NCBI RefSeq assembly: GCF_008727715.1
Contig: NZ_CP044218.1
Span: 4,667,501 to 4,731,500, forward strand
Source: Mesorhizobium terrae
GTDB taxonomy: Bacteria; Pseudomonadota; Alphaproteobacteria; Rhizobiales; Rhizobiaceae
Length of the DNA stretch: 64,000 bases
Direction of reading: 5' to 3'
Shown here in pieces: positions 1-64,000 of the stretch. The notes under the pieces are model-generated. The model was given only the letters and a program-made list of their open reading frames with translations, was not told the origin of the DNA and made no database searches. Numbering within the stretch: the stretch's first letter is position 1; each line of letters begins with the position of its first letter. The position numbers were made by a program, and so were the translations under genes.

Positions 1-541
1 CGCCGCTCATGACGCTGGCATAGACGGTGCCTTCCGGCCGATCTAGCCTGGCCAGAACGTAGCGCGCGTGATCGGCATAGGCTGTCGATACGCCATTGGT
101 CGGATCGAGTTGTTCGCCCAGCAGATAGAGATCGCGCAGGTTTCCGGCCAAGCACGCCTGGTCGGCACAGGAAAAGACGATCGCAAAGCCCTTGTCCTTG
201 AAGTTCGCCTCGTAGTTGGTCTCCACCTCCAGGGACGATGTGCCAGGCGCGAGTTCGTAGCGTATCTCGCTCGCCTTCCCTTGCTGCTTGAGCCACTCGG
301 CCCCGGACCTGTCCTTGGTGGCGTTGCGTTCGAGCAGCGCGCCATAGTCATGCGGGGCGCGCAGGAACACCAGCTCGTCGAAATCCTTCGCCTTGCAATA
401 GGCGATGGTCGAGCCCTGGAAGCGGCCCAGCAGCGGATTGTCCTTGCAGCCGTCGGCGTCTTGTGCCTGGGCAAGCAAGGGCGAGAGCATGATGCCCAGC
501 ACCACCAGCCAAAGCCTTGCAGCGATCCTAATCGGCGACAC
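1..541 (-). CDS. OmpA-family envelope protein, N-terminal part (cut by window edge)
   Basis: The gene is open to the left edge without a stop, so only about 180 N-terminal residues are visible. They hold a signal peptide (hydrophobic LWLVVLGIMLSPLLAQAQ) and a domain of the type DNPLLGRFQGSTIAYCKAKD, with further Cys near SCADQACLAGN and the ending RPEGTVYASVMSG. From memory this matches rhizobial OmpA proteins that carry a DUF4892-like domain before a peptidoglycan-binding OmpA C-terminus, but that C-terminus is outside the window. I chose the GTG start at 541 because AAGGAG lies six bases upstream of it; the ATG at 547 directly abuts that Shine-Dalgarno sequence. The start overlaps the end of the upstream Cys-rich gene, suggesting translational coupling. 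The family call is moderately sure. Confidence 0.7.
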   Translation of the reverse strand, partial: MSPIRIAARLWLVVLGIMLSPLLAQAQDADGCKDNPLLGRFQGSTIAYCKAKDFDELVFLRAPHDYGALLERNATKDRSGAEWLKQQGKASEIRYELAPGTSSLEVETNYEANFKDKGFAIVFSCADQACLAGNLRDLYLLGEQLDPTNGVSTAYADHARYVLARLDRPEGTVYASVMSG

Positions 542-1133
542 ATTCATCTCCTTCGACATGGAAACCTTCCTTGCACGGTACGCAGCGGCCGTTCTCGAGG
601 TGATCGTTGTGCGAGCAGGAGAAGCCGTCGTCCCCTGCGCCCCCCTCTCCCTCCACCGGAGGAAATTCGCTCTTTCGGCATTTGCCGTTGGCGAACTCCG
701 TCCCCTCGTGGCAGATCCTGTTCTTTTTCTTGCCCTGCCTGTCGGGAACGCATTCCTCGCCGTTCCAGTGATAGCCAAAGACACATCCGCCACTGCCGCG
801 CTTGCGGGCTTTCCGGTCCCTTACGCAGTCCTCACCGTCCCAACGCATGCCGTCGGGACATTCGGCCCTGTCCGTTCGGTTTTTCAGCCGCAGTACGCAG
901 TCCTCGCCATCCCAGAGGAAGCCGCGCGGGCAACCGATGGACAAATCCAGTCCGATCTGTGCCAACCTTTGCAGCGAAGCAGCACCATGCAGGTTGCCGA
1001 CGTCGCCTTCCCTTGCCTGTAACGAGCAAGCGCCCTCCCCGCACTGGGCTGCCTGGGACATTGGCGCCTGAACGAATGACATGAAGGCCGCGACCACCAT
1101 GCCAGCCAGTCGCGCGAAAGCCGGGCTTCTCAT
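528..1133 (-). CDS. Small secreted Cys-rich repeat protein
   Basis: A 201-residue exported protein. The N-terminus is a signal peptide (MRSPAFARLAGMVVAAFMSF, then a likely cleavage after MSQAAQ). The mature part is a row of short Cys pairs of the form CPxGxxWxGEDC: CPRGFLWDGEDC, CPDGMRWDGEDC, CVFGYHWNGEEC, then CHEGTEFANGKC and CKEGFHVEGDEC. The same module occurs in the C-terminal third of the giant protein encoded immediately upstream, so the two are probably functionally linked at the cell surface. GGGAGG lies seven bases before the ATG. The end overlaps the start of the next gene. I know of no enzymatic function for this type of repeat; a structural, matrix or ligand-binding role is inferred. 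Confidence 0.8.
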   Translation of the reverse strand: MRSPAFARLAGMVVAAFMSFVQAPMSQAAQCGEGACSLQAREGDVGNLHGAASLQRLAQIGLDLSIGCPRGFLWDGEDCVLRLKNRTDRAECPDGMRWDGEDCVRDRKARKRGSGGCVFGYHWNGEECVPDRQGKKKNRICHEGTEFANGKCRKSEFPPVEGEGGAGDDGFSCSHNDHLENGRCVPCKEGFHVEGDECVAD

Positions 1134-1166
1134 CGACGCAACCTCCCGGCAGCAGCTTTGCCCCTT

Positions 1167-4100
1167 TCAGTTGACACGAACGATGCATTGACCATCCGCA
1201 CCCTCCTTCGTGCCGCTCGGGCATACGCAGCGACCGTTCGATCCGAGCACCTTGTCGCCCGTGCATTGCGGCGGAGCCGGCCGCTGAGGTTGAGGTTGTG
1301 GCTGCGGCTGCTCGACCGGGACCACCTCGCAATAAGCACCGTATTTGTTTGGCTTGCTCAGAACCCTGTAGCCGGGCGGACAATCATGCTGCTGCGCCGG
1401 CGCCGGGTTGCTTGTGCCGCCTCCACCAGGCTGCTGATCGTAAGGCTTACGGCATCTGTGACCGTTGAATTCGTAACCGGGCGGACAGCAATTCGGATAG
1501 GTGCCGTTCGGACGGTTCGACGGACAGGACTGCCCCTCCTGTGGTTGCTCGCGGAGCCTGCGGCACGCGCCATCCCTGAACTGAGTGCCCTCGGGGCAGC
1601 AGTTCGGATAAGTGCCGTTCGGCCGGTTCGGTGGACACGATTGCTCCTCCTGCGGTTGCTCGCGAAGCCTGCGGCACGCGCCATTCCTGAACTGGGTGCC
1701 TTCGGGGCAGCAGTTCGGATACGTCCCGATCGGGCGGCTGGCGGGGCAGGCCCGCTCCTGAGCCGACCTCGGCAAGCGGCATTTGCCGTTGCGGTATTCC
1801 GTGCCCTGTGGACAGCAATTGGGGTAGGCGCCCACCGGCCGGTCGGCCGGACAGATGGCGGGCGCCTGCTTCTGTTGCCTGACCTTGTCCGGCACACAAG
1901 CCTTACCTTCCGTATGCGTCCCGCGCGGGCAAGCGACACATTTTCCGGTTCGCGCATCCTTCACCAGGCCGCCGCCGCATTTCACTTCGACGGGCGCGGC
2001 TTGCGCATTGCGACACTTGCCGTTTCTGTATTCGGTGCCTTGCGGGCAACAGTTGGGGTAGGTCCCGACCGGCCGGGCGGCGGGACAGACTTTGATCTCT
2101 TCGGGTGCCGGCTGCATACTCGTGTTGAAGCCGCCGCTTCCGGGTCCCGTCGCGCATGCCTTGCCGGTCCAATTGCTATTGGGCGGGCAGGCGCACAGAC
2201 CGTTGCCGGCCAGCACCATGCCGAATTTGCAGGCCGCTGAAGGCGTCACCAGGACCGGAGCAGGCTCGGGCGCCGGCTGCATGCTGGTGTTGAAGCCGCC
2301 GCTTCCGGGTCCAGCCGCGCATGCCTTGCCGGTCCAACTGCTATTGGGCGGGCAGGCACACAGACCGCTGCTGGCGAGCACCATGCCGAATTTGCAGGCC
2401 GCTGGAGGCGTCACCAGAACCGGCGCAGGCTCGGGCGCCGGTTGCATGCTGGTGTTGAAGCCGCCGCTTCCCTCGCCGCTGCATGTCTTTCCGTTCCATT
2501 TCGTACCAGGAGGACATGCGCAGATTCCATTGGTCGGGATCATGCCGGCCTGGCAGGTCGATACAGGCGGCAATGCCGCCACGGTCACGCAGGACTGCGC
2601 GCCTTGCGCACCTGACCCGTCGGAAACATCGGCGCAATTCGAAAACTGCTTCGACGACGCATCGCCAGGCAGGCGCACCACCATCTTGAAGTTGCGCGGG
2701 CCGAACGGACTGCCTTCGGGTGCGTCGAGGTCGAGGCGGACGGGTCCCAGCGACGTGCAGGAGAAGGGAATCTGCGTCGGCTGTGCCGCGCATGGCAGCG
2801 GGGGCGTGATCGAAACGATCTGCGCCGAGGATAGCCCTGACAGCTTGTCCGAGATTGTGACCGGTGCATTGTGGTCGATCGGCCCCGGATTGAACAGCCT
2901 GATGGTGAAATTGCAATCCCCGCCAAGCGCACAGGACTGGTCGCCGGTCTTGGTGACCTTGACGTTGAAGGGATCGAGCGTGTACTGGGCGCAGCGGCGC
3001 AAGCCGTCGCCGATCGTGCCGTCGGCCACCTTAAGGGTCGCGCAGTTCTGGACGGTGGCGTTCTTCTTCCAGCCTGGCCCCGGAGTCACCCAAATCGGGA
3101 CCGAGACGTTCGCACCACCGAAGCCGATCGCTTGTTTCTTGAAGGTGCACTTCAGGTGGCGCACATCAAGTTTCTGACAATCCCAGTCCGGATCAGCCGC
3201 CATCTCTAGCCCAGCCGGCTGAGACTGCGGCTTCCCCCCTGCGCCGCTTTCGGGAACTTCGTCGATGAACTCGATCGGTCCGGTGTATTGCGGGCCGTCA
3301 TTGGTGACGATGACGTCGTATTTGCAAGGGCCGTTTATGGTGCATTTGAGATCCGCCACCGCCACGAACAGCGACATCTTTGGACGGAACGGATTAGCTT
3401 CCTTGATCGTGACACAGCGACTGCGGGCCTCCCTGTCGAACGGGCTGGGATTGCCGTTGGCGGCGGGGTTGTAGTCGATACAGTTTGTGTAACTCGGGGA
3501 AACCGTCCCAGTCTTGATCAACACCCTACCGCCGAGCGATTGGCCTGGTTCCAGCGAGGCCTTCGCGTTCGAGATGCAGGCGAGCGAGGGCTTGGCGGTG
3601 CGGAAGCACTGGAAGTCGCCGTCGATGGTTTCGATGGTGGTATCGGCATTGAGTGGCTTGAAATCCTCCTCGATGACGAAGGGCCCAGGAGCGGCATCGT
3701 TGCCGACATTCTTCAGCACGATCGCGAAGGCACAACTCGGCACGCAGGTTTGCGCCGCCGTGAATTTCTGCGCCTGCAGCAGCGGGCCTCTGACGAGCGG
3801 AATGGTGGCGCATTGGTTCTCGCCGCCGGCGAAGGAGGCGCAGCTCTTGATGGCGGTGGCCATCGTTCCATTGCCGGGCTTGAACGTCATCGGCACCGCG
3901 ATGCTCTTGCCCGGTGGAACCTTGATCGATTTCATCGAGGTGCAGGTGACGTCGTTGCCGTCCTTCTTGCAGGTGATCGAGCCGAGTACGCCAGCAGGAT
4001 CATTGCCCGACGCTTCGCCTCCGCCTTCCATCGTGATGTTGGGGAAGGCGCTGCCGTCCGGCTGCGAAAGATGAACGGTGAAGGAAACAGGTCCGTCGAA

Positions 4101-7100
4101 CGCCGGCGCATCAGCGGGGTTGTTAAGCGATGTGACGAAGGCACAGCCGCCGCCTATGTCCGAGCACTGCCCCACCGCCGGATTGTTCGCCAGCGCAAGG
4201 TTGTTGTGCTGGACCGGAGCCGGCGCCTGCAGCGGTGCGGTCGCACAGGAGGACGTTTGCGCTCCCTCAAGCGTGGCGCAGTTCTTCATCTCCTTGATAG
4301 CGCCGATGCCTTTGCCGAGGTCGGCAAAAAGTGTGATGTTGATGGAATCCTTTGCCGCGAGCGCAATCAGAGGGCTAGAGCAAGCGAAACCCTGTCGCTG
4401 CTTTGCGCACTCGAATTTGTGATCGGCCGTGGCCGAGACGGTCGCGCTGCCGAAGAGCCCTCCATCGCCCGTCACATCATCCCTGAACATGAACTGCCCT
4501 TTGACCTCGGCATCGCTCGTGTTGGTGACGGTGATATTGAACTTGCACCGGTTGTCGACGCAGGGCTCGTTGCTGAATGTTTTCACCAGGCTCAGAGGCC
4601 CTGCGTTCGAAGTCTGCGGCTGTCCGGGTTTCGGAATGACCTTGCCGCCACCGCCGTCCGGATCCTTGATCGCAACGATGGCGCATTGCTCGGGCGCAGG
4701 CTCCGGCGGCTGATTGCCGGCCTGATCGCCTGGCTTGTTGCCACCGCCGCCGCCCGCGCCGGGATCGGGATTGCCCTTGTTGGCGAGTTGCGCCTTGCAG
4801 GCATCGAGCTTCTTTTGCATGTCCTGCTTGACAGCCTGATTGGCCCCCGGCTTCTGAAGGCAGATGTTTGTTGCGTTCTCAACCGTCAGGGCCGGAACGG
4901 CGTCCTTGCAGCTGATCGCCTTCATCTGGTCGTTCAGCGCCATCACGTCCCTGGCGAAGCCGGAACAGGCCTCCTTGTTTTTGTTTCCGGCCGCGCATTG
5001 GGCGAGCCCGTCGGCGCGCGCCTTGTTTTCCGCCTCGAACGCGGGATCGGCGGTGCTGGCGCGCGCCATGCAGAAATCGATATGCGCCTGCCTGTCGCTC
5101 GACCAGCGCCCCTGTGGGCCTGTCGGCGCACAGCCCTGGTTGGCGAGTGCGGCTGCCGACTGAAGCGCTCCGTCGGCATAGCCCTCGCAGAATTTGCTGC
5201 TTTTGCAGACAAACCAGTCCCCCTGGTTGACGAAGGTATCGCGAACGCCGGCCTTGTTGACATGATTGCCCGCGACCTTGCCGTCGGCGCCGATGGTGCC
5301 TTCGTAGTGGCCGGTGTCGCCACTTGCCACCTTCCACTTCACGTCCAGAACGAACTTGTTTCCGGACAGAGTGCCGGTGACCGTGCCGGAAATGGCCGCG
5401 CCGCCATCCTTCGGAAAATAGGACACCCGCCCGCCAGTGACGACGCCGTTTGCATCGACCGCCATCTGGCCGAAGCGGATCTCCAGGCCGTTGCTTTGGC
5501 GGATGACGAACCCGCCATTCTTGACGCCCCATTGCGTACAGTCCTGCGCGACGCCATTGACGCCGCCAATGTTGCCGCCAGGATTGTCGATCAAATGCAG
5601 CAGACCGGCTCCCCTTGCAAAAGGTTCCGGGCGGAAGCTCGCAAAGCTCATCAGCGGATTTCTAGCCGAAGGCTTCAACAGCATGGCCTTTTTCTGAGGC
5701 ACGGCCGGCGGGACCGCCGCCGCGGGTCTCACGGCGCAATTCTTCAGGCTGGTGGTGCCGTCGGGCAGATCGAGGTCCAGGGTCAGGGTTAGGGTTTTCG
5801 TCTCGTGCGGGCCAAGCCCGCTGGCGGCATTGCCGAAGGTGCAATTGAAGGGCGGTCCACCCTTCTCACAAGCAAACAGGTCAGGTAGCGGTGCGTCGGG
5901 AAGCTTTGCTCCCGCGACATTTGGCATATCCGTGAACGGAATGGGACCAGGCACCGCCACGTCGGTAATGTTGGTCAGCGTGATCTCGAAGGTGCAGGGG
6001 CCGACAAGCGGACAACTCGCCGGGCCTTTCTTCGTGATGACCACGGGGCCGGTCTGCATCGGCGCATTCGGATCGAGTGGAATTGAGGCGCAAGCCGGAG
6101 CCTGCGGCTGGTCCTGTCCTGCTTGCGGCAGGCCCGGCTGGTTCCGATCCGCCTGAGGTGCGTCAGGCTCGGGCAACTTGTTGTTCAGCGGCTCGTCGAA
6201 GGCAATCGCAGCCGTCGCCTCGCCCGCCAGCGGTCCGAAGGTGACGGCGGCCTTGGTCTGCACGAAATCCGCAGCGCCGCCCTCGGTCGTATCGATGGAA
6301 AAGGCAACCCGCACGGTGCGGCTTTCGCCCGGCGGCAGAGTGAGTTCCGGCTGTTGGCAATCGAGTTCCCTGCCATCGGGCTGGCATTGCAGCCCCGCCG
6401 GCAGGGTCATGCTCTGCGGCGAATTTTTCGCCTGGCTTTGCGTTCCGACCGCCAAGGTCTGTATGACCCTGAAAGGTCCCGTGACGGGGTTCGGACTTTT
6501 GTTGGTGACCTTGACCTCGAACTCGCAGGTCCCGGCCTTCGGCGAGCATTGGGCCGGCACGCCCGAGGCCTGCACGACCAGGCCTCCCGCATCACTGGCG
6601 GTCGGCGGCGGCAGCGCGACCTGCTGCTTTTTCGCTTCCGGCTTCTGCTCGTTTTGGACCTCCGGCGGCGCTTGGTGGTCGATGGCGACGCAGTTCTTGA
6701 CCTCCTTGACATCCGCCGGCGTGTTGGGTGCGAAGACCACGTGCATGTCGAGCTTGCCGTTGGCAGGCACCGGACCCGGATGCGTACAGGTAAAAGGCGC
6801 TACGTTGCTGCACTGCCAGGGAGCACTGGGTTGACCCGTGAGTGCGGCCTGCGGCGCTTCGATCATCTCGTTGACGACGATCGGGCCAAATACCTCCGCC
6901 CCGCTATTGTGGATTTCTATGTCGAAGGCGCAGCCACCCTTGGGCGAGCATTTCGCAACCGCGGCGGTCTTGACCAAGGTTAGCTTCCCGGTCTGATCAC
7001 CGCCTTTGTCAATGGGCGGAAAAGTGGGTTTTCCGCCGTCACCCTTGGCCACGCCCGGAAAGCCAGTTCCTCCGCCGCCAGTGGCGACGCCCGGAAAACC

Positions 7101-8726
7101 GGGCTGTCCGCCGCCCGCCACGCCGGGAAACTGCGCTCCCCCGGAAGCCAGAGGTGGGAAGCCGCCGGGCTCTCCGCACTGCGAGAGGACGGCCACGCCA
7201 CCGGCATGGCCACGCGCCTCGGCATCGTCCTGGCTGGGGTCGAGGGCGACGAAGGCAGTTGGAATATCCGCGCCCGCGGCCTTCTGGAATCGGCTTGCCT
7301 CGCCGATCTGCAGTCCGTGAACTGTCTTTTGCCGATTGAGGAGATCGCCCGAAGCCACCAATGTCGCCCCGCACGATGCGGGATCGAGACTGCCGTCCTG
7401 TCGGTAGGCATATTGCAATGCGAGCCCGCCACTGCCATCGCGCCGCTCCTGCGATTGTCCGACCGGATAAGTGAGAGTATCGAGTTGCCAGGCCGACGCT
7501 GCCTGCGCATCGTCCGGCCGCTGAGGTTCATAGCGAATGACATCGGCTGGGCCATTGGCGACAAATGCGCCATAGTCACCGGTGCTTTGCGTGGCACCGC
7601 GGATCGCAAGGATCATGCCGCCTTGATTGTCGAAGGCGATCGTCGCGATCGTACCTTGCTCATCGACACCGACCTCAATGCGCGCGTCCTGCAGGAACGA
7701 GCCGTCATCGGCGAGGCCCACGGACCAAATCTCCGGCCCCTTGGCTACTGCGTAGTAGAGCCGCCTGTCGTGAACCGCCATCGCATCGATGCGGCGGGCG
7801 CTTTGCGTAAAACCCCAGGTCGCCGGGTTGGTCGTATCGAAATCGGGAGACGCGATATCGAGCCGCTTTCCGTCGTCCGCCACGCTTTCCCTGCCGGCCT
7901 GCGGCTCACCTTGCATCCCGTGATCGAACTGGGCGACATCTTCGCCGATGCTTGCGCCTTTCAGCTGATGAATGATGCCGGTATCGAGGTCTGAGGCGTA
8001 GAGCGAACGGCTGATGGGATCGAAGGCAAGACCACCTATGCCGGGGCCACTGTTTGCCAACCCGTTACTGCCGAGCTCCGCATACAATCTCGCCGCGCCC
8101 GTGACGCTGTCGATCTTCCAGATCGCTCCGGCACCGCCGCCTGGCGCCTTGCCGAACAATCCGTCCATGAAGCGGGCACCAGGAGCGCCTCTCATCAGCC
8201 GGTCGGGTTGCCCATCGCCATCACTATCGGGACCGACAATGTAGAGACCGAAGGCTGATGTCGCGGCCGCATAGAGGCCGGGCGTACCGCGCTCATCCGC
8301 GGGAAACTGGTCGAAAACCAGTGCGAAGACGTGGCCGATTTCCCCGGCCTTGAATTCCTTGCGCAGCGGCATGTCCAATTGCTGACCGGCCAGAGGCTCG
8401 GTGGTGCGAGCCCCGTCATAGATGCGCAGCGTGGTGCCCTCGGGGTCGATCACCGTCTTGGTGAGCGGATCCAGGCCCGGACGCAGTCCTTGGCCTTGGA
8501 GCTTCACACCGGCAAAGCCGGACGCCGCGATGTCACCTGGCTTCAGCACATTCACCGCGGCAGCAGCCGCAACATCGTCGGCGTATCCTACAGACGGTTG
8601 CAGCAGAACCGCGACCAGCAGGGCAATCCCAAGTTGGAAAGCGAGGCGGCAAGCTTTTGCGGCCGACCAAGATCCGGAACGAATGCCGGAAAACTGTTCG
8701 ATGCGAAGCGTCTTCGTCATAGCCAT
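1167..8726 (-). CDS. Giant exported multidomain protein with DUF11-like and Cys-rich repeats
   Basis: A 2519-residue protein. Domains in order: signal peptide (residues 1-49, hydrophobic FQLGIALLVAVLLQPSV); a propeller-like region with phrases such as GGLAFDPISRSLYASDLD (about 50-500); a Gly/Pro linker with repeated FPGVA (about 520-575); three DUF11-like beta domains with paired Cys; a central Cys-containing domain of unknown type (about 1040-1310); five more DUF11-like domains (about 1375-2045); then Cys-rich repeats to the end, including 55-residue units with GGFNTSMQPAPE and 37-residue units with GTYPNCCPEGTQFRNGACRR. I saw no LPXTG, PEP-CTERM or beta-barrel anchor. It begins 31 bases after the autotransporter gene with AGAGG before the ATG, so they are likely co-transcribed. 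A surface or matrix adhesin role is inferred. Confidence 0.85.
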   Translation of the reverse strand: MAMTKTLRIEQFSGIRSGSWSAAKACRLAFQLGIALLVAVLLQPSVGYADDVAAAAAVNVLKPGDIAASGFAGVKLQGQGLRPGLDPLTKTVIDPEGTTLRIYDGARTTEPLAGQQLDMPLRKEFKAGEIGHVFALVFDQFPADERGTPGLYAAATSAFGLYIVGPDSDGDGQPDRLMRGAPGARFMDGLFGKAPGGGAGAIWKIDSVTGAARLYAELGSNGLANSGPGIGGLAFDPISRSLYASDLDTGIIHQLKGASIGEDVAQFDHGMQGEPQAGRESVADDGKRLDIASPDFDTTNPATWGFTQSARRIDAMAVHDRRLYYAVAKGPEIWSVGLADDGSFLQDARIEVGVDEQGTIATIAFDNQGGMILAIRGATQSTGDYGAFVANGPADVIRYEPQRPDDAQAASAWQLDTLTYPVGQSQERRDGSGGLALQYAYRQDGSLDPASCGATLVASGDLLNRQKTVHGLQIGEASRFQKAAGADIPTAFVALDPSQDDAEARGHAGGVAVLSQCGEPGGFPPLASGGAQFPGVAGGGQPGFPGVATGGGGTGFPGVAKGDGGKPTFPPIDKGGDQTGKLTLVKTAAVAKCSPKGGCAFDIEIHNSGAEVFGPIVVNEMIEAPQAALTGQPSAPWQCSNVAPFTCTHPGPVPANGKLDMHVVFAPNTPADVKEVKNCVAIDHQAPPEVQNEQKPEAKKQQVALPPPTASDAGGLVVQASGVPAQCSPKAGTCEFEVKVTNKSPNPVTGPFRVIQTLAVGTQSQAKNSPQSMTLPAGLQCQPDGRELDCQQPELTLPPGESRTVRVAFSIDTTEGGAADFVQTKAAVTFGPLAGEATAAIAFDEPLNNKLPEPDAPQADRNQPGLPQAGQDQPQAPACASIPLDPNAPMQTGPVVITKKGPASCPLVGPCTFEITLTNITDVAVPGPIPFTDMPNVAGAKLPDAPLPDLFACEKGGPPFNCTFGNAASGLGPHETKTLTLTLDLDLPDGTTSLKNCAVRPAAAVPPAVPQKKAMLLKPSARNPLMSFASFRPEPFARGAGLLHLIDNPGGNIGGVNGVAQDCTQWGVKNGGFVIRQSNGLEIRFGQMAVDANGVVTGGRVSYFPKDGGAAISGTVTGTLSGNKFVLDVKWKVASGDTGHYEGTIGADGKVAGNHVNKAGVRDTFVNQGDWFVCKSSKFCEGYADGALQSAAALANQGCAPTGPQGRWSSDRQAHIDFCMARASTADPAFEAENKARADGLAQCAAGNKNKEACSGFARDVMALNDQMKAISCKDAVPALTVENATNICLQKPGANQAVKQDMQKKLDACKAQLANKGNPDPGAGGGGGNKPGDQAGNQPPEPAPEQCAIVAIKDPDGGGGKVIPKPGQPQTSNAGPLSLVKTFSNEPCVDNRCKFNITVTNTSDAEVKGQFMFRDDVTGDGGLFGSATVSATADHKFECAKQRQGFACSSPLIALAAKDSINITLFADLGKGIGAIKEMKNCATLEGAQTSSCATAPLQAPAPVQHNNLALANNPAVGQCSDIGGGCAFVTSLNNPADAPAFDGPVSFTVHLSQPDGSAFPNITMEGGGEASGNDPAGVLGSITCKKDGNDVTCTSMKSIKVPPGKSIAVPMTFKPGNGTMATAIKSCASFAGGENQCATIPLVRGPLLQAQKFTAAQTCVPSCAFAIVLKNVGNDAAPGPFVIEEDFKPLNADTTIETIDGDFQCFRTAKPSLACISNAKASLEPGQSLGGRVLIKTGTVSPSYTNCIDYNPAANGNPSPFDREARSRCVTIKEANPFRPKMSLFVAVADLKCTINGPCKYDVIVTNDGPQYTGPIEFIDEVPESGAGGKPQSQPAGLEMAADPDWDCQKLDVRHLKCTFKKQAIGFGGANVSVPIWVTPGPGWKKNATVQNCATLKVADGTIGDGLRRCAQYTLDPFNVKVTKTGDQSCALGGDCNFTIRLFNPGPIDHNAPVTISDKLSGLSSAQIVSITPPLPCAAQPTQIPFSCTSLGPVRLDLDAPEGSPFGPRNFKMVVRLPGDASSKQFSNCADVSDGSGAQGAQSCVTVAALPPVSTCQAGMIPTNGICACPPGTKWNGKTCSGEGSGGFNTSMQPAPEPAPVLVTPPAACKFGMVLASSGLCACPPNSSWTGKACAAGPGSGGFNTSMQPAPEPAPVLVTPSAACKFGMVLAGNGLCACPPNSNWTGKACATGPGSGGFNTSMQPAPEEIKVCPAARPVGTYPNCCPQGTEYRNGKCRNAQAAPVEVKCGGGLVKDARTGKCVACPRGTHTEGKACVPDKVRQQKQAPAICPADRPVGAYPNCCPQGTEYRNGKCRLPRSAQERACPASRPIGTYPNCCPEGTQFRNGACRRLREQPQEEQSCPPNRPNGTYPNCCPEGTQFRDGACRRLREQPQEGQSCPSNRPNGTYPNCCPPGYEFNGHRCRKPYDQQPGGGGTSNPAPAQQHDCPPGYRVLSKPNKYGAYCEVVPVEQPQPQPQPQRPAPPQCTGDKVLGSNGRCVCPSGTKEGADGQCIVRVN
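1490..1824 (-). repeat. Tandem 111-bp repeats inside the giant gene
   Basis: The string ttcggata recurs at 1492, 1603 and 1714, an exact 111-bp period (37 codons). The units are very similar at DNA level and encode GTYPNCCPEGTQFRNGACRR-type modules. More diverged copies continue to about 2080. Such near-identical units can expand or contract by slippage or recombination. Confidence 0.85.
2101..2475 (-). repeat. Tandem 165-bp repeats inside the giant gene
   Basis: The string ccgccgcttc recurs at 2131, 2296 and 2461, a period of 165 bp (55 codons). The units encode GGFNTSMQPAPE followed by ACKFGMVLA and LCACPPNS, and are nearly identical in DNA sequence, which points to recent duplication. Confidence 0.85.
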
Positions 8727-8757
8727 TTGCCTCTTGGGCTTGCGTCGTCCTCGCGCA

Positions 8758-11700
8758 TCAGAACTTCACGTCGAGATTGCCCCGCACGCTTTGGTCGGTC
8801 GTGCGAGTGCCGAACTGTCCGCTATAGGAAATGCCAAGCGTGGTGTTGGGCGTAATGGCAAAGTCCAGGCTTGCTTCCGCCACCGCCGTGTTCTTCGCGA
8901 TCGGCACGCCGGCGATGGTGAATGGCGCGCCACCCGCGAAGGCCATGGTGGCAAGAGGTGTCACATCGCCGAAAGCGTGCCGGATGCCAAACATGCCTCG
9001 TGCCGTGGCGTTGACGTCACCCAGCATGAAGATCGTTGAAGCGCGCAGGCCCAGCGTCGTGAAGGTCGCGTCCGTCGAGCCGCCGTTGCTCGTCAGGGCA
9101 GCAGCACCTCCCACCTCATTGAAGCCATCGGTGTGAAGGTTCACATAGGCGAGATTAGCGAAGGGCTCAAAGCCGATGGTGCCCGCGCGCATCCCATAGG
9201 CCAGTTCGCCGAACGCCTGCGCGATGCCGGCATTGTACTTGCCTTTCAGGCTGTCGGAGAAACCTGGAAAGGCAACAATGCGGCTGGTGGAGATATCGTG
9301 CCACGTATAGGCCGCGCCAGTGCGGAATGCGAGGCTGCCCCATTCCGTGCCGCCGTAGAGACCGACATGGTAGTTGTCACTGATGCCCGATGAATTCCGG
9401 TCGCGAACATTGAAATTGGTGTGACTGTAACCAGCAAGCATGCCGAAGCGCCAAGTGTCGAAGACGAGCGTGTCGGTGCCGACGAAGAAACCGCCTGTCG
9501 AGCGGCTAAGACGCGCCGCGTTGCCGTCATCATCGGTATCGCCCCACGATCCGAAGGCACGGCCCCAGACTGCAAAGCGTTCGGTGTTTGCAGGCCCATA
9601 TTCCGGGTCGCCCGAGGCATAACTCATCACCGGCGCACTCACCGCCCCGAACCCATCGAAAGCGGAGCGCAGGCGATCGTTCATCGCATCGCGCACGAAG
9701 CGGCTGTCCTCGATCAGCGCCGCCTTCGCCGAGGCATGAACCTCGCCGGAAAGCCGATCATAGGAGGCGCGCGCCGATGTGGTGTCGAACTGCGCCAGGG
9801 CGCCGATGAGCGGGTTCGTCAGAGGCAGGCTGTCGAGGCCGCCGCCGGTCGCGGCCTGGTTGGGCGTCTGGCCGACCGAGGCGAAGGTCACGGTGCTGCG
9901 ACTGACATCCAGATAGACGTTGTTCGGATCGTAGTTCAGCCCAAAGGACAGGAATGGCGTCGAAGCCGGGTTCGCCAGGGTCATGCCGTCGAAGGCACCC
10001 GAGCGGCCACTGGTGGCGGTGACAATGGTGTAGTGCGTCCCCATCGTGTAGGCGCCGGGCGCATTGAGAACCTGGACTGTGCCGCCGCTGATTGTCGCCG
10101 CGCCGTTGACCTTGGCGAACGAGGCTGTAACGGAGTTGACGTTGACCGCATAGGTGGAGCCCGGCTGGAAGGCGAGCATTCCGCTTACCGTCGCGCTGGT
10201 GCCGGCGGCGCCGCTGCCGGGCTGGAAGGTGGCACCGTTAGCGACTGTCAGCGCACCCGATGAGCCCGCCCCCGTGAGGAGACCGCCCGAGACGGTCACG
10301 GCGCTGGTAATCGCGCCATTGTTGGTCGTGGTGCCGGCGATCTGGGTCAGGCTGCCATTGATCGTGCCTGCATTGCCGACGATGCCCGCCGTGCTGAAAT
10401 TGCCGTTCCAGGTCGCACCAGCGCTGTTGACGATCGTGCCGGTGTTCGAGGCGACGGTAGCGTTGTAGGTGGCGTTGTTGATAATCACTCCGGCATTATT
10501 GAGGTCGTCGGTCACCGTGCCGTTGTTGGTGATGACACCGCTCGCGGCGTTGAAGATGCCGCCGTTGGCCGTCAGCGCGCCGCCAGCCGCCACCGTGGCG
10601 GTGCCATTGTTGGTCAGGAGGCCGGCGAGCGCGTAGTTGCCGCCGCCAGCCACCGCGAACGTTGCGCCATTGGCGTTGGTGAAGGTGCTATTGCCGGCCA
10701 CCGTGCCGCCGACATTGAAGCTGCCCCCGGCATTGTTGGCGATAGCGCCATTGAGCGCGCCGCCATTGGCGATCACGGTGCCAGCATTGATGACGCCGCC
10801 CGAGACGCTGCCGCCGGTCTGGGTGAATGTCGCACCTGCATTGTTGGCGACACTGCCCGCCACCGTCCCGGCGTTCGCAAGCGCAGCATTGTTGTTGACA
10901 TCCGACGTGACGCCGCCGGTCGAGGCAATCGCCAGCGTGCCGGCACTGATCGTCGTCACACCGCCATAGGTATTGGCTCCGGTCAGCGTCAGCATGCCGG
11001 TTCCACTTTTGGTCAGCGCACCGCTGCCGCTGACCAGGCCTGCCAGCGTCAAATTATTGGCGCCAGCGACATCGATCCCGCTCGTGGTGGAAGATGTGGT
11101 GATCGCACGCGCTGTCGAGAAGCTTGCGGTGGCCTGTAGCGTGCCGCCGTCAAGAATGACGCGGCTGGCTGCAGCGCCGAGATTGCTGTCCGAACTGACC
11201 GACAACACGCCGCCACTGATCGTCGTATCGCCCGTATAGGTGTTGGTACCCGTCAGAACGGTTGTGCCTCCCTCCACCAGCACTTGGCCAGGTCCTGAAA
11301 CCACAGGCGCGAACACATAGTTTGACCCGGTGTGATTGAAGACGATCCGACCGTCGCCAGCCCCGAACGTCACGGAGGCGGCATTCAGCGTGCCGGGAGC
11401 CACCGGCGTCTGTCCAGAGGCGCTGCCGATGTTCAGCGCTCCCGTTGAAACGGCAAGTTTCGCCACCAATACGGCTCCCGATACGTTCACGACGCCGCCA
11501 TTCCGGATATTCAGCGTGTCGTTGTACCAGCCGCCGACAGCGAGATCGCCAGTATTGGTCCAGGTCGAGCCGGCGCCGTCCACCGTCACCACGCCAGAGT
11601 GACCCGTTGATAATTCACCGATCTGCCCGCCCACGCTGGTGACCGTGCCGCCGTTCTGGATGGTCAGTGTGCCGGAGGCGCCCAGGCCGGGGCCGCCTCC

Positions 11701-13377
11701 GACAACGAGACGGCCGGTATTGGTCCAGGTCGAGCCAGCGCCGTCCACCGTCACCGCGCCAATCGAGTCCCCCATGGAGCTGGTATAGCCGACAAGCCCA
11801 TCCACGTTGGTAACCATGCCGCCGTTCCGGATGGTCAGTGTGCCGGTGCCGCCGCCGTTGGTGTCGCCGCCGCCGACAATAAGATTGCCGGTGTTGGCCC
11901 AGCTCGAGCCGGGACCGTCGACGATCACCTCACCAACGCCTTTGCCCGCCATATAGGAGCCAATGGTTCCATCTGTGCTGGTGACCGTGCCACCGCTCAG
12001 GATGTTCAGCGTGCCGGTTCCGGCGCGCCCGACAGTGAGGTTGCCGGTGTTGGTCCAGCTCGAGCCCGAGCCGGTCACCGTTACCTTGCCGGTCGAGCCC
12101 GGCTGCCAGCCGATAACTCCGTCGGTGTTGCTGACCAAGCCGCCGTTCAGGATGACCAGCTCCCCCTTGCCATGGTCGCCGACAGTGAGCGCGCCGGTAT
12201 TGGTCCACTTCGAGCCAGGGCCGGTCACCGTCACCGTGCTCGAGGGGTCTGTATGGATGCCGATCTGCCCGCCCACGCTGCTGACTGCGCCGCCGTTCTG
12301 GATTATCAACGTGCCGGTGCCGTTATTGCCGACCTGGAGATAGCTGGAATTGGTCCAGGTCGAACCGGCACCGTCCACTGTTACCGCACCGGTCGAGCCC
12401 GGCTGCCAGCCGATGACTCCGACAGTGTTGATGACCCTGCCGCCGCTCTGGATGTTCAACGTGCCGGTCCCAGAGGAGCCGACATAGACGACACCGGCAT
12501 TGCTCCAGGTCGAGTCGGCGCCGTCCACCGTTACCGTGCCAATGCCCCTGAACGGTGTACCGTTGTTGCCGATGATTCCTGTGGCGCTAAGGACCGTGCC
12601 GTGATTCCGGATAGTCAGGGTGCCCGTGCCGGAATCACCAACATAGAGAGCGCCGGAGATGGCACTGCCCAATATCGAGTAACGACCGTCCACCGTCACT
12701 GTACCAGTCGAGCCGGAATTACGGCCGATGGATGCCGTACCAGCGTATTCGACCACGCCGAAGTTCTGGATGTTCAGCGTACCGGTGCCGGAGTTGCCGA
12801 CATCAAGGTTACCGAAATTGGTCCAGGTCGAGCCAGGTCCGTCCACCGTCACAATGCCGATCGAGTTGGCCTGCTCGGCGATCTCCCCGGAGATATCGCG
12901 GACTTGGCCGCCGTTCCGAATGATCAGCGAGCCGGTACCATAGCCGCCGACCATGAAATCGGAGGAATTGGTCCAGATCGAACCGAGACCGGTCACCGTC
13001 ACCGTGCCCGTAGAGCCGAAGCCAACACCGATCACTCCGCTCACCCCGAGGGCGTTGCTGGCCACCGTGCCGCCGTTCTGGATCGTGAGGGTGCCGATGC
13101 CGGTCCGGCCGACACCAAGCCAGTATGATTGCGCCCCGACAGCGTCGACCACTGCCGCGTTGGGAGAAATCGTATCGATATTCGCGTCGGTCGCACTGGT
13201 CGGAACGCCAGCCGACCAGTTGCCGGCTGTATACCAGTCGGTCGATGTGGTGCCATTCCAGTCAGTGCCGGCCGCCCGCGATGGCGTCCCAGCCAGTATC
13301 ACACCGAGGACGATGAGCGAGGTTGTGCTGAACAGCGCGCGGCGGCGAACCGCGGCCGATTTTGTCCGAATATCCAA
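8758..13377 (-). CDS. Type V autotransporter adhesin
   Basis: About 1539 residues. After a signal peptide (LFSTTSLIVLGVILAGTPSR) the passenger carries about eleven T5SS/PEP-CTERM-type repeats (VTVDGAGSTWTNTG...GTGTLNIQNGG, roughly residues 100-620), autotransporter-associated beta-strand repeats (SGTGMLTLTGANTYGG, about 695-825), and an Asn/Gly-rich NNAGT helix-like region (to about 1070). The last 290 residues form an autotransporter beta-barrel that ends in NLDVKF, the usual terminal aromatic for BAM insertion. I prefer the TTG start at 13377: it has GGGGG a few bases upstream and puts the signal peptide at the N-terminus. An in-frame ATG at 13455 lacks a good ribosome site and overlaps the acetyltransferase gene. 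The protein probably acts in adhesion or biofilm formation; its ligand is unknown. Confidence 0.9.
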   Translation of the reverse strand: MDIRTKSAAVRRRALFSTTSLIVLGVILAGTPSRAAGTDWNGTTSTDWYTAGNWSAGVPTSATDANIDTISPNAAVVDAVGAQSYWLGVGRTGIGTLTIQNGGTVASNALGVSGVIGVGFGSTGTVTVTGLGSIWTNSSDFMVGGYGTGSLIIRNGGQVRDISGEIAEQANSIGIVTVDGPGSTWTNFGNLDVGNSGTGTLNIQNFGVVEYAGTASIGRNSGSTGTVTVDGRYSILGSAISGALYVGDSGTGTLTIRNHGTVLSATGIIGNNGTPFRGIGTVTVDGADSTWSNAGVVYVGSSGTGTLNIQSGGRVINTVGVIGWQPGSTGAVTVDGAGSTWTNSSYLQVGNNGTGTLIIQNGGAVSSVGGQIGIHTDPSSTVTVTGPGSKWTNTGALTVGDHGKGELVILNGGLVSNTDGVIGWQPGSTGKVTVTGSGSSWTNTGNLTVGRAGTGTLNILSGGTVTSTDGTIGSYMAGKGVGEVIVDGPGSSWANTGNLIVGGGDTNGGGTGTLTIRNGGMVTNVDGLVGYTSSMGDSIGAVTVDGAGSTWTNTGRLVVGGGPGLGASGTLTIQNGGTVTSVGGQIGELSTGHSGVVTVDGAGSTWTNTGDLAVGGWYNDTLNIRNGGVVNVSGAVLVAKLAVSTGALNIGSASGQTPVAPGTLNAASVTFGAGDGRIVFNHTGSNYVFAPVVSGPGQVLVEGGTTVLTGTNTYTGDTTISGGVLSVSSDSNLGAAASRVILDGGTLQATASFSTARAITTSSTTSGIDVAGANNLTLAGLVSGSGALTKSGTGMLTLTGANTYGGVTTISAGTLAIASTGGVTSDVNNNAALANAGTVAGSVANNAGATFTQTGGSVSGGVINAGTVIANGGALNGAIANNAGGSFNVGGTVAGNSTFTNANGATFAVAGGGNYALAGLLTNNGTATVAAGGALTANGGIFNAASGVITNNGTVTDDLNNAGVIINNATYNATVASNTGTIVNSAGATWNGNFSTAGIVGNAGTINGSLTQIAGTTTNNGAITSAVTVSGGLLTGAGSSGALTVANGATFQPGSGAAGTSATVSGMLAFQPGSTYAVNVNSVTASFAKVNGAATISGGTVQVLNAPGAYTMGTHYTIVTATSGRSGAFDGMTLANPASTPFLSFGLNYDPNNVYLDVSRSTVTFASVGQTPNQAATGGGLDSLPLTNPLIGALAQFDTTSARASYDRLSGEVHASAKAALIEDSRFVRDAMNDRLRSAFDGFGAVSAPVMSYASGDPEYGPANTERFAVWGRAFGSWGDTDDDGNAARLSRSTGGFFVGTDTLVFDTWRFGMLAGYSHTNFNVRDRNSSGISDNYHVGLYGGTEWGSLAFRTGAAYTWHDISTSRIVAFPGFSDSLKGKYNAGIAQAFGELAYGMRAGTIGFEPFANLAYVNLHTDGFNEVGGAAALTSNGGSTDATFTTLGLRASTIFMLGDVNATARGMFGIRHAFGDVTPLATMAFAGGAPFTIAGVPIAKNTAVAEASLDFAITPNTTLGISYSGQFGTRTTDQSVRGNLDVKF
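11510..13150 (-). repeat. Array of about eleven T5SS/PEP-CTERM-type coding repeats
   Basis: Each unit is roughly 45-60 codons and contains a TWTNTG-like strand and a GTGTLxIxNGG strand. The DNA units are clearly related but diverged (for example cggtattggtccaggtcgagc recurs with changes), so this is an old array compared with the repeats in the giant gene. Confidence 0.8.
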
Positions 13378-13441
13378 TGTTGCCCCCAGCGAAATACCGC
13401 CCTGAAAACCTGGTGATGTCAGATGAGTCTGTGGTGCCCAT

Positions 13442-14287
13442 TCAGGCGGCTTCATCGCGGCCGACCGCCTGGATTTTTTCCCAGACGCGTCCAGGTTCAG
13501 GAACCTCGATGTTGAAAACCGTATTGAACGTATCGGCGAGATGATCCGCGCTCGTGATGGGCTGTTCGCTGACACTGTCTGCCGTCACGCTGCGCAGGCA
13601 ATCGTTCTTCAGGGCGACATAGCCATCCGCGGTATGCAGAATGAGCGCCAGCGCGTTTGTGAACGGCGAGCCGGGATCTTGCGTCAGCCAGCCAAGCGTC
13701 GCGGCCATGGCGGCCTCGTCGCTGTAATCGGGCCGGAAATCGAAGCTGTGCGCCATGCCGCGCGCATGGTTCTTGAAGCGCAGCCAGCCGTCGGTCGTCG
13801 GCATGATCGAAAATTCGAAGCCTCGCTGGCTGATCGGTCCAACGGCAAGCGGCACGGGTTCGACGATTGCGTCGCCCAGGCCGACGTCGGCAAGATACGG
13901 CCGGTCGAGATCGACACGCAGGGCCAGATGATTGCCAATGACGAGGTCGCCCATGATTTCGCGATCGACGCCGCTGCAAAGGCGAGTGACACGGAAACCG
14001 AGCGCGGCGAGTGCCGCGCCGAACAGGCCGTTCATCTCGTAACACCAGCCGCCGCGTTTGCCCTCAACCATTTTGGCGAAGGCGGCAGCCGGTGCGATCG
14101 TGCACGGCCATCCCATGAAGGCATCCACTGCCTCCCAGGTGAAGGCCATCAGATGGCCGCGGTGAAGTCGCGACAGGCTTTTGATGTCGAGGGACGCCGG
14201 CCGGTCCATCCCGATCCTGGCGAGATAGGCGTCCAGTTGGCTGGATGTCAGGATCATTCCATTTTCGCTTGGAGAGACGTGTGTCAT
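13442..14287 (-). CDS. nat: Arylamine N-acetyltransferase
   Basis: A 281-residue NAT-family enzyme that moves acetyl from acetyl-CoA to arylamines, hydrazines or arylhydroxylamines in the cytoplasm. The catalytic triad is visible: Cys82 in KRGGWCYEMN, His120 in GNHLALRV and Asp134 in YLADVGLG. Length and motif spacing are normal for the family. It lies 176 bases downstream of a glycosyltransferase and shares its strand with the TetR gene, which suggests a drug- or phytochemical-modifying set. The ATG at 14287 has GAAGG directly before it, so translation could instead begin at the ATG at codon 11 (14257). Confidence 0.93.
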   Translation of the reverse strand: MTHVSPSENGMILTSSQLDAYLARIGMDRPASLDIKSLSRLHRGHLMAFTWEAVDAFMGWPCTIAPAAAFAKMVEGKRGGWCYEMNGLFGAALAALGFRVTRLCSGVDREIMGDLVIGNHLALRVDLDRPYLADVGLGDAIVEPVPLAVGPISQRGFEFSIMPTTDGWLRFKNHARGMAHSFDFRPDYSDEAAMAATLGWLTQDPGSPFTNALALILHTADGYVALKNDCLRSVTADSVSEQPITSADHLADTFNTVFNIEVPEPGRVWEKIQAVGRDEAA

Positions 14288-14463
14288 CCTTCGGGTTCCT
14301 TTGATCGAACCGTTTTCGAGATTCCGATGCCGTTTTTCGGGGCTCCGTCGGGCGAATTGACAACAGCTCCCCGTTCGCCAGTGCGGAAGGCAACGGCGTC
14401 GGTAGGGAAAACGGGTTTTGAGTTAGTCCGGTCGGTGTTCCTGCTTGCAAATGCTGAGGCCGA

Positions 14464-15783
14464 TCACGCGGCCGACAGGGCTCCTTGTGAATATCTCAAG
14501 ACGAAGTCCTCGATTTCCGCGACAAGCCGTGCAGGCCCCGGGCCTTCCTCGGCGATAGCGCGCCTAAGGGCCGACGCCCGCTCGGAAAAGCTCGATTCTG
14601 AAAGGATGCGCCGCACGGCCTCGCCAAGCATTTGCGGGGATGCCGAAGGATCGAGGCGCAGGCCCACACCGTGATAGTCCACACGCGCGGCATTGTCGTT
14701 CTGATCACGTCCCATCGGGAGAACAACGAGGGGAACGCCGTGGCTCAGTGATCGCAAGACCGTGCCGTGCCCGCCGTGAGTAACGACGACGCTGGCTTTG
14801 GTCAGGATTTCGTCATGCGCTGCATTGGGAAGAATAGTGACGTTCGCAGGCGATCGAAGACGAAGCCCCTCGAGGGCCTTGCCGAGGGTGACGACCACCT
14901 CGATCGGCTCTCCGGCCAAACCGGATATCGCCCGCTGGAGTACGTCCGCCTGCCCCTGATTGGTGGTGCTGAACGAAACGAGCACGAGGGGTCGCATCTC
15001 GTGCGCAAGCGGACTCGTCCAGCGTTCGTGGGCCCAGCTCGGCATCTCCAGCAGCGGCCCCACATAGCGTACATGGTCCGGCAGGTGTTCGGTGGGAAAA
15101 TCGAAGCTTCTGCTGGTAGCAAGAAGATGGCGACCAGCGCTCAAGGGCTGTTCGCGGACATGGAACAGCGGCGCAAGCCCGAAATGAGCACGCGTCGCGT
15201 TGAGGCAAGGCAGGAAGCCGTCCCATTGCCGCTCGGCCGTCGCTGAAACCTCGGCATCGCGTGTTCTGTCCGCAACCGACCGGGCAGGCTGAAAGCCTGG
15301 ACCGAACGGCGGATGTCCCGGAAGAGGCCAGAGCGAGATGTTGCTCGCGAGCAGAGCCGTCGGAACTTTCGCGATTTCACCCGCGAGCATGCTGCCGAAC
15401 AGCATATCCGCGCCGAGAAGGATATCGGCCGGCTCTGTTGCCAATGCTTCGAGAATATCCTCGGCGTGGAATTGCGCCGGTCCGACGAATACCCTTTCGC
15501 ATGCTCTTTGGAAGCCGGCCAACGGATCGGAGGTTTCCCAATCACGCACATAACAGCTTTCGGGTGAGCGATCAGAACGGTTCGGCGCGCGCTTCCATGG
15601 CAGGAACCGGGCGCCTGCGTCGATCACCTCCGCTCGCATCGTGTCGTCGGCAATCAGACGGACGTTGTGCCCCCGGCCGGCGAGCGCGCGTACAGCTCCG
15701 AGTGTCGGCGGCACGTTGCCGCCGCCTTCCCAGCAGACCGCCAAGATGCGCAGGTTGGACCTCGCATCTGTCGCGTTCATCAT
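14464..15783 (-). CDS. UGT-like (MGT/GT1-type) glycosyltransferase
   Basis: A 439-residue GT-B enzyme. The N-terminal half starts with LRILAVCWEGGGNVPPTLGA, the acceptor-binding Rossmann domain. The C-terminal half has the nucleotide-sugar signature VVVTHGGHGTVLRSLSHGVP followed by PMGRDQNDNAARV, typical of UDP-glycosyltransferases that act on small lipophilic acceptors such as macrolides and flavonoids. It begins 30 bases after the TetR gene, so that regulator probably controls it. The acceptor cannot be told from sequence; detoxification of an antibiotic or plant phenolic is inferred from the neighbouring NAT gene. Confidence 0.85.
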   Translation of the reverse strand: MMNATDARSNLRILAVCWEGGGNVPPTLGAVRALAGRGHNVRLIADDTMRAEVIDAGARFLPWKRAPNRSDRSPESCYVRDWETSDPLAGFQRACERVFVGPAQFHAEDILEALATEPADILLGADMLFGSMLAGEIAKVPTALLASNISLWPLPGHPPFGPGFQPARSVADRTRDAEVSATAERQWDGFLPCLNATRAHFGLAPLFHVREQPLSAGRHLLATSRSFDFPTEHLPDHVRYVGPLLEMPSWAHERWTSPLAHEMRPLVLVSFSTTNQGQADVLQRAISGLAGEPIEVVVTLGKALEGLRLRSPANVTILPNAAHDEILTKASVVVTHGGHGTVLRSLSHGVPLVVLPMGRDQNDNAARVDYHGVGLRLDPSASPQMLGEAVRRILSESSFSERASALRRAIAEEGPGPARLVAEIEDFVLRYSQGALSAA

Positions 15784-15813
15784 TGCCTTGGTCCTTTCTC
15801 GAAAGAGACCGGA

Positions 15814-16410
15814 TCAGTTTGTCTTGTCCTCACGCAGCAGACGCTCAATCGCCTGCGTCATGAGGCGGTGTGTCTCTGCGGCCGAATGTCCTTGCGCCCG
15901 GCGCAGCAGATGCCAGACCCAAACATCGGTCTGGACCAGCAACTGCGCGAGCCTATCTCCGCGAGCCTGGGCGTCGAGTTTATCGAGCCAGGCCTTGAAC
16001 ATGTCCTCGATCCATTCGCGATGACCCCTGCGTCCACGATCGAGGACGGCAGCGAATTCGGGAATGCGCACTTCCTGGCTCAGCGTTCGCACGATGATGT
16101 CGCCGGTGCGCTCGTAGTCGTCCATCAGGAGGGTGACGATATCCGCCACGCCTTGGGCCGGAGTGCTCCAGCGCTGGTCTTGGATCGAGACGTCCATCTG
16201 TGCCGCCATGGCGCTGAGCACGCCGGTCTTGCTGCCGAAACGCCGTATCACGGTTTGGCGAGTGGTGCCGGCCGTTGCGGCGATGTCGTCGAGAGTGATC
16301 TCGTCGAACCAGCGCTCTGCAAGGAGCGCGGTCAAGGCCTCGACAATCTGCTGCTCGGTATCCTGGACCGCTTCGGCGCGCGCTGATTGACGATAGGCTC
16401 GCGGAGACAT
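15814..16410 (-). CDS. TetR-family transcriptional regulator
   Basis: 198 residues from the chosen ATG (MSPRAYRQSARAEAV). The N-terminal helix-turn-helix is seen as ITLDDIAATAGTTRQTVIRR, followed by FGSKTGVL. The rest is an all-alpha ligand domain with no clear subfamily hallmark. An in-frame start at 16467 would place a palindromic operator inside the coding region, so I reject it. The gene heads the unit regulator, glycosyltransferase, NAT. Autorepression through the palindrome at 16432-16446 is likely, released by a compound that the two enzymes modify. Confidence 0.88.
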   Translation of the reverse strand: MSPRAYRQSARAEAVQDTEQQIVEALTALLAERWFDEITLDDIAATAGTTRQTVIRRFGSKTGVLSAMAAQMDVSIQDQRWSTPAQGVADIVTLLMDDYERTGDIIVRTLSQEVRIPEFAAVLDRGRRGHREWIEDMFKAWLDKLDAQARGDRLAQLLVQTDVWVWHLLRRAQGHSAAETHRLMTQAIERLLREDKTN

Positions 16411-16431
16411 CAAGTCGCCTCTTAATTTAAC

Positions 16432-16446
16432 GTTACTCGAAGTAAC
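16432..16446. promoter_or_regulatory. Candidate TetR operator
   Basis: GTTACT-CGA-AGTAAC, a perfect 6-bp inverted repeat around a 3-bp spacer in AT-rich DNA, 22 bases upstream of the regulator start. Size and symmetry fit a TetR site; binding is inferred. Confidence 0.6.
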
Positions 16447-16513
16447 TCTAAATAAGAGAAACGTCAATGTCTGCCGCGAACCTGTCGCCTGAATTTTCTC
16501 GCATTGCCCTCGC

Positions 16514-16566
16514 CATCAGAACTTCACACGAAAGTTGTCCGCACGCTCTGATGGAGCCGTCCCGCG
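16514..16566 (-). pseudogene. Remnant of a second autotransporter 3' end
   Basis: The complement reads atcagagcgtgcgg then gtgaagttctga. This matches the intact autotransporter tail at 8755-8800, which encodes DQSVRGNLDVKF and a stop. A one-base change in length puts QSVR and FRVKF in different frames, so no intact tail is encoded. Similarity covers about 50 bases and I could not follow it further. The remnant lies just upstream of the TetR promoter, so an extra autotransporter gene once stood here or the tail was duplicated by recombination. Confidence 0.55.
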
Positions 16567-17059
16567 TCACATCCAAAGACAGTGCTGTGGCCGGGGCAGC
16601 ACTCTATCGATTGTCGCCAGGCGAGGATCGGCTTTTCTAGCGCCCCTGCCAAACAGGCGTTCCTAAAAGAATGTGCAAGCCCGTGGCGAATACCCAAAAA
16701 TAGCACCAAATACCTTGGCACGCGGCCTTGAGGGCGGCCATTAGATCGGACGACAGGCTAATCTAATATTTCCAGCGCCCTCTGATGTGCCTCATCGCTG
16801 CGGCCGACGTGGCCAGGCGCCCGACGGCGGGTCGAGGCGTCGGCTTGCATGTGCTGGAAAACCGGAAAAGCGATCGAGGTTGTCTTTACACTTGGCAATG
16901 GCCTCGGCTGGAATCCTCCATCCGGCAAACAGGGCGGCCCACGATCGCCTTCGTCAGCCCTTCGGACTATGTCAGCTTCCAGCTTAAGGGCTCCGCGACT
17001 ACGCGCGACACTGCCGCGCAAGACCTTGAATATGCCGAGCGCTTCATGACGGCTGCTAC

Positions 17060-17760
17060 GAATGTGCTTGAATCCCTTGGTATTAATCGGAGCAATATCG
17101 CGCGGCATAAGCGTGCCCGACATCCATGGCCGTACCGCCAGCCGCGAGACGAGCTGGATCGCGCCCACGCTGACCGTCGTGGCGCCGACGGGCCAGTTCG
17201 AGGTCCTCGATGACTGGGGCGACCTTGTCGGCATGCGCGGCAGCGGCTCGAACGGCGGCGTGCTCGAAGACATCTTCGTGCCGACACATCACCATCCGCA
17301 TGAACCACGCGGCAACACTGTTCGGCCATACGCCGGGCAGCAGGCTGCACGACGGAGAGTCCCTCTACGGTAGACTGTTCAACGCCTTCCCCGAAGGCAG
17401 CCTTGCAGCCGTGGCCGTAGGCATGGCGAAAGCCGCGATCAATGAATACGCCCACATCGTCAAGACCAGGAATGCCGGGCCTTCGGGCAGGCTTCGCGTC
17501 GGCATGGGCGACTATCAGCGCACGCCTGGCCTCGCCATCGTGATCACCGATACCGCGCACGCTGCAACATCCGGGGCGCCGAAATTTACGTGGAAAGGTC
17601 GGCGGCTCGGTTGCCGGCACCACGCCCTTCACCAACGAGGCAGGCCTGTGCTGGACGGCATGCATCACACGGTCGAGAAGATGGTTGCCGAGGTTGTGGA
17701 GCCCCTTGCGGACACAGCGCCCCGATCCTCGACATCGGGCCGCCCCTTCCTTGTAGGATC
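17060..17760 (+). pseudogene. Frameshifted acyl-CoA dehydrogenase-like gene remnant
   Basis: Pieces of one protein appear in different forward frames. Frame 1 gives QFEVLDDWGDLVGMRGSGSN and VLEDIFVP (about 17198-17285). Frame 2 gives LYGRLFNAFPEGSLAAVAVG and AKAAINEYAHIVKTR (about 17365-17470). Then AEIYVERSA and MHHTVEKMVAEVV occur in shifted frames. The motifs resemble the beta-domain and C-terminal helices of acyl-CoA dehydrogenase-fold monooxygenases (DszC/HsaA-like). At least two frameshifts and no usable start mean it is dead. The DNA back to about 16780 may be part of the same relic but I could not align it. Confidence 0.6.
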
Positions 17761-18011
17761 GGTCGCTGCAGCCAGAGCCGTCTTAAAGGTGAACCGCCAG
17801 CAGCGGAGCCAAAGCCATCGTTCGGCGGCCGCCATTCTTGGCGTGACTAAATGGCGATGTCCGTAAAATCGACACCGCATCGAACGACTACAAGGGGGCC
17901 GGAAGCAGAATGGCAGCAAAGGAATCATAGCCCTCAATAGCGGCCATTGTGCTGAGTGCATGGCGTCAGAGTCGTTTTTCTTCAACTATAAAGGTTGATG
18001 GTCCTTCTGGC

Positions 18012-20639
18012 TTACTCGCCAGGTTTCCAGTCCGACATCTGCAACACATTTCCACCGAGTTTCTGGAAGGCGCGCTGGCGGCACGAAAAGACGATGATCT
18101 GCTGCTCCCGCGCCTGACGGTGCAGCGCATCGAACATCTTCTCGATACGGTCGTCGTCGGAATAGACGAGTGCGTCATCCAGAATGACCGGGGCCGGTCG
18201 GCCATCCTTCGCCAGCAGGCGGGCGAAGGCGAGCCGCGTTAGTACGGAAAGCTGCTCTCTCATACCGCCGCTGAGCCGCTCGACATCCTCCTCCTGCCCA
18301 TTGCGTAAAATCTTGTGCGGCAGAAGCGTCTTGTCGTCGAATGTAATGGAGACATCGTCAAAAAGCAGGCCGAGCAACGGTCGAAGCTCGGTCATCACCG
18401 GCTTGAGATAGGTCTCTCGCGCCTGGCTACGCGCGGCTTCCAGAGCAGTTCGAAGCCGCTGGAGTACCACCACCTCCTTTTCGTAACCGGCCACACGCGC
18501 CTTGGCGGCGGCGAACGCATCGACGCACTCCTGCCACTTCTCCTCGACCGCCTCCTCCGAACGTGCTCGTATTTCGGCGCTGAGACCAGCGATCTCCTCC
18601 CGCAACTTGCCGATTTCCTTCTCTGCCGCCTCCACAACAGAGCGGTGACGGCGCAGCGTCGCCTCCGAAGAAGCCAGGTCGCCGGCAGTTTCCCGCAATT
18701 GCTCGACGGCATCCTGTTGCCCAGCCAGTTGGGCGTTCAGGCCTGCCAATCGCGCGGCCATCCCGCTTTCGCGCTCGACGCGCGTCGCGTCCGGTCCGAG
18801 CAAGGCCTCGACCTGTGTACGCTCAGCATCCAGCCCGACAAAGATCGTTTGCGCTGCAACAAGGGCGTCAGCAGCAACCACAGGCAACGGCTCAGTCTCC
18901 CGCCAAGCCTGCCGAGCGGCCAGCTGCCTTGCTTCGGCCGCCTCATGCGCAGCGCGAACCTGGGCCGGGTCCTCCTTGAATTCCAGAAGGTCGCCAGCTA
19001 TTTCCCTGTGCGCCGCCACGTTTTCGCGCAGTTTCGGCAACCCGTCCGACGCCAGCAGTGACAGGCGCGTCCTTTTCTCGCGCAGGTCTCCTTCCCGGCG
19101 TTGCACGTCCAACTGCCTCTTGCGCGCCGCCGCCAGGTCGTCGACGCCCATGGAGGCAAGGAGTATGCGGCGGCGATCCTCCGACTGCTGCACCTGTTCG
19201 CCGCCATCGGTCTTCGGGCCGGATCGCAGCGTAACCAGACCGACACCGGGGATCTCCAGTACAGCCTGTCCGTTATAGCTATGCGCCTCGCCGTCCTTCA
19301 ACGGCTTGCCGTCGAGGCTGACAGCTGACGCTTGCGGCTCGTAGGCAATCGCGACGGAGGGGCGACCAGCCTCGGCGACGGCCTTGAGCTTGGCAATCTC
19401 GACGTCGAGCGTTTCGAGTTCCGACACGGCCTTTTCAGGCAACCGCAACAGCGCCAGCGCCGCCTCCCCCTCCTCGATTTTCCGGCGGACCGTTTCGGCC
19501 GCATCCAGCTTCCTCTCCAGTTCGGCCAGCCGTTCGGCGGCTTCGCGCGCATTGAGCGCGGCATCGAGGCGTTTCGAAAGCGTCCGCGCTTCCTGTTCCT
19601 CCGTTTCGGCGATTTCGATATCGGCTCGCGCCTTGGCTGCCGCTGCCGCCGCGGCATCGCGCCTGGCAAACGCCTCTGTCCGCCGGCGCTCCGCCTCGCC
19701 AAGCTTTGTCTTGAGTTCCGCAGCCCTTTCGAGGGCGGCCGTGAACTCCTCATGTTCGCGATGCGCGTTACCACGCTGCTCCTGAAACAGTTTGAGTTCC
19801 GCTTCGGCGGCGCGGAGGGTTTCGGCTTGACTCTTCGCCGCATCGAAGGCGGCTTGCGCGGTCTCCATGGCCTTTCGCCGTTCATCGCGGTCTTCGGCAC
19901 GGTCGAGTTCGGCGAGCCGTCTGGAGGCCGCTGCGCGCTTGTCGAGCGCCTCGCGCAAGGTCCTGACCTCGGCGCCCAGCTTGTTCTCCTCGGCCTCCAG
20001 ATCCTCACGCTCCTTAATCGCCGCTGCGTAGCGCTCCCCGGTCTTTGGCCTGCCACCAGGGGTCACGAGCCGCCCGAGTGCCTCGTCGGCCGCGGCCATG
20101 ATCTCGGCCATGCGGCGGCCGCCGGTAACGGCTTCGACCTCCCCCTGCACCGATTCGAGCAGACTCGTGCGAACCTTCGTCTCGCCCTCCTCTTCCGCTC
20201 TGCTGCGCTTCTCAATGCCGGTCACGCCCTGACGCACCCACAACAGGCCAGCCGGGCCGGCCGTGCCGCCGCGCACGAGGTTCGTGATGAAGCCCTCCGC
20301 CTCGTCGGCCTGCGCGACCAGCCGGCCATTCGCGAGATCGACAACGCGGGCAAGGCCTCCACCGTAGAACTGCTTGGTGATGCGGAACGCGCCGGTCTCC
20401 GTCGCGATGTCGGCTTCAACCAGCAGACTGCCGCCGCTATAGGGCCGCAGGTTCCTGACATCGCCGGCCGTGCTCGAATGCGACTGGAAAAACAAGGCGT
20501 GCAAAGCCTCAAAGCTGGTCGACTTGCCGAATTCGTTGGCGGCCGTCAGCACGTTGACGCCGTCGCCGATGCCCTCGATGGCGACGCCGCGGCCGGCGAA
20601 GCGCTTGACATTGAAAAGCCGCAGCGCGGAGATCTTCAT
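18012..20639 (-). CDS. SbcC/YhaN-like SMC-type ATPase, last gene of the Hhe operon
   Basis: 875 residues from MKISALRLFNVKRF. Walker A is AANEFGKST (33-41), with Ala in place of the usual first Gly. A long Ala/Glu/Arg coiled coil covers about 195-460 and 540-740, interrupted by a globular insert near 470-520. The ABC signature LSGGMREQL is at 789-797 and Walker B VILDDALVYSDDD near 818-830. There is no CxxC zinc hook, unlike Rad50/SbcC. The ATG overlaps the stop of the SbcD-like gene (ATGA), and I take that start rather than an upstream in-frame codon. Together the two should form a DNA-end or DNA-structure nuclease complex. Their coupling to a DUF4011 helicase-nuclease suggests phage defence rather than housekeeping repair. 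Confidence 0.88.
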   Translation of the reverse strand: MKISALRLFNVKRFAGRGVAIEGIGDGVNVLTAANEFGKSTSFEALHALFFQSHSSTAGDVRNLRPYSGGSLLVEADIATETGAFRITKQFYGGGLARVVDLANGRLVAQADEAEGFITNLVRGGTAGPAGLLWVRQGVTGIEKRSRAEEEGETKVRTSLLESVQGEVEAVTGGRRMAEIMAAADEALGRLVTPGGRPKTGERYAAAIKEREDLEAEENKLGAEVRTLREALDKRAAASRRLAELDRAEDRDERRKAMETAQAAFDAAKSQAETLRAAEAELKLFQEQRGNAHREHEEFTAALERAAELKTKLGEAERRRTEAFARRDAAAAAAAKARADIEIAETEEQEARTLSKRLDAALNAREAAERLAELERKLDAAETVRRKIEEGEAALALLRLPEKAVSELETLDVEIAKLKAVAEAGRPSVAIAYEPQASAVSLDGKPLKDGEAHSYNGQAVLEIPGVGLVTLRSGPKTDGGEQVQQSEDRRRILLASMGVDDLAAARKRQLDVQRREGDLREKRTRLSLLASDGLPKLRENVAAHREIAGDLLEFKEDPAQVRAAHEAAEARQLAARQAWRETEPLPVVAADALVAAQTIFVGLDAERTQVEALLGPDATRVERESGMAARLAGLNAQLAGQQDAVEQLRETAGDLASSEATLRRHRSVVEAAEKEIGKLREEIAGLSAEIRARSEEAVEEKWQECVDAFAAAKARVAGYEKEVVVLQRLRTALEAARSQARETYLKPVMTELRPLLGLLFDDVSITFDDKTLLPHKILRNGQEEDVERLSGGMREQLSVLTRLAFARLLAKDGRPAPVILDDALVYSDDDRIEKMFDALHRQAREQQIIVFSCRQRAFQKLGGNVLQMSDWKPGE

Positions 20640-21760
20640 GCAACCACCTGCGCATAGGCGTAGAGCCGGCCCAGCGCCGCCCGGGCGATCTCCCGCTCCT
20701 CGGCCGAACGGGCTGTATCGCCGGCTTCGGCAAGCAGGGCGTCGGCGGCCTCGCGCAGCGCGCCCGCACGGTCTATGGCGTCGAGGTCGCCGGCGTCGCA
20801 TTCAGTGGCCAGAGCCGCATCGTCGAAGGAGAGCCAAGCGAAGTCGGGCCGTGCATTCTCGACCGCGCGTGCCAGCGCCGCGCGTGCTTCCAGCCGTGCC
20901 CGTCCGCCGGCGACCAGCGTGACAAGCACCTGCCGCCTCGCCCGGGCCTCGGGAAGCAGTGATTGCATGAGCGCAACGGCGTCTTCGCCGTCGAGAAGGT
21001 CGAGCGCCAGAGTGCGCCAGGAGAAGGTACCGGTTTCCAGCACCGTCACGTCCGGAAGCGCCGCTGCACCTTCGATCGATACCAGCAAGGCCTCGCCCGG
21101 CCGGTCGTGCTTGAAGCGGTCGGGTTCCGGTGTGCCGCTGTAGCGCGTGCGCGGATCGATCTCGACGCCGCCGTGCCAGTCGCCGAGCGCTAGGTAGGAC
21201 AGGCCGGCGCGGCGTGCGCGATCTGGCGCGATCACGTCCAAACCGGCGCCCTCTTCGGAGAAGCTTGTGACCGCGCCATGGGCGAGGCCGATGCGGATCG
21301 TCCCGTCGCCTGTGACAGCATTGTCCATCCATTCGGACAAATCCCGGCCCGGTCGCCGCGTCGTACATGGCGCCGGCAACAGCGTAACACCAGATACAAG
21401 TTCGAGCGGCGTCGCATTGAGCGCCAATGTCACGTTCCTGGGCGCCTGTGCGCACAACGTCGACCAGAGCTGCGCGGCCTGGAGTGAATCGTGATTACCC
21501 GGCAGGATCACCCAGCGGACGGACGCATGATGACCCATTTCGGCAAGCGCCTGGCGTACCATGTCGGACGCCGGGGTCTCGGTGTCGAACGTGTCGCCCG
21601 CGAGCAGGATAGTCGATGCATCATGATTCCGTGCCTGCTCCGCGAGCCTGCCGATCGCGGCATGTCGCGCCTCGCGCAGCTTGGCGGGCAGGTCGCCGGT
21701 AAACTGCCCAAAACGCTTACCCAGATGCAGGTCGCTCGAATGGATGAAGCGGAACGTCAT
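20636..21760 (-). CDS. SbcD-like metallophosphoesterase nuclease
   Basis: 374 residues with the calcineurin-like nuclease motifs in order: DLHLG (Asp10, His12), GDTFD (Asp56), GNHDS (Asn89, His90), then GLAHG and GDWHGG for the remaining metal ligands. The C-terminal 130 residues are the capping and partner-binding part. It is the natural partner of the SMC-type ATPase that follows. Both junctions are 4-base ATGA overlaps: with the helicase gene at 21757-21760 and with the ATPase gene at 20636-20639. This means strict translational coupling and probably fixed stoichiometry of all three products. Confidence 0.9.
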   Translation of the reverse strand: MTFRFIHSSDLHLGKRFGQFTGDLPAKLREARHAAIGRLAEQARNHDASTILLAGDTFDTETPASDMVRQALAEMGHHASVRWVILPGNHDSLQAAQLWSTLCAQAPRNVTLALNATPLELVSGVTLLPAPCTTRRPGRDLSEWMDNAVTGDGTIRIGLAHGAVTSFSEEGAGLDVIAPDRARRAGLSYLALGDWHGGVEIDPRTRYSGTPEPDRFKHDRPGEALLVSIEGAAALPDVTVLETGTFSWRTLALDLLDGEDAVALMQSLLPEARARRQVLVTLVAGGRARLEARAALARAVENARPDFAWLSFDDAALATECDAGDLDAIDRAGALREAADALLAEAGDTARSAEEREIARAALGRLYAYAQVVA

Positions 21761-24700
21761 GAGGCGCTTGTATCTTGCTTCGCCATATGAATGCGAGCCC
21801 GCTCGATAGCTTCGTCGAGCCTTGTGCGCGCGGTCGCTGCGAGCCGCTCGACACCGAGCAGTCGCGCCATGTCGCGCGGGGGATCGGGCATGTCCACCAA
21901 AGCAGGATTGTCGACAACCACGGAGGCAAGTTCGGCCAAGGGGATATCGGCGATCGCACGCCGCGACTCTTCGTTCACCGATGGACGATAGGCCAGCACG
22001 TCCACAATGAGCCCCTTTTTCCAGATGAACACGCCGCTGGATTCGCTCGTCGTGTCGTAGCCGCGCAGGTGAAGGTCGATCCTTTCACGGATGCGCCCAC
22101 CGGTCCGCAACCAGCCATGCGCCCGCGCAATGTATTGCGCCAGCACATCAGCCGGCAACGGGCTTTCACCGTCCATCACCGCCTCGATCATTCCCTTGAG
22201 CGTGTCGCGATAGGCGAACTCATAGAAAAGGTCCGGTTCTGCCTTGAACATGGAGAGATCGGTCACCCGATATCCGGAACTGTCGGTTGGCGCGGATTCC
22301 GCTGTGGTGGTTGGTGGCAGCGGACTGACTGTTGCGTTCGGAACTGGTAGATCGGATGATGAAACGAGTTCGGTTTCATCGGTGGCCGGCGGCGGCACGA
22401 CTTCGTCCTCCGGCGGCAGAAGCGCGTCGCGGATTTCTTCGGTTTCCCCCAGTTCGTGGCCCATGTCCCAATGCGTCTCGGCTGCCGCTTCTTCGGCACT
22501 GCGTCGCTCCCGACTTAGCTGGAGCAAGGATTCGAGATCGTCGTGCAAACGGTCGGCACAGCCTTTCGCGTCGAACCACCAATCCGTCGACCAGACCCGC
22601 AAGATGTTCCATCCCAAGCCCCGCAGCACCTGCTCGCGCACCTTGTCGCGGTCGCGCGCCGTGACCGAGCTGTGATAGGTCGCGCCGTCGCATTCGACGC
22701 CCGCCAGATAGGCGCCGACGAGATCGGGGTGCCTGACGCCGAGGTCGATGCGCAAACCCGAGATGCCGACCTGCGGCACGACCATCCACCCGCGCCGTTC
22801 CAGTTGAGTGGCAACCGCCTCCTCAAAGGGAGAATCGAAACCGCCAACCGATCCGCGATCCTCCGCCGGCAACGCGATCGCCCCCCGCTCCGCGTAGTCG
22901 AGGAAAGTCTTGAGGTGATGGACCGCTACATATTTCGATTTGGCCGGGTCGATCTGGTCAGCGGTGAAGCCTGAGAAGACGACCAGTTTCTGCCGGGCGC
23001 GCGTCACCGCCACGTTGAGCCGGCGCTCGCCGCCGTCGCGATTCAAGGCGCCGAAGCTCATCGGCGGCGGTTTGCCTGAAGCGTCTTTCCAGAAGGCGAT
23101 CGAGAACAAGATGACGTCGCGCTCGTCGCCCTGCACGTTTTCAAGGTTCTTCACGATGGTCGGCTCCACCCGGTCCTCGGCGAAGAACCATTCGAGTTCC
23201 GGCCTATCTCGCCGCGCGGCGTCGAGCAGGTCGAGGATCAGCGACTGCTGCTGCGCGTTGAACGTGATGACGCCGAGCGTCGGGCGCTCCCGCTCCGGCA
23301 TCTTCAGCCAGCGTTCCATGCGTTCCACCGCCTCCGCGACGACGGCTTCCGCCTCAATGCGGTTGGTTCTGCTCTTGCCCTTGTCGTAGACGCCGTGGGG
23401 AATCTTGTGCAGGCTGACCGCCCGATCCTCGACCGCCGGCGACGGGAAGGTCACCAGCCGGTTCTGATAGTAATGATGATTGGAAAAGGCGATCAAGGAC
23501 TCGCTGCGGCTGCGATAGTGCCACCTGAGATCCCGCACCGGGATGCCGGATGCCCTTGCCTCGTCGAGGATGCTTTCCAGATCCTTCTCGTAGTCGGCAA
23601 CGTCCTCCTCATCCTCGTTGCGGCCGAAGAAATTGGTCGGCGGCAACTGCTTGGGATCGCCGACGATGATCGTCTGGCGGGCGCGGGCGATCGCACCGAC
23701 TGCGTCCCAGGTCGTGATCTGGGAGGCTTCGTCGAAGATCACCACGTCGAACAGCGCCTGGTTCGGCGGCAGGTACTGGGCAATCGACAGCGGCGACATC
23801 AGCATGCAGGGCGCAAGCTTCGGAAATGTCTCGGGCATCTTGCCGATCATGTCGCGGATGGACTGACTGGGCCTTTGCAGTTCCATCTGGTGACGCAGCA
23901 GGCCGAGTTCGGAGTGCCGGGAGATACCGGCAACCGGCAGGCCATGCGCAACTGCGCTGATGACGCGGCGGGTCGCGTGGGTCCGCACCATGTCATCGAC
24001 CTCGCGGAACTCCTTTATCGCGTTCTCGTGCTGGAAGCGCCTGAAATTCCTTAGCACCGGATCGACATCCAGAACCTTAGGCAGCCACCAGCGGGCGTAC
24101 GCTAGCCGGAATGCGTGGCGCGTCTCATCGGCAGCGATCGTCCCAGCTTCGAGCATTTCGATCAAGGGGCCAAGCCCGTTGTGGACGGTGCGCCGCCGCG
24201 CCACGCACCAGGCGGACCAGTCACGAAGAAGATTGCGCGCCTTGACCAAGTCGGCCATCTGCATGGCAATCTCGCCGGGGCTCGCCTGTGGGCTAATCGC
24301 CCTGTCGGCAACCTCGGAGAACCGCCTGCTGGCCGCTTCCATGCCCAGCATTGCAGCAAGAAACCGCGTGCCTACATGCCGCAATTGCTCATCAGGGCTG
24401 CCACGCAGGCTGGGCGCGACTACCCGCAGCATCGGCTTGACCTCTTCCGCGCTCAGTCCCGGCAGGCGAAGCGCGCCACGGAGTGCACCGCTCAGGTCGA
24501 GTACATCCGAAACCGCCGCGATATCGGTCGCCAGCCCCTGCACCTTCAGTCGCTTGCCGGCTAACGGCGTACCGTCGATGCTTGCCAGATGTTCCTTCAT
24601 GCGACGCAAGAGAGGCAGGTCGCGGGCCGGATCGGCATTGCCACTACCCGCATGGCCTTGCAGCAACTTCTGGACCTTTCGCCTGCCCAGCATCGCATTC

Positions 24701-27700
24701 GGCCAGAAGGATGCATCAGCATCCCGCCATTGGCGTTCCATGGCTTCCGCATCAATGTCGCGCACGGCATTTTCGGAATAAGATGCCGCCGTGCCTGTTT
24801 CCGCCTGCCGATAGGCTTTGATCGCTCGGCCCAGTTCCGCAAGAGCCTCGTCCATTACCGAGAAATCCCGATCAAAGGCGACGGACAGGTCGACACCGTT
24901 GCCCCGATCCAGCGCTGTCGCGAGCTTCGCAAGCGCAGCCAGTTCCTCCGGCGAAGCCTCACTCTCTCGTGTGAGACCAAGACAAGTGCGGTAGGCAGAG
25001 CCGGCATCGCGCAGCAATTCCGCCGCGTTGCGCAGCGACTGCGCAGCCGACATCAGACTATCCTGCCAGCCGGACGACCAGTCCTGCGCGTCGATGAGGT
25101 CCAATGCGGGATGACGCTCGACGGAGGCGTAGACCCGTCCGGCTTGCGCCGCCATGTCCTCCAGTGCCTGAATCGCTGCGGCATCGTGCGTATCCCGCTC
25201 TGGCCAGGACAATTCGGGAGCCGGGGCGTCGCCGCCCTTAAGCGCAATGCCGAGCGCGAGATACGGCGTCCAGCCGTTCGCGTATCGTTTGTGTAAGGCA
25301 TCGACATAGGCGTTGAGCTGGTCGCGGTGAACCCTGAGCCGTTCGTTCACAGCCACCCATTCGGAGGCATCCATGCCGCTTCCATGTTCCCAGGCCGCCT
25401 TGAGCTGGCCAAGGAAATGCTTGCGGTCTGCCTTGCTGGAATGGAGCTCGATACATTGATTGGCGAGGCCATGCTCGCGAAGGCGACGGTAGACGACGTC
25501 GAGTGCTGCCGTCTTCTCGGCGACGAAGAGCACGGTCCTGCCTTTGGCAAGGCAGTTCGCGATCATGTTAGCGATGGTCTGGCTCTTGCCCGTGCCAGGC
25601 GGGCCTACGACGACGAAATCGAGACCTTCGGCGGCGGCGATGCTCGCTGCGGTCTGCGACGAGTCGGCCGGAAGCAGGGATATGATGTCCGATGGCGCAT
25701 AGATACAATCTAGCTCGCGCTCGTCCTGGAATGAGGAGACCCCTTCCCCCTGGCTGAACGACTGTTCCGGCGTGTCGATCAGGTGGCGCACGACCCGGTT
25801 CTGGCGCAGCGCATCCGTGCGTTCGACCAGATCCTTCCACATCAAGAATTTCGCAAAGGAGAAGGTCGAGAGCGCGGTCTCGTCGATCACCTCCATGCCT
25901 GGGACATCGCGAACGGCGCTGCGCATGGAAGCAAGCAGTTGCGGTACGTCGACGCCACTGTCGTCCATTGGCAGGTCGCCCGAGAACTGCGGCAGCTTGA
26001 GCTCGAAATCGCGTTCCAGAAACTGCAAAAGAGTGGCGTTGAAGCGCGGTTCGTCCTCATGGAAGCGAATGGTGAAGCGCGAGCTGGCGCTGCGGCGCTC
26101 CAGTCGAACGGGAACCAGGAGTAGAGGTGCGCGATAGCTGCGTTCGTCCTCGGCCTTCTTCTTCCAGCGCAGGAACCCCACGGCCAGGAACAACGTGTTG
26201 GCGCCGCCTTCGGCGAAGTCGTTACGGACCTGTCGGTGCAGATCTACAAGCCGTGCTTCGAGTTGCCTGGCGTCGAGCGGCGAGGGCAGCTCGTCACGAA
26301 GCAAGGCTTCGGCCGCGAAATTGCGCTGGATATCGCGGCCATGCACGTCGCGATAGAGGGCGGCATCGCGCTCGCCGAGAGGGTTCTGCTCCGGCAGGGA
26401 GATGACGCGGATTGCAGCGCCCTGTGCAAGCCGGTCTTCCAGATAGGCCACATCGGTGCACAGGAATGGAATCGTCTTCTTCGAGTCCGGGAAATTCAGG
26501 AGGCGGTTGCGCAGCGTCAGGTCGAGAAGCTTCTTCTGCCATCGGTCGATGCGCCCCGCAGCCGTAGTCGGTTTTTGCTCGACCGTTTCCTTCGGGAACT
26601 CGCCGAATGACGGCGGCGCTGGCAGGGGAAGGTCCGCGACCGCCTGGTGTTCATCCTCTGGCACGGCCCTCCGCAGTGGCTCATGAGAGGCAAGCGGTGT
26701 GATGCCACCGCTACGCGCCCGGCGCACGTCAATGGCGGCAACGAAGCCATGCGCTGCCTCCTCTGCAAGGCGCGGCTCGAGCGCTTGTTGCGCCGCCTCC
26801 ATCATCATCGCAGGGCGGTGCGTCACGCCGGTCGTCTCGAAGACAATCAATTCCCGCGAGGCAAGCGCTTTGCGCACCTCCATCTGGTCCGTCTCGATGG
26901 CGTTGCCAAATGTGCGCTTCGTCAGCCAGACGCCCGCTGCGGCATGCCCATCGAACATTAGGATGACGGGATGCAGACCTGCAGCCTCCAGCGCGGCGGC
27001 AAAAAGAAGCGTGGCGTCGAGGCAGGTTGCCAGCATGTCCTCGGCAATCGTTCCCGGTCGCCTGACCTTCTGCCCGCGGCTCTCGAAGCTGGCCGGAGGC
27101 TCCGCGTAGTGAAGCCCCATTGAAGCGATCGCCGAATAGACCGAGGCGGCCAACATGAAGGCGCGTTTCGGGTCCTGCGATTGATAGCCGTCGAGACCCG
27201 AGGCATGGCCGTGGGCTGCTAAGCGCTCGGCGGCCTTTCGCAGCAGCGCCGAGACTATCGGATCGTTCGGCATGACGAAGGCCGGCAGCAATTGCACCAT
27301 GTCCGCAACACCACCCCACTCGTCACGGGCGAGCAGTCGCACTGCATATCTGTGCTCGTCCAAAATCTCGGAACCGGCGATAAGCCGAAGCGTGATCTCA
27401 CCGCGTTCAGCCTCATTAAGTCCAGCCAAATAGCCGGCGTCGAGTTCGATCTTCCGATCGCCGAGCGGAAGGTGATCGCCGGGGACGATCCGATCGATCG
27501 TCCATGTCTTGGAACGCAGGAAAGCGGGCGTGGACGAAAGCTCCAGACGCAGTCTGTCGACTTGGCGGTCCGACTGGTTCTCGACACCTATTCGTCGAAG
27601 AACGGGGATGGCGTTCTGGTAGGAAGCATAGGTGAAGCTTGAGGCAATATCGGCGAAGATCTTTGGTGACTGCGGTTTCTCGACCACGGTCATGTCATTC

Positions 27701-27729
27701 GTTACATGTTGTTGATCTTCTAGTGTCAT
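21757..27729 (-). CDS. hheA: Hhe-type defence protein: DUF4011, SF1 helicase, Vsr/MTES-like nuclease, DUF3320
   Basis: About 1990 residues. In order: an N-terminal part with a transglutaminase-like stretch (CLDATLLFAAALEAAGLHPV); DUF4011 (RWQKKLLDLTLRNRLLNFPD); SF1 helicase Walker A VVGPPGTGKSQTIANMI, motif II VVIFDEASQI with GDPKQLPP, and motif VI VAVTRARQKLVVFSG; a PD-(D/E)XK endonuclease near 1630-1725 (GLRIDLGVRHP, GVECDGATYH, LGWNILRVWSTDWW); and DUF3320 near 1840-1900 (YEFAYRDTLKGMIEAVMDGE). This order is, from memory, that of the single-gene Hhe anti-phage system. I chose the ATG at 27729 over an upstream GTG at 27750. Unusually it heads a coupled operon with SbcD- and SbcC-like genes. 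The nuclease metal residues look intact. Confidence 0.88.
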   Translation of the reverse strand: MTLEDQQHVTNDMTVVEKPQSPKIFADIASSFTYASYQNAIPVLRRIGVENQSDRQVDRLRLELSSTPAFLRSKTWTIDRIVPGDHLPLGDRKIELDAGYLAGLNEAERGEITLRLIAGSEILDEHRYAVRLLARDEWGGVADMVQLLPAFVMPNDPIVSALLRKAAERLAAHGHASGLDGYQSQDPKRAFMLAASVYSAIASMGLHYAEPPASFESRGQKVRRPGTIAEDMLATCLDATLLFAAALEAAGLHPVILMFDGHAAAGVWLTKRTFGNAIETDQMEVRKALASRELIVFETTGVTHRPAMMMEAAQQALEPRLAEEAAHGFVAAIDVRRARSGGITPLASHEPLRRAVPEDEHQAVADLPLPAPPSFGEFPKETVEQKPTTAAGRIDRWQKKLLDLTLRNRLLNFPDSKKTIPFLCTDVAYLEDRLAQGAAIRVISLPEQNPLGERDAALYRDVHGRDIQRNFAAEALLRDELPSPLDARQLEARLVDLHRQVRNDFAEGGANTLFLAVGFLRWKKKAEDERSYRAPLLLVPVRLERRSASSRFTIRFHEDEPRFNATLLQFLERDFELKLPQFSGDLPMDDSGVDVPQLLASMRSAVRDVPGMEVIDETALSTFSFAKFLMWKDLVERTDALRQNRVVRHLIDTPEQSFSQGEGVSSFQDERELDCIYAPSDIISLLPADSSQTAASIAAAEGLDFVVVGPPGTGKSQTIANMIANCLAKGRTVLFVAEKTAALDVVYRRLREHGLANQCIELHSSKADRKHFLGQLKAAWEHGSGMDASEWVAVNERLRVHRDQLNAYVDALHKRYANGWTPYLALGIALKGGDAPAPELSWPERDTHDAAAIQALEDMAAQAGRVYASVERHPALDLIDAQDWSSGWQDSLMSAAQSLRNAAELLRDAGSAYRTCLGLTRESEASPEELAALAKLATALDRGNGVDLSVAFDRDFSVMDEALAELGRAIKAYRQAETGTAASYSENAVRDIDAEAMERQWRDADASFWPNAMLGRRKVQKLLQGHAGSGNADPARDLPLLRRMKEHLASIDGTPLAGKRLKVQGLATDIAAVSDVLDLSGALRGALRLPGLSAEEVKPMLRVVAPSLRGSPDEQLRHVGTRFLAAMLGMEAASRRFSEVADRAISPQASPGEIAMQMADLVKARNLLRDWSAWCVARRRTVHNGLGPLIEMLEAGTIAADETRHAFRLAYARWWLPKVLDVDPVLRNFRRFQHENAIKEFREVDDMVRTHATRRVISAVAHGLPVAGISRHSELGLLRHQMELQRPSQSIRDMIGKMPETFPKLAPCMLMSPLSIAQYLPPNQALFDVVIFDEASQITTWDAVGAIARARQTIIVGDPKQLPPTNFFGRNEDEEDVADYEKDLESILDEARASGIPVRDLRWHYRSRSESLIAFSNHHYYQNRLVTFPSPAVEDRAVSLHKIPHGVYDKGKSRTNRIEAEAVVAEAVERMERWLKMPERERPTLGVITFNAQQQSLILDLLDAARRDRPELEWFFAEDRVEPTIVKNLENVQGDERDVILFSIAFWKDASGKPPPMSFGALNRDGGERRLNVAVTRARQKLVVFSGFTADQIDPAKSKYVAVHHLKTFLDYAERGAIALPAEDRGSVGGFDSPFEEAVATQLERRGWMVVPQVGISGLRIDLGVRHPDLVGAYLAGVECDGATYHSSVTARDRDKVREQVLRGLGWNILRVWSTDWWFDAKGCADRLHDDLESLLQLSRERRSAEEAAAETHWDMGHELGETEEIRDALLPPEDEVVPPPATDETELVSSSDLPVPNATVSPLPPTTTAESAPTDSSGYRVTDLSMFKAEPDLFYEFAYRDTLKGMIEAVMDGESPLPADVLAQYIARAHGWLRTGGRIRERIDLHLRGYDTTSESSGVFIWKKGLIVDVLAYRPSVNEESRRAIADIPLAELASVVVDNPALVDMPDPPRDMARLLGVERLAATARTRLDEAIERARIHMAKQDTSAS

Positions 27730-27925
27730 CGCATCACCCCGCCCGACCACAAACTACCGTCACTTTACCTGAAAGCGAAAGTCCTAATCCGCTCAGGCGC
27801 AGTAGCAGCGATAGAAAGCGACGATCTGTGAACAGCGACTTCCTCCCTGGGGCCGAGAGCGGTCCTTCCGCTTTCAGAATGACGGCGCGATAAGGCTGCC
27901 GTTCGCCTGCTCGTGAAGGATTACT

Positions 27926-29461
27926 TTGAAATCTCTGTTGCGGTCGGGCACGTTGCCTCCAAGACTTGTGGGTAAAGGTGAGCGCGTGGCTGAGATTTGG
28001 GAACTGCAGAACAAGCCGGCATACGGTGGCACGATAGTAGATGCCGGTGTTAATCCTGAGGACGGATCGTCCTTGGTAATCGAGCTCACACAAGACGAGG
28101 GAACCCAATACCTGAGCTATTACCTGAGCGAAAAGGCGTTCAACCGGAGCAAAGCCTCAGGCGTCAACTTTGCCGACGATCACTGGCCTCTACTGCTTGC
28201 CGAGTACGATTTCCCAACACGGTTGCTTACCACATACCCGATATGGCTCAGGTCCAATCAGAGCAATTTCACCAAAACGAAATACAAGTCTATTAAACGT
28301 ATATCTTTCGAGGATCAGTCGCCGATGGACTTCCAGGTCGGCTTTGGAATGTTCTTTGACCTGCCCACTGGTTTCCACCGCAGGCCATTCGAAGGCTTCG
28401 GTGTCGATCCTCGGATTCGCTACATCATGAGTGCATTTGACGAAGTGGAAGGCGCCGCCGGGCTTACTATCTGCGGTGACGACGAGATTTCGATCGACGG
28501 AGAGGAGATCCGGCTGCCGGAACATATCTACCACGACGTACGTCTGGACATTAATCGTGCTCATGATGCAGCGGTGAGGTTCGCAAATGGGGAAAAGGTG
28601 AGCTATCTCCGCAACCGTCTCCTGCCATCCGTTGTGCCAGGTTTCGAACCCGATGATTTCGAGCGACCAGCCGTAGACTTGCAAGACACCGTGCGGTCCG
28701 CCCTCGTCAAGAAAGGCACCCCACGCTCCCGGAACACCAACACTGCTGCAGCCGTCCGAACGGTGATCCGTCAGGTCGACAATATCGCCAAGGACGATCC
28801 CGTGCAGCTGTTTGAGTTGAGCGAGAAGATCGAGCTCGTCTCGCTGCAAATCCTCATAGAGGACATGTCAAAGGAACTTCTCAACGGACGAAAGGAGGGA
28901 TTTTGGCAGGAGTATTTCGTCCAGAACCCCTTCGTTCTGAAGATGCTCTTCGGCCTGCCTGTGATTGTGTACACTGATCAGGCATCTGTCGGAGGCATGG
29001 GCCTCAAGCGTTCCGGCGAGAAATATGCTGACTACCTCCTAGAGGCGGGTTTGCTAGGCAACCTGGGTATCGTCGAGATCAAAACGACCGAAACCCCGTT
29101 GTTGACGAAAGACCCCTACCGCCCACCGACACTTTATGGCCCATCCACGGATTTGTCGGGTGGAGTGAACCAGCTCCTCGACCAGAAGCTCAGACTGATC
29201 AAAGGTATTGCGGCAAAGAAGGAAGAAGACGACCAGCCCCACATTCAAGCCTGGTCTGTTCCCTGCATCCTGATCATCGGCAGGCTGCCGGAAACGCACG
29301 ACCTAAAGAGGTCGTTCGAGATCTACCGAGGAAGCCAACGAGATGTGCTGATCATCACGTTCAACGAACTCTTGGCCAAGCTAAAAGCATTGCACGAATT
29401 CCTGTCGACTAGACCGGACGAGCCCAAGGAAGACCTCTCTGACCAATTCGCCGATCCATGA
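27926..29461 (+). CDS. sduA: Shedu anti-phage nuclease SduA (DUF4263)
   Basis: 511 residues. The C-terminal nuclease domain has the Shedu hallmarks: FWQEYFVQNPFVLKMLFG (327-344), YADYLL (Asp369), GNLGIVEIKTTETPLL (Glu384, Lys386, the PD-(D/E)XK pair), YRPPTLYGPS, and LSGGVNQLLDQK (Gln420). The N-terminal 320 residues are a variable sensing region with no family I recognise. SduA works alone as a DNA nuclease against phage. The TTG start is supported by GAAGGA at 27915-27920, five bases upstream; GTG codons further in are the alternatives. It is transcribed divergently from the Hhe operon across a 196-bp gap. The module boundary at about residue 320 is an estimate. Confidence 0.92.
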   Translation: MKSLLRSGTLPPRLVGKGERVAEIWELQNKPAYGGTIVDAGVNPEDGSSLVIELTQDEGTQYLSYYLSEKAFNRSKASGVNFADDHWPLLLAEYDFPTRLLTTYPIWLRSNQSNFTKTKYKSIKRISFEDQSPMDFQVGFGMFFDLPTGFHRRPFEGFGVDPRIRYIMSAFDEVEGAAGLTICGDDEISIDGEEIRLPEHIYHDVRLDINRAHDAAVRFANGEKVSYLRNRLLPSVVPGFEPDDFERPAVDLQDTVRSALVKKGTPRSRNTNTAAAVRTVIRQVDNIAKDDPVQLFELSEKIELVSLQILIEDMSKELLNGRKEGFWQEYFVQNPFVLKMLFGLPVIVYTDQASVGGMGLKRSGEKYADYLLEAGLLGNLGIVEIKTTETPLLTKDPYRPPTLYGPSTDLSGGVNQLLDQKLRLIKGIAAKKEEDDQPHIQAWSVPCILIIGRLPETHDLKRSFEIYRGSQRDVLIITFNELLAKLKALHEFLSTRPDEPKEDLSDQFADP

Positions 29462-29697
29462 CACAGGCTGACCCGGTTGAGCTTCTGTGTAGCGAGATCT
29501 CGTCACGACGCGTGAGCTAGCCACCCCTAGAGTGGCTCCACTAACGGACGTTCGAGAGTTGAGAGTCTGAGCTTACCACGCGGAAAGCGGCGCGCCAGAT
29601 CGGCTGCATTGCGCCTGCGGCTCGACTTTGCGTTGATCCCATCCCTACAATTCGAATCAATGCCCTGGCGCGCGACAATGGGGCTTTGGGGGAGCGC

Positions 29698-31332
29698 ATG
29701 AAGATTTCCAAGGTCAAGATCACCAATTTCAAGTGTTACGAGGAGACCTTCACCCTTGCCTTGAACGACGGCCTCAATGTGATCGTCGGCGCCAACGAGT
29801 CCGGGAAGACCACGATCCTGGAGGCGATTCACCTCGCGCTGACAGGACTGCTGCACGGCCGCCCGTTGAAGAACGACCTGACGAGCTATCTCTTCAACTT
29901 GGCCGCTCAGAACAAGTACGTGCGGAGCCTCGGCACAGCATCCCCGCTTCCGCCGCCAGCGATCACCATCGAGTTGTTCTTTTCGGGGTCCTCAAATGAA
30001 CTGGCGGAGCTCGAGGGCGACGGAAACTCTGAGAAGGCCAAGGACAGTGGCGTCGTCTATAAGATCGAGTTCGACGAGGAAAGTTACAAAGGGCCGTACG
30101 AGGAGTTGGTGAAAGCCGGCGCGCTTAGCTCCATCCCGGTTGAGTACTACATCACGACCATGCGGTCGTTCGCGCGTAGGGGCATCACCGCTCGCAATAT
30201 CCCCATCAAATCCGCGCTGATCGACTCGTCCAGCACCCGACTGCAGAATGGGTCGGACGTCTACGTCTCCCGGATCATCCGCGACGTGCTGGAGGAGAAG
30301 GAGCGCGCGAGCATTTCCCAAGCCCACCGGAAGCTCAAGGAAACTTTTGTGTCGGACCCAAACCTAAAGCTAATTAACGACCGGATCACCCAGGCTGCTA
30401 AGATCAGCCAGAAGGCGGTCAGTATCTCGGTCGATCTGTCGTCCCAGACCGCCTGGGAAAGCAGCTTGATGACTTACATCGACCTCATCCCCTTCCAATA
30501 CATCGGCAAAGGCGAACAGTGCGTGATCAAGACCAAGCTGGCTCTCAGCACCAAGAAGAACGCCGAGGCGACGGCGATTCTGGTTGAGGAGCCGGAGAAT
30601 CACTTGTCGCACGCGCGGTTAAACGAACTCATCGCCGACCTGACCGACCAGCACGGGCAAAAGCAGATCATCATTTCCACGCACAGCAGCTTCGTGGCCA
30701 ATAAGCTCGGCCTCGACCACCTGATCGTGCTGCGTGGCGGTGAGGTGGCGCGCATCTCGGAACTGAAAGCAAGCGACTTCTTCAAGAAGCTGGCGGGTTA
30801 CGACACCCTGCGCCTAGCGCTCGCCGCCAAGGCCATCCTTGTGGAGGGCGACTCCGATGAACTGGTCGTTCAGCGGGCCTATATGGACGCCAACGGTGGC
30901 CGACTACCTATCCAAGACGGCATCGACGTCATTTCTGTTGGCACGGCCTTCTTGCGCTTCCTTGAACTGGCCAGCGCCCTGAAGATCCCGGTCGCCGTGG
31001 TCACCGACAATGACGGCGACACCGCCGCCGTCGAGAAGAAGTACGCTGCATTCAAGGACTCCGGCACCGTCAGGATCTGCTTTGATCCCGTCGTCGACAC
31101 CGGAGCGCTGATGATCAAGGACAAGCCCTTCAACTACAATACGTTGGAGCCAAAGCTCCTTAAGCCCAACGATCGTGCGATGTTAAATACCATCCTCGGA
31201 ACGTCGGCAACCGCTGACGACGAGTTGCGCATTTACATGAGAGCCAACAAGACCGAGAGCGCCTTGGCCATCTTCAATTCGACGGCCACGATTACCTACC
31301 CGGACTACATCCAGAGAGCCATCGCGCCGTGA
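29698..31332 (+). CDS. gajA: Gabija endonuclease GajA (OLD family)
   Basis: 544 residues. An N-terminal ABC-type ATPase has Walker A GANESGKTT (31-39), Walker B AILVEEPENHL (about 293-303) and the H-loop IIISTHSS. It is followed by a TOPRIM nuclease domain: AILVEGDSDE (Glu383, Asp385) and VVTDNDGD (Asp437, Asp439). The gene that overlaps its end is a UvrD-like helicase, the fixed partner in Gabija. In studied Gabija systems GajA is a nucleotide-sensing DNA nuclease in a complex with GajB. I chose the ATG at 29698 with GGGGAG upstream rather than the TTG four codons earlier. Other class 2 OLD systems exist, but this pairing fits Gabija best. Confidence 0.9.
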   Translation: MKISKVKITNFKCYEETFTLALNDGLNVIVGANESGKTTILEAIHLALTGLLHGRPLKNDLTSYLFNLAAQNKYVRSLGTASPLPPPAITIELFFSGSSNELAELEGDGNSEKAKDSGVVYKIEFDEESYKGPYEELVKAGALSSIPVEYYITTMRSFARRGITARNIPIKSALIDSSSTRLQNGSDVYVSRIIRDVLEEKERASISQAHRKLKETFVSDPNLKLINDRITQAAKISQKAVSISVDLSSQTAWESSLMTYIDLIPFQYIGKGEQCVIKTKLALSTKKNAEATAILVEEPENHLSHARLNELIADLTDQHGQKQIIISTHSSFVANKLGLDHLIVLRGGEVARISELKASDFFKKLAGYDTLRLALAAKAILVEGDSDELVVQRAYMDANGGRLPIQDGIDVISVGTAFLRFLELASALKIPVAVVTDNDGDTAAVEKKYAAFKDSGTVRICFDPVVDTGALMIKDKPFNYNTLEPKLLKPNDRAMLNTILGTSATADDELRIYMRANKTESALAIFNSTATITYPDYIQRAIAP

Positions 31333-32540
31333 TCGGCGAGAACAAGATCGTCATCGCCGCCGCCGGCTCGGGCAAGACCACCTACCTCGTCGAGGAGGCG
31401 GTGAAGATCACGGGTGAGCGGGTCCTGATCACGACCTACACGGAGTCGAACGAAACCGAGATCCGCCAGAAGTTTTTCGACTTGGTCGGCTATGTCCCGG
31501 CAAATGTGGTGATTATGACATGGTTCAGCTTTCTGATCACCCACGGAGTTAAGCCGTTTCAGGGCGGTCTGTTCGACTTCCCGGTCTCCGGCATGGTACT
31601 GGCCACGACCCAGTCGGGCCTGAAATTTCGGACTCGTCAGGGTCAGCCGGTGTTTTGGGCCGAGAATGCCATCGACAAACACTATTTCGACCCAAGCCGG
31701 CGGGTCTATTCCGACAAACTTCCAAAGCTCGCCATCCGCTGCAACGAAGAAAGCGGCGGTGCTGTGATCGACCGGATCAGCCGCGTCTTCCCGCACGTAT
31801 TCGTAGACGAAGTACAGGATCTAGCGGGCTACGATCTCGACATCCTGGCAGCGCTCGCGCGCAGCCCGGTTCGACTGCTCATGGTCGGCGATCCTCGGCA
31901 GGTGACCTATCTGACGCACCATGAACGACGCTACCAGAAGTACGCCGAAGGCGGCATCATCGACTTCCTACGCAATGAGCTTCCCAGGAAGGTGTCAGTC
32001 GACATCGACGAGACCACCTTGAATCGGTCGCACCGCAACAGCGCAGTCATCTGCGCAGTGTCGTCACGACTGTTTCCGGCCCTGCCCGCCAGCCAAGCCT
32101 GTGAATGTTTGCGGTGTCGCACGGGAACGGGGGCGGTCACTGGCGCCTTTATCCTCCAGATGGCCGACTACGCCCACTTCCTGGCGACCGTCCGGCCGAT
32201 GCAGTTGCGTGACAAGATCACCAGCCCCAGCGTAGATCGCCGGTGGCCCGCTATGAATTTTGGGGAGTCGAAAGGCCGAGGCTTCGACCATGTGGTCATC
32301 TTGCCTACCGAGCCGATGCGCCTCTGGCTCTCCGATCCCGCAACAAACCTGAAACCCCAGACCCGGGCGAAGTTCTACGTCGCTCTAACGCGCGGTCGCC
32401 ACAGTGTGGCCATAGCGATGGATTGGGGGACCGCCCCTCTGCCCACGGGATTTTCGCTCTACGAGCGCACAGGCCAGTGTGGCGCCGGCCCCGCCGGGCA
32501 GATGGCCGATATCGGGAACGGCGACCGGCATCATGAATGA
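31329..32540 (+). CDS. gajB: Gabija helicase GajB (UvrD-like, short form)
   Basis: 403 residues, a little shorter than the roughly 490-500 residues I remember for the type protein. SF1A motifs: Walker A AAAGSGKTT (10-18), motif Ia TTYTESNETEIR, motif II FVDEVQDL (Asp160, Glu161), motif III GDPRQVTYLT (188-197), motif IV-like LNRSHRN (231-237), and motif VI FYVALTRGRHSVAI. The GTG start overlaps the gajA stop (GTGA), so the two are translated together. The region between motifs IV and VI is compact. The last 30 residues are Gly-rich and look unstructured. Confidence 0.87.
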   Translation: MIGENKIVIAAAGSGKTTYLVEEAVKITGERVLITTYTESNETEIRQKFFDLVGYVPANVVIMTWFSFLITHGVKPFQGGLFDFPVSGMVLATTQSGLKFRTRQGQPVFWAENAIDKHYFDPSRRVYSDKLPKLAIRCNEESGGAVIDRISRVFPHVFVDEVQDLAGYDLDILAALARSPVRLLMVGDPRQVTYLTHHERRYQKYAEGGIIDFLRNELPRKVSVDIDETTLNRSHRNSAVICAVSSRLFPALPASQACECLRCRTGTGAVTGAFILQMADYAHFLATVRPMQLRDKITSPSVDRRWPAMNFGESKGRGFDHVVILPTEPMRLWLSDPATNLKPQTRAKFYVALTRGRHSVAIAMDWGTAPLPTGFSLYERTGQCGAGPAGQMADIGNGDRHHE

Positions 32541-32567
32541 CGAGAATGAAGGCGCATAGAAGACATC

Positions 32568-32586
32568 CCGCCGCCGAGGGCGGCGG
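32568..32586. other. GC-rich hairpin after gajB
   Basis: CCGCCGCC-GAG-GGCGGCGG, a perfect 8-bp stem with a 3-base loop, 28 bases after the gajB stop. There is no T-run, so it is either a weak terminator or an mRNA end stabiliser. The rest of 32541-32909 shows no gene. Confidence 0.5.
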
Positions 32587-32909
32587 TCGATCATCTTGAC
32601 AAAGCACCGCCAATGGAAGTGTCCCGCTCCGATGCGCCGCGATTCAGACCGCTATGCTTCCTGATAAACTCTCTCCGCGCACATACCATGGCTGGGATCA
32701 TAACGGATTTCCAACGTCGTAACATCGCGCCGTGACAGATGTTCCTGGCGACGCACCAGCATCAATTTAACTTGACGTTTTCGAACTTTGCCGCAAGCGA
32801 ACCGCGTCGCATTCGATGCTGAGGCCGCGATGCGCTTCTGAGGGATGACCTACTAGGAATGCTCTTTCCACCGCTCAAGACCCGTTTAACAGGCGACGGC
32901 CCGTGTCGA

Positions 32910-35900
32910 CTACTGATGCTGTTCGTCCGTTTGATTAGCCGCTTCCTCTTCCGCTTGTTCAGGCTCGAAGCCAAGGAGATCGATCATAATTCTAACGCGT
33001 TCCACCAGCGCATTGTCCTCCCCGCGAAGCTGACCTCTTAAGGTATTGTCTAATGCCTTTACCTCGTCAGGCGACGCTTTTTCCAGGCAGTGCTTCATGT
33101 CCTTCTGGCGCTGGCGGACAAATTGCAGGACTCGCTCGGAAGGAGAAATCGCCAGTTTATGGAGGAACGCTCCGACGGCCGCATCCGGATTCTTATCGAG
33201 CGGCATCTTGATCGCGATCGGATGATACATCTCGATGTAGTGTGCCACGCCCGTGGGCGTAGATGTCGTAGTCGCCAACGCGTTCAAAACCTCGAATGCG
33301 ATTGTCTTGGTATTGGGAACAGGCAGCGCCTTGCAAATTTGCGGCCAGTCTGGCCGATATTCACGTCGCGTTTCTTCAACGCAGATTTCCAAAGTGTGCT
33401 TCTTGATCGCCTCGCCAAAAGCCGCAGGCGACAGGACAACGTCTGAGTCTTCCACGCGCGTGATCAGCAGTCCCACCGCGCCTGTTGAATTCGAAAGTGC
33501 AGCCAGCCAATCTTCGCCCGACAACGAGCCTAGCTTGTCGTCGACGATCTTGAGAATTTCAGATGGAGCTTGGCCCTCCGGAGCCATGGCGATATCCCGC
33601 GCTAGCTGGGGGGACAGATTGAGGATATCGACATCGTCTATTGCCTTCCTCCAATCAATTTTCTCTTCGGCAAGTTGCTGTAGCAGCAGCGTTGTTGTGT
33701 CTTGGCCAATTGTCTCGCGTAGTCGGTCGAAGTCGGACATCCACTTAAGATTTGAATCAATCCAGTAATCGTGCTCCTCGACGACCTTTCTCAGCACTCG
33801 AGGAAACAAGGGGGCTGTGCTACCCGTAGAAATCGCATAATTGGTCCAATCGGAAAACCTACCACGGTTCGACACGACCGCGGACAGTGCGTCGATGAAC
33901 TCCTGGAACCCACTGCTGCTCATTCGGATACTTTTGTACCATGCGATCGCGGCCGTGTTGTCACCAAGATTTGGATGGGTGGCGGGTGGGGTATGCTCAG
34001 TGGTGCCGATAGCACTGACGATCAACCAAAGACCGTCCGCAGCTCTCGGAACTGAAGTCTTCTCGGCTGTGAACGCGTGCCATAGCAGGGTTCCATCTTC
34101 GACGACGGCTCTGAGGGTCGTTCGCACTTCCTTTTGCCTGCCGGCAATCTCGACAAGTTCCGCCAGCATGCCGAGGCGATCACCGTGTCCCTTGTCCAGT
34201 AGGTCAGCGGGGCTACGTAGGATACCTGCAATTACTTCGATGAGAGGGTTCAACTGCTTAGAGTGCGGGCGGAGCAGTGAGTCGAGTTCGGGGATCGCTA
34301 AGCGAGCAATATTGGGTGCATCGCTAGCCGTTTGCTTCAGTGTTTCAATGATCATTGCGGGCTTTACCCGACAGCTTAACGCCCCGAATGAATACTTAGT
34401 CGGGCTGAATGCGGCCGCAGCGTTGATGCAAAAATTAGCGTCATCTGGTGGCTGCGTATCCCGCTGGAAAGAAATTCGTGTATCCTTTCCTGCAGATCTT
34501 TCAAGGGCATCAAATAGATCCACCATCGACGCAGCCCATACCTCAGGCGCAGGTCTTAAGTTAGCTGGTGGCGACATGTAATTGCGCAGAAAAATGGCTG
34601 CTTTGGCAGCACGGTTGGTGTCCAGATGCTCTATAATTTTGCACAGACCTGCAAATGCTGCGGCCGGTTGTTCTTGAATTGACCCTAGGCTGGGTAGAGA
34701 GTCTCCGAGCATATTCCAGCAGTTTTTTGCGAAGCTGCTTTCCAGTTCAACCTTTTCCAGATTGATGGCAGCTCTTGAAAGTATTTGCGGGCTTTGTGCC
34801 CACTGATGCGCATCACTGTCGAGAACCTCGTAAGCTGTAGTCTCGAAACCTGTGGCCTCTTTCCACCCATTGAGGTCCCCAGCGTCGATAGAGGTAAAGG
34901 CTTTCGCAATGGGGTCGGCGAGTAAGACTTGTCGAGCGTGAAGCGGCTCTACGTTAAAGCAGAGCGCGGCCAGGTGGTCAGTCCACGCTGATGGCAAATG
35001 TGTCAGAGACTGCTGAGGAAAAAGGCCTTTGGCAATTACCGTCGGATCCGCCTCAATTATCTCCCGGTGGAGCACATAAAATCCGATGGTGACTATCGGA
35101 ATGCTGTGGCCCCACTGAACCCAAAGTGCCCCAACTTCGTTGACGAAAGAGATAATACGTCGCGGAGTTGCCATCAGGCTTTTGTCGCGGAGCGCGAGCT
35201 GCAGTATGCGGTAAAGATGATATCGATCGTCGAGATGCGCTTCGCCCGAGATCTGTAGTCCGAAGGCCTCCACTAGCTTCGCGTCCAGAAAGGACTTCCA
35301 ATCGCTTGTAACTGGAGGGGCGACCCGAATTACCCGATCAAACGTCTTTTCGAAGAGATCGATATTTGGGTCGCCTCCAGACGTCTCCACAGCATGTCCT
35401 TCGCCAGTACCGCTGAAGGCGCTCAGAACGTGGCCCCTATCGTAAGGTATGACGGCGATGACGTGCGCAGCTGGTCCCCGGATCTGTGACGGGTTGGGCG
35501 AAAAGACCGCCCACATTTGCGACCAGGCGGCGCGGACTTCGTCCCTAGGCAACCTATCGATGTTGTCGAGCACGAAGACTATCCGTCGTTTGTCTTTCTG
35601 TGCTTTCGACAAAAGGTCGCGGAAAAGTCCGTAAAACTCGAAGGCAGTAGGATCTTCGTCGCGGATGTTTTGCTCAATGGTCTCCCTTTTTTTCTCGTTG
35701 GAGAAGATCATTGCTGTCTCAGACAGAGCATAAAGAAGCGATCTGTCGGTAGCGCCTCGCCGCCAAGCTGGATTCCACATCAGCTTGATTGCACGTCCGA
35801 TAACCCAAACAACAAAAAGGAACGGGACAATGAGTGTGATGATTTGGGGCCAGTTCAGCCCCCAAAAAACAGTGTCAGGAACTATCGGTGGTGCACCCGG

Positions 35901-36392
35901 AAACACGGGTGGCGCATCTGCAGTAAGATGGCTGTATCCAATGGGGGCCAAGGCCAGCAGCAAGAGAAACACCAAACCCGGCCACGTGTAGAGGCTAAAG
36001 CGATCCGTTCCAATAGTCTGAGTGCGATCCCGAATCCGGCTGATCGCATGCGTCACTTCAGTGGTAGTGAGATACTTTTGCTGCTCTAGCCACGCGACGA
36101 ACTCCTCCAAAAACAGCCGGCGGAAATTGTCTGTCTGATGTCTCCACAGATCGAAGGTGAAGAGGTCGTACTTGCCCTTGGGCAGCGCCTTGGCCGCCAA
36201 TTTGATGACCATCGACTTTCCGGTGCCCCAGCTTCCTTCCAAGCCAATTGCACCGTCACGTGTGCCGATTTGGCTGATCGTGTCGGCTAGTGCCGTGGCG
36301 GTCCGCGTGTGGCCTCCTCCTGCGAAGGCATCGTCATCCGCCGCGTTACCGGTCAGTATCTGCGCGTGCGGTTTCGTCGGCGTTTCAGTCAT
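32910..36392 (-). CDS. KAP-family P-loop NTPase with two membrane helices
   Basis: About 1160 residues from MTETPTKPHAQIL. Walker A is GSWGTGKS (53-60). Two hydrophobic helices (about 137-153 and 183-203) sit between Walker A and Walker B RRIVFVLDNIDRLPRD (about 269-283), the layout typical of KAP NTPases, which face the cytoplasm from the inner membrane. The C-terminal 700 residues are alpha-helical with no domain I recognise. A TTG at 36413 is possible, but the ATG at 36392 has GGGGAA before it. KAP NTPases occur in several defence systems (for example as QatA), yet no Qat partners are present here. Its position beside Gabija, Shedu and Hhe suggests a defence role; the mechanism is unknown. 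Confidence 0.8.
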   Translation of the reverse strand: MTETPTKPHAQILTGNAADDDAFAGGGHTRTATALADTISQIGTRDGAIGLEGSWGTGKSMVIKLAAKALPKGKYDLFTFDLWRHQTDNFRRLFLEEFVAWLEQQKYLTTTEVTHAISRIRDRTQTIGTDRFSLYTWPGLVFLLLLALAPIGYSHLTADAPPVFPGAPPIVPDTVFWGLNWPQIITLIVPFLFVVWVIGRAIKLMWNPAWRRGATDRSLLYALSETAMIFSNEKKRETIEQNIRDEDPTAFEFYGLFRDLLSKAQKDKRRIVFVLDNIDRLPRDEVRAAWSQMWAVFSPNPSQIRGPAAHVIAVIPYDRGHVLSAFSGTGEGHAVETSGGDPNIDLFEKTFDRVIRVAPPVTSDWKSFLDAKLVEAFGLQISGEAHLDDRYHLYRILQLALRDKSLMATPRRIISFVNEVGALWVQWGHSIPIVTIGFYVLHREIIEADPTVIAKGLFPQQSLTHLPSAWTDHLAALCFNVEPLHARQVLLADPIAKAFTSIDAGDLNGWKEATGFETTAYEVLDSDAHQWAQSPQILSRAAINLEKVELESSFAKNCWNMLGDSLPSLGSIQEQPAAAFAGLCKIIEHLDTNRAAKAAIFLRNYMSPPANLRPAPEVWAASMVDLFDALERSAGKDTRISFQRDTQPPDDANFCINAAAAFSPTKYSFGALSCRVKPAMIIETLKQTASDAPNIARLAIPELDSLLRPHSKQLNPLIEVIAGILRSPADLLDKGHGDRLGMLAELVEIAGRQKEVRTTLRAVVEDGTLLWHAFTAEKTSVPRAADGLWLIVSAIGTTEHTPPATHPNLGDNTAAIAWYKSIRMSSSGFQEFIDALSAVVSNRGRFSDWTNYAISTGSTAPLFPRVLRKVVEEHDYWIDSNLKWMSDFDRLRETIGQDTTTLLLQQLAEEKIDWRKAIDDVDILNLSPQLARDIAMAPEGQAPSEILKIVDDKLGSLSGEDWLAALSNSTGAVGLLITRVEDSDVVLSPAAFGEAIKKHTLEICVEETRREYRPDWPQICKALPVPNTKTIAFEVLNALATTTSTPTGVAHYIEMYHPIAIKMPLDKNPDAAVGAFLHKLAISPSERVLQFVRQRQKDMKHCLEKASPDEVKALDNTLRGQLRGEDNALVERVRIMIDLLGFEPEQAEEEAANQTDEQHQ

Positions 36393-36413
36393 GATTGTTG
36401 ATTTCCCCACCAA

Positions 36414-36947
36414 AGAACATCAAAGCGCGAGAACATGGCTTCGAACAAGCAAAAACAACCGGTGTTCTTGGCATCGTCCGATCATTTCCACTTCTTTGTC
36501 CCTCAGTTGATACTGTGACAGCCTTTCAACTGCATGCGGGCACTCGTTCCTGGCATTTGAGGTCTTGAATTCCCTATGCCCGCCTAGGCGGGCATGGTTT
36601 ACGAGACCCCGCCTGAATTTGTCATCGAAACTACCGCGGACGGCTTCGGTTTTGCCGACAGGTCCAAGATTGGCTTTGCGAATGACACGAGGGACGCGAA
36701 TGCAGCTTTCATGCGGGACTCTCAGGTGCCGACAAACATGTCCGCCTCTGGCAGAGGACTGCACCAGCAATTCTTCGCCACGACCAAGCGGTCGAGGAAT
36801 GGCCGGTTTTAGGGCTAACTCGGACACTGCCGAAGCGACCGACATGAGGGCGCAAAACAGACAGTACACGGAGTCCGGCAGCCCCAACCAGGACGACACT
36901 CTATGCGCCGAGCCAAAAGAACGGCCCAATCAGGTGTTCTTCGGGTT
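36414..36947. other. 534-bp spacer without a recognisable gene
   Basis: Open frames on both strands here have no family signature, good ribosome site or consistent codon bias. The spacer marks the right edge of the defence island. It contains one perfect palindrome (listed separately) and otherwise looks like decayed DNA. Confidence 0.55.
36576..36595. repeat. 20-bp perfect palindrome
   Basis: ATGCCCGCCTAGGCGGGCAT reads the same on both strands with no spacer. It is not followed by a T-run. It could be a cruciform-forming end or a relic of a mobile element; nothing in the sequence decides. Confidence 0.6.
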
Positions 36948-37757
36948 TTAGCGGCGTAGATCGGGAAAGGCGGTTCCCGCCGGCGCGTTCGCCCAACTCT
37001 GCAATGTCTGTCCGCCATCGATCAGCCAGTCGACACCGGTGATGTGGCGAGCCTCATCCGCGGCGAGGAACGCCACCGCGGCAGCAACATCTTCCGGCTG
37101 CCCGATACGGCGTAGCGGAATGCGATCGGCGAAGCGCTGGATGCCCGCCAGATAACCAGCCCGATCGGCCGCCGGAACGCCCAGCGATGTCTCGATAACG
37201 CCGGGGCAGATCGCATTGACGCGAATGCCGTAGGGCGCTGCATCGAGGGCGGCAACCCGTGTCAGGCCGACAACGCCATGTTTGGTCGCGGTGTAGCCGG
37301 CGCCACCCGACAGCACATCCCAGCCGGCCATGGAGGAGCCCATGTTGACGATCGATCCTTCGATGCCGACTGAGATCATCGCCCGCAACGAAGCTTGGAG
37401 CACCAGAAACATGCTGCGCAAATTGATCCGGACGATGGTGTCCCAGTCATCGACAGGCAAATCCTGAACCGGGGCAACTTTGCCGGAAATGCCGGCATTG
37501 TTGAACACCACATCAAGACGGCCAAAAGCCTTCACCGCCTTCGCGACGGCTTCACTGGCTGCCCCTTCATCCGAAACGTCGGCCGTAATGGCGAGCGCCT
37601 TGGACCCGATGGCCGCCGCCGTGGCGGCGGCGCGCTTCTCATCGATATCGACAATCGCGACCTGCCCCCCTTCCCTGGCAAATCGCTGTGCAGCGGCACT
37701 ACCGATCGCGCCCCCGGCGCCTGTGACGAGGACCGCCTTACCTTCGAAACGCTGCAT
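36948..37757 (-). CDS. Short-chain dehydrogenase/reductase
   Basis: 269 residues. The NAD(P)-binding TGAGGAIGSA and NNAGISG are clear, with catalytic Ser in NMGSSM and the Tyr-Lys pair in GYTATKHG. DIDEKR after beta-2 suggests NAD(H) preference. AGGAG precedes the ATG. It follows the epimerase-like gene by 11 bases, so the two form one unit running away from the isochorismatase operon. An 18-bp element before that unit also occurs before the BMP transporter, linking this enzyme to the same catabolic regulon. The substrate, probably a secondary alcohol or sugar derivative, is unknown. Confidence 0.85.
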   Translation of the reverse strand: MQRFEGKAVLVTGAGGAIGSAAAQRFAREGGQVAIVDIDEKRAAATAAAIGSKALAITADVSDEGAASEAVAKAVKAFGRLDVVFNNAGISGKVAPVQDLPVDDWDTIVRINLRSMFLVLQASLRAMISVGIEGSIVNMGSSMAGWDVLSGGAGYTATKHGVVGLTRVAALDAAPYGIRVNAICPGVIETSLGVPAADRAGYLAGIQRFADRIPLRRIGQPEDVAAAVAFLAADEARHITGVDWLIDGGQTLQSWANAPAGTAFPDLRR

Positions 37758-37768
37758 GCCGATCTCCT

Positions 37769-38608
37769 TCAATTCTTGTAGTCGCGCCAAGAATAGCGTG
37801 GTTCGAAGCCAAGCGTTCTGCGAGCGTGCCCATTGTCGAGGACGGCCGAGAACCCCGGGAGAGCCGAAGAAACCGGCGTCGAGGGGAAGCCGTTGGCAAT
37901 CAGCGTTTCCGTCTGTTCTTCCGAATAGGTATCGGCAGCGCTCAGGAAGGTGCGCAGGTGCCCCTCCCCCTTCCAGCTCAGCGCCTTCAGGAAAGCATCG
38001 GCGGCGTCGCGAGCATCGAGATAACTCCACAAATCGCGCGCCGATTCACGCAGCTTGCGGCGAGGCTCGACGACCTCAAAGAAATCTTCCGGCGTTTGGA
38101 TCCATGGCATTCGCAGACTGACCGCTGAAAACGCGCCGCGACGCACCGCGGCTTCGACGATTTCCTCGCCCAGCCATTTTGACAGCCCGTAGGCATCTTG
38201 CGCGCCCACGGGATGGTTTTCATCGATCGGAAGATAAGCCGGTGCAGCGAGGGTTTCGGCGAACGGATAGCCCAGAACGCTGAAGGAGGAAGCATAGATG
38301 AAGCGCTTTGCACCGCTCAGCGCCGCCGCCTCAACAACATTGTAGCTGATGGCAACATTGGTCTTGAACACTTCCGCCGGTGCCTTGCCGACGGGGCGCG
38401 GAATGGCGGCGATGTGGACAACCGCGTCGCACTGCCTGACCAACTGCAGCGTTGTGCCGAGATCAGTCAGATCGGTACTGATGTGGGTCCAGCCGCCGTC
38501 CCCCGGCGCGACAGTATCGATGCCGAGAACATCGTGCCCCGCCTCGACAAAGGCGCTTGCAACATGGCGGCCCAACAACCCGCTTGATCCTGTGACGATG
38601 ATTTTCAT
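37769..38608 (-). CDS. NAD-dependent epimerase/dehydratase-family oxidoreductase
   Basis: 279 residues, extended SDR fold: VTGSSGLLGRH nucleotide loop, VVHIAAIPRP, catalytic YGLSKWLGE (Tyr and Lys), and SLRMPWIQTP. The size and the C-terminal part resemble uronate dehydrogenase-like and other small NAD sugar oxidoreductases more than UDP-sugar epimerases; this is only a tendency. GAAGGGA precedes the ATG at 38608. It is the first gene of a two-gene unit with the following SDR, and its promoter region is shared with the divergent isochorismatase gene. Confidence 0.8.
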   Translation of the reverse strand: MKIIVTGSSGLLGRHVASAFVEAGHDVLGIDTVAPGDGGWTHISTDLTDLGTTLQLVRQCDAVVHIAAIPRPVGKAPAEVFKTNVAISYNVVEAAALSGAKRFIYASSFSVLGYPFAETLAAPAYLPIDENHPVGAQDAYGLSKWLGEEIVEAAVRRGAFSAVSLRMPWIQTPEDFFEVVEPRRKLRESARDLWSYLDARDAADAFLKALSWKGEGHLRTFLSAADTYSEEQTETLIANGFPSTPVSSALPGFSAVLDNGHARRTLGFEPRYSWRDYKN

Positions 38609-38645
38609 GCCGTCCCTTCTCCGAGCACCGTTACGCCGGCGGATA

Positions 38646-38663
38646 TCATTGGTGGTCAAACAA
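38646..38663 (-). promoter_or_regulatory. 18-bp element, copy A
   Basis: On the minus strand TTGTTTGACCACCAATGA, 38 bases upstream of the epimerase-like start. It matches the other copies at 15 or more of 18 positions (see 38816-38833 and 42774-42811). Confidence 0.6.
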
Positions 38664-38815
38664 TCGGACACCTTAAACCGCTGGACTTGTCAATGCTTTT
38701 GCTGGTCCGATCCCTTGCTTCGGGATCAAGATCAGCGTTGTGGTAAATTGCGAGCGCGCCAGGCGGGTGAGTTGAATGAGGCAGCAAGGATTGACTTGGA
38801 ACCCGTCTCGGTTTT

Positions 38816-38833
38816 TTGTATGACCACCAACAA
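38816..38833 (+). promoter_or_regulatory. 18-bp element, copy B
   Basis: TTGTATGACCACCAACAA, 27 bases upstream of the isochorismatase ATG and right after a run of six T. It is nearly identical to the copy at 42794-42811. A shared regulator, perhaps the MarR protein encoded downstream, is inferred. Confidence 0.65.
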
Positions 38834-38859
38834 TTGCCCGACGTGGAGGAGGCCAGGTC

Positions 38860-39504
38860 ATGCCATTGGATAGTTTCTCGTCGCATCGACAGGAAGTTGG
38901 GATCGCAGTCGATCCTGGTCGGGTCGCCGTCGTGGTTGTCGACATGGTCAACGACTTTTGCAAACCGGGCGGCGCCATGGTTCTGCCGGGCAGCGAAACC
39001 TTGCTTGCGCCGCAACTGCGGGTCATCGAGGCCGCTCGCGCCGTTGGTGCACCGGTGATTTGGGTGCACGACGCACATCGCCCCGGCCTGCGCAGGGATC
39101 GCGAATTTCTCAAGCGCTCGCCGCACTGTATCGAGGGCACATGGGGCGTCGAGATCATCGAAGAACTCGGTGCCCGCGCCGATGAGATCCACCTCATCAA
39201 GCGCCGCTTCTCGGCATTCTTCCAGACGGACCTCGACCTGACGCTGAAGGACATGATGGTCGATCAGCTGATCGTCTTCGGTGTCGTCACCAACATCTGC
39301 GTGCGGTCCACCGTGCATGACGCATTCTTCAACGGCTACCAGGTGGTCGTGCCCGCCGATTGCTGCGCGGCAACAGGCCCGCGCGAGCAGGAAAGCACGC
39401 TCTACGACATCTCCACGCATTTCGGCGTGGTCAGCGATTCCGCCGCCGTCGTCCGTGCGCTTGCCGACGGGGCCTTCGTCGAGAATGTGAACATCGCAGC
39501 ATGA
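38860..39504 (+). CDS. Isochorismatase-family cysteine hydrolase
   Basis: 214 residues, cytoplasmic. The catalytic triad is Asp28 (VVVVDMVNDF), Lys114 (HLIKRRFSAF) and Cys147 (GVVTNICVRSTV), with the usual cis-peptide VVTN before the Cys. Enzymes of this fold hydrolyse amides such as nicotinamide, maleamate, N-carbamoyl compounds or ureidoacrylate; FSAFFQTDLD and the triad do not single one out. GGAGG lies upstream of the ATG. The genes for a MarR regulator and an enamidase-like amidohydrolase follow, so it probably hydrolyses an open-chain amide in the same pathway. Confidence 0.88.
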   Translation: MPLDSFSSHRQEVGIAVDPGRVAVVVVDMVNDFCKPGGAMVLPGSETLLAPQLRVIEAARAVGAPVIWVHDAHRPGLRRDREFLKRSPHCIEGTWGVEIIEELGARADEIHLIKRRFSAFFQTDLDLTLKDMMVDQLIVFGVVTNICVRSTVHDAFFNGYQVVVPADCCAATGPREQESTLYDISTHFGVVSDSAAVVRALADGAFVENVNIAA

Positions 39505-39549
39505 CCTTGACCGTGTCCCAGGCTTCCAGCCCGAAGGTGAAAGCAAACC

Positions 39550-40080
39550 GTGACGATCCTCGACAATGCCCGTAAGTCCAAGTCGTCGAAAAACAACAGC
39601 ATCAGCCGCGAAGACGCGATGATGCGGTATTCCGAGACTGGTTATGATCTCGACGCGCATCCCGCGCACGTCGTCCGCCGGGCGCATCAGCGTGCCACGC
39701 TCTGCTTCCAGCAAGTAATGGCGGGAGAAGACCTCTCGCCGACGCAGTTCGCCGCCCTTGCCACGATCCTCAGACAGGGCGACGTATCGCAGAACCTTCT
39801 TGGTCGTATGACCGCGATGGACCCTTCCACGATCAGCCTCGTGGTGCGCAAACTGCTCAAGCAAGGCCTGATCAGGCGTAGCCCGTCCGAGACCGATCAA
39901 CGGCTCGCCATCATTACGCTCACGGACGAGGGCACGCGCTATACGCTCGACCGGCTCGAACGCAGCGTCGAGGTTGGCAAGCGGCTGCTTGCCCCGCTCT
40001 CACCCAGCGAACAGACTACACTTCTAAAGCTGCTGCAACGTATTAGCCGCGACGAAAACGGGGGTTCGGAAGGCAAGTGA
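39550..40080 (+). CDS. MarR-family transcriptional regulator
   Basis: 176 residues with a winged helix-turn-helix: LSPTQFAALATILRQGDVSQ, then LLGRMTAMDPSTISLVVRKL, and the wing SPSETDQRLAIITLTDEG. The GTG start at 39550 is the best upstream choice, but the ribosome site (GAAGG) is about 13 bases away, so translation could begin at the Met pair near codon 24. It sits between the amide hydrolase and the amidohydrolase on the same strand. It is the only regulator in the 37-50 kb block, so it is the prime candidate to bind the 18-bp elements there. Confidence 0.88.
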   Translation: MTILDNARKSKSSKNNSISREDAMMRYSETGYDLDAHPAHVVRRAHQRATLCFQQVMAGEDLSPTQFAALATILRQGDVSQNLLGRMTAMDPSTISLVVRKLLKQGLIRRSPSETDQRLAIITLTDEGTRYTLDRLERSVEVGKRLLAPLSPSEQTTLLKLLQRISRDENGGSEGK

Positions 40081-40186
40081 TCGCCTGATCCGGCCATCGC
40101 CAATCCAACACCGCGACAAGGAACCACCGGCCTCGCCGGTGGCCGCCCTTCGTTGTGCCAAAAAACAAGCCGACAGGGAGCCTTTC

Positions 40187-41398
40187 ATGTCGCACGACCA
40201 GCAAAGCACCGCCAGCCAAACCGGCAAAACCGGCAAAACCGTCATTCGCAACATCGGGCTGTTGCTAAGCGGCGATATCGAACGACCGATCCTCCGAGCG
40301 GATACGATTGTCATCAGTGACGGACTGATAGCCGGCGTCGGCACGGCCACGGAACTCGACTTGAGCGACGCCGCGACGGTCATCGACGCGAATGGCTGTG
40401 TTGTCACACCCGGGCTGATCGATAACCACGTTCATCCGGCGGCGGGCGACTGGACGCCTCGTCAGAACCAGATCGGCTGGATCGATTCCACACTTCATGG
40501 CGGCGTCACCACCATCATCTCCGCGGGCGAGGCGCATTATCCGGGCCGGCCCAGGGACATCATCGGTGTGAAGGCGCTAGGCATTGCCTCGCAGCGGGCC
40601 TTTGCCAATTTCCGTCCCGGCGGCATGAAGATCATCGCTGGCGCGCCGGTGCTTGAGCCTGGCATGACTGAAGCCGATTTCCGCGAACTGGCGGACGCCG
40701 GAGTGACATTGATCGGCGAGGTCGGTCTCGGCGGCGTCAAGGACGGCCCTACCGGCCGCCAGATGATCGCCTGGGCACGCAAATACGGCATGACCTCGAT
40801 GACCCACACCGGTGGTCCGTCGATCCCGGGTTCGGGACGCATTGGCGCCGACGTCGTGCTCGAGGTCGACGCCGATATCGTGGCGCATATCAATGGCGGA
40901 CCGACGGCGCTGCCCGACGACGAGATCCGCCGTATTTGCGAAGAGAGCCCGCGAGGCCTCGAGATCGTCCACAACGGCAATTTGCGCACCGGACTGTTCG
41001 TGCTCGGCATCGCCAAGGAGCGCAACATTCTCGACCGCGTTGTCCTCGGCACCGACGGCCCTGCGGGCTCGGGCGTGCAGCCACTCGGTATCCTTCGAAC
41101 CATCTGCCACCTCGCCTCGCTCGGCGACGTGCCGACCGAAGTCGCCTTCTGCTTCGCCACCGGCAACACGGCGCGCGTGCGCAAACTCGATGATCGCGGC
41201 GTCGTCGAAGTTGGCCGAGCCGCCGACCTGGTGTTCATGGACCAGGCGGCTGGCGGCATCGGCCGTGATTTCCTGGACAGTCTGGCGCTCGGCAATTTGC
41301 CAGGCATCGGCATGATCATGATCGACGGCGCCCCATGCACCGCCCGTAGCCGCAATACGCCGCCGGCGATCCGCATGCCTGAGATCGTCGCGGCCTGA
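40187..41398 (+). CDS. Enamidase-like amidohydrolase
   Basis: 403 residues from the ATG with AGGGAG upstream. This is an amidohydrolase-superfamily metal enzyme: LIDNHVHPAAGDW (His81, His83), GEVGLGG (Glu178, where many relatives have a carboxylated Lys), THTGG (His207), AHINGGPTAL (His234) and LGTDGPAGSG (Asp290). Phrases such as LHGGVTTIISAGEAHYPGRP and SRNTPPA strongly recall enamidase of Eubacterium barkeri, which opens 1,4,5,6-tetrahydro-6-oxonicotinate. The other nicotinate-fermentation genes are absent, so the true substrate is probably a different cyclic enamide or lactam. A terminator follows. Confidence 0.85.
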   Translation: MSHDQQSTASQTGKTGKTVIRNIGLLLSGDIERPILRADTIVISDGLIAGVGTATELDLSDAATVIDANGCVVTPGLIDNHVHPAAGDWTPRQNQIGWIDSTLHGGVTTIISAGEAHYPGRPRDIIGVKALGIASQRAFANFRPGGMKIIAGAPVLEPGMTEADFRELADAGVTLIGEVGLGGVKDGPTGRQMIAWARKYGMTSMTHTGGPSIPGSGRIGADVVLEVDADIVAHINGGPTALPDDEIRRICEESPRGLEIVHNGNLRTGLFVLGIAKERNILDRVVLGTDGPAGSGVQPLGILRTICHLASLGDVPTEVAFCFATGNTARVRKLDDRGVVEVGRAADLVFMDQAAGGIGRDFLDSLALGNLPGIGMIMIDGAPCTARSRNTPPAIRMPEIVAA

Positions 41399-41420
41399 CC
41401 CGGCCACAGCGCAAAAGAAA

Positions 41421-41446
41421 AAGGCGGCCTAGGAGCCGCCTTTTTT
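41421..41446. terminator. Bidirectional intrinsic terminator
   Basis: AAGGCGGC-CTAGGA-GCCGCCTT followed by TTTT on the plus strand and preceded by an A-rich tract that serves the minus strand. It separates the convergent enamidase-like and DUF1185 genes. Confidence 0.9.
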
Positions 41447-41463
41447 GTGGGACTGCGTGGATC

Positions 41464-42048
41464 TCAGTTCACGCCGTCGATGCCGACAATCTTGTCCTTG
41501 CTCAATCCGCCGATGCGCGGATGCGGACGCCCTGAACCGGTAATGGCGATTGCAACCACGATCTCGTTGTCGCGCGGGGCATCGGGGATACGCACCTCCA
41601 TGCCATCGAAATGGCTGCGGACCTTCGCCGCGTCCTTGTGGCCCAAAGGAATATCGAGGGGAACTCCCATACCGCCGCGCTTTTTGGCCGACGGGATCAA
41701 AGCCGCAGCCTTGCCTAGTATCGCGCGGAACGGCGCGCCAAGCTTGGGGTGCAGGATCGCCGCGGCGTGTTCCAGTTCACCGTCGGCACCAACGGCCGCC
41801 GCCTTGCCGAAACTTTCGACCCGATCGGCGGAAATGCCGAGCGCCGCAACGGCGCGGCGCGGCAGTATGTCGCCGAGTTCTTCGCCAATATCGGAAAGTG
41901 CGGAAAGGTCATCCATAAACCGGCCAGCGAAGGGATTGTGGATCACCGCGACCGCGGCGGCGCGCCTTGTCGGTGGATGGACGAGCCTGCCGCCCTCGTC
42001 GCGAACTTCCTCGACGATGGTGATGATCCGGCGGATCTCGGCATTCAT
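41464..42048 (-). CDS. DUF1185 (amino acid synthesis family) protein, copy 2
   Basis: 194 residues, PF06684 type: EVRDEGGRLVHPPTRRAAAV, VIHNPFAGRFMDDLSAL, GELEHAAAILHPKLGAPFRA, KRGGMGVPLDIPLGHK. The solved members have a chorismate-mutase-like fold, and the family has no firmly established reaction that I know of. It overlaps the upstream paralogue by ATGA (42045-42048), so the two are made together and may form a hetero-oligomer. In this locus it accompanies an enamidase-like enzyme and a nucleoside-class importer, pointing to catabolism of a nitrogen heterocycle. Confidence 0.82.
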   Translation of the reverse strand: MNAEIRRIITIVEEVRDEGGRLVHPPTRRAAAVAVIHNPFAGRFMDDLSALSDIGEELGDILPRRAVAALGISADRVESFGKAAAVGADGELEHAAAILHPKLGAPFRAILGKAAALIPSAKKRGGMGVPLDIPLGHKDAAKVRSHFDGMEVRIPDAPRDNEIVVAIAITGSGRPHPRIGGLSKDKIVGIDGVN

Positions 42049-42629
42049 CGCAGGCCGTCCTCACCCTTGATGTCCTGGGCTTGTAGGCCACCGGCACGGG
42101 CATGCACGCGAGCGCCGGTCGTCATGGCCAACACCAGAACCATCTCGTTGTTTCGGGGGGCGTCGTTGATGCCAACTTCGATCGCGTCGAAATGGCTGCG
42201 CACATAAGAAGCGTTGACATGCGTGATCGGTATATCGATGCGCACGCCCGGTCCGCCGACTTTCTTGCTCGATGGCACGATCGCCTTGGCGCCGCCGAGC
42301 AGTTCACGCATCGCGTAACCACCGGGATTGTGCCAAAGCGCACCATGTTCAAGCTCGCCGCCGCCGCCGACGATGGCGCCCTTGCCATAACCTTCCACCA
42401 CGGAAGCGTCGCCGCCGAGCGCATCGACGAGCTTGCTCGCCATTTCCAGGCCCAAGGGCTTCAGGTCTTCCATGAAGGGTTGGATATCCTCGACATAGCG
42501 ACCGGCATAGGGGTTGGCGATCACCGCGAGCACGGAACCACGTTTCACCGGTTCGGGACGTATCGGCCCGCCCTCGTGAAACACCTCCTCGACCTGCACG
42601 ACCAATTTCCTGACGACCACGTCCGGCAT
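42045..42629 (-). CDS. DUF1185 (amino acid synthesis family) protein, copy 1
   Basis: 194 residues from the ATG at 42629, which has GGGAG eight bases upstream. It shares the pattern of its neighbour: QVEEVFHEGGPIRPEPVKRG, VIANPYAGRYVEDIQPF, GELEHGALWHNPGGYAMREL, KKVGGPGVRIDIPITHVNAS, DAPRNNEMVLVLAM. The pair is clearly homologous but diverged (about 40 percent by eye), so it is an old duplication with retained function, not a recent tandem copy. It is transcribed divergently from the BMP transporter. Confidence 0.82.
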   Translation of the reverse strand: MPDVVVRKLVVQVEEVFHEGGPIRPEPVKRGSVLAVIANPYAGRYVEDIQPFMEDLKPLGLEMASKLVDALGGDASVVEGYGKGAIVGGGGELEHGALWHNPGGYAMRELLGGAKAIVPSSKKVGGPGVRIDIPITHVNASYVRSHFDAIEVGINDAPRNNEMVLVLAMTTGARVHARAGGLQAQDIKGEDGLR

Positions 42630-42658
42630 CGACTGCTCCCAAATCAGACAGCTAAAAC

Positions 42659-42676
42659 TTGTTAGAGTATCAACAA
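42659..42676. promoter_or_regulatory. Inverted repeat upstream of the DUF1185 pair
   Basis: TTGTTAGAGTATCAACAA: TTGTT and AACAA arms with an 8-base spacer, 30 bases before the DUF1185 start. It agrees with the 18-bp element of 38816-38833 at about 13 of 18 positions and may be a weaker, more symmetric copy. Confidence 0.45.
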
Positions 42677-42773
42677 TTATCGATCCACCGGTTTTGTCAA
42701 GACGCATACGGGGAAACGCGGCGGCGTCGATCGTCCATTACGGTTTCAGGCAAGCGTCTGGCCGATTGACAGT

Positions 42774-42811
42774 TTGTTTGACCACCCATAAAGTCATATG
42801 ACCACCAACAA
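42774..42811 (+). promoter_or_regulatory. 18-bp elements, copies C and D (20-bp direct repeat)
   Basis: TTGTTTGACCACCCATAA (42774-42791) and TCATATGACCACCAACAA (42794-42811). The cores TGACCACC begin at 42779 and 42799, exactly 20 bases apart, about two helical turns, so a protein could bind both on one face. They lie in front of the BMP binding-protein gene. Confidence 0.65.
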
Positions 42812-42872
42812 GTTTGGGACATCGAAAAACGAGCCCGGAGCCTTGGAGGCGGGAGCTTTAATGGGGAGTGAG

Positions 42873-43880
42873 ATGAAAAGCGTATTCCAAAAATGCATGA
42901 TCGCCGGCGTGGCCCTCGTCGCCTCGCTCGGCTCGGCTGCAGCCGCCAACGGCAAGGTGTCGGTTGCTGCGATCTCGGGATATTTCGCGCAGGGCTTCGG
43001 TGTTTCCATCGTCAACGGCCTCAACAAAGCCAAGGACGAATTCGGCATCGACCTCAAGCTTGTCGACACCGGCAATCGTGCGCTCGACTATGAGGAACAG
43101 TTCTCCAATCTCGCCAAGGGCGGTCAGTACGATCTGATTTTCGTCATGGGCTGGGAGTTGGTTGACGCGCTTCAGAAGGCCAGCGCCGCCTATCCGAACC
43201 AGCGCTTCGTCTTCATCGATGGCGTGCTCGACAGCGACAAGATGATCTATGCCAATTTCGCCGAGGAACAGGGTTCCTTTGTTGCCGGCGCACTCGCTGG
43301 AATGATCGAGAACAAGGGAACCGCTTTTGAGAAGATCGGTGGCGGCAAAGCCATTGGCTTTGTCGGCGGCCGCGACATCCCTGTTATCCGCAACTTCCTG
43401 GGCGGCTATGAGCAGGGTTCGAAATATGCCGCTCCCGATGTGAAGGTGAACGCTGTTTTTGCCGGCACTTTCGATGACCCCGCAAAGGGTAGCGAGTTGG
43501 CTCAGGCGCTCTACGGGCAAGGCGCCGACATCGTCTACAATGTCGCAGGCCCGACGGGCGAAGGCGTCATGCAGGCAAGCGCAGCCGTCGACAAATATTC
43601 GATTGGCGTCGACGTCGACATGTGTGCCTCGGCGCCAGGCAACGTGCTTGCGTCGATGCTGAAGCGCGGCGACATCGCCGTCTACAGTCTGATCAAGGAC
43701 GAGGTCCAGGGCCGCAAGATTACCCCCGGTACGCGTACCTTCGACCTCGCCTCCGGTGGCGTCGAAGTTAAGGTCTGCAGCGACATTGCTCCATCGATCC
43801 CGGCGGACGTGACGGCCAAGCTTGACGAAATCAAGAAGGGCATCGCCGACGGCTCGATCAAGGTCGAACGCCACAAGTGA
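42873..43880 (+). CDS. BMP-family ABC transporter substrate-binding protein
   Basis: 335 residues exported to the periplasm: signal peptide MKSVFQKCMIAGVALVASLG ending near SAAAANG. The mature part has BMP/Med-family phrases (AAISGYFAQGFGVSIVNGLN, YDLIFVMGWELVDALQKAS, GFVGGRDIPVIRNFLGGYEQ, VAGPTGEGVMQA). Characterised members bind purine nucleosides or related compounds. GGGGAG lies before the ATG at 42873. A 12-bp stem hairpin after the stop should favour an excess of this protein over the membrane parts encoded downstream. The ligand is unknown; the nucleoside hydrolases at the end of the operon argue for a nucleoside. Confidence 0.9.
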   Translation: MKSVFQKCMIAGVALVASLGSAAAANGKVSVAAISGYFAQGFGVSIVNGLNKAKDEFGIDLKLVDTGNRALDYEEQFSNLAKGGQYDLIFVMGWELVDALQKASAAYPNQRFVFIDGVLDSDKMIYANFAEEQGSFVAGALAGMIENKGTAFEKIGGGKAIGFVGGRDIPVIRNFLGGYEQGSKYAAPDVKVNAVFAGTFDDPAKGSELAQALYGQGADIVYNVAGPTGEGVMQASAAVDKYSIGVDVDMCASAPGNVLASMLKRGDIAVYSLIKDEVQGRKITPGTRTFDLASGGVEVKVCSDIAPSIPADVTAKLDEIKKGIADGSIKVERHK

Positions 43881-43888
43881 GCACAACC

Positions 43889-43925
43889 TGTCTCCGGAAG
43901 CTGGACTTCCGGAGACATCTTTTTC
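43889..43925 (+). terminator. Intercistronic terminator/attenuator hairpin
   Basis: TGTCTCCGGAAG-CTGGA-CTTCCGGAGACA, a perfect 12-bp stem, followed by TCTTTTT. It lies between the binding-protein and ATPase genes, so it probably lets only part of transcription continue. Confidence 0.85.
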
Positions 43926-43993
43926 CGAAAATCAGATAGATATGGGTCGGCTCCGCTGTTCGGGGCGGATCGGACTCAAGCTGCGAGGCAATC

Positions 43994-45574
43994 GTGTCGG
44001 ACACGTCGCCAGCCAACACTGAAAAACCGACGGCAACGGCCGAAACTGCCGTTGAATTGATCGGCATCACCAAACGCTTCGGCGCTTTCGTCGCCAACGA
44101 GAACGTCAACCTCACGGTCAAGCGCGGCGAAATCCACGCCATCATCGGTGAGAATGGCGCCGGCAAGACGACGCTGATGAACATCCTTTTCGGTCTGCTG
44201 CAGCCCGACGAAGGCAAGATCAAGCTCAACGGCAAGGAAATTGTCGTCACCGATCCTGCCATGGCGATCGATGCCGGGCTTGGCATGGTGCACCAGCACT
44301 TCAAGCTGGTACCATCGCTGTCCGTCGCCGAGAACGTGTTTCTCGGCATGGAAATCCGCCGCAACGGCCTGATCGACCACACCGCCCAGATCGACAGGAC
44401 GCGTGAACTGTCCGAGCGCTTTGGCCTCAAGGTGGAACCGGAAGAGCGCGTGTCTCTGCTCTCTGTCGGCATTGAGCAGCGCATCGAGATCCTGAAAGTG
44501 CTGGCGCGCGGCGCGCGCACGATCATCCTTGACGAACCCACCGCGGTGCTGACACCACAGGAAAGCCGCGAGCTGTTCCAGACGCTGCGCGGCTTCGTCG
44601 CCGGGGGCATGACCGTCATCTTCATCTCGCACCACCTCGAGGAGGTGATGGAGGTGTCCGATACAGTGACCGTGTTGCGTCACGGCAAACACGTCGCCAC
44701 GCGCCCGACAGCCGAACTCACCAAGGCCGATCTGGTCCGCATGATGGTCGGTCGCGACGTGAGCTTCGATCGCCGCCCGCGCGGGAAGACCGACGGCCAG
44801 GTGGTTCTTGAGGTGAGGAACCTCTGGGCCCGCGACGACCGCCGCCTGCCGGCGTTGCGCGATGCGAATTTCACAGTGCGCGCCGGCGAGATCGTCGGCA
44901 TCGCCGGTGTCGCCGGCAACGGCCAGACGGAACTGGCCGAAGTGCTGTCGGGCCTGCGTCCGGCAAGCCACGGCTCCGCCATGCTCAAGGGTCGCGATCT
45001 GACCACGCTGTCGCCGGCCGAAATTCGTGAGGCGGGCTTCGCCCATGTACCCGGCGACCGCATGGTGCGTGGCGTCGACGGCTCCGCCTCAATCTCATCG
45101 AATTTTTTGATGGGGCGCCAGTTCAAGGCACCGTGGAATCGCGGGGGCCGTCTCGACTGGCGCGCGGTCGCCGATCAGGCGACGGAGATGATCAAGCGTT
45201 TCGACATCCGCGCACGCGGGCCAGAAGACACAGTCAAGCGCCTGTCGGGCGGCAATATCCAGAAAGTGGTGCTGGCGCGCGAATTCACCAATGAAGCGGA
45301 CTTCCTGCTCATCGACCAACCGACGCGCGGCGTCGACATCGGCGCGCAGGAATCCATCCACGACGAGATCATGCGCCAGCGTGCCGCTGGCCGCGCCGTG
45401 CTCGTCATCTCGGTGCAGCTCGACGAACTGCTCACTTTGGCCGATCGCATCCTGGTGATGTTCAACGGCCGCATCATGGGCGAGGTCGATGGCGACAGCG
45501 CCGACAGCGAAAGGATCGGCATGATGATGGCAGGCCTGGAAGCTGAGGCTGCGACCGGCGAGGTAGCGGCATGA
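43994..45574 (+). CDS. BMP-type ABC importer ATPase (two ABC domains)
   Basis: 526 residues with two fused ABC units, as in NupO/YufO and RbsA-like ATPases. Unit 1: Walker A GENGAGKTT, signature LSVGIEQRIEIL, Walker B TIILDEPTAVL. Unit 2: degenerate Walker A GVAGNGQTE, signature LSGGNIQKVVLAREF, Walker B FLLIDQPTRGVD. The loss of the Lys in the second Walker A is usual for this family. The GTG start has GAGG upstream. The stop overlaps the next start (ATGA), so permease production is coupled. Confidence 0.93.
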   Translation: MSDTSPANTEKPTATAETAVELIGITKRFGAFVANENVNLTVKRGEIHAIIGENGAGKTTLMNILFGLLQPDEGKIKLNGKEIVVTDPAMAIDAGLGMVHQHFKLVPSLSVAENVFLGMEIRRNGLIDHTAQIDRTRELSERFGLKVEPEERVSLLSVGIEQRIEILKVLARGARTIILDEPTAVLTPQESRELFQTLRGFVAGGMTVIFISHHLEEVMEVSDTVTVLRHGKHVATRPTAELTKADLVRMMVGRDVSFDRRPRGKTDGQVVLEVRNLWARDDRRLPALRDANFTVRAGEIVGIAGVAGNGQTELAEVLSGLRPASHGSAMLKGRDLTTLSPAEIREAGFAHVPGDRMVRGVDGSASISSNFLMGRQFKAPWNRGGRLDWRAVADQATEMIKRFDIRARGPEDTVKRLSGGNIQKVVLAREFTNEADFLLIDQPTRGVDIGAQESIHDEIMRQRAAGRAVLVISVQLDELLTLADRILVMFNGRIMGEVDGDSADSERIGMMMAGLEAEAATGEVAA

Positions 45575-46611
45575 GCGAGAGATTGCGCGCCTTCTACGGC
45601 CAGATCATCGCCGTGGCGATCGCCCTCGCCATCGGCGCGGTGATCATCGTGCTCGTCGACGAGAGCCCCATCAAGGTGTTCATGACGCTGCTCAGAGGCG
45701 CGTTCGGCGATCAGGCCAAGGTTGCCGGCACCCTGCTGCAGACGACGCCAATCCTGATCTGCGGCATCGCCGCCTGCATTGGCCTGCGCGGCGGCATGTT
45801 CAATGTCGGCATCGAGGGCCAGCTGTTCCTCGGCGGTTTCGCCGCTGCCTGGGTCGGCTTCGCCCTGCCACTGTCGGCCGGCCTGCATGTCGTGGTCGGC
45901 ATGGCGGTGGCGGTACTTGCCGGTGCCGCCTGGGTGGCGATCCCTGCTTATTTCCGCGCGCGCTACAACACCAACGAGGTCGTTTCGACGATCCTGTCGA
46001 ACTATGTCGCGGTGCTACTCACCTCTTACTTCACCATCTTCCTGTTCAAGCGTCCGGGTGGCTGGTCGGAGACCCCGCCGATCCTGCCGACGGCCTATTT
46101 GCCCGAACTGTTCTCGTTCTCGCGGCTCAACTGGGGCCTGGTCATCGGCCTCGCGCTGGCGCTCTTTGTCGCCTGGTTCTTCCGCCATACCGCCAAGGGC
46201 TACTCGGTCTCGATGGTCGGTTCGGCGCCGAAATTCGCCGAATATGGCGGCATCGACGTCAAGCGCCAAGGCTTCCTGGTGCTGCTCGCCTCGGGGGCGG
46301 TCGGCGGCCTTGCCGGGGGCATCGAGACGCTCGGCGTCCATCACCGCTTCATGGAGGGTTTTGCGCCCGGGTTCGGCTTCGACGGACTGATCGCGGCGCT
46401 GCTTGCCAACGGCTCGCCCATTGGCACCATCTTCACGGCGCTGTTCTTCGGCGCTCTGCGCAACGGCTCGCTGCTGCTCGAAACCGACACCAACGCCTCG
46501 CGCGAAATCATCACCGTCATCCAGGCCCTCATCATCCTCAGCGTTTCGGCGCAGGTCTTGATGAAGCGCCGCGGCGACAGCACGGCGGGAGAACGTCGAT
46601 GGAAGTTCTGA
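45571..46611 (+). CDS. BMP-type ABC importer permease 1
   Basis: 346 residues, about eight membrane helices, e.g. IIAVAIALAIGAVIIVLV, GLVIGLALALFVAWFF. Family marks: ICGIAACIGLRGGMFNVGIE and FGFDGLIAALLANGSPIGTI, the pattern of NupP/YufP-type permeases that pair with a BMP binding protein. It overlaps the ATPase gene by 4 bases and the second permease by 13. Confidence 0.92.
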   Translation: MSERLRAFYGQIIAVAIALAIGAVIIVLVDESPIKVFMTLLRGAFGDQAKVAGTLLQTTPILICGIAACIGLRGGMFNVGIEGQLFLGGFAAAWVGFALPLSAGLHVVVGMAVAVLAGAAWVAIPAYFRARYNTNEVVSTILSNYVAVLLTSYFTIFLFKRPGGWSETPPILPTAYLPELFSFSRLNWGLVIGLALALFVAWFFRHTAKGYSVSMVGSAPKFAEYGGIDVKRQGFLVLLASGAVGGLAGGIETLGVHHRFMEGFAPGFGFDGLIAALLANGSPIGTIFTALFFGALRNGSLLLETDTNASREIITVIQALIILSVSAQVLMKRRGDSTAGERRWKF

Positions 46612-47585
46612 GCAGCCTGTTTAATGTCGCGCTGCTGGTCGCCATGCTGCGAACCACGGCGCCGATCCTGCTCGTCGCTCTCGGCGGTTCGTTCACCACC
46701 AAGGCCGGCATCTTCAACATCGGCCTCGAGGGCCAGATGCTGGTCGGCGCATTCTTCGCGGTGCTCGGCTCGATCTGGTCGGGCTCGGCCCTGGTCGGCG
46801 TCGCCTGTGGCGTGGCCGCGGCACTGATCTTCGCGCTCGCCTTCGCCGTGCTGGTGGTCTCTTTCCGCGCCAACGAGGTTGTCGTCGGCCTCGCGTTGAA
46901 CATCCTCGCAGGCGGCATGACGATTTCACTGATGAAGGCGATCTTCGGCACGCGTGGCTCGATCGTCGGCAAGGGCATCGTCGGCCTGCCCAAGGTGCAG
47001 ATCCCTGGTGCGCGAGACCTGTTGGGTTCGTGGGCACCGCTGGTCAACGGCTTCACGCCGATGGTCTATGTCGCCTTCATCGCCGTGCCGCTTTTGGTGC
47101 TGTTTTACAAGCGCACGCGGCTTGGTCTCTATATTCGCGTCGTCGGCGAAAAGCCCGAGGCTGCCGAGGCGCTCGGCATCTCCATCACCCGCGTGCGCTA
47201 CACCGCCTCGCTGCTCTGCGGCCTGCTGGCCGGTCTCGCCGGTGCGCATCTGTCGCTTGGCTACATCACCATGTTCACCGAGAACATGTCGTCTGGTCGC
47301 GGTTTCATGGCCGTCGCCATCCTGATCTTCTCGGCCGGCGATCCGCTCAAGGTGCTGGCGGGCTGTCTGCTGTTCGGCTTCGCCGACGCCTTCTCGCTGC
47401 GGCTCCAGACCTTCGGCTTCCCGTCCTACCTCATCCTGGCGGTCCCTTATCTGGTGGCACTGGTGGCACTGTTCGCTCTGTCCTACCGCAGCCGGCCGAA
47501 GATCATCCGCGAGACGCTGGAGAGTATGAAGAAGCTGCTCTCCGTCGAGAACAAGCCGGCCGGGACCGGCACCAACGCAGGTTGA
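46599..47585 (+). CDS. BMP-type ABC importer permease 2
   Basis: 328 residues with about nine membrane helices. LLVALGGSFTTKAGIFNIGLEGQMLVG is the counterpart of the same motif in permease 1, and GRGFMAVAILIFSAGDPLKV is typical of NupQ/YufQ. It forms the heterodimeric channel with permease 1. It ends 17 bases before the first nucleoside hydrolase gene, so uptake and hydrolysis are co-expressed. Confidence 0.92.
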   Translation: MEVLSSLFNVALLVAMLRTTAPILLVALGGSFTTKAGIFNIGLEGQMLVGAFFAVLGSIWSGSALVGVACGVAAALIFALAFAVLVVSFRANEVVVGLALNILAGGMTISLMKAIFGTRGSIVGKGIVGLPKVQIPGARDLLGSWAPLVNGFTPMVYVAFIAVPLLVLFYKRTRLGLYIRVVGEKPEAAEALGISITRVRYTASLLCGLLAGLAGAHLSLGYITMFTENMSSGRGFMAVAILIFSAGDPLKVLAGCLLFGFADAFSLRLQTFGFPSYLILAVPYLVALVALFALSYRSRPKIIRETLESMKKLLSVENKPAGTGTNAG

Positions 47586-47602
47586 AGGATCGCATCAGCA
47601 CA

Positions 47603-48616
47603 ATGGAACGCATCATCCTCGACGTGGATTCGGCCGGCGACGACATTCTCGCCGTGCTGTTTGCCGCGGCCAATCCGAACGTGAAGCTGGAGGCGGTGAC
47701 TACGTGCACCGGTGCCGCCGGCCCGATCGAGCAGGTTACCAATGTCGTGCTCAACACGCTGTCGCTCGCCGGCCGCGACGACATTCCGGTTCACGCCGGC
47801 GCCTGGCGGCCGATCGTCGGTCACTCCAGGGCCGACATGGAAGCGCCTGTGCATTTCGAAAAGACGCTTACCGCCCGCTTCGGCGACCGGCTGAAGAAGT
47901 TCAACCCGCCTGCGTCAAAACCAAAGCGCGATGCGACGCCGGGCCATGCTGTCGATTTCATCATCAAGACGGTGATGGCCAATCCCGGCCAGATCACGCT
48001 TGTCACCACCGGCCCGCTGACCAATGCGGCGATGGCGCTGTTGCAGGAATCCCGGCTCGCCGGGGCGCTGAAGCGGCTTTTAGTGCTCGGCGGCACCTTT
48101 ACCACGCCCGGTAACATCACGCCGGTGACCGAATACAACATCTGGGCCGATCCGGAAGCGTCGCGCATCGTGCTCAACGCCGAGGTCGACAAGATCCTCG
48201 TGCCACTCGACATTTGCGAAGACAACCGCGTCGCCACCTCCATGCTGACGCGCGACGACATCGCCGACATGCAGGCGAAATCGAAGGATAATCCCGTCCT
48301 CGACATGATCGCCGACGTGTTCCCGATCTATATCGACATCTGGCGCGAGTTCTTCGGCCTCGTCGGCTTCCCGCTCGACGACGTCATCACCGTGGCGCTG
48401 GCCTTCGATCCCGAACTTTCGACTCTGACCGAGCCGCTGTTCGTCGACGTGCTGATCGACGGCCGCGTCTCGCGCGGCCAGACGGTCGCCTATCGTGGCT
48501 TCCAGATATTGCCCGGTGGCGGCCCGAAGACGACGCGCATCGGCACCGATCTCGAAGGCCGCCGCTTCCTCGACATGTTCAAAGAAACCATCGCGCGTTA
48601 CGAGCGGACGGCGTGA
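47603..48616 (+). CDS. Nucleoside hydrolase (IunH family), atypical N-terminal motif
   Basis: 337 residues. Inosine/uridine-preferring hydrolases bind Ca2+ with DTDPGxDD. Here the motif is DVDSAGDD (Asp7, Asp9, Asp13, Asp14), so all acidic ligands stay but Pro-Gly is replaced by Ser-Ala. The catalytic-loop equivalents LVTTGPLTNAAMAL and TPVTEYNIWADPEAS are present, and GFPLDDVITVALAF replaces the usual His-containing loop (typically MHDP), suggesting altered base specificity. It lies directly after the importer permeases. It should cleave an N-glycosidic bond of the imported compound in the cytoplasm. Confidence 0.88.
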   Translation: MERIILDVDSAGDDILAVLFAAANPNVKLEAVTTCTGAAGPIEQVTNVVLNTLSLAGRDDIPVHAGAWRPIVGHSRADMEAPVHFEKTLTARFGDRLKKFNPPASKPKRDATPGHAVDFIIKTVMANPGQITLVTTGPLTNAAMALLQESRLAGALKRLLVLGGTFTTPGNITPVTEYNIWADPEASRIVLNAEVDKILVPLDICEDNRVATSMLTRDDIADMQAKSKDNPVLDMIADVFPIYIDIWREFFGLVGFPLDDVITVALAFDPELSTLTEPLFVDVLIDGRVSRGQTVAYRGFQILPGGGPKTTRIGTDLEGRRFLDMFKETIARYERTA

Positions 48617-48627
48617 AGAGTGCAATC

Positions 48628-49557
48628 ATGAAACCTACACCCATCCTCTTCGACTGCGACCCCGGCCACGACGACGCCATCGCCCTGGTCATGGCGCATC
48701 GCTCGCCAGCCATCGAACTGCTCGGCGTCACCACCACCTGCGGCAATGCCGAGCTGGAAAAGACGACGACCAACGCCTTGCGCATCCTCGAATACATCGG
48801 CGCCGGCGACGTGCCAGTCGCTGCCGGCTGCCACCGCCCGCTGGCGCGACCGCTGGTGCTCGGCACCGCCGACGGTCCGAGTGGCCTCGAAGGTTCGCCC
48901 TACCTGCCGCAGGCGACCATCAAGCCGGTCGATCAGCATGCGGTCGACTTCCTTGCCGACAAGCTTCTGGCCTCGCCCGAGCCGCTGCTCGTGGTCGCCA
49001 CCGGACCGCTCTGCAACATCGGCCTATTGATCCTCAAGCACCCCGAGGTGCTGCCCAAGATCAAGGAACTGATCTGGATGGGCGGCGTGTTCTACCGCAA
49101 GAGCGAGATCATCACGCCGACCGAGTTCAACGCCTTCTGCGATCCCGAAGCGCTGAAGATCGTGCTCGATTCCGGCGTGCCGATCCTCATGGTCGGCCTC
49201 GACGTGACCATGCGGGTGCTGGTCGAGAAGGCGCAATATGCCGAACTCGCCACCATCGACACGCCGCTGGGCAAGCTCGTCAACGACTGGCTGCTGTTCT
49301 ACGAGAAGCTGCATCGCAACTCGATGGGCGTCGGCGGCGCTATGCACGACCCGCTAGCGCTGGCGCTGGCCATCGATCCCACACTGGTCAAGACCCGGCC
49401 GGCCCATATCGCCGTCGACCTGACCGGCACCCATACCTTCGGCGCAACCGTCGCCGACTTCTGGGGCGAGCGCGGCGAGAAAGACAACGCCAGGATTGCC
49501 TACGACGTCGATGCCGACCGCTTCTTCAAGTTGATGTTCGATCTTTTGAGAGATTGA
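48628..49557 (+). CDS. Nucleoside hydrolase (IunH family), canonical
   Basis: 309 residues. Canonical Ca2+ motif FDCDPGHDD (Asp9, Asp11, Asp15, Asp16), LVVATGPLCNIGLLI, EFNAFCDPEALKIV, and the His loop GGAMHDPLALALAI. I chose the ATG at 48628 with GAAGAG upstream; a GTG at 48613 overlapping the previous stop is equally possible and would add five residues. It probably cleaves purine or pyrimidine nucleosides into ribose and base. Having two divergent hydrolases in one operon implies two substrates or two steps. Confidence 0.9.
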   Translation: MKPTPILFDCDPGHDDAIALVMAHRSPAIELLGVTTTCGNAELEKTTTNALRILEYIGAGDVPVAAGCHRPLARPLVLGTADGPSGLEGSPYLPQATIKPVDQHAVDFLADKLLASPEPLLVVATGPLCNIGLLILKHPEVLPKIKELIWMGGVFYRKSEIITPTEFNAFCDPEALKIVLDSGVPILMVGLDVTMRVLVEKAQYAELATIDTPLGKLVNDWLLFYEKLHRNSMGVGGAMHDPLALALAIDPTLVKTRPAHIAVDLTGTHTFGATVADFWGERGEKDNARIAYDVDADRFFKLMFDLLRD

Positions 49558-49576
49558 AGGTTGCACTTCAAATAGT

Positions 49577-49612
49577 GAGGAAGGGGAGGCTGGGCAGTCC
49601 CCTCCCTCGTTT
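49577..49612 (+). terminator. Likely operon-end hairpin
   Basis: GAGGAAGGGGA and TCCCCTCCCTC pair (one mismatch) around a 10-base loop, 20 bases after the nucleoside hydrolase stop, followed by a short GTTTG tract. A moderately strong terminator for the importer operon. Confidence 0.65.
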
Positions 49613-51178
49613 GTGAGAGCCGCCCCTATGGATGTCTGCCGCGCGTCACAAGCTGTGTTGCGGTCGCGTGATGCGCAAGCCTTGCCGGTGACGCCAGGGG
49701 GAACACGTGCAGATCCTTTTTCGGTTTGTCAGCTCGGGAATGGGTAAAGATGCCTCAATCATCGGCGCCACAGGAGCACGAAGTACATTCACTCTAAGTC
49801 CAACCCTGCCGTGATCGTGATGGCTGGATGGGCCGTTGGTTCAACGCAGGAACGACGCGCAAAAGGAAAACCGGATGTTAGGCTCGGTCACGTGCCCAAT
49901 GTCGGTGATCCGGGAGGGAACTATTCATCATCCGGGCCGGAATCGATGAACCTGAGTATGCGCCCGTCGACGGGAATGAGCTTCTCGCTGCAACACTGGT
50001 AGCCCGCGGCTTGGCCTGGTAGGCGAAAACCTTCGAGATCTTAGCGGCCGGCCTGATGTCTCGGATAGACACGGATCGAGCTGTTTATGAGTATGCCCAC
50101 CGACTGCCGATTCCGGCGCGACCGCGACGTCCAGCGGAATCACCGCCAAGGTCTGCGTTCAGGAAGCTGCGAGGCCGATCTCTACGGCCGAAACGACGGC
50201 GCATTGCTGTCCGGAGTGAGTGACCGCGCTATTTCTCTCGTTTTTCAATCTTTAGATTTGGGAGGTCGGGTCGCATGGATACCACACCGGCCTCCTTCAA
50301 GGCTGTGTATCCAACTTTTTTGAGGAGCTTCTCTGTTTTGGCGCGCTCCTTGTCGAGTGCGCTCTCACGCTTGACCTTGGGCATTCGTCCTCCATCTGAA
50401 ACATTGTCGTTCGCCAGCAAATAGATTGCCAGCACTATCGCGGACGATGTCAGCTTTGATGTCGCGGCAGAGACTACGTCAACGGCCGGAATGAGGGCGC
50501 AAAGCCGACATCCATCGCTCTGCCAGAAGGAATGTCCACCATGTCACTGCTGACTTGGGCAAACTTTGCCCGGCGGCATTTTTACTCGCAGTAAAATGGC
50601 CAGACACTAGCCTTGACGTCGCCCGCATATCTGGGCACACAGGTGATGCACAAATTGTGGCAAAGCGGCTTCGATAGAACAAATTTCCAAGCAAGATCAA
50701 TGATCTAGCAGAGATGCGAGATTTGCCTGACTGGGAATCCAGGTTCCCCAGCCAAACTGGATGCCTAATGCACAAATTGGCCCTCGCGCTTCTTCCATCC
50801 TTGTTGTCGCGATTGTTTCCGCAACACGAATCAACGGTTATCGGAAGACATCTCACACCTCGCAACAGCCCCATTGGCAGTTCGGCGGTGCCAGAACATC
50901 AGTCGCTTCTTCTGATCCGCAGACTGTTTTACGAACGGCTGGCTGGGATTGCAGGCCAATTCTAGCAGCCGGATGCCGGTTCTTCAGCTTTTCCACGGCG
51001 GTCGGCCTTCCCCCTGCGTGCGGGGCTATTCGGTCCGCCGTTGCACCGACATGCGGTTATTGAACGTAGTAACTATCCGACCGATGTGTTCGTCCAAATA
51101 CATAGTGGGTAGGCAGCTACCGGTTTGCGACTTATCACAGGGTATCTAGCACCCTAGAAAGCCTCGCTGACCGACAAT
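49613..51178. other. 1.6-kb interval, mostly without genes
   Basis: Apart from one possible 51-codon gene (50229-50384) I find no frame with a family signature, ribosome site and consistent codon bias. Base composition is lower in GC than the flanking operons, particularly around 50390-51130, as expected for decaying or foreign DNA. It separates the importer regulon from the sugar cluster. Confidence 0.6.
50229..50384 (-). CDS. Possible small basic protein
   Basis: 51 residues, very rich in Lys, Arg and Glu (MPKVKRESALDKERAKTEKL and GYTALKEAGVV). The start is supported by GGAGG four bases upstream of the ATG. The sequence suggests a short amphipathic helix. I do not recognise a family; it could be an intact small protein or the N-terminal relic of a longer one. 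Confidence 0.4.
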   Translation of the reverse strand: MPKVKRESALDKERAKTEKLLKKVGYTALKEAGVVSMRPDLPNLKIEKREK

Positions 51179-52072
51179 TCACGCATCCGTCGCGCGTACC
51201 GAAAACCTGGCGCTGGCGCGCATTTCGGCTCCGGGCTCCAGCCTTGTCATGCCGTGCGCGATCGGTCCTTCCGGCAGGTTGAACGCATCGACGGGGTGCG
51301 AGACCGGTTCGAAACAGAAGAAATCGGCGTCGCCCGACGGAGAAAACAGCACGTATTGATCCAGATGTTCGCTCGCCTCGATGATCACCGACAGGCCGCG
51401 ATCCGGCCAATCGATACGAGCATTGCGATCCCAGCCGGCGAACCAGTTGTTGACCCAGGACGACGGCAGTTTCCGTAGCGTGTTGAAATCCAGTTCCGGA
51501 TGATCGGCAACAGCTTCGACCGATCGCGGCAGGTGGTCGGTATGTTCCAACCAGGCTAGGTCGGAACTGGCGGTGAGACAGGTGTTGCGGTCCCGTACGA
51601 ACCACGGGTGGAATCCCAAGCCATAGGGCAAGGCGATCCCTGCCCTGTTCGTAGCAGTGAGCTCCATCACGAGGGTTGTTCCCTCCAACCGGTAGGTCAT
51701 CGAGGCATCGTAGCGGAATGGTCCCGGCCCCTTCCCTTCGAGAGTCAGTAGAACGGTCTCGTTCGTCTTTTCGGTGACTGTCCAGACCGAGGAGAATCCG
51801 CTGCCATGGATGGGGTATTTTTCCGTCGGCATGTTGCGCTCGACCGGATGAAACGTGCCATCGAAGGCAAAACCGCCGCCCGAGACGCGCCCCGAGAACG
51901 GGATCAGCAGGATGTTCGACAGGCCGAACGGCTGTTCGGTTTCAGGGTCGACCGAACGAAACACCGGCGTCCAGCCGCCTTTGTGCATCACATCGAAGGA
52001 CGTCAGCCCCGCCCCCAGATCCGGCCTGACGGTAATCCTGGCGACCGCATTGGACAGGCCGAGTGGCGCCAT
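51179..52072 (-). CDS. Aldose 1-epimerase (mutarotase) family protein
   Basis: 297 residues, galactose-mutarotase-like beta-sandwich: FGLSNILLIPFSGRVSGGGF, YPIHGSGFSSVW (conserved His), PYGLGFHPWFVRDR (second His), FCFEPVSHPVDAFNLP (catalytic Glu). These enzymes interconvert alpha and beta anomers, which supplies the anomer used by a sugar dehydrogenase. The ATG at 52072 overlaps the stop of the SDR gene (TGATG), so they are coupled. It is the last gene of a five-gene importer operon. Confidence 0.88.
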   Translation of the reverse strand: MAPLGLSNAVARITVRPDLGAGLTSFDVMHKGGWTPVFRSVDPETEQPFGLSNILLIPFSGRVSGGGFAFDGTFHPVERNMPTEKYPIHGSGFSSVWTVTEKTNETVLLTLEGKGPGPFRYDASMTYRLEGTTLVMELTATNRAGIALPYGLGFHPWFVRDRNTCLTASSDLAWLEHTDHLPRSVEAVADHPELDFNTLRKLPSSWVNNWFAGWDRNARIDWPDRGLSVIIEASEHLDQYVLFSPSGDADFFCFEPVSHPVDAFNLPEGPIAHGMTRLEPGAEMRASARFSVRATDA

Positions 52073-52827
52073 CACCAGCCGCCGTCGACATGGATGTTCT
52101 GGCCGGTGATCATGTCGGAGGCGGGCGAAACCAGGAACAGGACGAGCTCGGCAACGTGCCTTGGCTCGATCCGCGATTTCAGGCACTGATTTTCGAGGAT
52201 CCAGTCATTGTACTCCTGCAACCGGTCGGCGAAGACCCGCCGTTCGGCGTCCGAGACCACCGCGCCCGGCGAGACGGCGTTGACGCGCACCCCGTGCGCG
52301 CCGAGTTCACGGGCCAGCGTCTTGGTCAGGCCGAGCATGGCGCCCTTGGAAGCGACGTAAGGCACATAGCCATCCCAGCGGCCATTCAGCGTCACCGAAC
52401 AGAAATTGACGATCTTGCCATAACGCTTTTGCTTCATCTGAGCCGCCACCGCGCGTGTCAGCGCGAATGCCGCGGCTGAATTCACCCGCAACTGGTCTTC
52501 GTATTCCTCAAGCGAGAAGGCCTCGAACGGCTTGTTGATGATCAGGGCCGCATTGTTGATGAGGATATCGATGCCGCCCGAGCTTTCCGACAGCGCTTCC
52601 CCCCGCGCCTGCGTGCCGGAAAGGTCGTTGAGATCCTGGCCGACATAGGAAGACGCCACGCCGTGCTTCGCAGCAATCCCGGCGGCGAACGCCTCGCCGC
52701 CCTCGGCGTCCGGCCGGTCGAGCAGGAAGAGGTTGGTCCCGGCCTTGGCGAGAATATCGGCCTGGGCACGCCCCAGCGTTCCCAAAGCCCCGGTGAGAAG
52801 CACGTTTTTCCCGGCAAGTGTCGTCAT
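52072..52827 (-). CDS. Short-chain dehydrogenase (probable sugar dehydrogenase)
   Basis: 251 residues, classical SDR: LTGALGTLGRAQ nucleotide loop, LLDRPDAE (acidic residue favours NAD), NNAAL, Ser in VNFCSVT, YVASKGAM (Tyr, Lys). Starting at the ATG at 52827 leaves 7 bases after the ATPase gene. Being co-transcribed with a sugar importer and a mutarotase, it probably oxidises the imported aldose at C1 to a lactone. The SMP-30 lactonase encoded at 61994-62914 would act next. Confidence 0.85.
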   Translation of the reverse strand: MTTLAGKNVLLTGALGTLGRAQADILAKAGTNLFLLDRPDAEGGEAFAAGIAAKHGVASSYVGQDLNDLSGTQARGEALSESSGGIDILINNAALIINKPFEAFSLEEYEDQLRVNSAAAFALTRAVAAQMKQKRYGKIVNFCSVTLNGRWDGYVPYVASKGAMLGLTKTLARELGAHGVRVNAVSPGAVVSDAERRVFADRLQEYNDWILENQCLKSRIEPRHVAELVLFLVSPASDMITGQNIHVDGGW

Positions 52828-52834
52828 GGCGCTC

Positions 52835-53566
52835 TCACAGAAGCTCGTGGACTTCATCGATGGAGGTTTCGGCGGTCGGCCGATCGAAAACGATCTCGCC
52901 GCGCGCCATCGCCACGATCCGGTCGCAAGACTGGAACACGTGCTGCATGTTGTGCGAGATGAAGACGCCGGTCAGCCCCTGCGCCTTCAGCCCGCGCACG
53001 AAACCGATGACCTTGTTGGTTTCCTTCACCGACAGGTGATTGGTCGGCTCATCCAGGATCAGCACCTTCGACTTGAAGTGCATGGCGCGTGCGATCGCCA
53101 CGCCCTGCCGCTGACCGCCCGACAGTTCGCCGACCAGGGCATCCGGCGACCGCAGATGCAGATCGACGTCGGCGATGGCCTGGACGCTTTCCGCGCGCAT
53201 CCGCTTCTGGTCCATGAGGCCAAAGCCGCCAAGCTTCCATTTCAACGGCTCGCGGCCGATGAACAGGTTGCGGGCGATGGACATGGTCGGAACCATCGAA
53301 TTGTACTGGTAGATCGTCTCCAGGCCGTGATGCATGGCATCCTTCGGCGAGCGAAGGTGAACCTCCTTGCCCTCGATCAGGATTTCGCCCGCATCCTGGC
53401 GGTGGACCCCGGACAGGATCTTGATGAGGGTGGATTTGCCGGCACCGTTGTCGCCGACAAGGCCGACGGTTTCTCCAGGATGGATCGTCAGCGAAACGTT
53501 CTTGAGCGCGTGGACGCCGCTGTACCATTTCTGAAGGTTGCGGCATTCGATGATCGGCGTCGTCAC
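52835..53566 (-). CDS. Sugar ABC importer ATPase (single ABC domain, FrcA-like)
   Basis: 243 residues with one ABC unit: Walker A GDNGAGKST, Q-loop YQYNSM, signature LSGGQRQGVAIARAM, Walker B VLILDEPTNHL, H-loop FISHN. Sugar ATPases of the CUT2 group usually have two fused ABC domains; the single-domain form is that of the rhizobial fructose importer FrcA. The GTG start overlaps the permease stop (GTGA). It works as a homodimer on the cytoplasmic side. Confidence 0.9.
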   Translation of the reverse strand: MTTPIIECRNLQKWYSGVHALKNVSLTIHPGETVGLVGDNGAGKSTLIKILSGVHRQDAGEILIEGKEVHLRSPKDAMHHGLETIYQYNSMVPTMSIARNLFIGREPLKWKLGGFGLMDQKRMRAESVQAIADVDLHLRSPDALVGELSGGQRQGVAIARAMHFKSKVLILDEPTNHLSVKETNKVIGFVRGLKAQGLTGVFISHNMQHVFQSCDRIVAMARGEIVFDRPTAETSIDEVHELL

Positions 53567-54561
53567 TTGCGCACCTCCACCTTGATCTTGCGGGAGATCC
53601 TGGCCATCCAGGCGTTGGCGATGACCGCGAACATGGTGAGCAGGCCGATCGCGAACTTGAACCAGTTGGCATCGACGCGCGACAGAACCAGGCCGTTGTC
53701 GATGGTGCGAATGAGCAGCGTGCCGATGATGGCGCCGAACACCGTGCCGATGCCGCCGGCAAGCGCTGTGCCGCCGATGACCGCGGCGGCCACGGCCTGC
53801 AGCTCCAGCCCTTCGCCGATCGACGGCAGGGGCGAGCCGAGGCGCAACACCTGCAACAGGCCGGCAAAACCGGCAAGCATCGAACACAGCATGAAGCAGA
53901 TGATCTTCACGCGCTTGACCGGAATGCCCATCGAGGAAGCCGCCTCGTTGAAGCCGCCGGTGGCGCGGATCCAGTTGCCGAAATTCGTCAGCGACAGAAG
54001 CGCCGTGGCAAGGGCGGCGATGGCCACGAACCAGATGAAGGACATCCGCAAAATCGAACCCTGCCAGATATAGTCGGTAAACAGCCAGGTCGGCAGGTTG
54101 TCGGGCAACAGCGGCGGGAAGCCGCCCGAAATCACGATGGTGAGCGAGCGCGCGATGAACAGCATGCCGAGCGTCGTGATGAAGCTCGGTATGGCGAATT
54201 GCAGCGTGATGTAGCCGTTGATGAACCCGATCGCGGCACAGATCATCAACCCCAGCAACAGAGCCACCGGAAAGGGAACTCCGTCGTTCAGCATCACCGC
54301 TATGCTCATCGGCATCAGCGCGAAGACCGAACCCACCGAAAGGTCGAATTCGCCGCAGATCATCAGGATCGTCACGCCGATGGCCACCAGCGCCATTTCC
54401 GGCAGCAGGCCCATGACGCCCCGGATGTTTTCCATGGACAGCAGGATGCCGTTCGACTTGATCTGGAAAACCGCGATCAGGATGACGAGCAGCGCAAGGC
54501 CGGCAAGTTCGGGCTTGTCGAGATAGATTTTCAAAAACCGCTTCATAAGGCTCACACTCAT
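53563..54561 (-). CDS. Sugar ABC importer permease (CUT2, RbsC/FrcC-like)
   Basis: 332 residues with about nine membrane helices (ELAGLALLVILIAVFQI, PFPVALLLGLMICAAIGFIN). CUT2 marks are GEFDLSVGSVFAL, FITTLGMLFIARSL and GTALAGGIGTVFGAIIGTLL. I take the ATG at 54561; one at 54546 (MKRFLKIYL) is possible. An 11-bp hairpin lies just upstream, between this gene and the binding-protein gene. Confidence 0.9.
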   Translation of the reverse strand: MSVSLMKRFLKIYLDKPELAGLALLVILIAVFQIKSNGILLSMENIRGVMGLLPEMALVAIGVTILMICGEFDLSVGSVFALMPMSIAVMLNDGVPFPVALLLGLMICAAIGFINGYITLQFAIPSFITTLGMLFIARSLTIVISGGFPPLLPDNLPTWLFTDYIWQGSILRMSFIWFVAIAALATALLSLTNFGNWIRATGGFNEAASSMGIPVKRVKIICFMLCSMLAGFAGLLQVLRLGSPLPSIGEGLELQAVAAAVIGGTALAGGIGTVFGAIIGTLLIRTIDNGLVLSRVDANWFKFAIGLLTMFAVIANAWMARISRKIKVEVRK

Positions 54562-54566
54562 TGCCT

Positions 54567-54594
54567 GGCGCCCTGCCAAACCGGGCAGGGCGCC
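54567..54594 (-). terminator. Intercistronic hairpin after the sugar-binding-protein gene
   Basis: Perfect 11-bp stem GGCGCCCTGCC / GGCAGGGCGCC with a 6-base loop and no T-run. Typical stabiliser of binding-protein mRNA; partial termination is possible. Confidence 0.7.
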
Positions 54595-54610
54595 TGAGAA
54601 CATCGGAAGA

Positions 54611-55585
54611 TCAGCGCAGACCCTTCTTGGACATTTCCATGATCGCCGGCACATCCTTCGGCGTGACAATGCCCTGCCCGGTGTCGATGTCGGCCGGGGT
54701 CAGGCCGGCGGTCTTGTAGAGATAGGTTTCCATGACCGGCATGAAGCCCTGCATGTAGGGCTGCTGGTCGACCTGGACCTGGACATAGCCGGCCTGCATC
54801 TGCTGAAGCACCTCGGGCACCAGATCGAAGCCGCCGAGAAGCACCTTGCCGGGCGCGACGCCGCGATCCTTGAGCACCTTGGCGACACTGGCCTCCCAGT
54901 AGCCGGTATCGAAATAGGCCGTCGTGTTGGGATTGGCGTTCAGGTAGGCGCCGATACGGTCGGCGGTGAGGGCAAGATCGGTGGCGGAATCGATGCGCGT
55001 GATGTTGATCTCGCGATCCTTGTGCTCGGCCTTGTATTCCTCCAGGAATTTTTTCACGCCGCCTGCCCGCTGCTCGGACCAGGTCTGGCCCGGAGCGTTG
55101 ACGCCAACCAGCAGGTTGAGCGGGCCTTCCTTCGGGAAATTCTCGGACTGGGCCTTGGCCAGCGCATAGCCGGCGGCAACAAAGCCCTGGCCTATGAAAG
55201 CCTTGCGGGCATTGCCCTTGGCGCCCTGGCTGTCGTCGACATTGACCGCCAGCACGAGAATACCGGCATCCGTCGCTTCCTTGATGGCGTTGTCGTAGGC
55301 CTTGTCATCGACGATGGCGACAAAGATCGCGTCCGGTTTGGAAGCGATCGCGGCCTGCAGATTGGCCACCGCCTGCTCGACCGAGCCTTCCTGCTGGGTG
55401 AGAACCAGCTGGCACGTGGCGCTGACCTTGGCGCAGGCATCGTCAAAACCCTTCTTGACCGACTGCCAGAAGGTGTTAGACGCCGACGAATGGCTGATGA
55501 ATACGATATTGAGACCTTCGGCGCCGGCCGGCGATGCCATCAGCGACAGGCCGAGTGCGGTGGTGGCCAAGAACTTCTTGAGCAT
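54611..55585 (-). CDS. Periplasmic sugar-binding protein (RbsB/FrcB-like)
   Basis: 324 residues; signal peptide MLKKFLATTALGLSLMASPA cleaved near AGA-EGL. The mature protein is a periplasmic-binding type 1 fold: IVFISHSSASNTFWQSVKKG, VAIVDDKAYDNAIKEATDAG, VGVNAPGQTWSEQRAGGVKK, GGFDLVPEVLQQMQAGYVQV, DQQPYMQGFMPVM. It is first in the importer operon, directly downstream of a GntR gene. The sugar cannot be named from sequence; neighbours suggest an aldose degraded through its acid. Confidence 0.92.
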   Translation of the reverse strand: MLKKFLATTALGLSLMASPAGAEGLNIVFISHSSASNTFWQSVKKGFDDACAKVSATCQLVLTQQEGSVEQAVANLQAAIASKPDAIFVAIVDDKAYDNAIKEATDAGILVLAVNVDDSQGAKGNARKAFIGQGFVAAGYALAKAQSENFPKEGPLNLLVGVNAPGQTWSEQRAGGVKKFLEEYKAEHKDREINITRIDSATDLALTADRIGAYLNANPNTTAYFDTGYWEASVAKVLKDRGVAPGKVLLGGFDLVPEVLQQMQAGYVQVQVDQQPYMQGFMPVMETYLYKTAGLTPADIDTGQGIVTPKDVPAIMEMSKKGLR

Positions 55586-55638
55586 GTTTTCCTCCGTTGA
55601 CGTGTTGTTATTGTTGGGTGTTCCCGCGCTGCTCCCGT

Positions 55639-56328
55639 TTAGCTTCGGTCGAACAGTCCGGCTCTGCTGCTGGCGATTTCCGGCAGCGAGTTCAGAATTT
55701 CACGCAGATGCAGGCGCATGGCCTTCTCGGCGTCCGCCTGGTCGCCGGTCGCGATCGCCTCGACGATGCGTTCATGCTGGTCGATCAGCCGGCTGACATG
55801 CATGTCGTCGACGGACAGGAACCGCACGCGGTCCATCTGCGCCTTGACGCTTTCGATGACATTCCAGGCGTAGCTCTTGCCGGCCGATGCCGCGAGCGTG
55901 CGATGGAAGCGCTCGTCGAGGCGCAGGAAGGCAGCCCGGTCATTGTGCGGAACCTGCTTCTGCAGAGCGATCTGCTCGCGCAACTCCTCGATCGCGCTGG
56001 CGGCGTTGTTTTCGGCGACCAGACGCACGATGTCAGCCTCTATCGCCTCGCGCACGAAGCGGGCGTCCATCACGGCGGCCACTGAAATCTTGGTCACGAA
56101 GGTGCCGCGTTGAGGCAGAACCTGCACGAGGCCTTCCTCGGAAAGCTTGATGAACGCCTCGCGCACCGGCTGACGGCTGACGGAGAGGGTTTTGGCGACT
56201 TCGGATTCGGAAAGGCGTTCGCCCGGAAGAAGCTCCGCCTGGATGATCTGCCGGCGCAGCAGACGATAGATCTGCGGGCCGACCGTTTCCGCCGGGGAAA
56301 TGCCGGCGGGTACGTTGGTGATCTGCAT
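55639..56328 (-). CDS. GntR-family regulator, FCD type
   Basis: 229 residues. N-terminal winged helix (IYRLLRRQIIQAELLPGERL, VAKTLSVSRQPVREAFIKLS, GLVQVLPQRGTFVTKIS), then an all-helical FCD ligand domain with metal-site residues in RLDERFHRTLA and QHERIVEAIATGD. It precedes the sugar-importer operon by 53 bases and probably represses it, with a sugar acid as effector. A TATG-rich candidate operator lies at 56363-56376. Confidence 0.9.
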   Translation of the reverse strand: MQITNVPAGISPAETVGPQIYRLLRRQIIQAELLPGERLSESEVAKTLSVSRQPVREAFIKLSEEGLVQVLPQRGTFVTKISVAAVMDARFVREAIEADIVRLVAENNAASAIEELREQIALQKQVPHNDRAAFLRLDERFHRTLAASAGKSYAWNVIESVKAQMDRVRFLSVDDMHVSRLIDQHERIVEAIATGDQADAEKAMRLHLREILNSLPEIASSRAGLFDRS

Positions 56329-56362
56329 ACTGCCCTCCTCCCAGGGTCAGAAATTAATCTAG

Positions 56363-56376
56363 CATACTACCATACA
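56363..56376. promoter_or_regulatory. Candidate GntR operator
   Basis: On the minus strand TGTATGGTAGTATG. It closely matches TGTATGATAGGTATG before the second GntR gene (58343-58357) apart from one extra base. Confidence 0.4.
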
Positions 56377-56402
56377 AGTCAAATTGTTTCTTCGTTTCAC
56401 CA

Positions 56403-57602
56403 TCAATTGGCCTTGGACGAACGGCGGCAGACGGTGAATTTCCGATCCAGATCCTCGGCAAGCTCGACGCCGTGGCCCGGGCCTGGCGGAACGGTGATCA
56501 TGCCGTCCGTGACGGTCGGCAATTGCGTGGTGAGGTCGGCGTACCAGGTCTTGTAATAGGCACGCACGCTTTCCTGAACGAGCGCATTCGGCGCATTCAG
56601 GGACAGGTGCGTCGACGCTGAAAGCACGACCGGGCCGGTGCAGTCATGCGGCGCGACCGGCAGGTGCCAGGTCTCCGCCATCGTGGCGATCTTCTTGGCC
56701 TCCGATATGCCGCCGCACCACGAAAGGTCGAGCATCACCACGCCGGCCGCATCCGTTTCCATCAGGTCGCGAAAAGCCCAGCGTGTCGCCAGCGTCTCGG
56801 AGGCGCAGAGCGGCGCGCGGCTGGCGGCCGCATAGCGTTTCAGGCTCGACAGCGAGTCCATCTTGATCGGGTCTTCGTGCCAGAAGGTGGCGTATGGCTC
56901 GAGCGCCCGCGCGATCTGGATAGCCGGCGTCAGCTGCCACATCGAGTGGAACTCGACCATGATGTCGATCTTGTCGCCGACCCGCTTGCGGATCTTCTCG
57001 AAAGGCTCGAGCGCCTTGCGCAGGTCCCGCCCGGAAATGTACTGGCCGCCGCTCTTTTCGGCCGCGATGTCGAACGGCCAGATCTTCATCGCCGTGATGC
57101 CGCTGGCCAACAGGTCTTCGGCCAGTTCGTCGGCTCGCTCGAGGAACCCGTTCAGGTCGTCATAGTCCCTGCCCCGTTCGCCGAGGCCATAATTGGCCGT
57201 CTGCTGGCCCTTGGCCTGGCGCATGTAGGTGTTGCCGGCGCAGGTGTTGTAGGTGCGGATCTCTCGGCGCGAGAAACCGCCGAGCAGTTGAGCAATCGGC
57301 AGATTGGTCACCTTGCCGAAAAGATCCCAGAGCGCGATGTCGATGGCGGAATTGCCGCGCATTTCCGCGCCCGTCGAACGGAAGCCGAGATAACCGTTGA
57401 GGTCCTTGGAAATCTTGTCGATTTCCAACGGGTCGCGCCCGAGCAGCTTGGGTGCCGCAACTTCGTGGATATAGGCCTCGACCGTCTCGGCCATGAAGAA
57501 GGTCTCGCCCAGGCCTGCGATGCCTTCATCGGTATGAACACGTACCCACAGGATGTTCGGGAATTCGGTGACCCGGATTGTTTCGAACGCGGTGATCTTC
57601 AT
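56403..57602 (-). CDS. Enolase-superfamily sugar-acid dehydratase (MR/MLE family)
   Basis: 399 residues. Capping domain at the N-terminus, then the barrel with the acid/base Lys173 (TAMKIWPFD), metal-ligand region Glu217-Phe-His219 (MVEFHSMW), Glu243 (WHEDPIK), Glu269 (CASETLATRW) and His319-Asp320 (VAPHDCTGPV). The pattern resembles galactonate/gluconate-type dehydratases, which remove water from an aldonate to give a 2-keto-3-deoxy acid. First-ligand Glu217 in place of Asp is a little unusual. It follows the regulator gene at 57606 by 3 bases. Confidence 0.87.
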   Translation of the reverse strand: MKITAFETIRVTEFPNILWVRVHTDEGIAGLGETFFMAETVEAYIHEVAAPKLLGRDPLEIDKISKDLNGYLGFRSTGAEMRGNSAIDIALWDLFGKVTNLPIAQLLGGFSRREIRTYNTCAGNTYMRQAKGQQTANYGLGERGRDYDDLNGFLERADELAEDLLASGITAMKIWPFDIAAEKSGGQYISGRDLRKALEPFEKIRKRVGDKIDIMVEFHSMWQLTPAIQIARALEPYATFWHEDPIKMDSLSSLKRYAAASRAPLCASETLATRWAFRDLMETDAAGVVMLDLSWCGGISEAKKIATMAETWHLPVAPHDCTGPVVLSASTHLSLNAPNALVQESVRAYYKTWYADLTTQLPTVTDGMITVPPGPGHGVELAEDLDRKFTVCRRSSKAN

Positions 57603-57605
57603 CGA

Positions 57606-58340
57606 TCAGTACACTCCAGCGGCCAGCAGCGCTTTAACGGTCAGGTCGAAATGCTCGACCATGGCGGCCTCCCCCTTGGCGGGGTCGCCATTGGCGATGG
57701 CCTGGGCGATCGCCAGATGCGTGTCGACGCTTTCCTGCCGCGTCTCGTTGCTGGCGCGGCTTGCCCAGCCGATCGGCCAGGTATGGCGCGTCACGACATG
57801 GAAGGAACCGACGATCATCGCGAACATGGGATTTTTCGACGCCAGGCCGATGGCCTCGTGGAAGGCGATGTCGTGCTCCATCACCTTCACGGGCTCATGA
57901 AAATCGCGCTGCATGGCCTCGGCGAGGTTCAATATCTCGGCCGCCTCCCTGTCCGTGCGCCGCAAGGCGGCAAGCGCCACCGTGCGCCGCTCGACCGTGC
58001 GCCGGACATCGAAGATCTGCTGGATGGTCGCCTGATTGGTATGGACGGCGTGGTCGGTGATGATCGCCAGCACGTCTGCCCTTGGCGCCGCGACGCGGGC
58101 ACGGCGGCCGTTGCCAATGTCGATCAGGGTCAGTGCTGCAAGCGAACGATAGGCCTCGCGAACGATGGTGCGCGAGGTGCCGGTCAGCTCGGAAAAGGCG
58201 CCTTCGCTTGGCAGTTCATCGCCCACCTGAAGGCCGTTCTCGCGAATATGGGTCTGCACGGCCGTCATCACGCGATCGAGCAGCCCCTCGCCTTCCGGAA
58301 CTTGATCCGCCGGAGCCTGCATCGTTGAAACCGTCTCCAT
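57606..58340 (-). CDS. GntR-family regulator, FCD (FadR-like) type
   Basis: 244 residues: winged helix with VGDELPSEGAFSELTGTSRT and VREAYRSLAALTLIDIGNGR, then FCD domain (DVRRTVERRTVALAALRR, HDIAFHEAIGLASKNPMF). The next gene encodes the dehydratase only 3 bases on, so both are under the same promoter. Two candidate operators lie immediately upstream (58343-58384), suggesting autoregulation. Confidence 0.9.
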   Translation of the reverse strand: METVSTMQAPADQVPEGEGLLDRVMTAVQTHIRENGLQVGDELPSEGAFSELTGTSRTIVREAYRSLAALTLIDIGNGRRARVAAPRADVLAIITDHAVHTNQATIQQIFDVRRTVERRTVALAALRRTDREAAEILNLAEAMQRDFHEPVKVMEHDIAFHEAIGLASKNPMFAMIVGSFHVVTRHTWPIGWASRASNETRQESVDTHLAIAQAIANGDPAKGEAAMVEHFDLTVKALLAAGVY

Positions 58341-58342
58341 GA

Positions 58343-58384
58343 CATACCTATCATACAGGTCTTGTTATACCTATCGATAGATAT
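58343..58384. promoter_or_regulatory. Pair of candidate GntR operators
   Basis: ATACCTATC occurs twice (58344 and 58367). The second lies in an 18-bp near-perfect palindrome, ATACCTATCGATAGATAT (58367-58384, one mismatched pair). The first lies in ACCT-N7-AGGT (58346-58360). Both are directly upstream of the regulator start. Confidence 0.6.
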
Positions 58385-58654
58385 GCATTTTCCTCTTGTC
58401 AACGCCTATCGAGGGCATCGCAGAGCGAACGCGGCCGCTATTCTTTTGGAGGGGCAGATATCAGCGCCAACCGCTTCCGCGGCTTGGCAATCGGCAGGCA
58501 CACCGGCGCAACGACGCTGGGCTTCTAGCATCAGCCGGCATACGCTATGTCAGGCGAACGAAATCTGCTCAGTTCCCTGCGTTGCCGAAACAAGACAGAT
58601 CCGGTCGCAGCATCGACTGCGGCCGGTTGATGGCACGCGTACCGGAACCAGGCG

Positions 58655-59818
58655 TCAGAGTAATTTCCGTGCCGCCAGGTTCCGCATCAGATGCGAAGTG
58701 CCGAACACCCAGGGTGGGCAATCCGTCGACAATTTCACGCGGTTGGTCAGCGAGCCAAGCTCGTCGTTCGAAATGGTGACCCTGTCGCCGATCTTGTGCG
58801 TGAACCCTTGTCCCGGCGTGTCGCGATCCTCGGTCGGCGCGAACAGCGTGCCCATGAACAACACCAACCCGTCGGGATATTGATGGTGGCGGCCGATCGT
58901 CTGCGAGACGAGGTCGAGCGGATCGCGGCTGATTTCCTTCATCGAGCTTCGACCATCGAGCACGAAACCGTCGTCGCCGACGACTTTTAGCCGGAGCTCG
59001 GCGTTGCGCACATCGTCAATGGAATAGGTCGCATCGAACAGGCGGATAAACGGCCCGATCGAGCAGGACGCGTTGTTGTCCTTGGCCTTGCCGAGCAGCA
59101 GGGCGGACCGCCCCTCGACGTCGCGCAGATTGACATCGTTGCCGAGCGTCGCGCCCACCACCTTGCCGGCGGAACTCACGACCAGCACGATTTCCGGCTC
59201 TGGGTTGTTCCACTTCGATATCGGATGCAGGCCGACATCCGCCCCATGGCCAACCGAGGACAGCACCTGCGCCTTCGAGAACACCTCGGCGTCCGGGCCG
59301 ATGCCGACTTCAAGATATTGCGACCACACGCCCACTTCGATCAGCGCTTCCTTGACCTTGGCAGCTTGCGGCGAGCCCGCCTTCAGGTTGCGCAGGCTGT
59401 CGCCGACGATGGCGACGACTTTTTCTCTCATCTTGACGGCAAGGTCCGGGTTACCGGCGGCGCGCTCCTCGATGACGCGTTCGATCATCGATCGCGCAAA
59501 GGTCACACCGCACGCCTTGACCGCCTGAAGATCGTTGGGGGCCAACAGGTGCATGGCCTGCGGATCCTGACCCTCGGCGGTCTGCGAAAGCAGCGCCTCC
59601 AGCGTTGCCAGCACCGGGCCGTCGGCGCGTACCGCATAGTCGGCCGCATCCTCGCGTTCGAGCAGATCGCGCATCGTCGGCGTGGTTTTCGAAGTGATGT
59701 CGATCAGCTTGCCGTCACGCACCACGACAAGGCATGGACCGGCCTTGGCGGGGTCCCAGACGCGTCCCAGAAAGATGCCGGTCTTGAATGTGTCATGTCC
59801 AGCTGTCACGTCCGGCAC
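58655..59818 (-). CDS. Fumarylacetoacetate hydrolase (FAH)-family protein
   Basis: 387 residues with a C-terminal FAH domain: metal ligands in NNPEPEIVLVV (two Glu) and TLGNDVNLRDVEGRSALLL (Asp), and the substrate loop GVTFARSMIERVIEERA. FAH-fold enzymes cleave or hydrate 2,4-diketo or 2-keto-3-deoxy acids. In non-phosphorylating L-fucose and L-rhamnose pathways such an enzyme splits the 2,4-diketo-3-deoxy acid to pyruvate and a hydroxy acid, a role that fits the SDR and dehydratase genes here. A promoter-sized 65-base gap separates it from the preceding gene. The region 58385-58654 beyond its end holds no gene that I can support. Confidence 0.85.
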   Translation of the reverse strand: MPDVTAGHDTFKTGIFLGRVWDPAKAGPCLVVVRDGKLIDITSKTTPTMRDLLEREDAADYAVRADGPVLATLEALLSQTAEGQDPQAMHLLAPNDLQAVKACGVTFARSMIERVIEERAAGNPDLAVKMREKVVAIVGDSLRNLKAGSPQAAKVKEALIEVGVWSQYLEVGIGPDAEVFSKAQVLSSVGHGADVGLHPISKWNNPEPEIVLVVSSAGKVVGATLGNDVNLRDVEGRSALLLGKAKDNNASCSIGPFIRLFDATYSIDDVRNAELRLKVVGDDGFVLDGRSSMKEISRDPLDLVSQTIGRHHQYPDGLVLFMGTLFAPTEDRDTPGQGFTHKIGDRVTISNDELGSLTNRVKLSTDCPPWVFGTSHLMRNLAARKLL

Positions 59819-59861
59819 TCCGGTTTTGCATTTGCGGTCGAATTTCCGCGTATGTGCAAAT

Positions 59862-59871
59862 GCGTATACGC
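59862..59871. promoter_or_regulatory. Short palindrome before the FAH gene
   Basis: GCGTATACGC, a perfect 10-bp palindrome 43 bases upstream of the FAH start, flanked by TTTGCA...TGCAAA arms at 59825-59860. A possible operator; weak evidence. Confidence 0.35.
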
Positions 59872-59883
59872 GCGGGGATGAGT

Positions 59884-61131
59884 CTAGTAGTCGACAACAC
59901 GATTATCGTTTGGATCAGCCCATCGGGTGTTCGGCACCGTGGCGAACCAGCCGGGACGCGCCGGGTCGCGGTCATAGGGATAGCCGCCGAGGCTCTTGTA
60001 CAGGTCCGCGTATTTTCCGAGCTTGTCGCGATCGATCTCGACGCCGAGGCCAGGTGCCGACGGCACCTTGATGGCACCGTTCTCGTAGCGCATCGGCCCG
60101 CCGACGATAATGTCGTCCACGAGCTGGTGGTAGTGCGCGTCCGCATGGAAGACGAGGTTCGGCACGACCGCGCCGAGATGCAGCATGGTGGCAAGCTGGA
60201 TGCCGAGTTCGCCGGACGAATGCACGGCGATGCCGAGCTGGAAGGTCTCGCAGACGCCCGCCGCTTTCACGCAAGGCCTGATGCCGCCCCAGAAGGTCGT
60301 GTCGAGCAGGATGACGTCGACCGCGGGGTTGAGCACATTGGCGGCAAGCTGCTCGAAATTGATGACGACCGTGTTGGTGGCCAGTGGCATCGTCGTGTTT
60401 TCGCGCACCCTGCGCATGCCGTTCAGGCCCCAGGTCGGGTCCTCGTAATAGTCGTTGTTGAGATCCTCGATGCCCTTGGCGAAGCGGATCGCCTCCTCCA
60501 CGGTGAAGGCGGCGTTGGGATCATAGCGCACGCTGTCGGAGCCAAGCGCCTTCGCCCAGGCGCGGTAAACCTCGAGCTCGTAGTCCGGCGGGAAGACGCC
60601 ACTCTTCAGCTTATGCGAAGTGAAGCCGCACTTCTTCTTCAGCGCCAGCGTCTGCTCGATGAGCTGGTCGGCGGTGCGCGTCTCGCCCTCGCCGGTATCC
60701 TTGTTGGGCAGGCGGAAGAACATGTAGCTGGCGAAGGGCACCATCTCCCGCATCTTGCCGCCGAGCAGGTCGTAGACCGGCACGCCGAGGAACTTGCCCA
60801 TGATGTCGAGGCAGGCGAATTCGATCGCCGCATGCATCTGGGTGCGGTTGTTGTAGAGGCTGGCGGTCGGGTTGCAGATCATGAAGCGCAGATTTTCCAG
60901 CTCGAACGGATCGTGCCCGACGAGATAGGGTTTCAGCGCCCGGAAAGCTGCCTCCGCGCTCTCCCCACCGCCGCCCATCTCGCCGAGGCCGACAATGCCC
61001 ACATCGGTCTCAACCTCGACGATGGTGCGCACGAAACGCCCCCAATGCGCCCCGTTGGAATGGCGCAGCGGCGCCTCCAGCGGAACGGTGACGGTGGTCG
61101 CGCGGATATCGGTGATTTTCGGTCGCTTCAT
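59884..61131 (-). CDS. Enolase-superfamily dehydratase, glucarate dehydratase-like
   Basis: 415 residues. The Lys-X-Lys pair Lys174-Leu-Lys176 (HKLKSGVF), metal ligands Asp204/Asn206 (RYDPNAAF), Glu230 (YYEDPTW) and Asn253 (LATNTVV), and His304 in [11 protein letters not shown] follow the glucarate-dehydratase subgroup. It probably dehydrates an aldarate or uronic-type acid to a 2-keto-3-deoxy acid. GGAG precedes the ATG at 61131. It follows the SDR gene by 80 bases on the same strand. Exact substrate specificity cannot be read from these motifs. Confidence 0.85.
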
Positions 61132-61211
61132 GGAAGGCTCCAAGGCAAGGCTATCATCGGGAAGACATCGAGAAACGGTTTCATAGCGGATTTTCCGATC
61201 ACTCGGACCAA

Positions 61212-61997
61212 TCACTCGGGAATCACGATACCGAGCTTGGCGAGCACGCCGCCGTCGATCTTGATGTCGGCGCCGGTGATGAAGCGGGCCTTGTCGCTGG
61301 CAAGGAAGGCGACCAGATCGGCGACCTCGGCCGGCTTGCCGACGCGACCCAGCGGATGGCCCCTGCCCCAGGCATCCAGCGTTGCCTCGGCGGTGTTGTC
61401 GCCTTTCCAGATATCCGCCGCCCAGTGCAGCATGGGCGTGTCGATCGAGGCCGGGCAGACGGAATTCACGGTAATGTTGTCCGGCGCATGGTCGAGCGCC
61501 ATGGCGCGCACCAGCGCGTTGATGGCGCCCTTGCTCGCCGTATAGGCGGCCACGCCCGCCTGCGAGGCATAGGCCTGCACGGAGGAGATGGCGACAATCG
61601 CGCCGCCGCCACGCTTCTTCATTTCTGGAATGGCGAATTTCGCGGCGAGAAAGATGCCCTTGAGGTTGATGTCGAGCACGTCGTCCCAGACCTCTTCCGG
61701 CGTATCGACCACCGTGCCATAGCGCTGGATGCCAGCGCAGCAGGCCAGCACATCGACGCCGCCATGGTGCGAAACCGCCATTGCCACCGCCGCCGCCATG
61801 TCGTCCTTCGAGCGCACGTCGCCGACGAAGCCCGCCGCATGATCGCCAATCGACTTGACCGCATCATCGACCGACGCCTTGTCGTTCGCGACGACCAGCA
61901 CCTTGCCGCCGCCAGCCGCGAAGCGACGAGCACAGGCAAGGCCCATGCCGAGGCTGCCGCCGGTCACGACGATGCTCTTGCCGGCAAATTCGTTCAT
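61212..61997 (-). CDS. Short-chain dehydrogenase
   Basis: 261 residues: [16 protein letters not shown] nucleotide loop, CCAGIQ, Ser in [20 protein letters not shown] (Tyr, Lys), and [12 protein letters not shown] at the C-terminus. The ATG at 61997 overlaps the SMP-30 stop (ATGA). I reject an in-frame TTG five codons upstream because the ATG has the coupling overlap. In the inferred pathway it either oxidises the aldose or the 2-keto-3-deoxy acid; the position between lactonase and dehydratase is compatible with both. Confidence 0.87.
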
Positions 61998-62914
61998 TGT
62001 GTTTTTTTCCAATCAGGCGCCCCGAACTTCGACTCGGCGACGCCGCGGCCGACGCCCTCGACGGCGAAGAGCCCGCCCTCCAATGGATGCGCGTCGAGAT
62101 GGGCGGCCGACATGGTGAAACGCGCCGAAGTGACATAAAGCGTCGAAAGATCGGGCCCGCCAAAGGTGCAACTCGTCGGCCAGCTCGCCGGCAATTCGAC
62201 GAGACCGACAAGATCGCCTTCAACATCGAAGCCCGCTACAGCGGCCCCGCCGGCGACGCGGCAGTTCCACAGCCGGTCCTCGGCGTCGAGGCAGGAACCG
62301 TCCGGAAAACCGCGCGCGAAACCGGCGACGATGGTGCGCCGGTTGGCCAGCGTTCCCGTGGCGACAGCACAATCGAAGAGATAAATCTCGTTCGCCAGCG
62401 TGTCGGCGAAGAAGAAGCGGCCGTCCCGCGTCCACCCCATCGTGTTGGTGATGCCGTATTCGTTCGGCGTCAGTTGCGAGACGCCGCTGTTCGGGTCGAT
62501 GCGGTAGATGGCGCCGGCATTGCGGTCCATCTCCTTGGGCGAACCGTCCGGATGGAGATTGCTCTGCATGGTCGACACCCAGAAGGTGCCGTCCGGCGCG
62601 ACACGCCCCTCATTGAGCCGGTTGTCGGGCAAGTCAGGTTCCGGCACCGCGAATTCCTCGAAGGCGCCGCCCGGCCGCCACAGGCAGACGCTGCGGCGCA
62701 GGCCGACGATGAAACCGCCATTCGCCCGCATGCCGATGGAAGTCACGAAATCGGGCGTTGGCCAGACATCATGGCGGCCGTTCGCCGGTTCGAGCCGGTG
62801 GATGCGCCGGCCGACAATGTCGACCCAGTAGAGCGCCTTTTCCTCACCAGACCAGATGATGCTCTCGCCGACGACATCCTTGGCATCGAACAGTAAGGAA
62901 ACCGCCACGCTCAT
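61994..62914 (-). CDS. SMP-30/gluconolactonase-family lactonase
   Basis: 306 residues forming a six-bladed propeller: metal-ligand Glu17 in GESIIW, NEGRVAPDGTFWVSTM, NTMGWTRDGRFFFADT and FPDGSCLDAEDRLW. These enzymes hydrolyse aldonolactones to acids in the cytoplasm. It overlaps both neighbours by ATGA (62911-62914 and 61994-61997), so the small upstream gene, the lactonase and the SDR form one tightly coupled unit. Confidence 0.9.
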   Translation of the reverse strand: MSVAVSLLFDAKDVVGESIIWSGEEKALYWVDIVGRRIHRLEPANGRHDVWPTPDFVTSIGMRANGGFIVGLRRSVCLWRPGGAFEEFAVPEPDLPDNRLNEGRVAPDGTFWVSTMQSNLHPDGSPKEMDRNAGAIYRIDPNSGVSQLTPNEYGITNTMGWTRDGRFFFADTLANEIYLFDCAVATGTLANRRTIVAGFARGFPDGSCLDAEDRLWNCRVAGGAAVAGFDVEGDLVGLVELPASWPTSCTFGGPDLSTLYVTSARFTMSAAHLDAHPLEGGLFAVEGVGRGVAESKFGAPDWKKTQ

Positions 62915-63066
62915 GGAGATACCGAAGCTTCGATCGAGAACATGCTTTCGTCGGCCTTGCCGGATGCCTTCTCCTGGCCCGCCAGGAAGCCGACCGGCAG
63001 ATCATCGATGCCGGTCGCACCCGAAACGAAAACCGTGACGGGATGTGGGCCGTCGCGATGCGCCAT
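62911..63066 (-). CDS. Small leader protein of the lactonase operon
   Basis: 51 residues (MAHRDGPHPVTVFVSGATGI ... SMFSIEASVSP). The ATG has GGGAGG five bases upstream and the stop overlaps the lactonase ATG, so it is almost surely translated and could set the translation of the lactonase. I do not recognise a family. It might be a remnant of a longer gene kept for its ribosome site, or a genuine small protein. Confidence 0.6.
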   Translation of the reverse strand: MAHRDGPHPVTVFVSGATGIDDLPVGFLAGQEKASGKADESMFSIEASVSP

Positions 63067-63092
63067 TGTGTCCTCCCAGACCATTTGCATTC

Positions 63093-63193
63093 TTGTATGC
63101 AAGATATAACGAGCGGTCAAGCATCGCTCCATGAGCGTATGGAAAATGTATATTTTTCAGGCTATCGTGTGCCGATTGAAGGATTGCATGCAA
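63093..63193. promoter_or_regulatory. Two TTGYATGCAA operators in a divergent promoter
   Basis: TTGTATGCAA (63093-63102) and TTGCATGCAA (63184-63193, a perfect palindrome) lie 91 bases apart, one near each divergent start. They fit a dimeric GntR protein that controls both its own gene (63216) and the lactonase operon (63066). A looped complex is possible. Confidence 0.7.
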
Positions 63194-63215
63194 GAAAACA
63201 AAGAGCTTATGCTTC

Positions 63216-63899
63216 ATGGCGCGTGACACGAAAATCTCGGCGGCGGAGCATTGTTATCGCAGCCTTTCGCAGAAGATCATCAGGCTCGAACTGAAGCCGA
63301 ACGAGCCGGTGGGCGAGCATGCGCTGGCCGATCTGCTCGGCGTCAGCCGCACACCGGTGCGCGAGGCCCTGTCGCGGCTGAGCGCGGAAGGTCTGGTCGA
63401 TCTGCGATCCCGCGCGGGCGTCGTGGTCGCACCGATCCGCATGGATGCGGTCCGGACGGCGCAGTTCGTTCGCGAACATCTGGAGCTGGCGATCGTCGCC
63501 GAAGCAGCCAGGCAGTCGAACCGCCGCATCCTGCTTGGCATCCGCCAGACCATCGAGGAACAGGAATTGGCTGTCGCGGAAGACAATCCCGACCTGTTCT
63601 TCGAATGCGACGAGCGCATGCACGCGCTTTATTGCAACCTGGCCGGCCGCGACGGCGTCTGGGGGTTCATTTCCGACGCGAAGAAGCACATGGACCGCGT
63701 TCGCCGCCTGTCGCTCCAGGCGGGGCAGCTCGACCAGTTGGTGGACGATCACCAAAAAGTCCTGGAGGCCGTGACGGCAGGCGACCCGACCGCCGCCCAG
63801 GAGATCATGCAGATCCACCTGCGGCGCGTCATGCTCGACCTCGGCGAGCTCGCGCAGCGGTTTTCCTCCTATTTCGAGGCGGACAACGCCGCATCCTAG
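63216..63899 (+). CDS. GntR-family regulator, FCD type
   Basis: 227 residues: winged helix LADLLGVSRTPVREALSRLS and GLVDLRSRAGVVVAPIRM, then FCD domain with FFECDERMHALYCNLAG and LVDDHQKVLEAVTAGD. It is divergent from the lactonase-SDR-dehydratase operon and very likely its regulator. It is the third FCD regulator in 8.3 kb, so this sugar-acid cluster has three separate control circuits or was assembled from three units. Confidence 0.92.
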   Translation: MARDTKISAAEHCYRSLSQKIIRLELKPNEPVGEHALADLLGVSRTPVREALSRLSAEGLVDLRSRAGVVVAPIRMDAVRTAQFVREHLELAIVAEAARQSNRRILLGIRQTIEEQELAVAEDNPDLFFECDERMHALYCNLAGRDGVWGFISDAKKHMDRVRRLSLQAGQLDQLVDDHQKVLEAVTAGDPTAAQEIMQIHLRRVMLDLGELAQRFSSYFEADNAAS

Positions 63900-63946
63900 C
63901 CGAAGGAACCCGAGGCGATCGACCCCGGCGAGCACCAGGCCGTGCC

Positions 63947-63973
63947 GTTCGACGGGACGCTAGCCCGTCGAAC
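63947..63973. terminator. Hairpin after the last GntR gene
   Basis: GTTCGACGGG / CCCGTCGAAC, a perfect 10-bp stem with a 7-base loop, 47 bases after the stop. There is no T-run, so termination strength is uncertain. Confidence 0.4.
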
Positions 63974-64000
63974 ACAACGGCTATCGGCCTGGCGACTATT

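Follow-up and report, generated by a model that had tools for sequence, protein, structure and literature searches.

A ProA-family helicase-nuclease gene coupled to an SbcCD-like gene pair in Mesorhizobium terrae, a candidate multi-gene variant of a one-gene defence

ProA, represented by NCBIfam model NF058533 (antiphage_ProA) and in PADLOC by the candidate PDC-S37, is a family of proteins that carry DUF4011, an SF1 helicase, an MTES_1575 nuclease and DUF3320 in one chain; the anti-phage label of the model we take to be NCBI's name for it. It appears in NCBIfam as one protein, because the adjoining models are named otherwise (NF058532 CH3_S_uro_de_S, NF058534 HyoA and NF058535 EruA) and no NCBIfam anti-phage model matches the two genes that follow ProA in the locus described here (E ≤ 0.001). 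Our literature searches returned nothing on ProA, HyoA or PDC-S37 among the matches listed, and in a further search none of the 20 papers listed, out of 581 matches, carried SbcCD-like terms. Hhe (NF042953, described as DUF4011-containing) is a related helicase-nuclease. SbcCD and Mre11-Rad50 unite a nuclease with a coiled-coil ATPase, and the metal-binding motifs of SbcD/Mre11 are DxH, GDxxD, GNHD and GHxH. Lamassu combines the effector LmuA with LmuB, an SMC-like ATPase. Hachiman (HamAB), a two-gene system, offers a functional analogy in the form of a helicase sensor with a nuclease, and its helicase is reported to restrain its own nuclease.

We analysed a window of 64,000 nucleotides from Mesorhizobium terrae (contig NZ_CP044218.1, positions 4,667,501 to 4,731,500 of the forward strand), in which three overlapping minus-strand genes encode, in this order, a ProA-family defence protein of 1997 aa (21757..27750, with a GTG start at 27750 and an alternative ATG at 27729), an SbcD/Mre11-like metallophosphoesterase of 374 aa (20636..21760) and an SMC/Rad50-like ATPase of 875 aa counted from the overlapping ATG (18012..20639), for which the mechanical ORF list gives an upstream start at 20801. 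An earlier note on this DNA, which took the ATG at 27729 as the start, had described the large protein as Hhe, followed by an SbcD-like nuclease and an SMC-type ATPase and joined to them through two 4-base ATGA overlaps. Both overlaps are read directly in the sequence (21757..21760 and 20636..20639, minus strand), and profile matches bear out the two following genes (PF00149 at 42.2 bits for the nuclease; AAA_27 above its cut-off for the ATPase), but the name Hhe has to be given up. The protein scores 766.6 bits against NF042953, where the curated cut-off is 2000, and 2131.6 bits against NF058533 (cut-off 1500), covering model positions 1-1903 of 1903, while PADLOC favours PDC-S37 (1178.8 bits) over Hhe (536); since it fails the Hhe cut-off and passes that of ProA, we refer to it as ProA, with a predicted anti-phage activity. 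In comparison with catalogued ProA, the operon has two more coupled genes. Scans for promoters, terminators and RNA families yielded nothing useful.

We put the probability at roughly 0.6 that the operon represents a variant of the ProA anti-phage system with several genes, in which the pair would digest DNA ends or branches that ProA delivers. Because other bacteria have the same partnership, in several arrangements, it resembles a multi-gene form of a defence catalogued as a single gene. ProA, predicted to combine an SF1 helicase and a restriction-type nuclease behind a transglutaminase-like N-terminus, would probably act on invading DNA while moving along it, and may hand ends or branches to a Mre11-Rad50-like complex of its own, formed by the products of the two following genes, which would then digest the delivered DNA. 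The sequence itself shows the three genes and their coupling, the kept helicase and nuclease residues, the recurring neighbourhood and the agreement of the distances. Beyond that, we infer that the three proteins assemble into one complex docked through the DUF3320 end of ProA, that phage or plasmid DNA is what the system attacks, and that the pair contributes the processing of ends or hairpins. If the partners are needed, the activity of this clade would escape screens based on single-gene cloning, and the libraries used treat ProA/PDC-S37 as one protein. If the reading is true, Mre11-Rad50-type DNA-repair machines would have been drawn several times into one defence, DUF3320 would be a testable docking domain, and SbcCD-like pairs, for which the usual annotation is DNA repair, would gain a role.

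The domains of ProA, all on the minus strand, begin with a predicted immunoglobulin-like beta-sandwich (residues 20-140; 27331..27693) and a proposed transglutaminase/papain-like domain (residues 146-341; 26728..27315) with conserved Cys243, Asp245 and His269. These are followed by DUF4011 (26017..26532; PF13195, 156.5 bits), the first part of the SF1 helicase with its Walker A GPPGTGKS (25285..25656; PF13604), the second part from Walker B to motif VI (22975..23760; PF13086 and PF13087), the MTES_1575 restriction-endonuclease-like nuclease domain (22534..22827; PF18741, 113.9 bits) and, as C-terminal candidate docking module, DUF3320 (22084..22233; PF11784, 47.7 bits). The Walker A Lys, the Walker B DE and the motif VI Arg are each kept in 77 of 77 aligned rows, as are the nuclease residues E1643, D1669 and D1688, with E1686 kept in 76. 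The three N-terminal residues, a candidate Cys-His-Asp triad, are invariant in 31 chosen rows and occur in 33 of the 34 rows of lone ProA that have the region. The model of the N-terminus (mean pLDDT 69.9) gave one transglutaminase-like structural match, over residues 126-321, in a match list made up mostly of beta-sandwich matches that may hide other families; a sequence search of this region against the PDB found no match at E ≤ 1.

The nuclease is most similar among solved chains to SbcD and Mre11, and it matches TIGR00619 (sbcd) over residues 4-107 only, at 58.1 bits, below the cut-off of 77.65. Its family has DxH, GDxxD and GNHD, invariant in 22 rows, whereas the fourth motif, GHxH in SbcD, reads GDWH in 22 of 22. 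The ATPase gives weak matches to SMC_N, the SbcC Walker B and AAA_27, the last alone above its cut-off, and no match to TIGR00618 (SbcC, cut-off 478.5 bits) at E ≤ 0.001 in hmmscan. The earlier note regarded the Walker A sequence AANEFGKST (20517..20543, minus strand) as an alteration of this ATPase; the reading is correct, but the trait belongs to the family and is not peculiar to this copy. In an alignment of 20 rows, the window's near-identical copy among them, the head motifs A.NE.GKST (the first A and the core NE.GKST), LSGG and VILDDA are invariant, the first Walker A Gly being replaced by Ala; locus L079 has E in that first place. The same note's statement that a zinc hook is missing is upheld, as CxxC is absent from the window protein and from 20 related ATPase ORFs, four of which are cut short or misplaced. 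Unlike in SbcCD and Mre11-Rad50, the apex of the predicted structure (residues 425-475; 19215..19367, minus strand; pLDDT about 60-77) would be a small beta-rich element in place of the hook, set between two long helical arms with head parts at both ends of the chain (mean pLDDT 73.2, pTM 0.33). No solved structure was matched by the ATPase sequence. PADLOC's LmuB matches it weakly (41.6 bits; a second weak LmuB match in the operon has 20.8 bits), and the other Lamassu models, LmuA included, match none of the three operon proteins at E ≤ 0.001; no Hachiman model matched them either.

A conserved three-gene unit, for which the earlier note proposed a search across genomes, is supported. Among the 80 best loci for the nuclease query, a ProA sequence lies directly upstream of the nuclease-ATPase pair in 28, distributed over several alphaproteobacterial orders, though ten of the 28 are near-copies from Mesorhizobium; within this genus the order is present in 11 of 12 close loci, the window's own counted. 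A profile search recovers ProA in 27 of the 28, and the ProA of L069 is a weak remnant (97 residues, 48% identity) seen by tblastn only. In the 27 loci where the spacing could be read, the nuclease begins -4 to +14 bp from the stop of ProA; a 4-bp overlap joins nuclease and ATPase in 61 of the 80. ProA ORFs longer than 1900 aa occur in 21 linked loci, counting L100, where a ProA ORF of 1996 aa accompanies a broken nuclease; two loci were read wrongly in the automated spacing table, L100 for its ProA length and gap and L037 for the distance between nuclease and ATPase. On plasmids, ProA at least 60% identical to that of the window has an adjoining SbcCD-like nuclease, pair or remains in 13 of 14 cases; where plasmid ProA is below 60% identity (63 records), ten were inspected, picked for their spread of organisms. 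On the second R. phaseoli plasmid, the ATPase lies outside this survey. Two plasmids considered as carriers of a lone ProA had to be withdrawn: in both R. rhizogenes pC5.7b and R. leguminosarum TpK, ProA is followed by a fragment of the nuclease, and TpK has a fragment of the ATPase as well.

Outside these loci, other gene orders and a second pair family are found. This YhaO/YhaN-type pair ("YhaO" is our naming; "YhaN family protein" is the record annotation) occurs in the same genus, likewise consists of a metallophosphoesterase and an SMC-like ATPase, with an overlapping start in L170, and adjoins ProA head-to-head, downstream or upstream. It differs from the window pair in being longer (about 418 and 1155 aa) and in keeping GHxH, and the two nucleases share 23-24% identity over about 200 residues. 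L275 has the order nuclease-ATPase-ProA, and in L188 a stand-alone relative of the C-terminal part of ProA adjoins a YhaO/YhaN-type pair. An impression that ProA always stands alone outside the linked clade came from inspecting 1.5 kb on the downstream side only; two-sided, wider flanks added L275, L281 and L283, the last with a YhaO-like ORF 3.5 kb from ProA. It is tempting, if at slightly less than even odds, to read these arrangements jointly: DUF4011 helicase-nucleases may have repeatedly and independently recruited at least two families of Mre11-Rad50-like pairs, in at least five arrangements and through DUF3320, against phage and plasmid DNA, the composite class being, by analogy, a bacterial counterpart of a helicase-nuclease that passes DNA ends to Mre11-Rad50.

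Co-transcription may also have joined two independent modules, the pair being an alphaproteobacterial SbcCD analogue for repair or plasmid maintenance and ProA a self-sufficient defence of one gene that gains cheap co-expression from its upstream place. The pair has no ProA in 52 of the 80 loci, some of them amid metabolic genes (pRL12 and an Agrobacterium plasmid), and the upstream ORFs there comprise 41 singletons and a largest family of three members; the ORF taken in each locus is the longest whose end falls within 1.5 kb, and it may be spurious in GC-rich DNA. Of 40 sampled loci with ProA or ProA-like genes, in turn, 37 show no match to the pair within about 7 kb, or as far as the contig reaches, and the helicase and nuclease residues are equally kept in lone and linked ProA. 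In the ProA tree the nuclease-linked sequences group into a clade of 19 rows that has a single lone member (SH-aLRT 99); 13 changes of the ProA neighbour are counted on the nuclease tree, of which well supported branches force at least six, and therefore neither part needs the other. Both trees are from quick searches with no bootstrap, and the ProA tree omits ProA ORFs below 1400 aa, L100, all plasmid loci and five near-identical Mesorhizobium rows. The earlier note's step from coupling to one machine goes too far as a generalisation, although the three-gene unit does recur. Even so, we consider independent modules rather unlikely, given that ProA and a pair adjoin time and again, with both pair families and in several orders, and given the close plasmid ProA genes with their nuclease, pair or remains, and a pair that is patchy in the genus, unlike a repair gene. 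Distances also match: those of ProA, nuclease and ATPase correlate at r 0.96-0.97 over 12 loci (reached in 0 of 5000 permutations), a value to which plain shared descent could contribute, because the comparison has no control gene. The set of 12 excludes L083 (572-aa ATPase ORF), L041, L043, L080 and the near-copies of L058; a run with cut-short ATPase ORFs gave 0.31 and 0.17 with the ATPase and 0.86 between ProA and nuclease.

A related concern of the earlier note was that the pair would simply be sbcCD if the genome had no other. The window genome has no other SbcD-like match, but the sbcd cut-off that the window nuclease misses is reached in 0 of 61 genomes of the genus, and a close match to the pair occurs in 12 of the 61; because of these counts, we set that identity aside, and the pair does not look like the housekeeping sbcCD of the genus.

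The pair could instead be a safeguard or regulator, clearing ProA-made ends from the host chromosome or restraining ProA rather than acting as an effector. Tight coupling would hold the ratio of the proteins constant, and Hachiman provides a precedent for restraint within a helicase-nuclease system. However, many ProA genes have no pair at all, and the plasmid locus L222 has an annotated full-length ProA beside a mere piece of the nuclease; ProA is therefore not generally toxic without the pair, and a safeguard role seems to us very improbable.

Finally, recombination in a shared hotspot may join mobile defence genes that have no joint function. The window and plasmid loci are indeed set among Shedu, Gabija, ThiF/E2-type, toxin-antitoxin and AAA-plus-UvrD genes; in the window, Shedu SduA (27926..29461; PADLOC, 458.2 bits), Gabija GajA (29686-31332; 739.3 bits) and GajB (31329-32540; 453.9 bits) lie on the plus strand. 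Defence genes as neighbours also speak for the multi-gene reading. In most loci the YhaO/YhaN-type pair has no ProA beside it: ProA is there in 8 of 23 loci of the genus (23 of the 25 places were covered, all but G673 and G668) and, within 1.5 kb, in 2 of the 30 best of a phylum-wide sample, both from the window's genus. Yet chance crowding would not be expected to produce a spacing of -4 to +14 bp across orders together with matching distance matrices, and we regard it as improbable next to a multi-gene variant of ProA. Further along the window, a KAP-family NTPase of 1167 aa is encoded on the minus strand (32910..36413; PF07693, 50.7 bits).

The simplest account of our results is that ProA, the anti-phage helicase-nuclease of NCBIfam model NF058533, may be functionally linked to the nuclease-ATPase pair encoded beside it, because this neighbourhood arose in at least five arrangements and with two families of pair. 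In the window, the ProA gene (21757-27750, minus strand, starting at GTG 27750 or ATG 27729) is followed on the same strand by the genes for an SbcD/Mre11-like metallophosphoesterase (the nuclease, 20636-21760) and an SMC/Rad50-like ATPase (18012-20639), and neighbouring ORFs share four bases, ATGA, at both junctions. The coordinates of the earlier note thus hold, save for the alternative start of the first gene. Its name for the large protein, Hhe, has to be replaced: the protein fails the Hhe test and is a member of ProA, which NCBIfam places between CH3_S_uro_de_S and HyoA. No NCBIfam anti-phage model matches the nuclease or the ATPase at E <= 0.001. Upstream of the operon lie divergent genes for Shedu SduA (27926-29461) and Gabija GajA and GajB (29686-32540), and a minus-strand KAP-type NTPase of 1167 aa with weak PifA and QatA matches (32910-36413); the stretch 27926-36413 adjoining the operon is therefore a dense defence island. 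Further right are transporter and metabolic genes, and the downstream side (1167-13575) encodes a protein of 2519 aa, which matches DUF11, and an autotransporter of 1605 aa.

Conservation of this gene order across genomes was examined by scanning genome contigs with a nuclease alignment and retaining the best 80 of more than 80 loci. Every one of the 80 nucleases is followed by an ATPase match; the two genes overlap by four bases in 61 of the loci, and in 12 no start could be assigned. In 28 of these best 80 loci, from several genera, sequence derived from ProA immediately precedes the nuclease, which supports the conserved order for which the note proposed a search. Among the 28, ORFs of more than 1900 aa were found in 20 by script and also in L100, the others being cut by contig ends, broken or remnants; the ProA-nuclease spacing, readable in 27 loci, ranges from -4 to +14 bp. 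The linked hosts among the best 80 include Rhizobium, Mesorhizobium (10 near-copies), Nitrobacter, Methylobrevis and Devosia; further ones are Sphingomonas, Sphingobium, Alteripontixanthobacter, Rubritepida, Neoroseomonas and Asticcacaulis, and an Arenimonas metagenome bin in which the nuclease is broken. Grouping the upstream ORFs of the other 52 loci leaves 41 singletons, and the largest group has three members. Within the window's genus, ProA precedes the nuclease in 11 of 12 close loci (the window's own included), and for the remaining one, L189, no more than about 1 kb is available ahead of the gene.

A ProA search of a plasmid collection matched 77 records, of which 14 reach >=60% identity, and in 13 of the 14 an SbcCD-like nuclease or pair, or its remains, directly adjoins ProA; the one exception is L284, where a truncated, unannotated ProA has no nuclease or pair beside it. 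ProA-nuclease-ATPase is annotated in four (R. phaseoli N831, Rhizobium sp. Pop5, Mesorhizobium loti 582 and Mesorhizobium sp. 131-3-5), and in a second R. phaseoli plasmid ProA and nuclease, the two genes considered there, are adjacent by match coordinates. The ATPase is cut in S. alkalisoli and Rhizobium sp. C104, an annotated full-length ProA is followed by mere pieces of nuclease in L222, and a broken ProA by pieces of nuclease and ATPase in L233. Three plasmids (L224, L229 and L235) have IS21 elements inside or close to the operon or ProA, consistent with frequent decay. Three of the 14 plasmids carry the second family of pair, the YhaO/YhaN type, head-to-head with ProA, and Bosea sp. Tri-49 has it downstream of a ProA that is split in the annotation. 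Among 10 of the 63 records below 60% identity, no pair was found beside ProA in eight; a Rhizobium beringeri plasmid has the order YhaO-YhaN-ProA with 0.3 kb between, and the betaproteobacterium Paraburkholderia phymatum a pair head-to-head with ProA at 1.1 kb. An AAA family ATPase of about 880 aa after ProA in Mesorhizobium amorphae (L227:13031-15676) and P. phymatum (L241:12780-15401) is a possible further partner.

YhaO-type nucleases are encoded at 25 places in our 61-genome sample of the window's genus, and a ProA-type gene or remnant stands beside 8 of the 23 retrieved: three are near full-length and head-to-head, one is a remnant, and four are shorter ProA-like genes upstream (three identical), such as that of L170 (1861 aa, 1631.3 bits, above the ProA cut-off). 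In L188, from another family, a 186-aa gene (L188:6123-6683) matching the C-terminal part of ProA alone (102.4 bits, model positions 1743-1903) is head-to-head with a YhaO/YhaN-type pair. Because this stand-alone gene adjoins such a pair, DUF3320 is proposed as the part of ProA that would dock the pair. Both kinds of match are also present in genome records G107 and G138, with about 0.2 kb between them. The arrangements thus number at least five: ProA-nuclease-ATPase, nuclease-ATPase-ProA, head-to-head YhaO/YhaN, ProA-YhaO-YhaN and YhaO-YhaN-ProA.

The earlier note had read the operon as one machine, which as a generalisation goes too far, since ProA and the pair each also occur alone. ProA is mostly lone in the genome samples: among 40 ProA or ProA-like loci (32 above the ProA cut-off), whose flanks were read to about 7 kb on either side as far as the contig reached, 37 have no pair match, and the others are L275 (nuclease-ATPase-ProA), L281 (YhaO fragments after ProA) and L283 (a weak YhaO-like ORF at 3.5 kb). 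Six extra ProA loci (L180-L185) have the pair in L180 only, and it is absent from five loci with short ProA-like proteins (L172-L176). Of the 30 best YhaO loci in the phylum sample, only two have ProA within 1.5 kb, both in the window's genus, and neither pRL12 nor an Agrobacterium plasmid has ProA by its pair, which sits amid metabolic genes. Lone ProA loci and pair loci without ProA therefore indicate that each can exist alone.

Another reading, allowed for in the note, is that the pair is simply sbcCD should the genome lack a housekeeping copy. By the cut-offs the genome does lack such a copy, as the only place matching the SbcD model in the window genome is the operon nuclease, below the cut-off, and no SbcC match exceeds the cut-off anywhere in it. 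However, none of the 61 genomes sampled from the genus has an SbcD above the cut-off, as against 8 of 14 controls, while close relatives of the operon nuclease (E < 1e-170) occur in only 12, with two more partial or more distant. Judging by these genomes, the genus manages without canonical SbcD, and the pair is accessory there. The window pair also differs from SbcD and SbcC in itself, failing the SbcD test and the SbcC zinc-hook test. The nuclease is SbcD/Mre11-like, yet its last metal motif is GDWH (21173-21184; 22 of 22 rows) as against GHxH in SbcD, so one predicted metal ligand differs; YhaO-type nucleases retain GHxH (8 of 8). The ATPase was rightly said to lack a zinc hook, CxxC being absent from it and from 20 relatives (4 of these cut short or misplaced). 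Its altered Walker A is real but not peculiar to this copy, the first Gly being Ala in all 20 rows of the ATPase alignment and Glu in L079; both oddities are therefore family traits. In a structure model of the ATPase (mean pLDDT 73.2, pTM 0.33), the two ends of the chain are predicted to form parts of the head, and between them come long helical arms and, at about residues 425-475, a small beta-rich apex.

Over the 97 rows of the nuclease tree, the presence of ProA as neighbour switches 13 times, and well supported branches require at least 6 of these switches. In the ProA tree (72 rows), the 18 nuclease-linked ProA group with just one lone ProA in a clade of 19 rows (SH-aLRT 99), although sampling is biased, as most linked rows come from the nuclease search and lone rows from the ProA search. 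Sphingomonadales and Acetobacteraceae members are nested among those of Hyphomicrobiales, a pattern suggesting that the unit passed as a whole from order to order. Across 12 loci with complete genes, distances correlate at 0.959 (ProA-nuclease), 0.968 (ProA-ATPase) and 0.958 (nuclease-ATPase), none reached in 5000 permutations, with no control gene alongside.

If ProA and the pair do act together, ProA would open or cut invading DNA and the pair would then process the ends so made, much as a helicase-nuclease might feed Mre11-Rad50. No publication on ProA was found among the matches listed in the literature searched, and a published multi-gene ProA system elsewhere is possible. According to PMC10250203, every Pseudomonas aeruginosa isolate studied there has a DUF4011 gene as a core flank of defence hotspot 1. 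The N-terminus of ProA, for which Pfam and NCBIfam scans return no named domain, is proposed to be transglutaminase/papain-like, with conserved Cys243, Asp245 and His269 (window 27022-27024 and 26944-26946).
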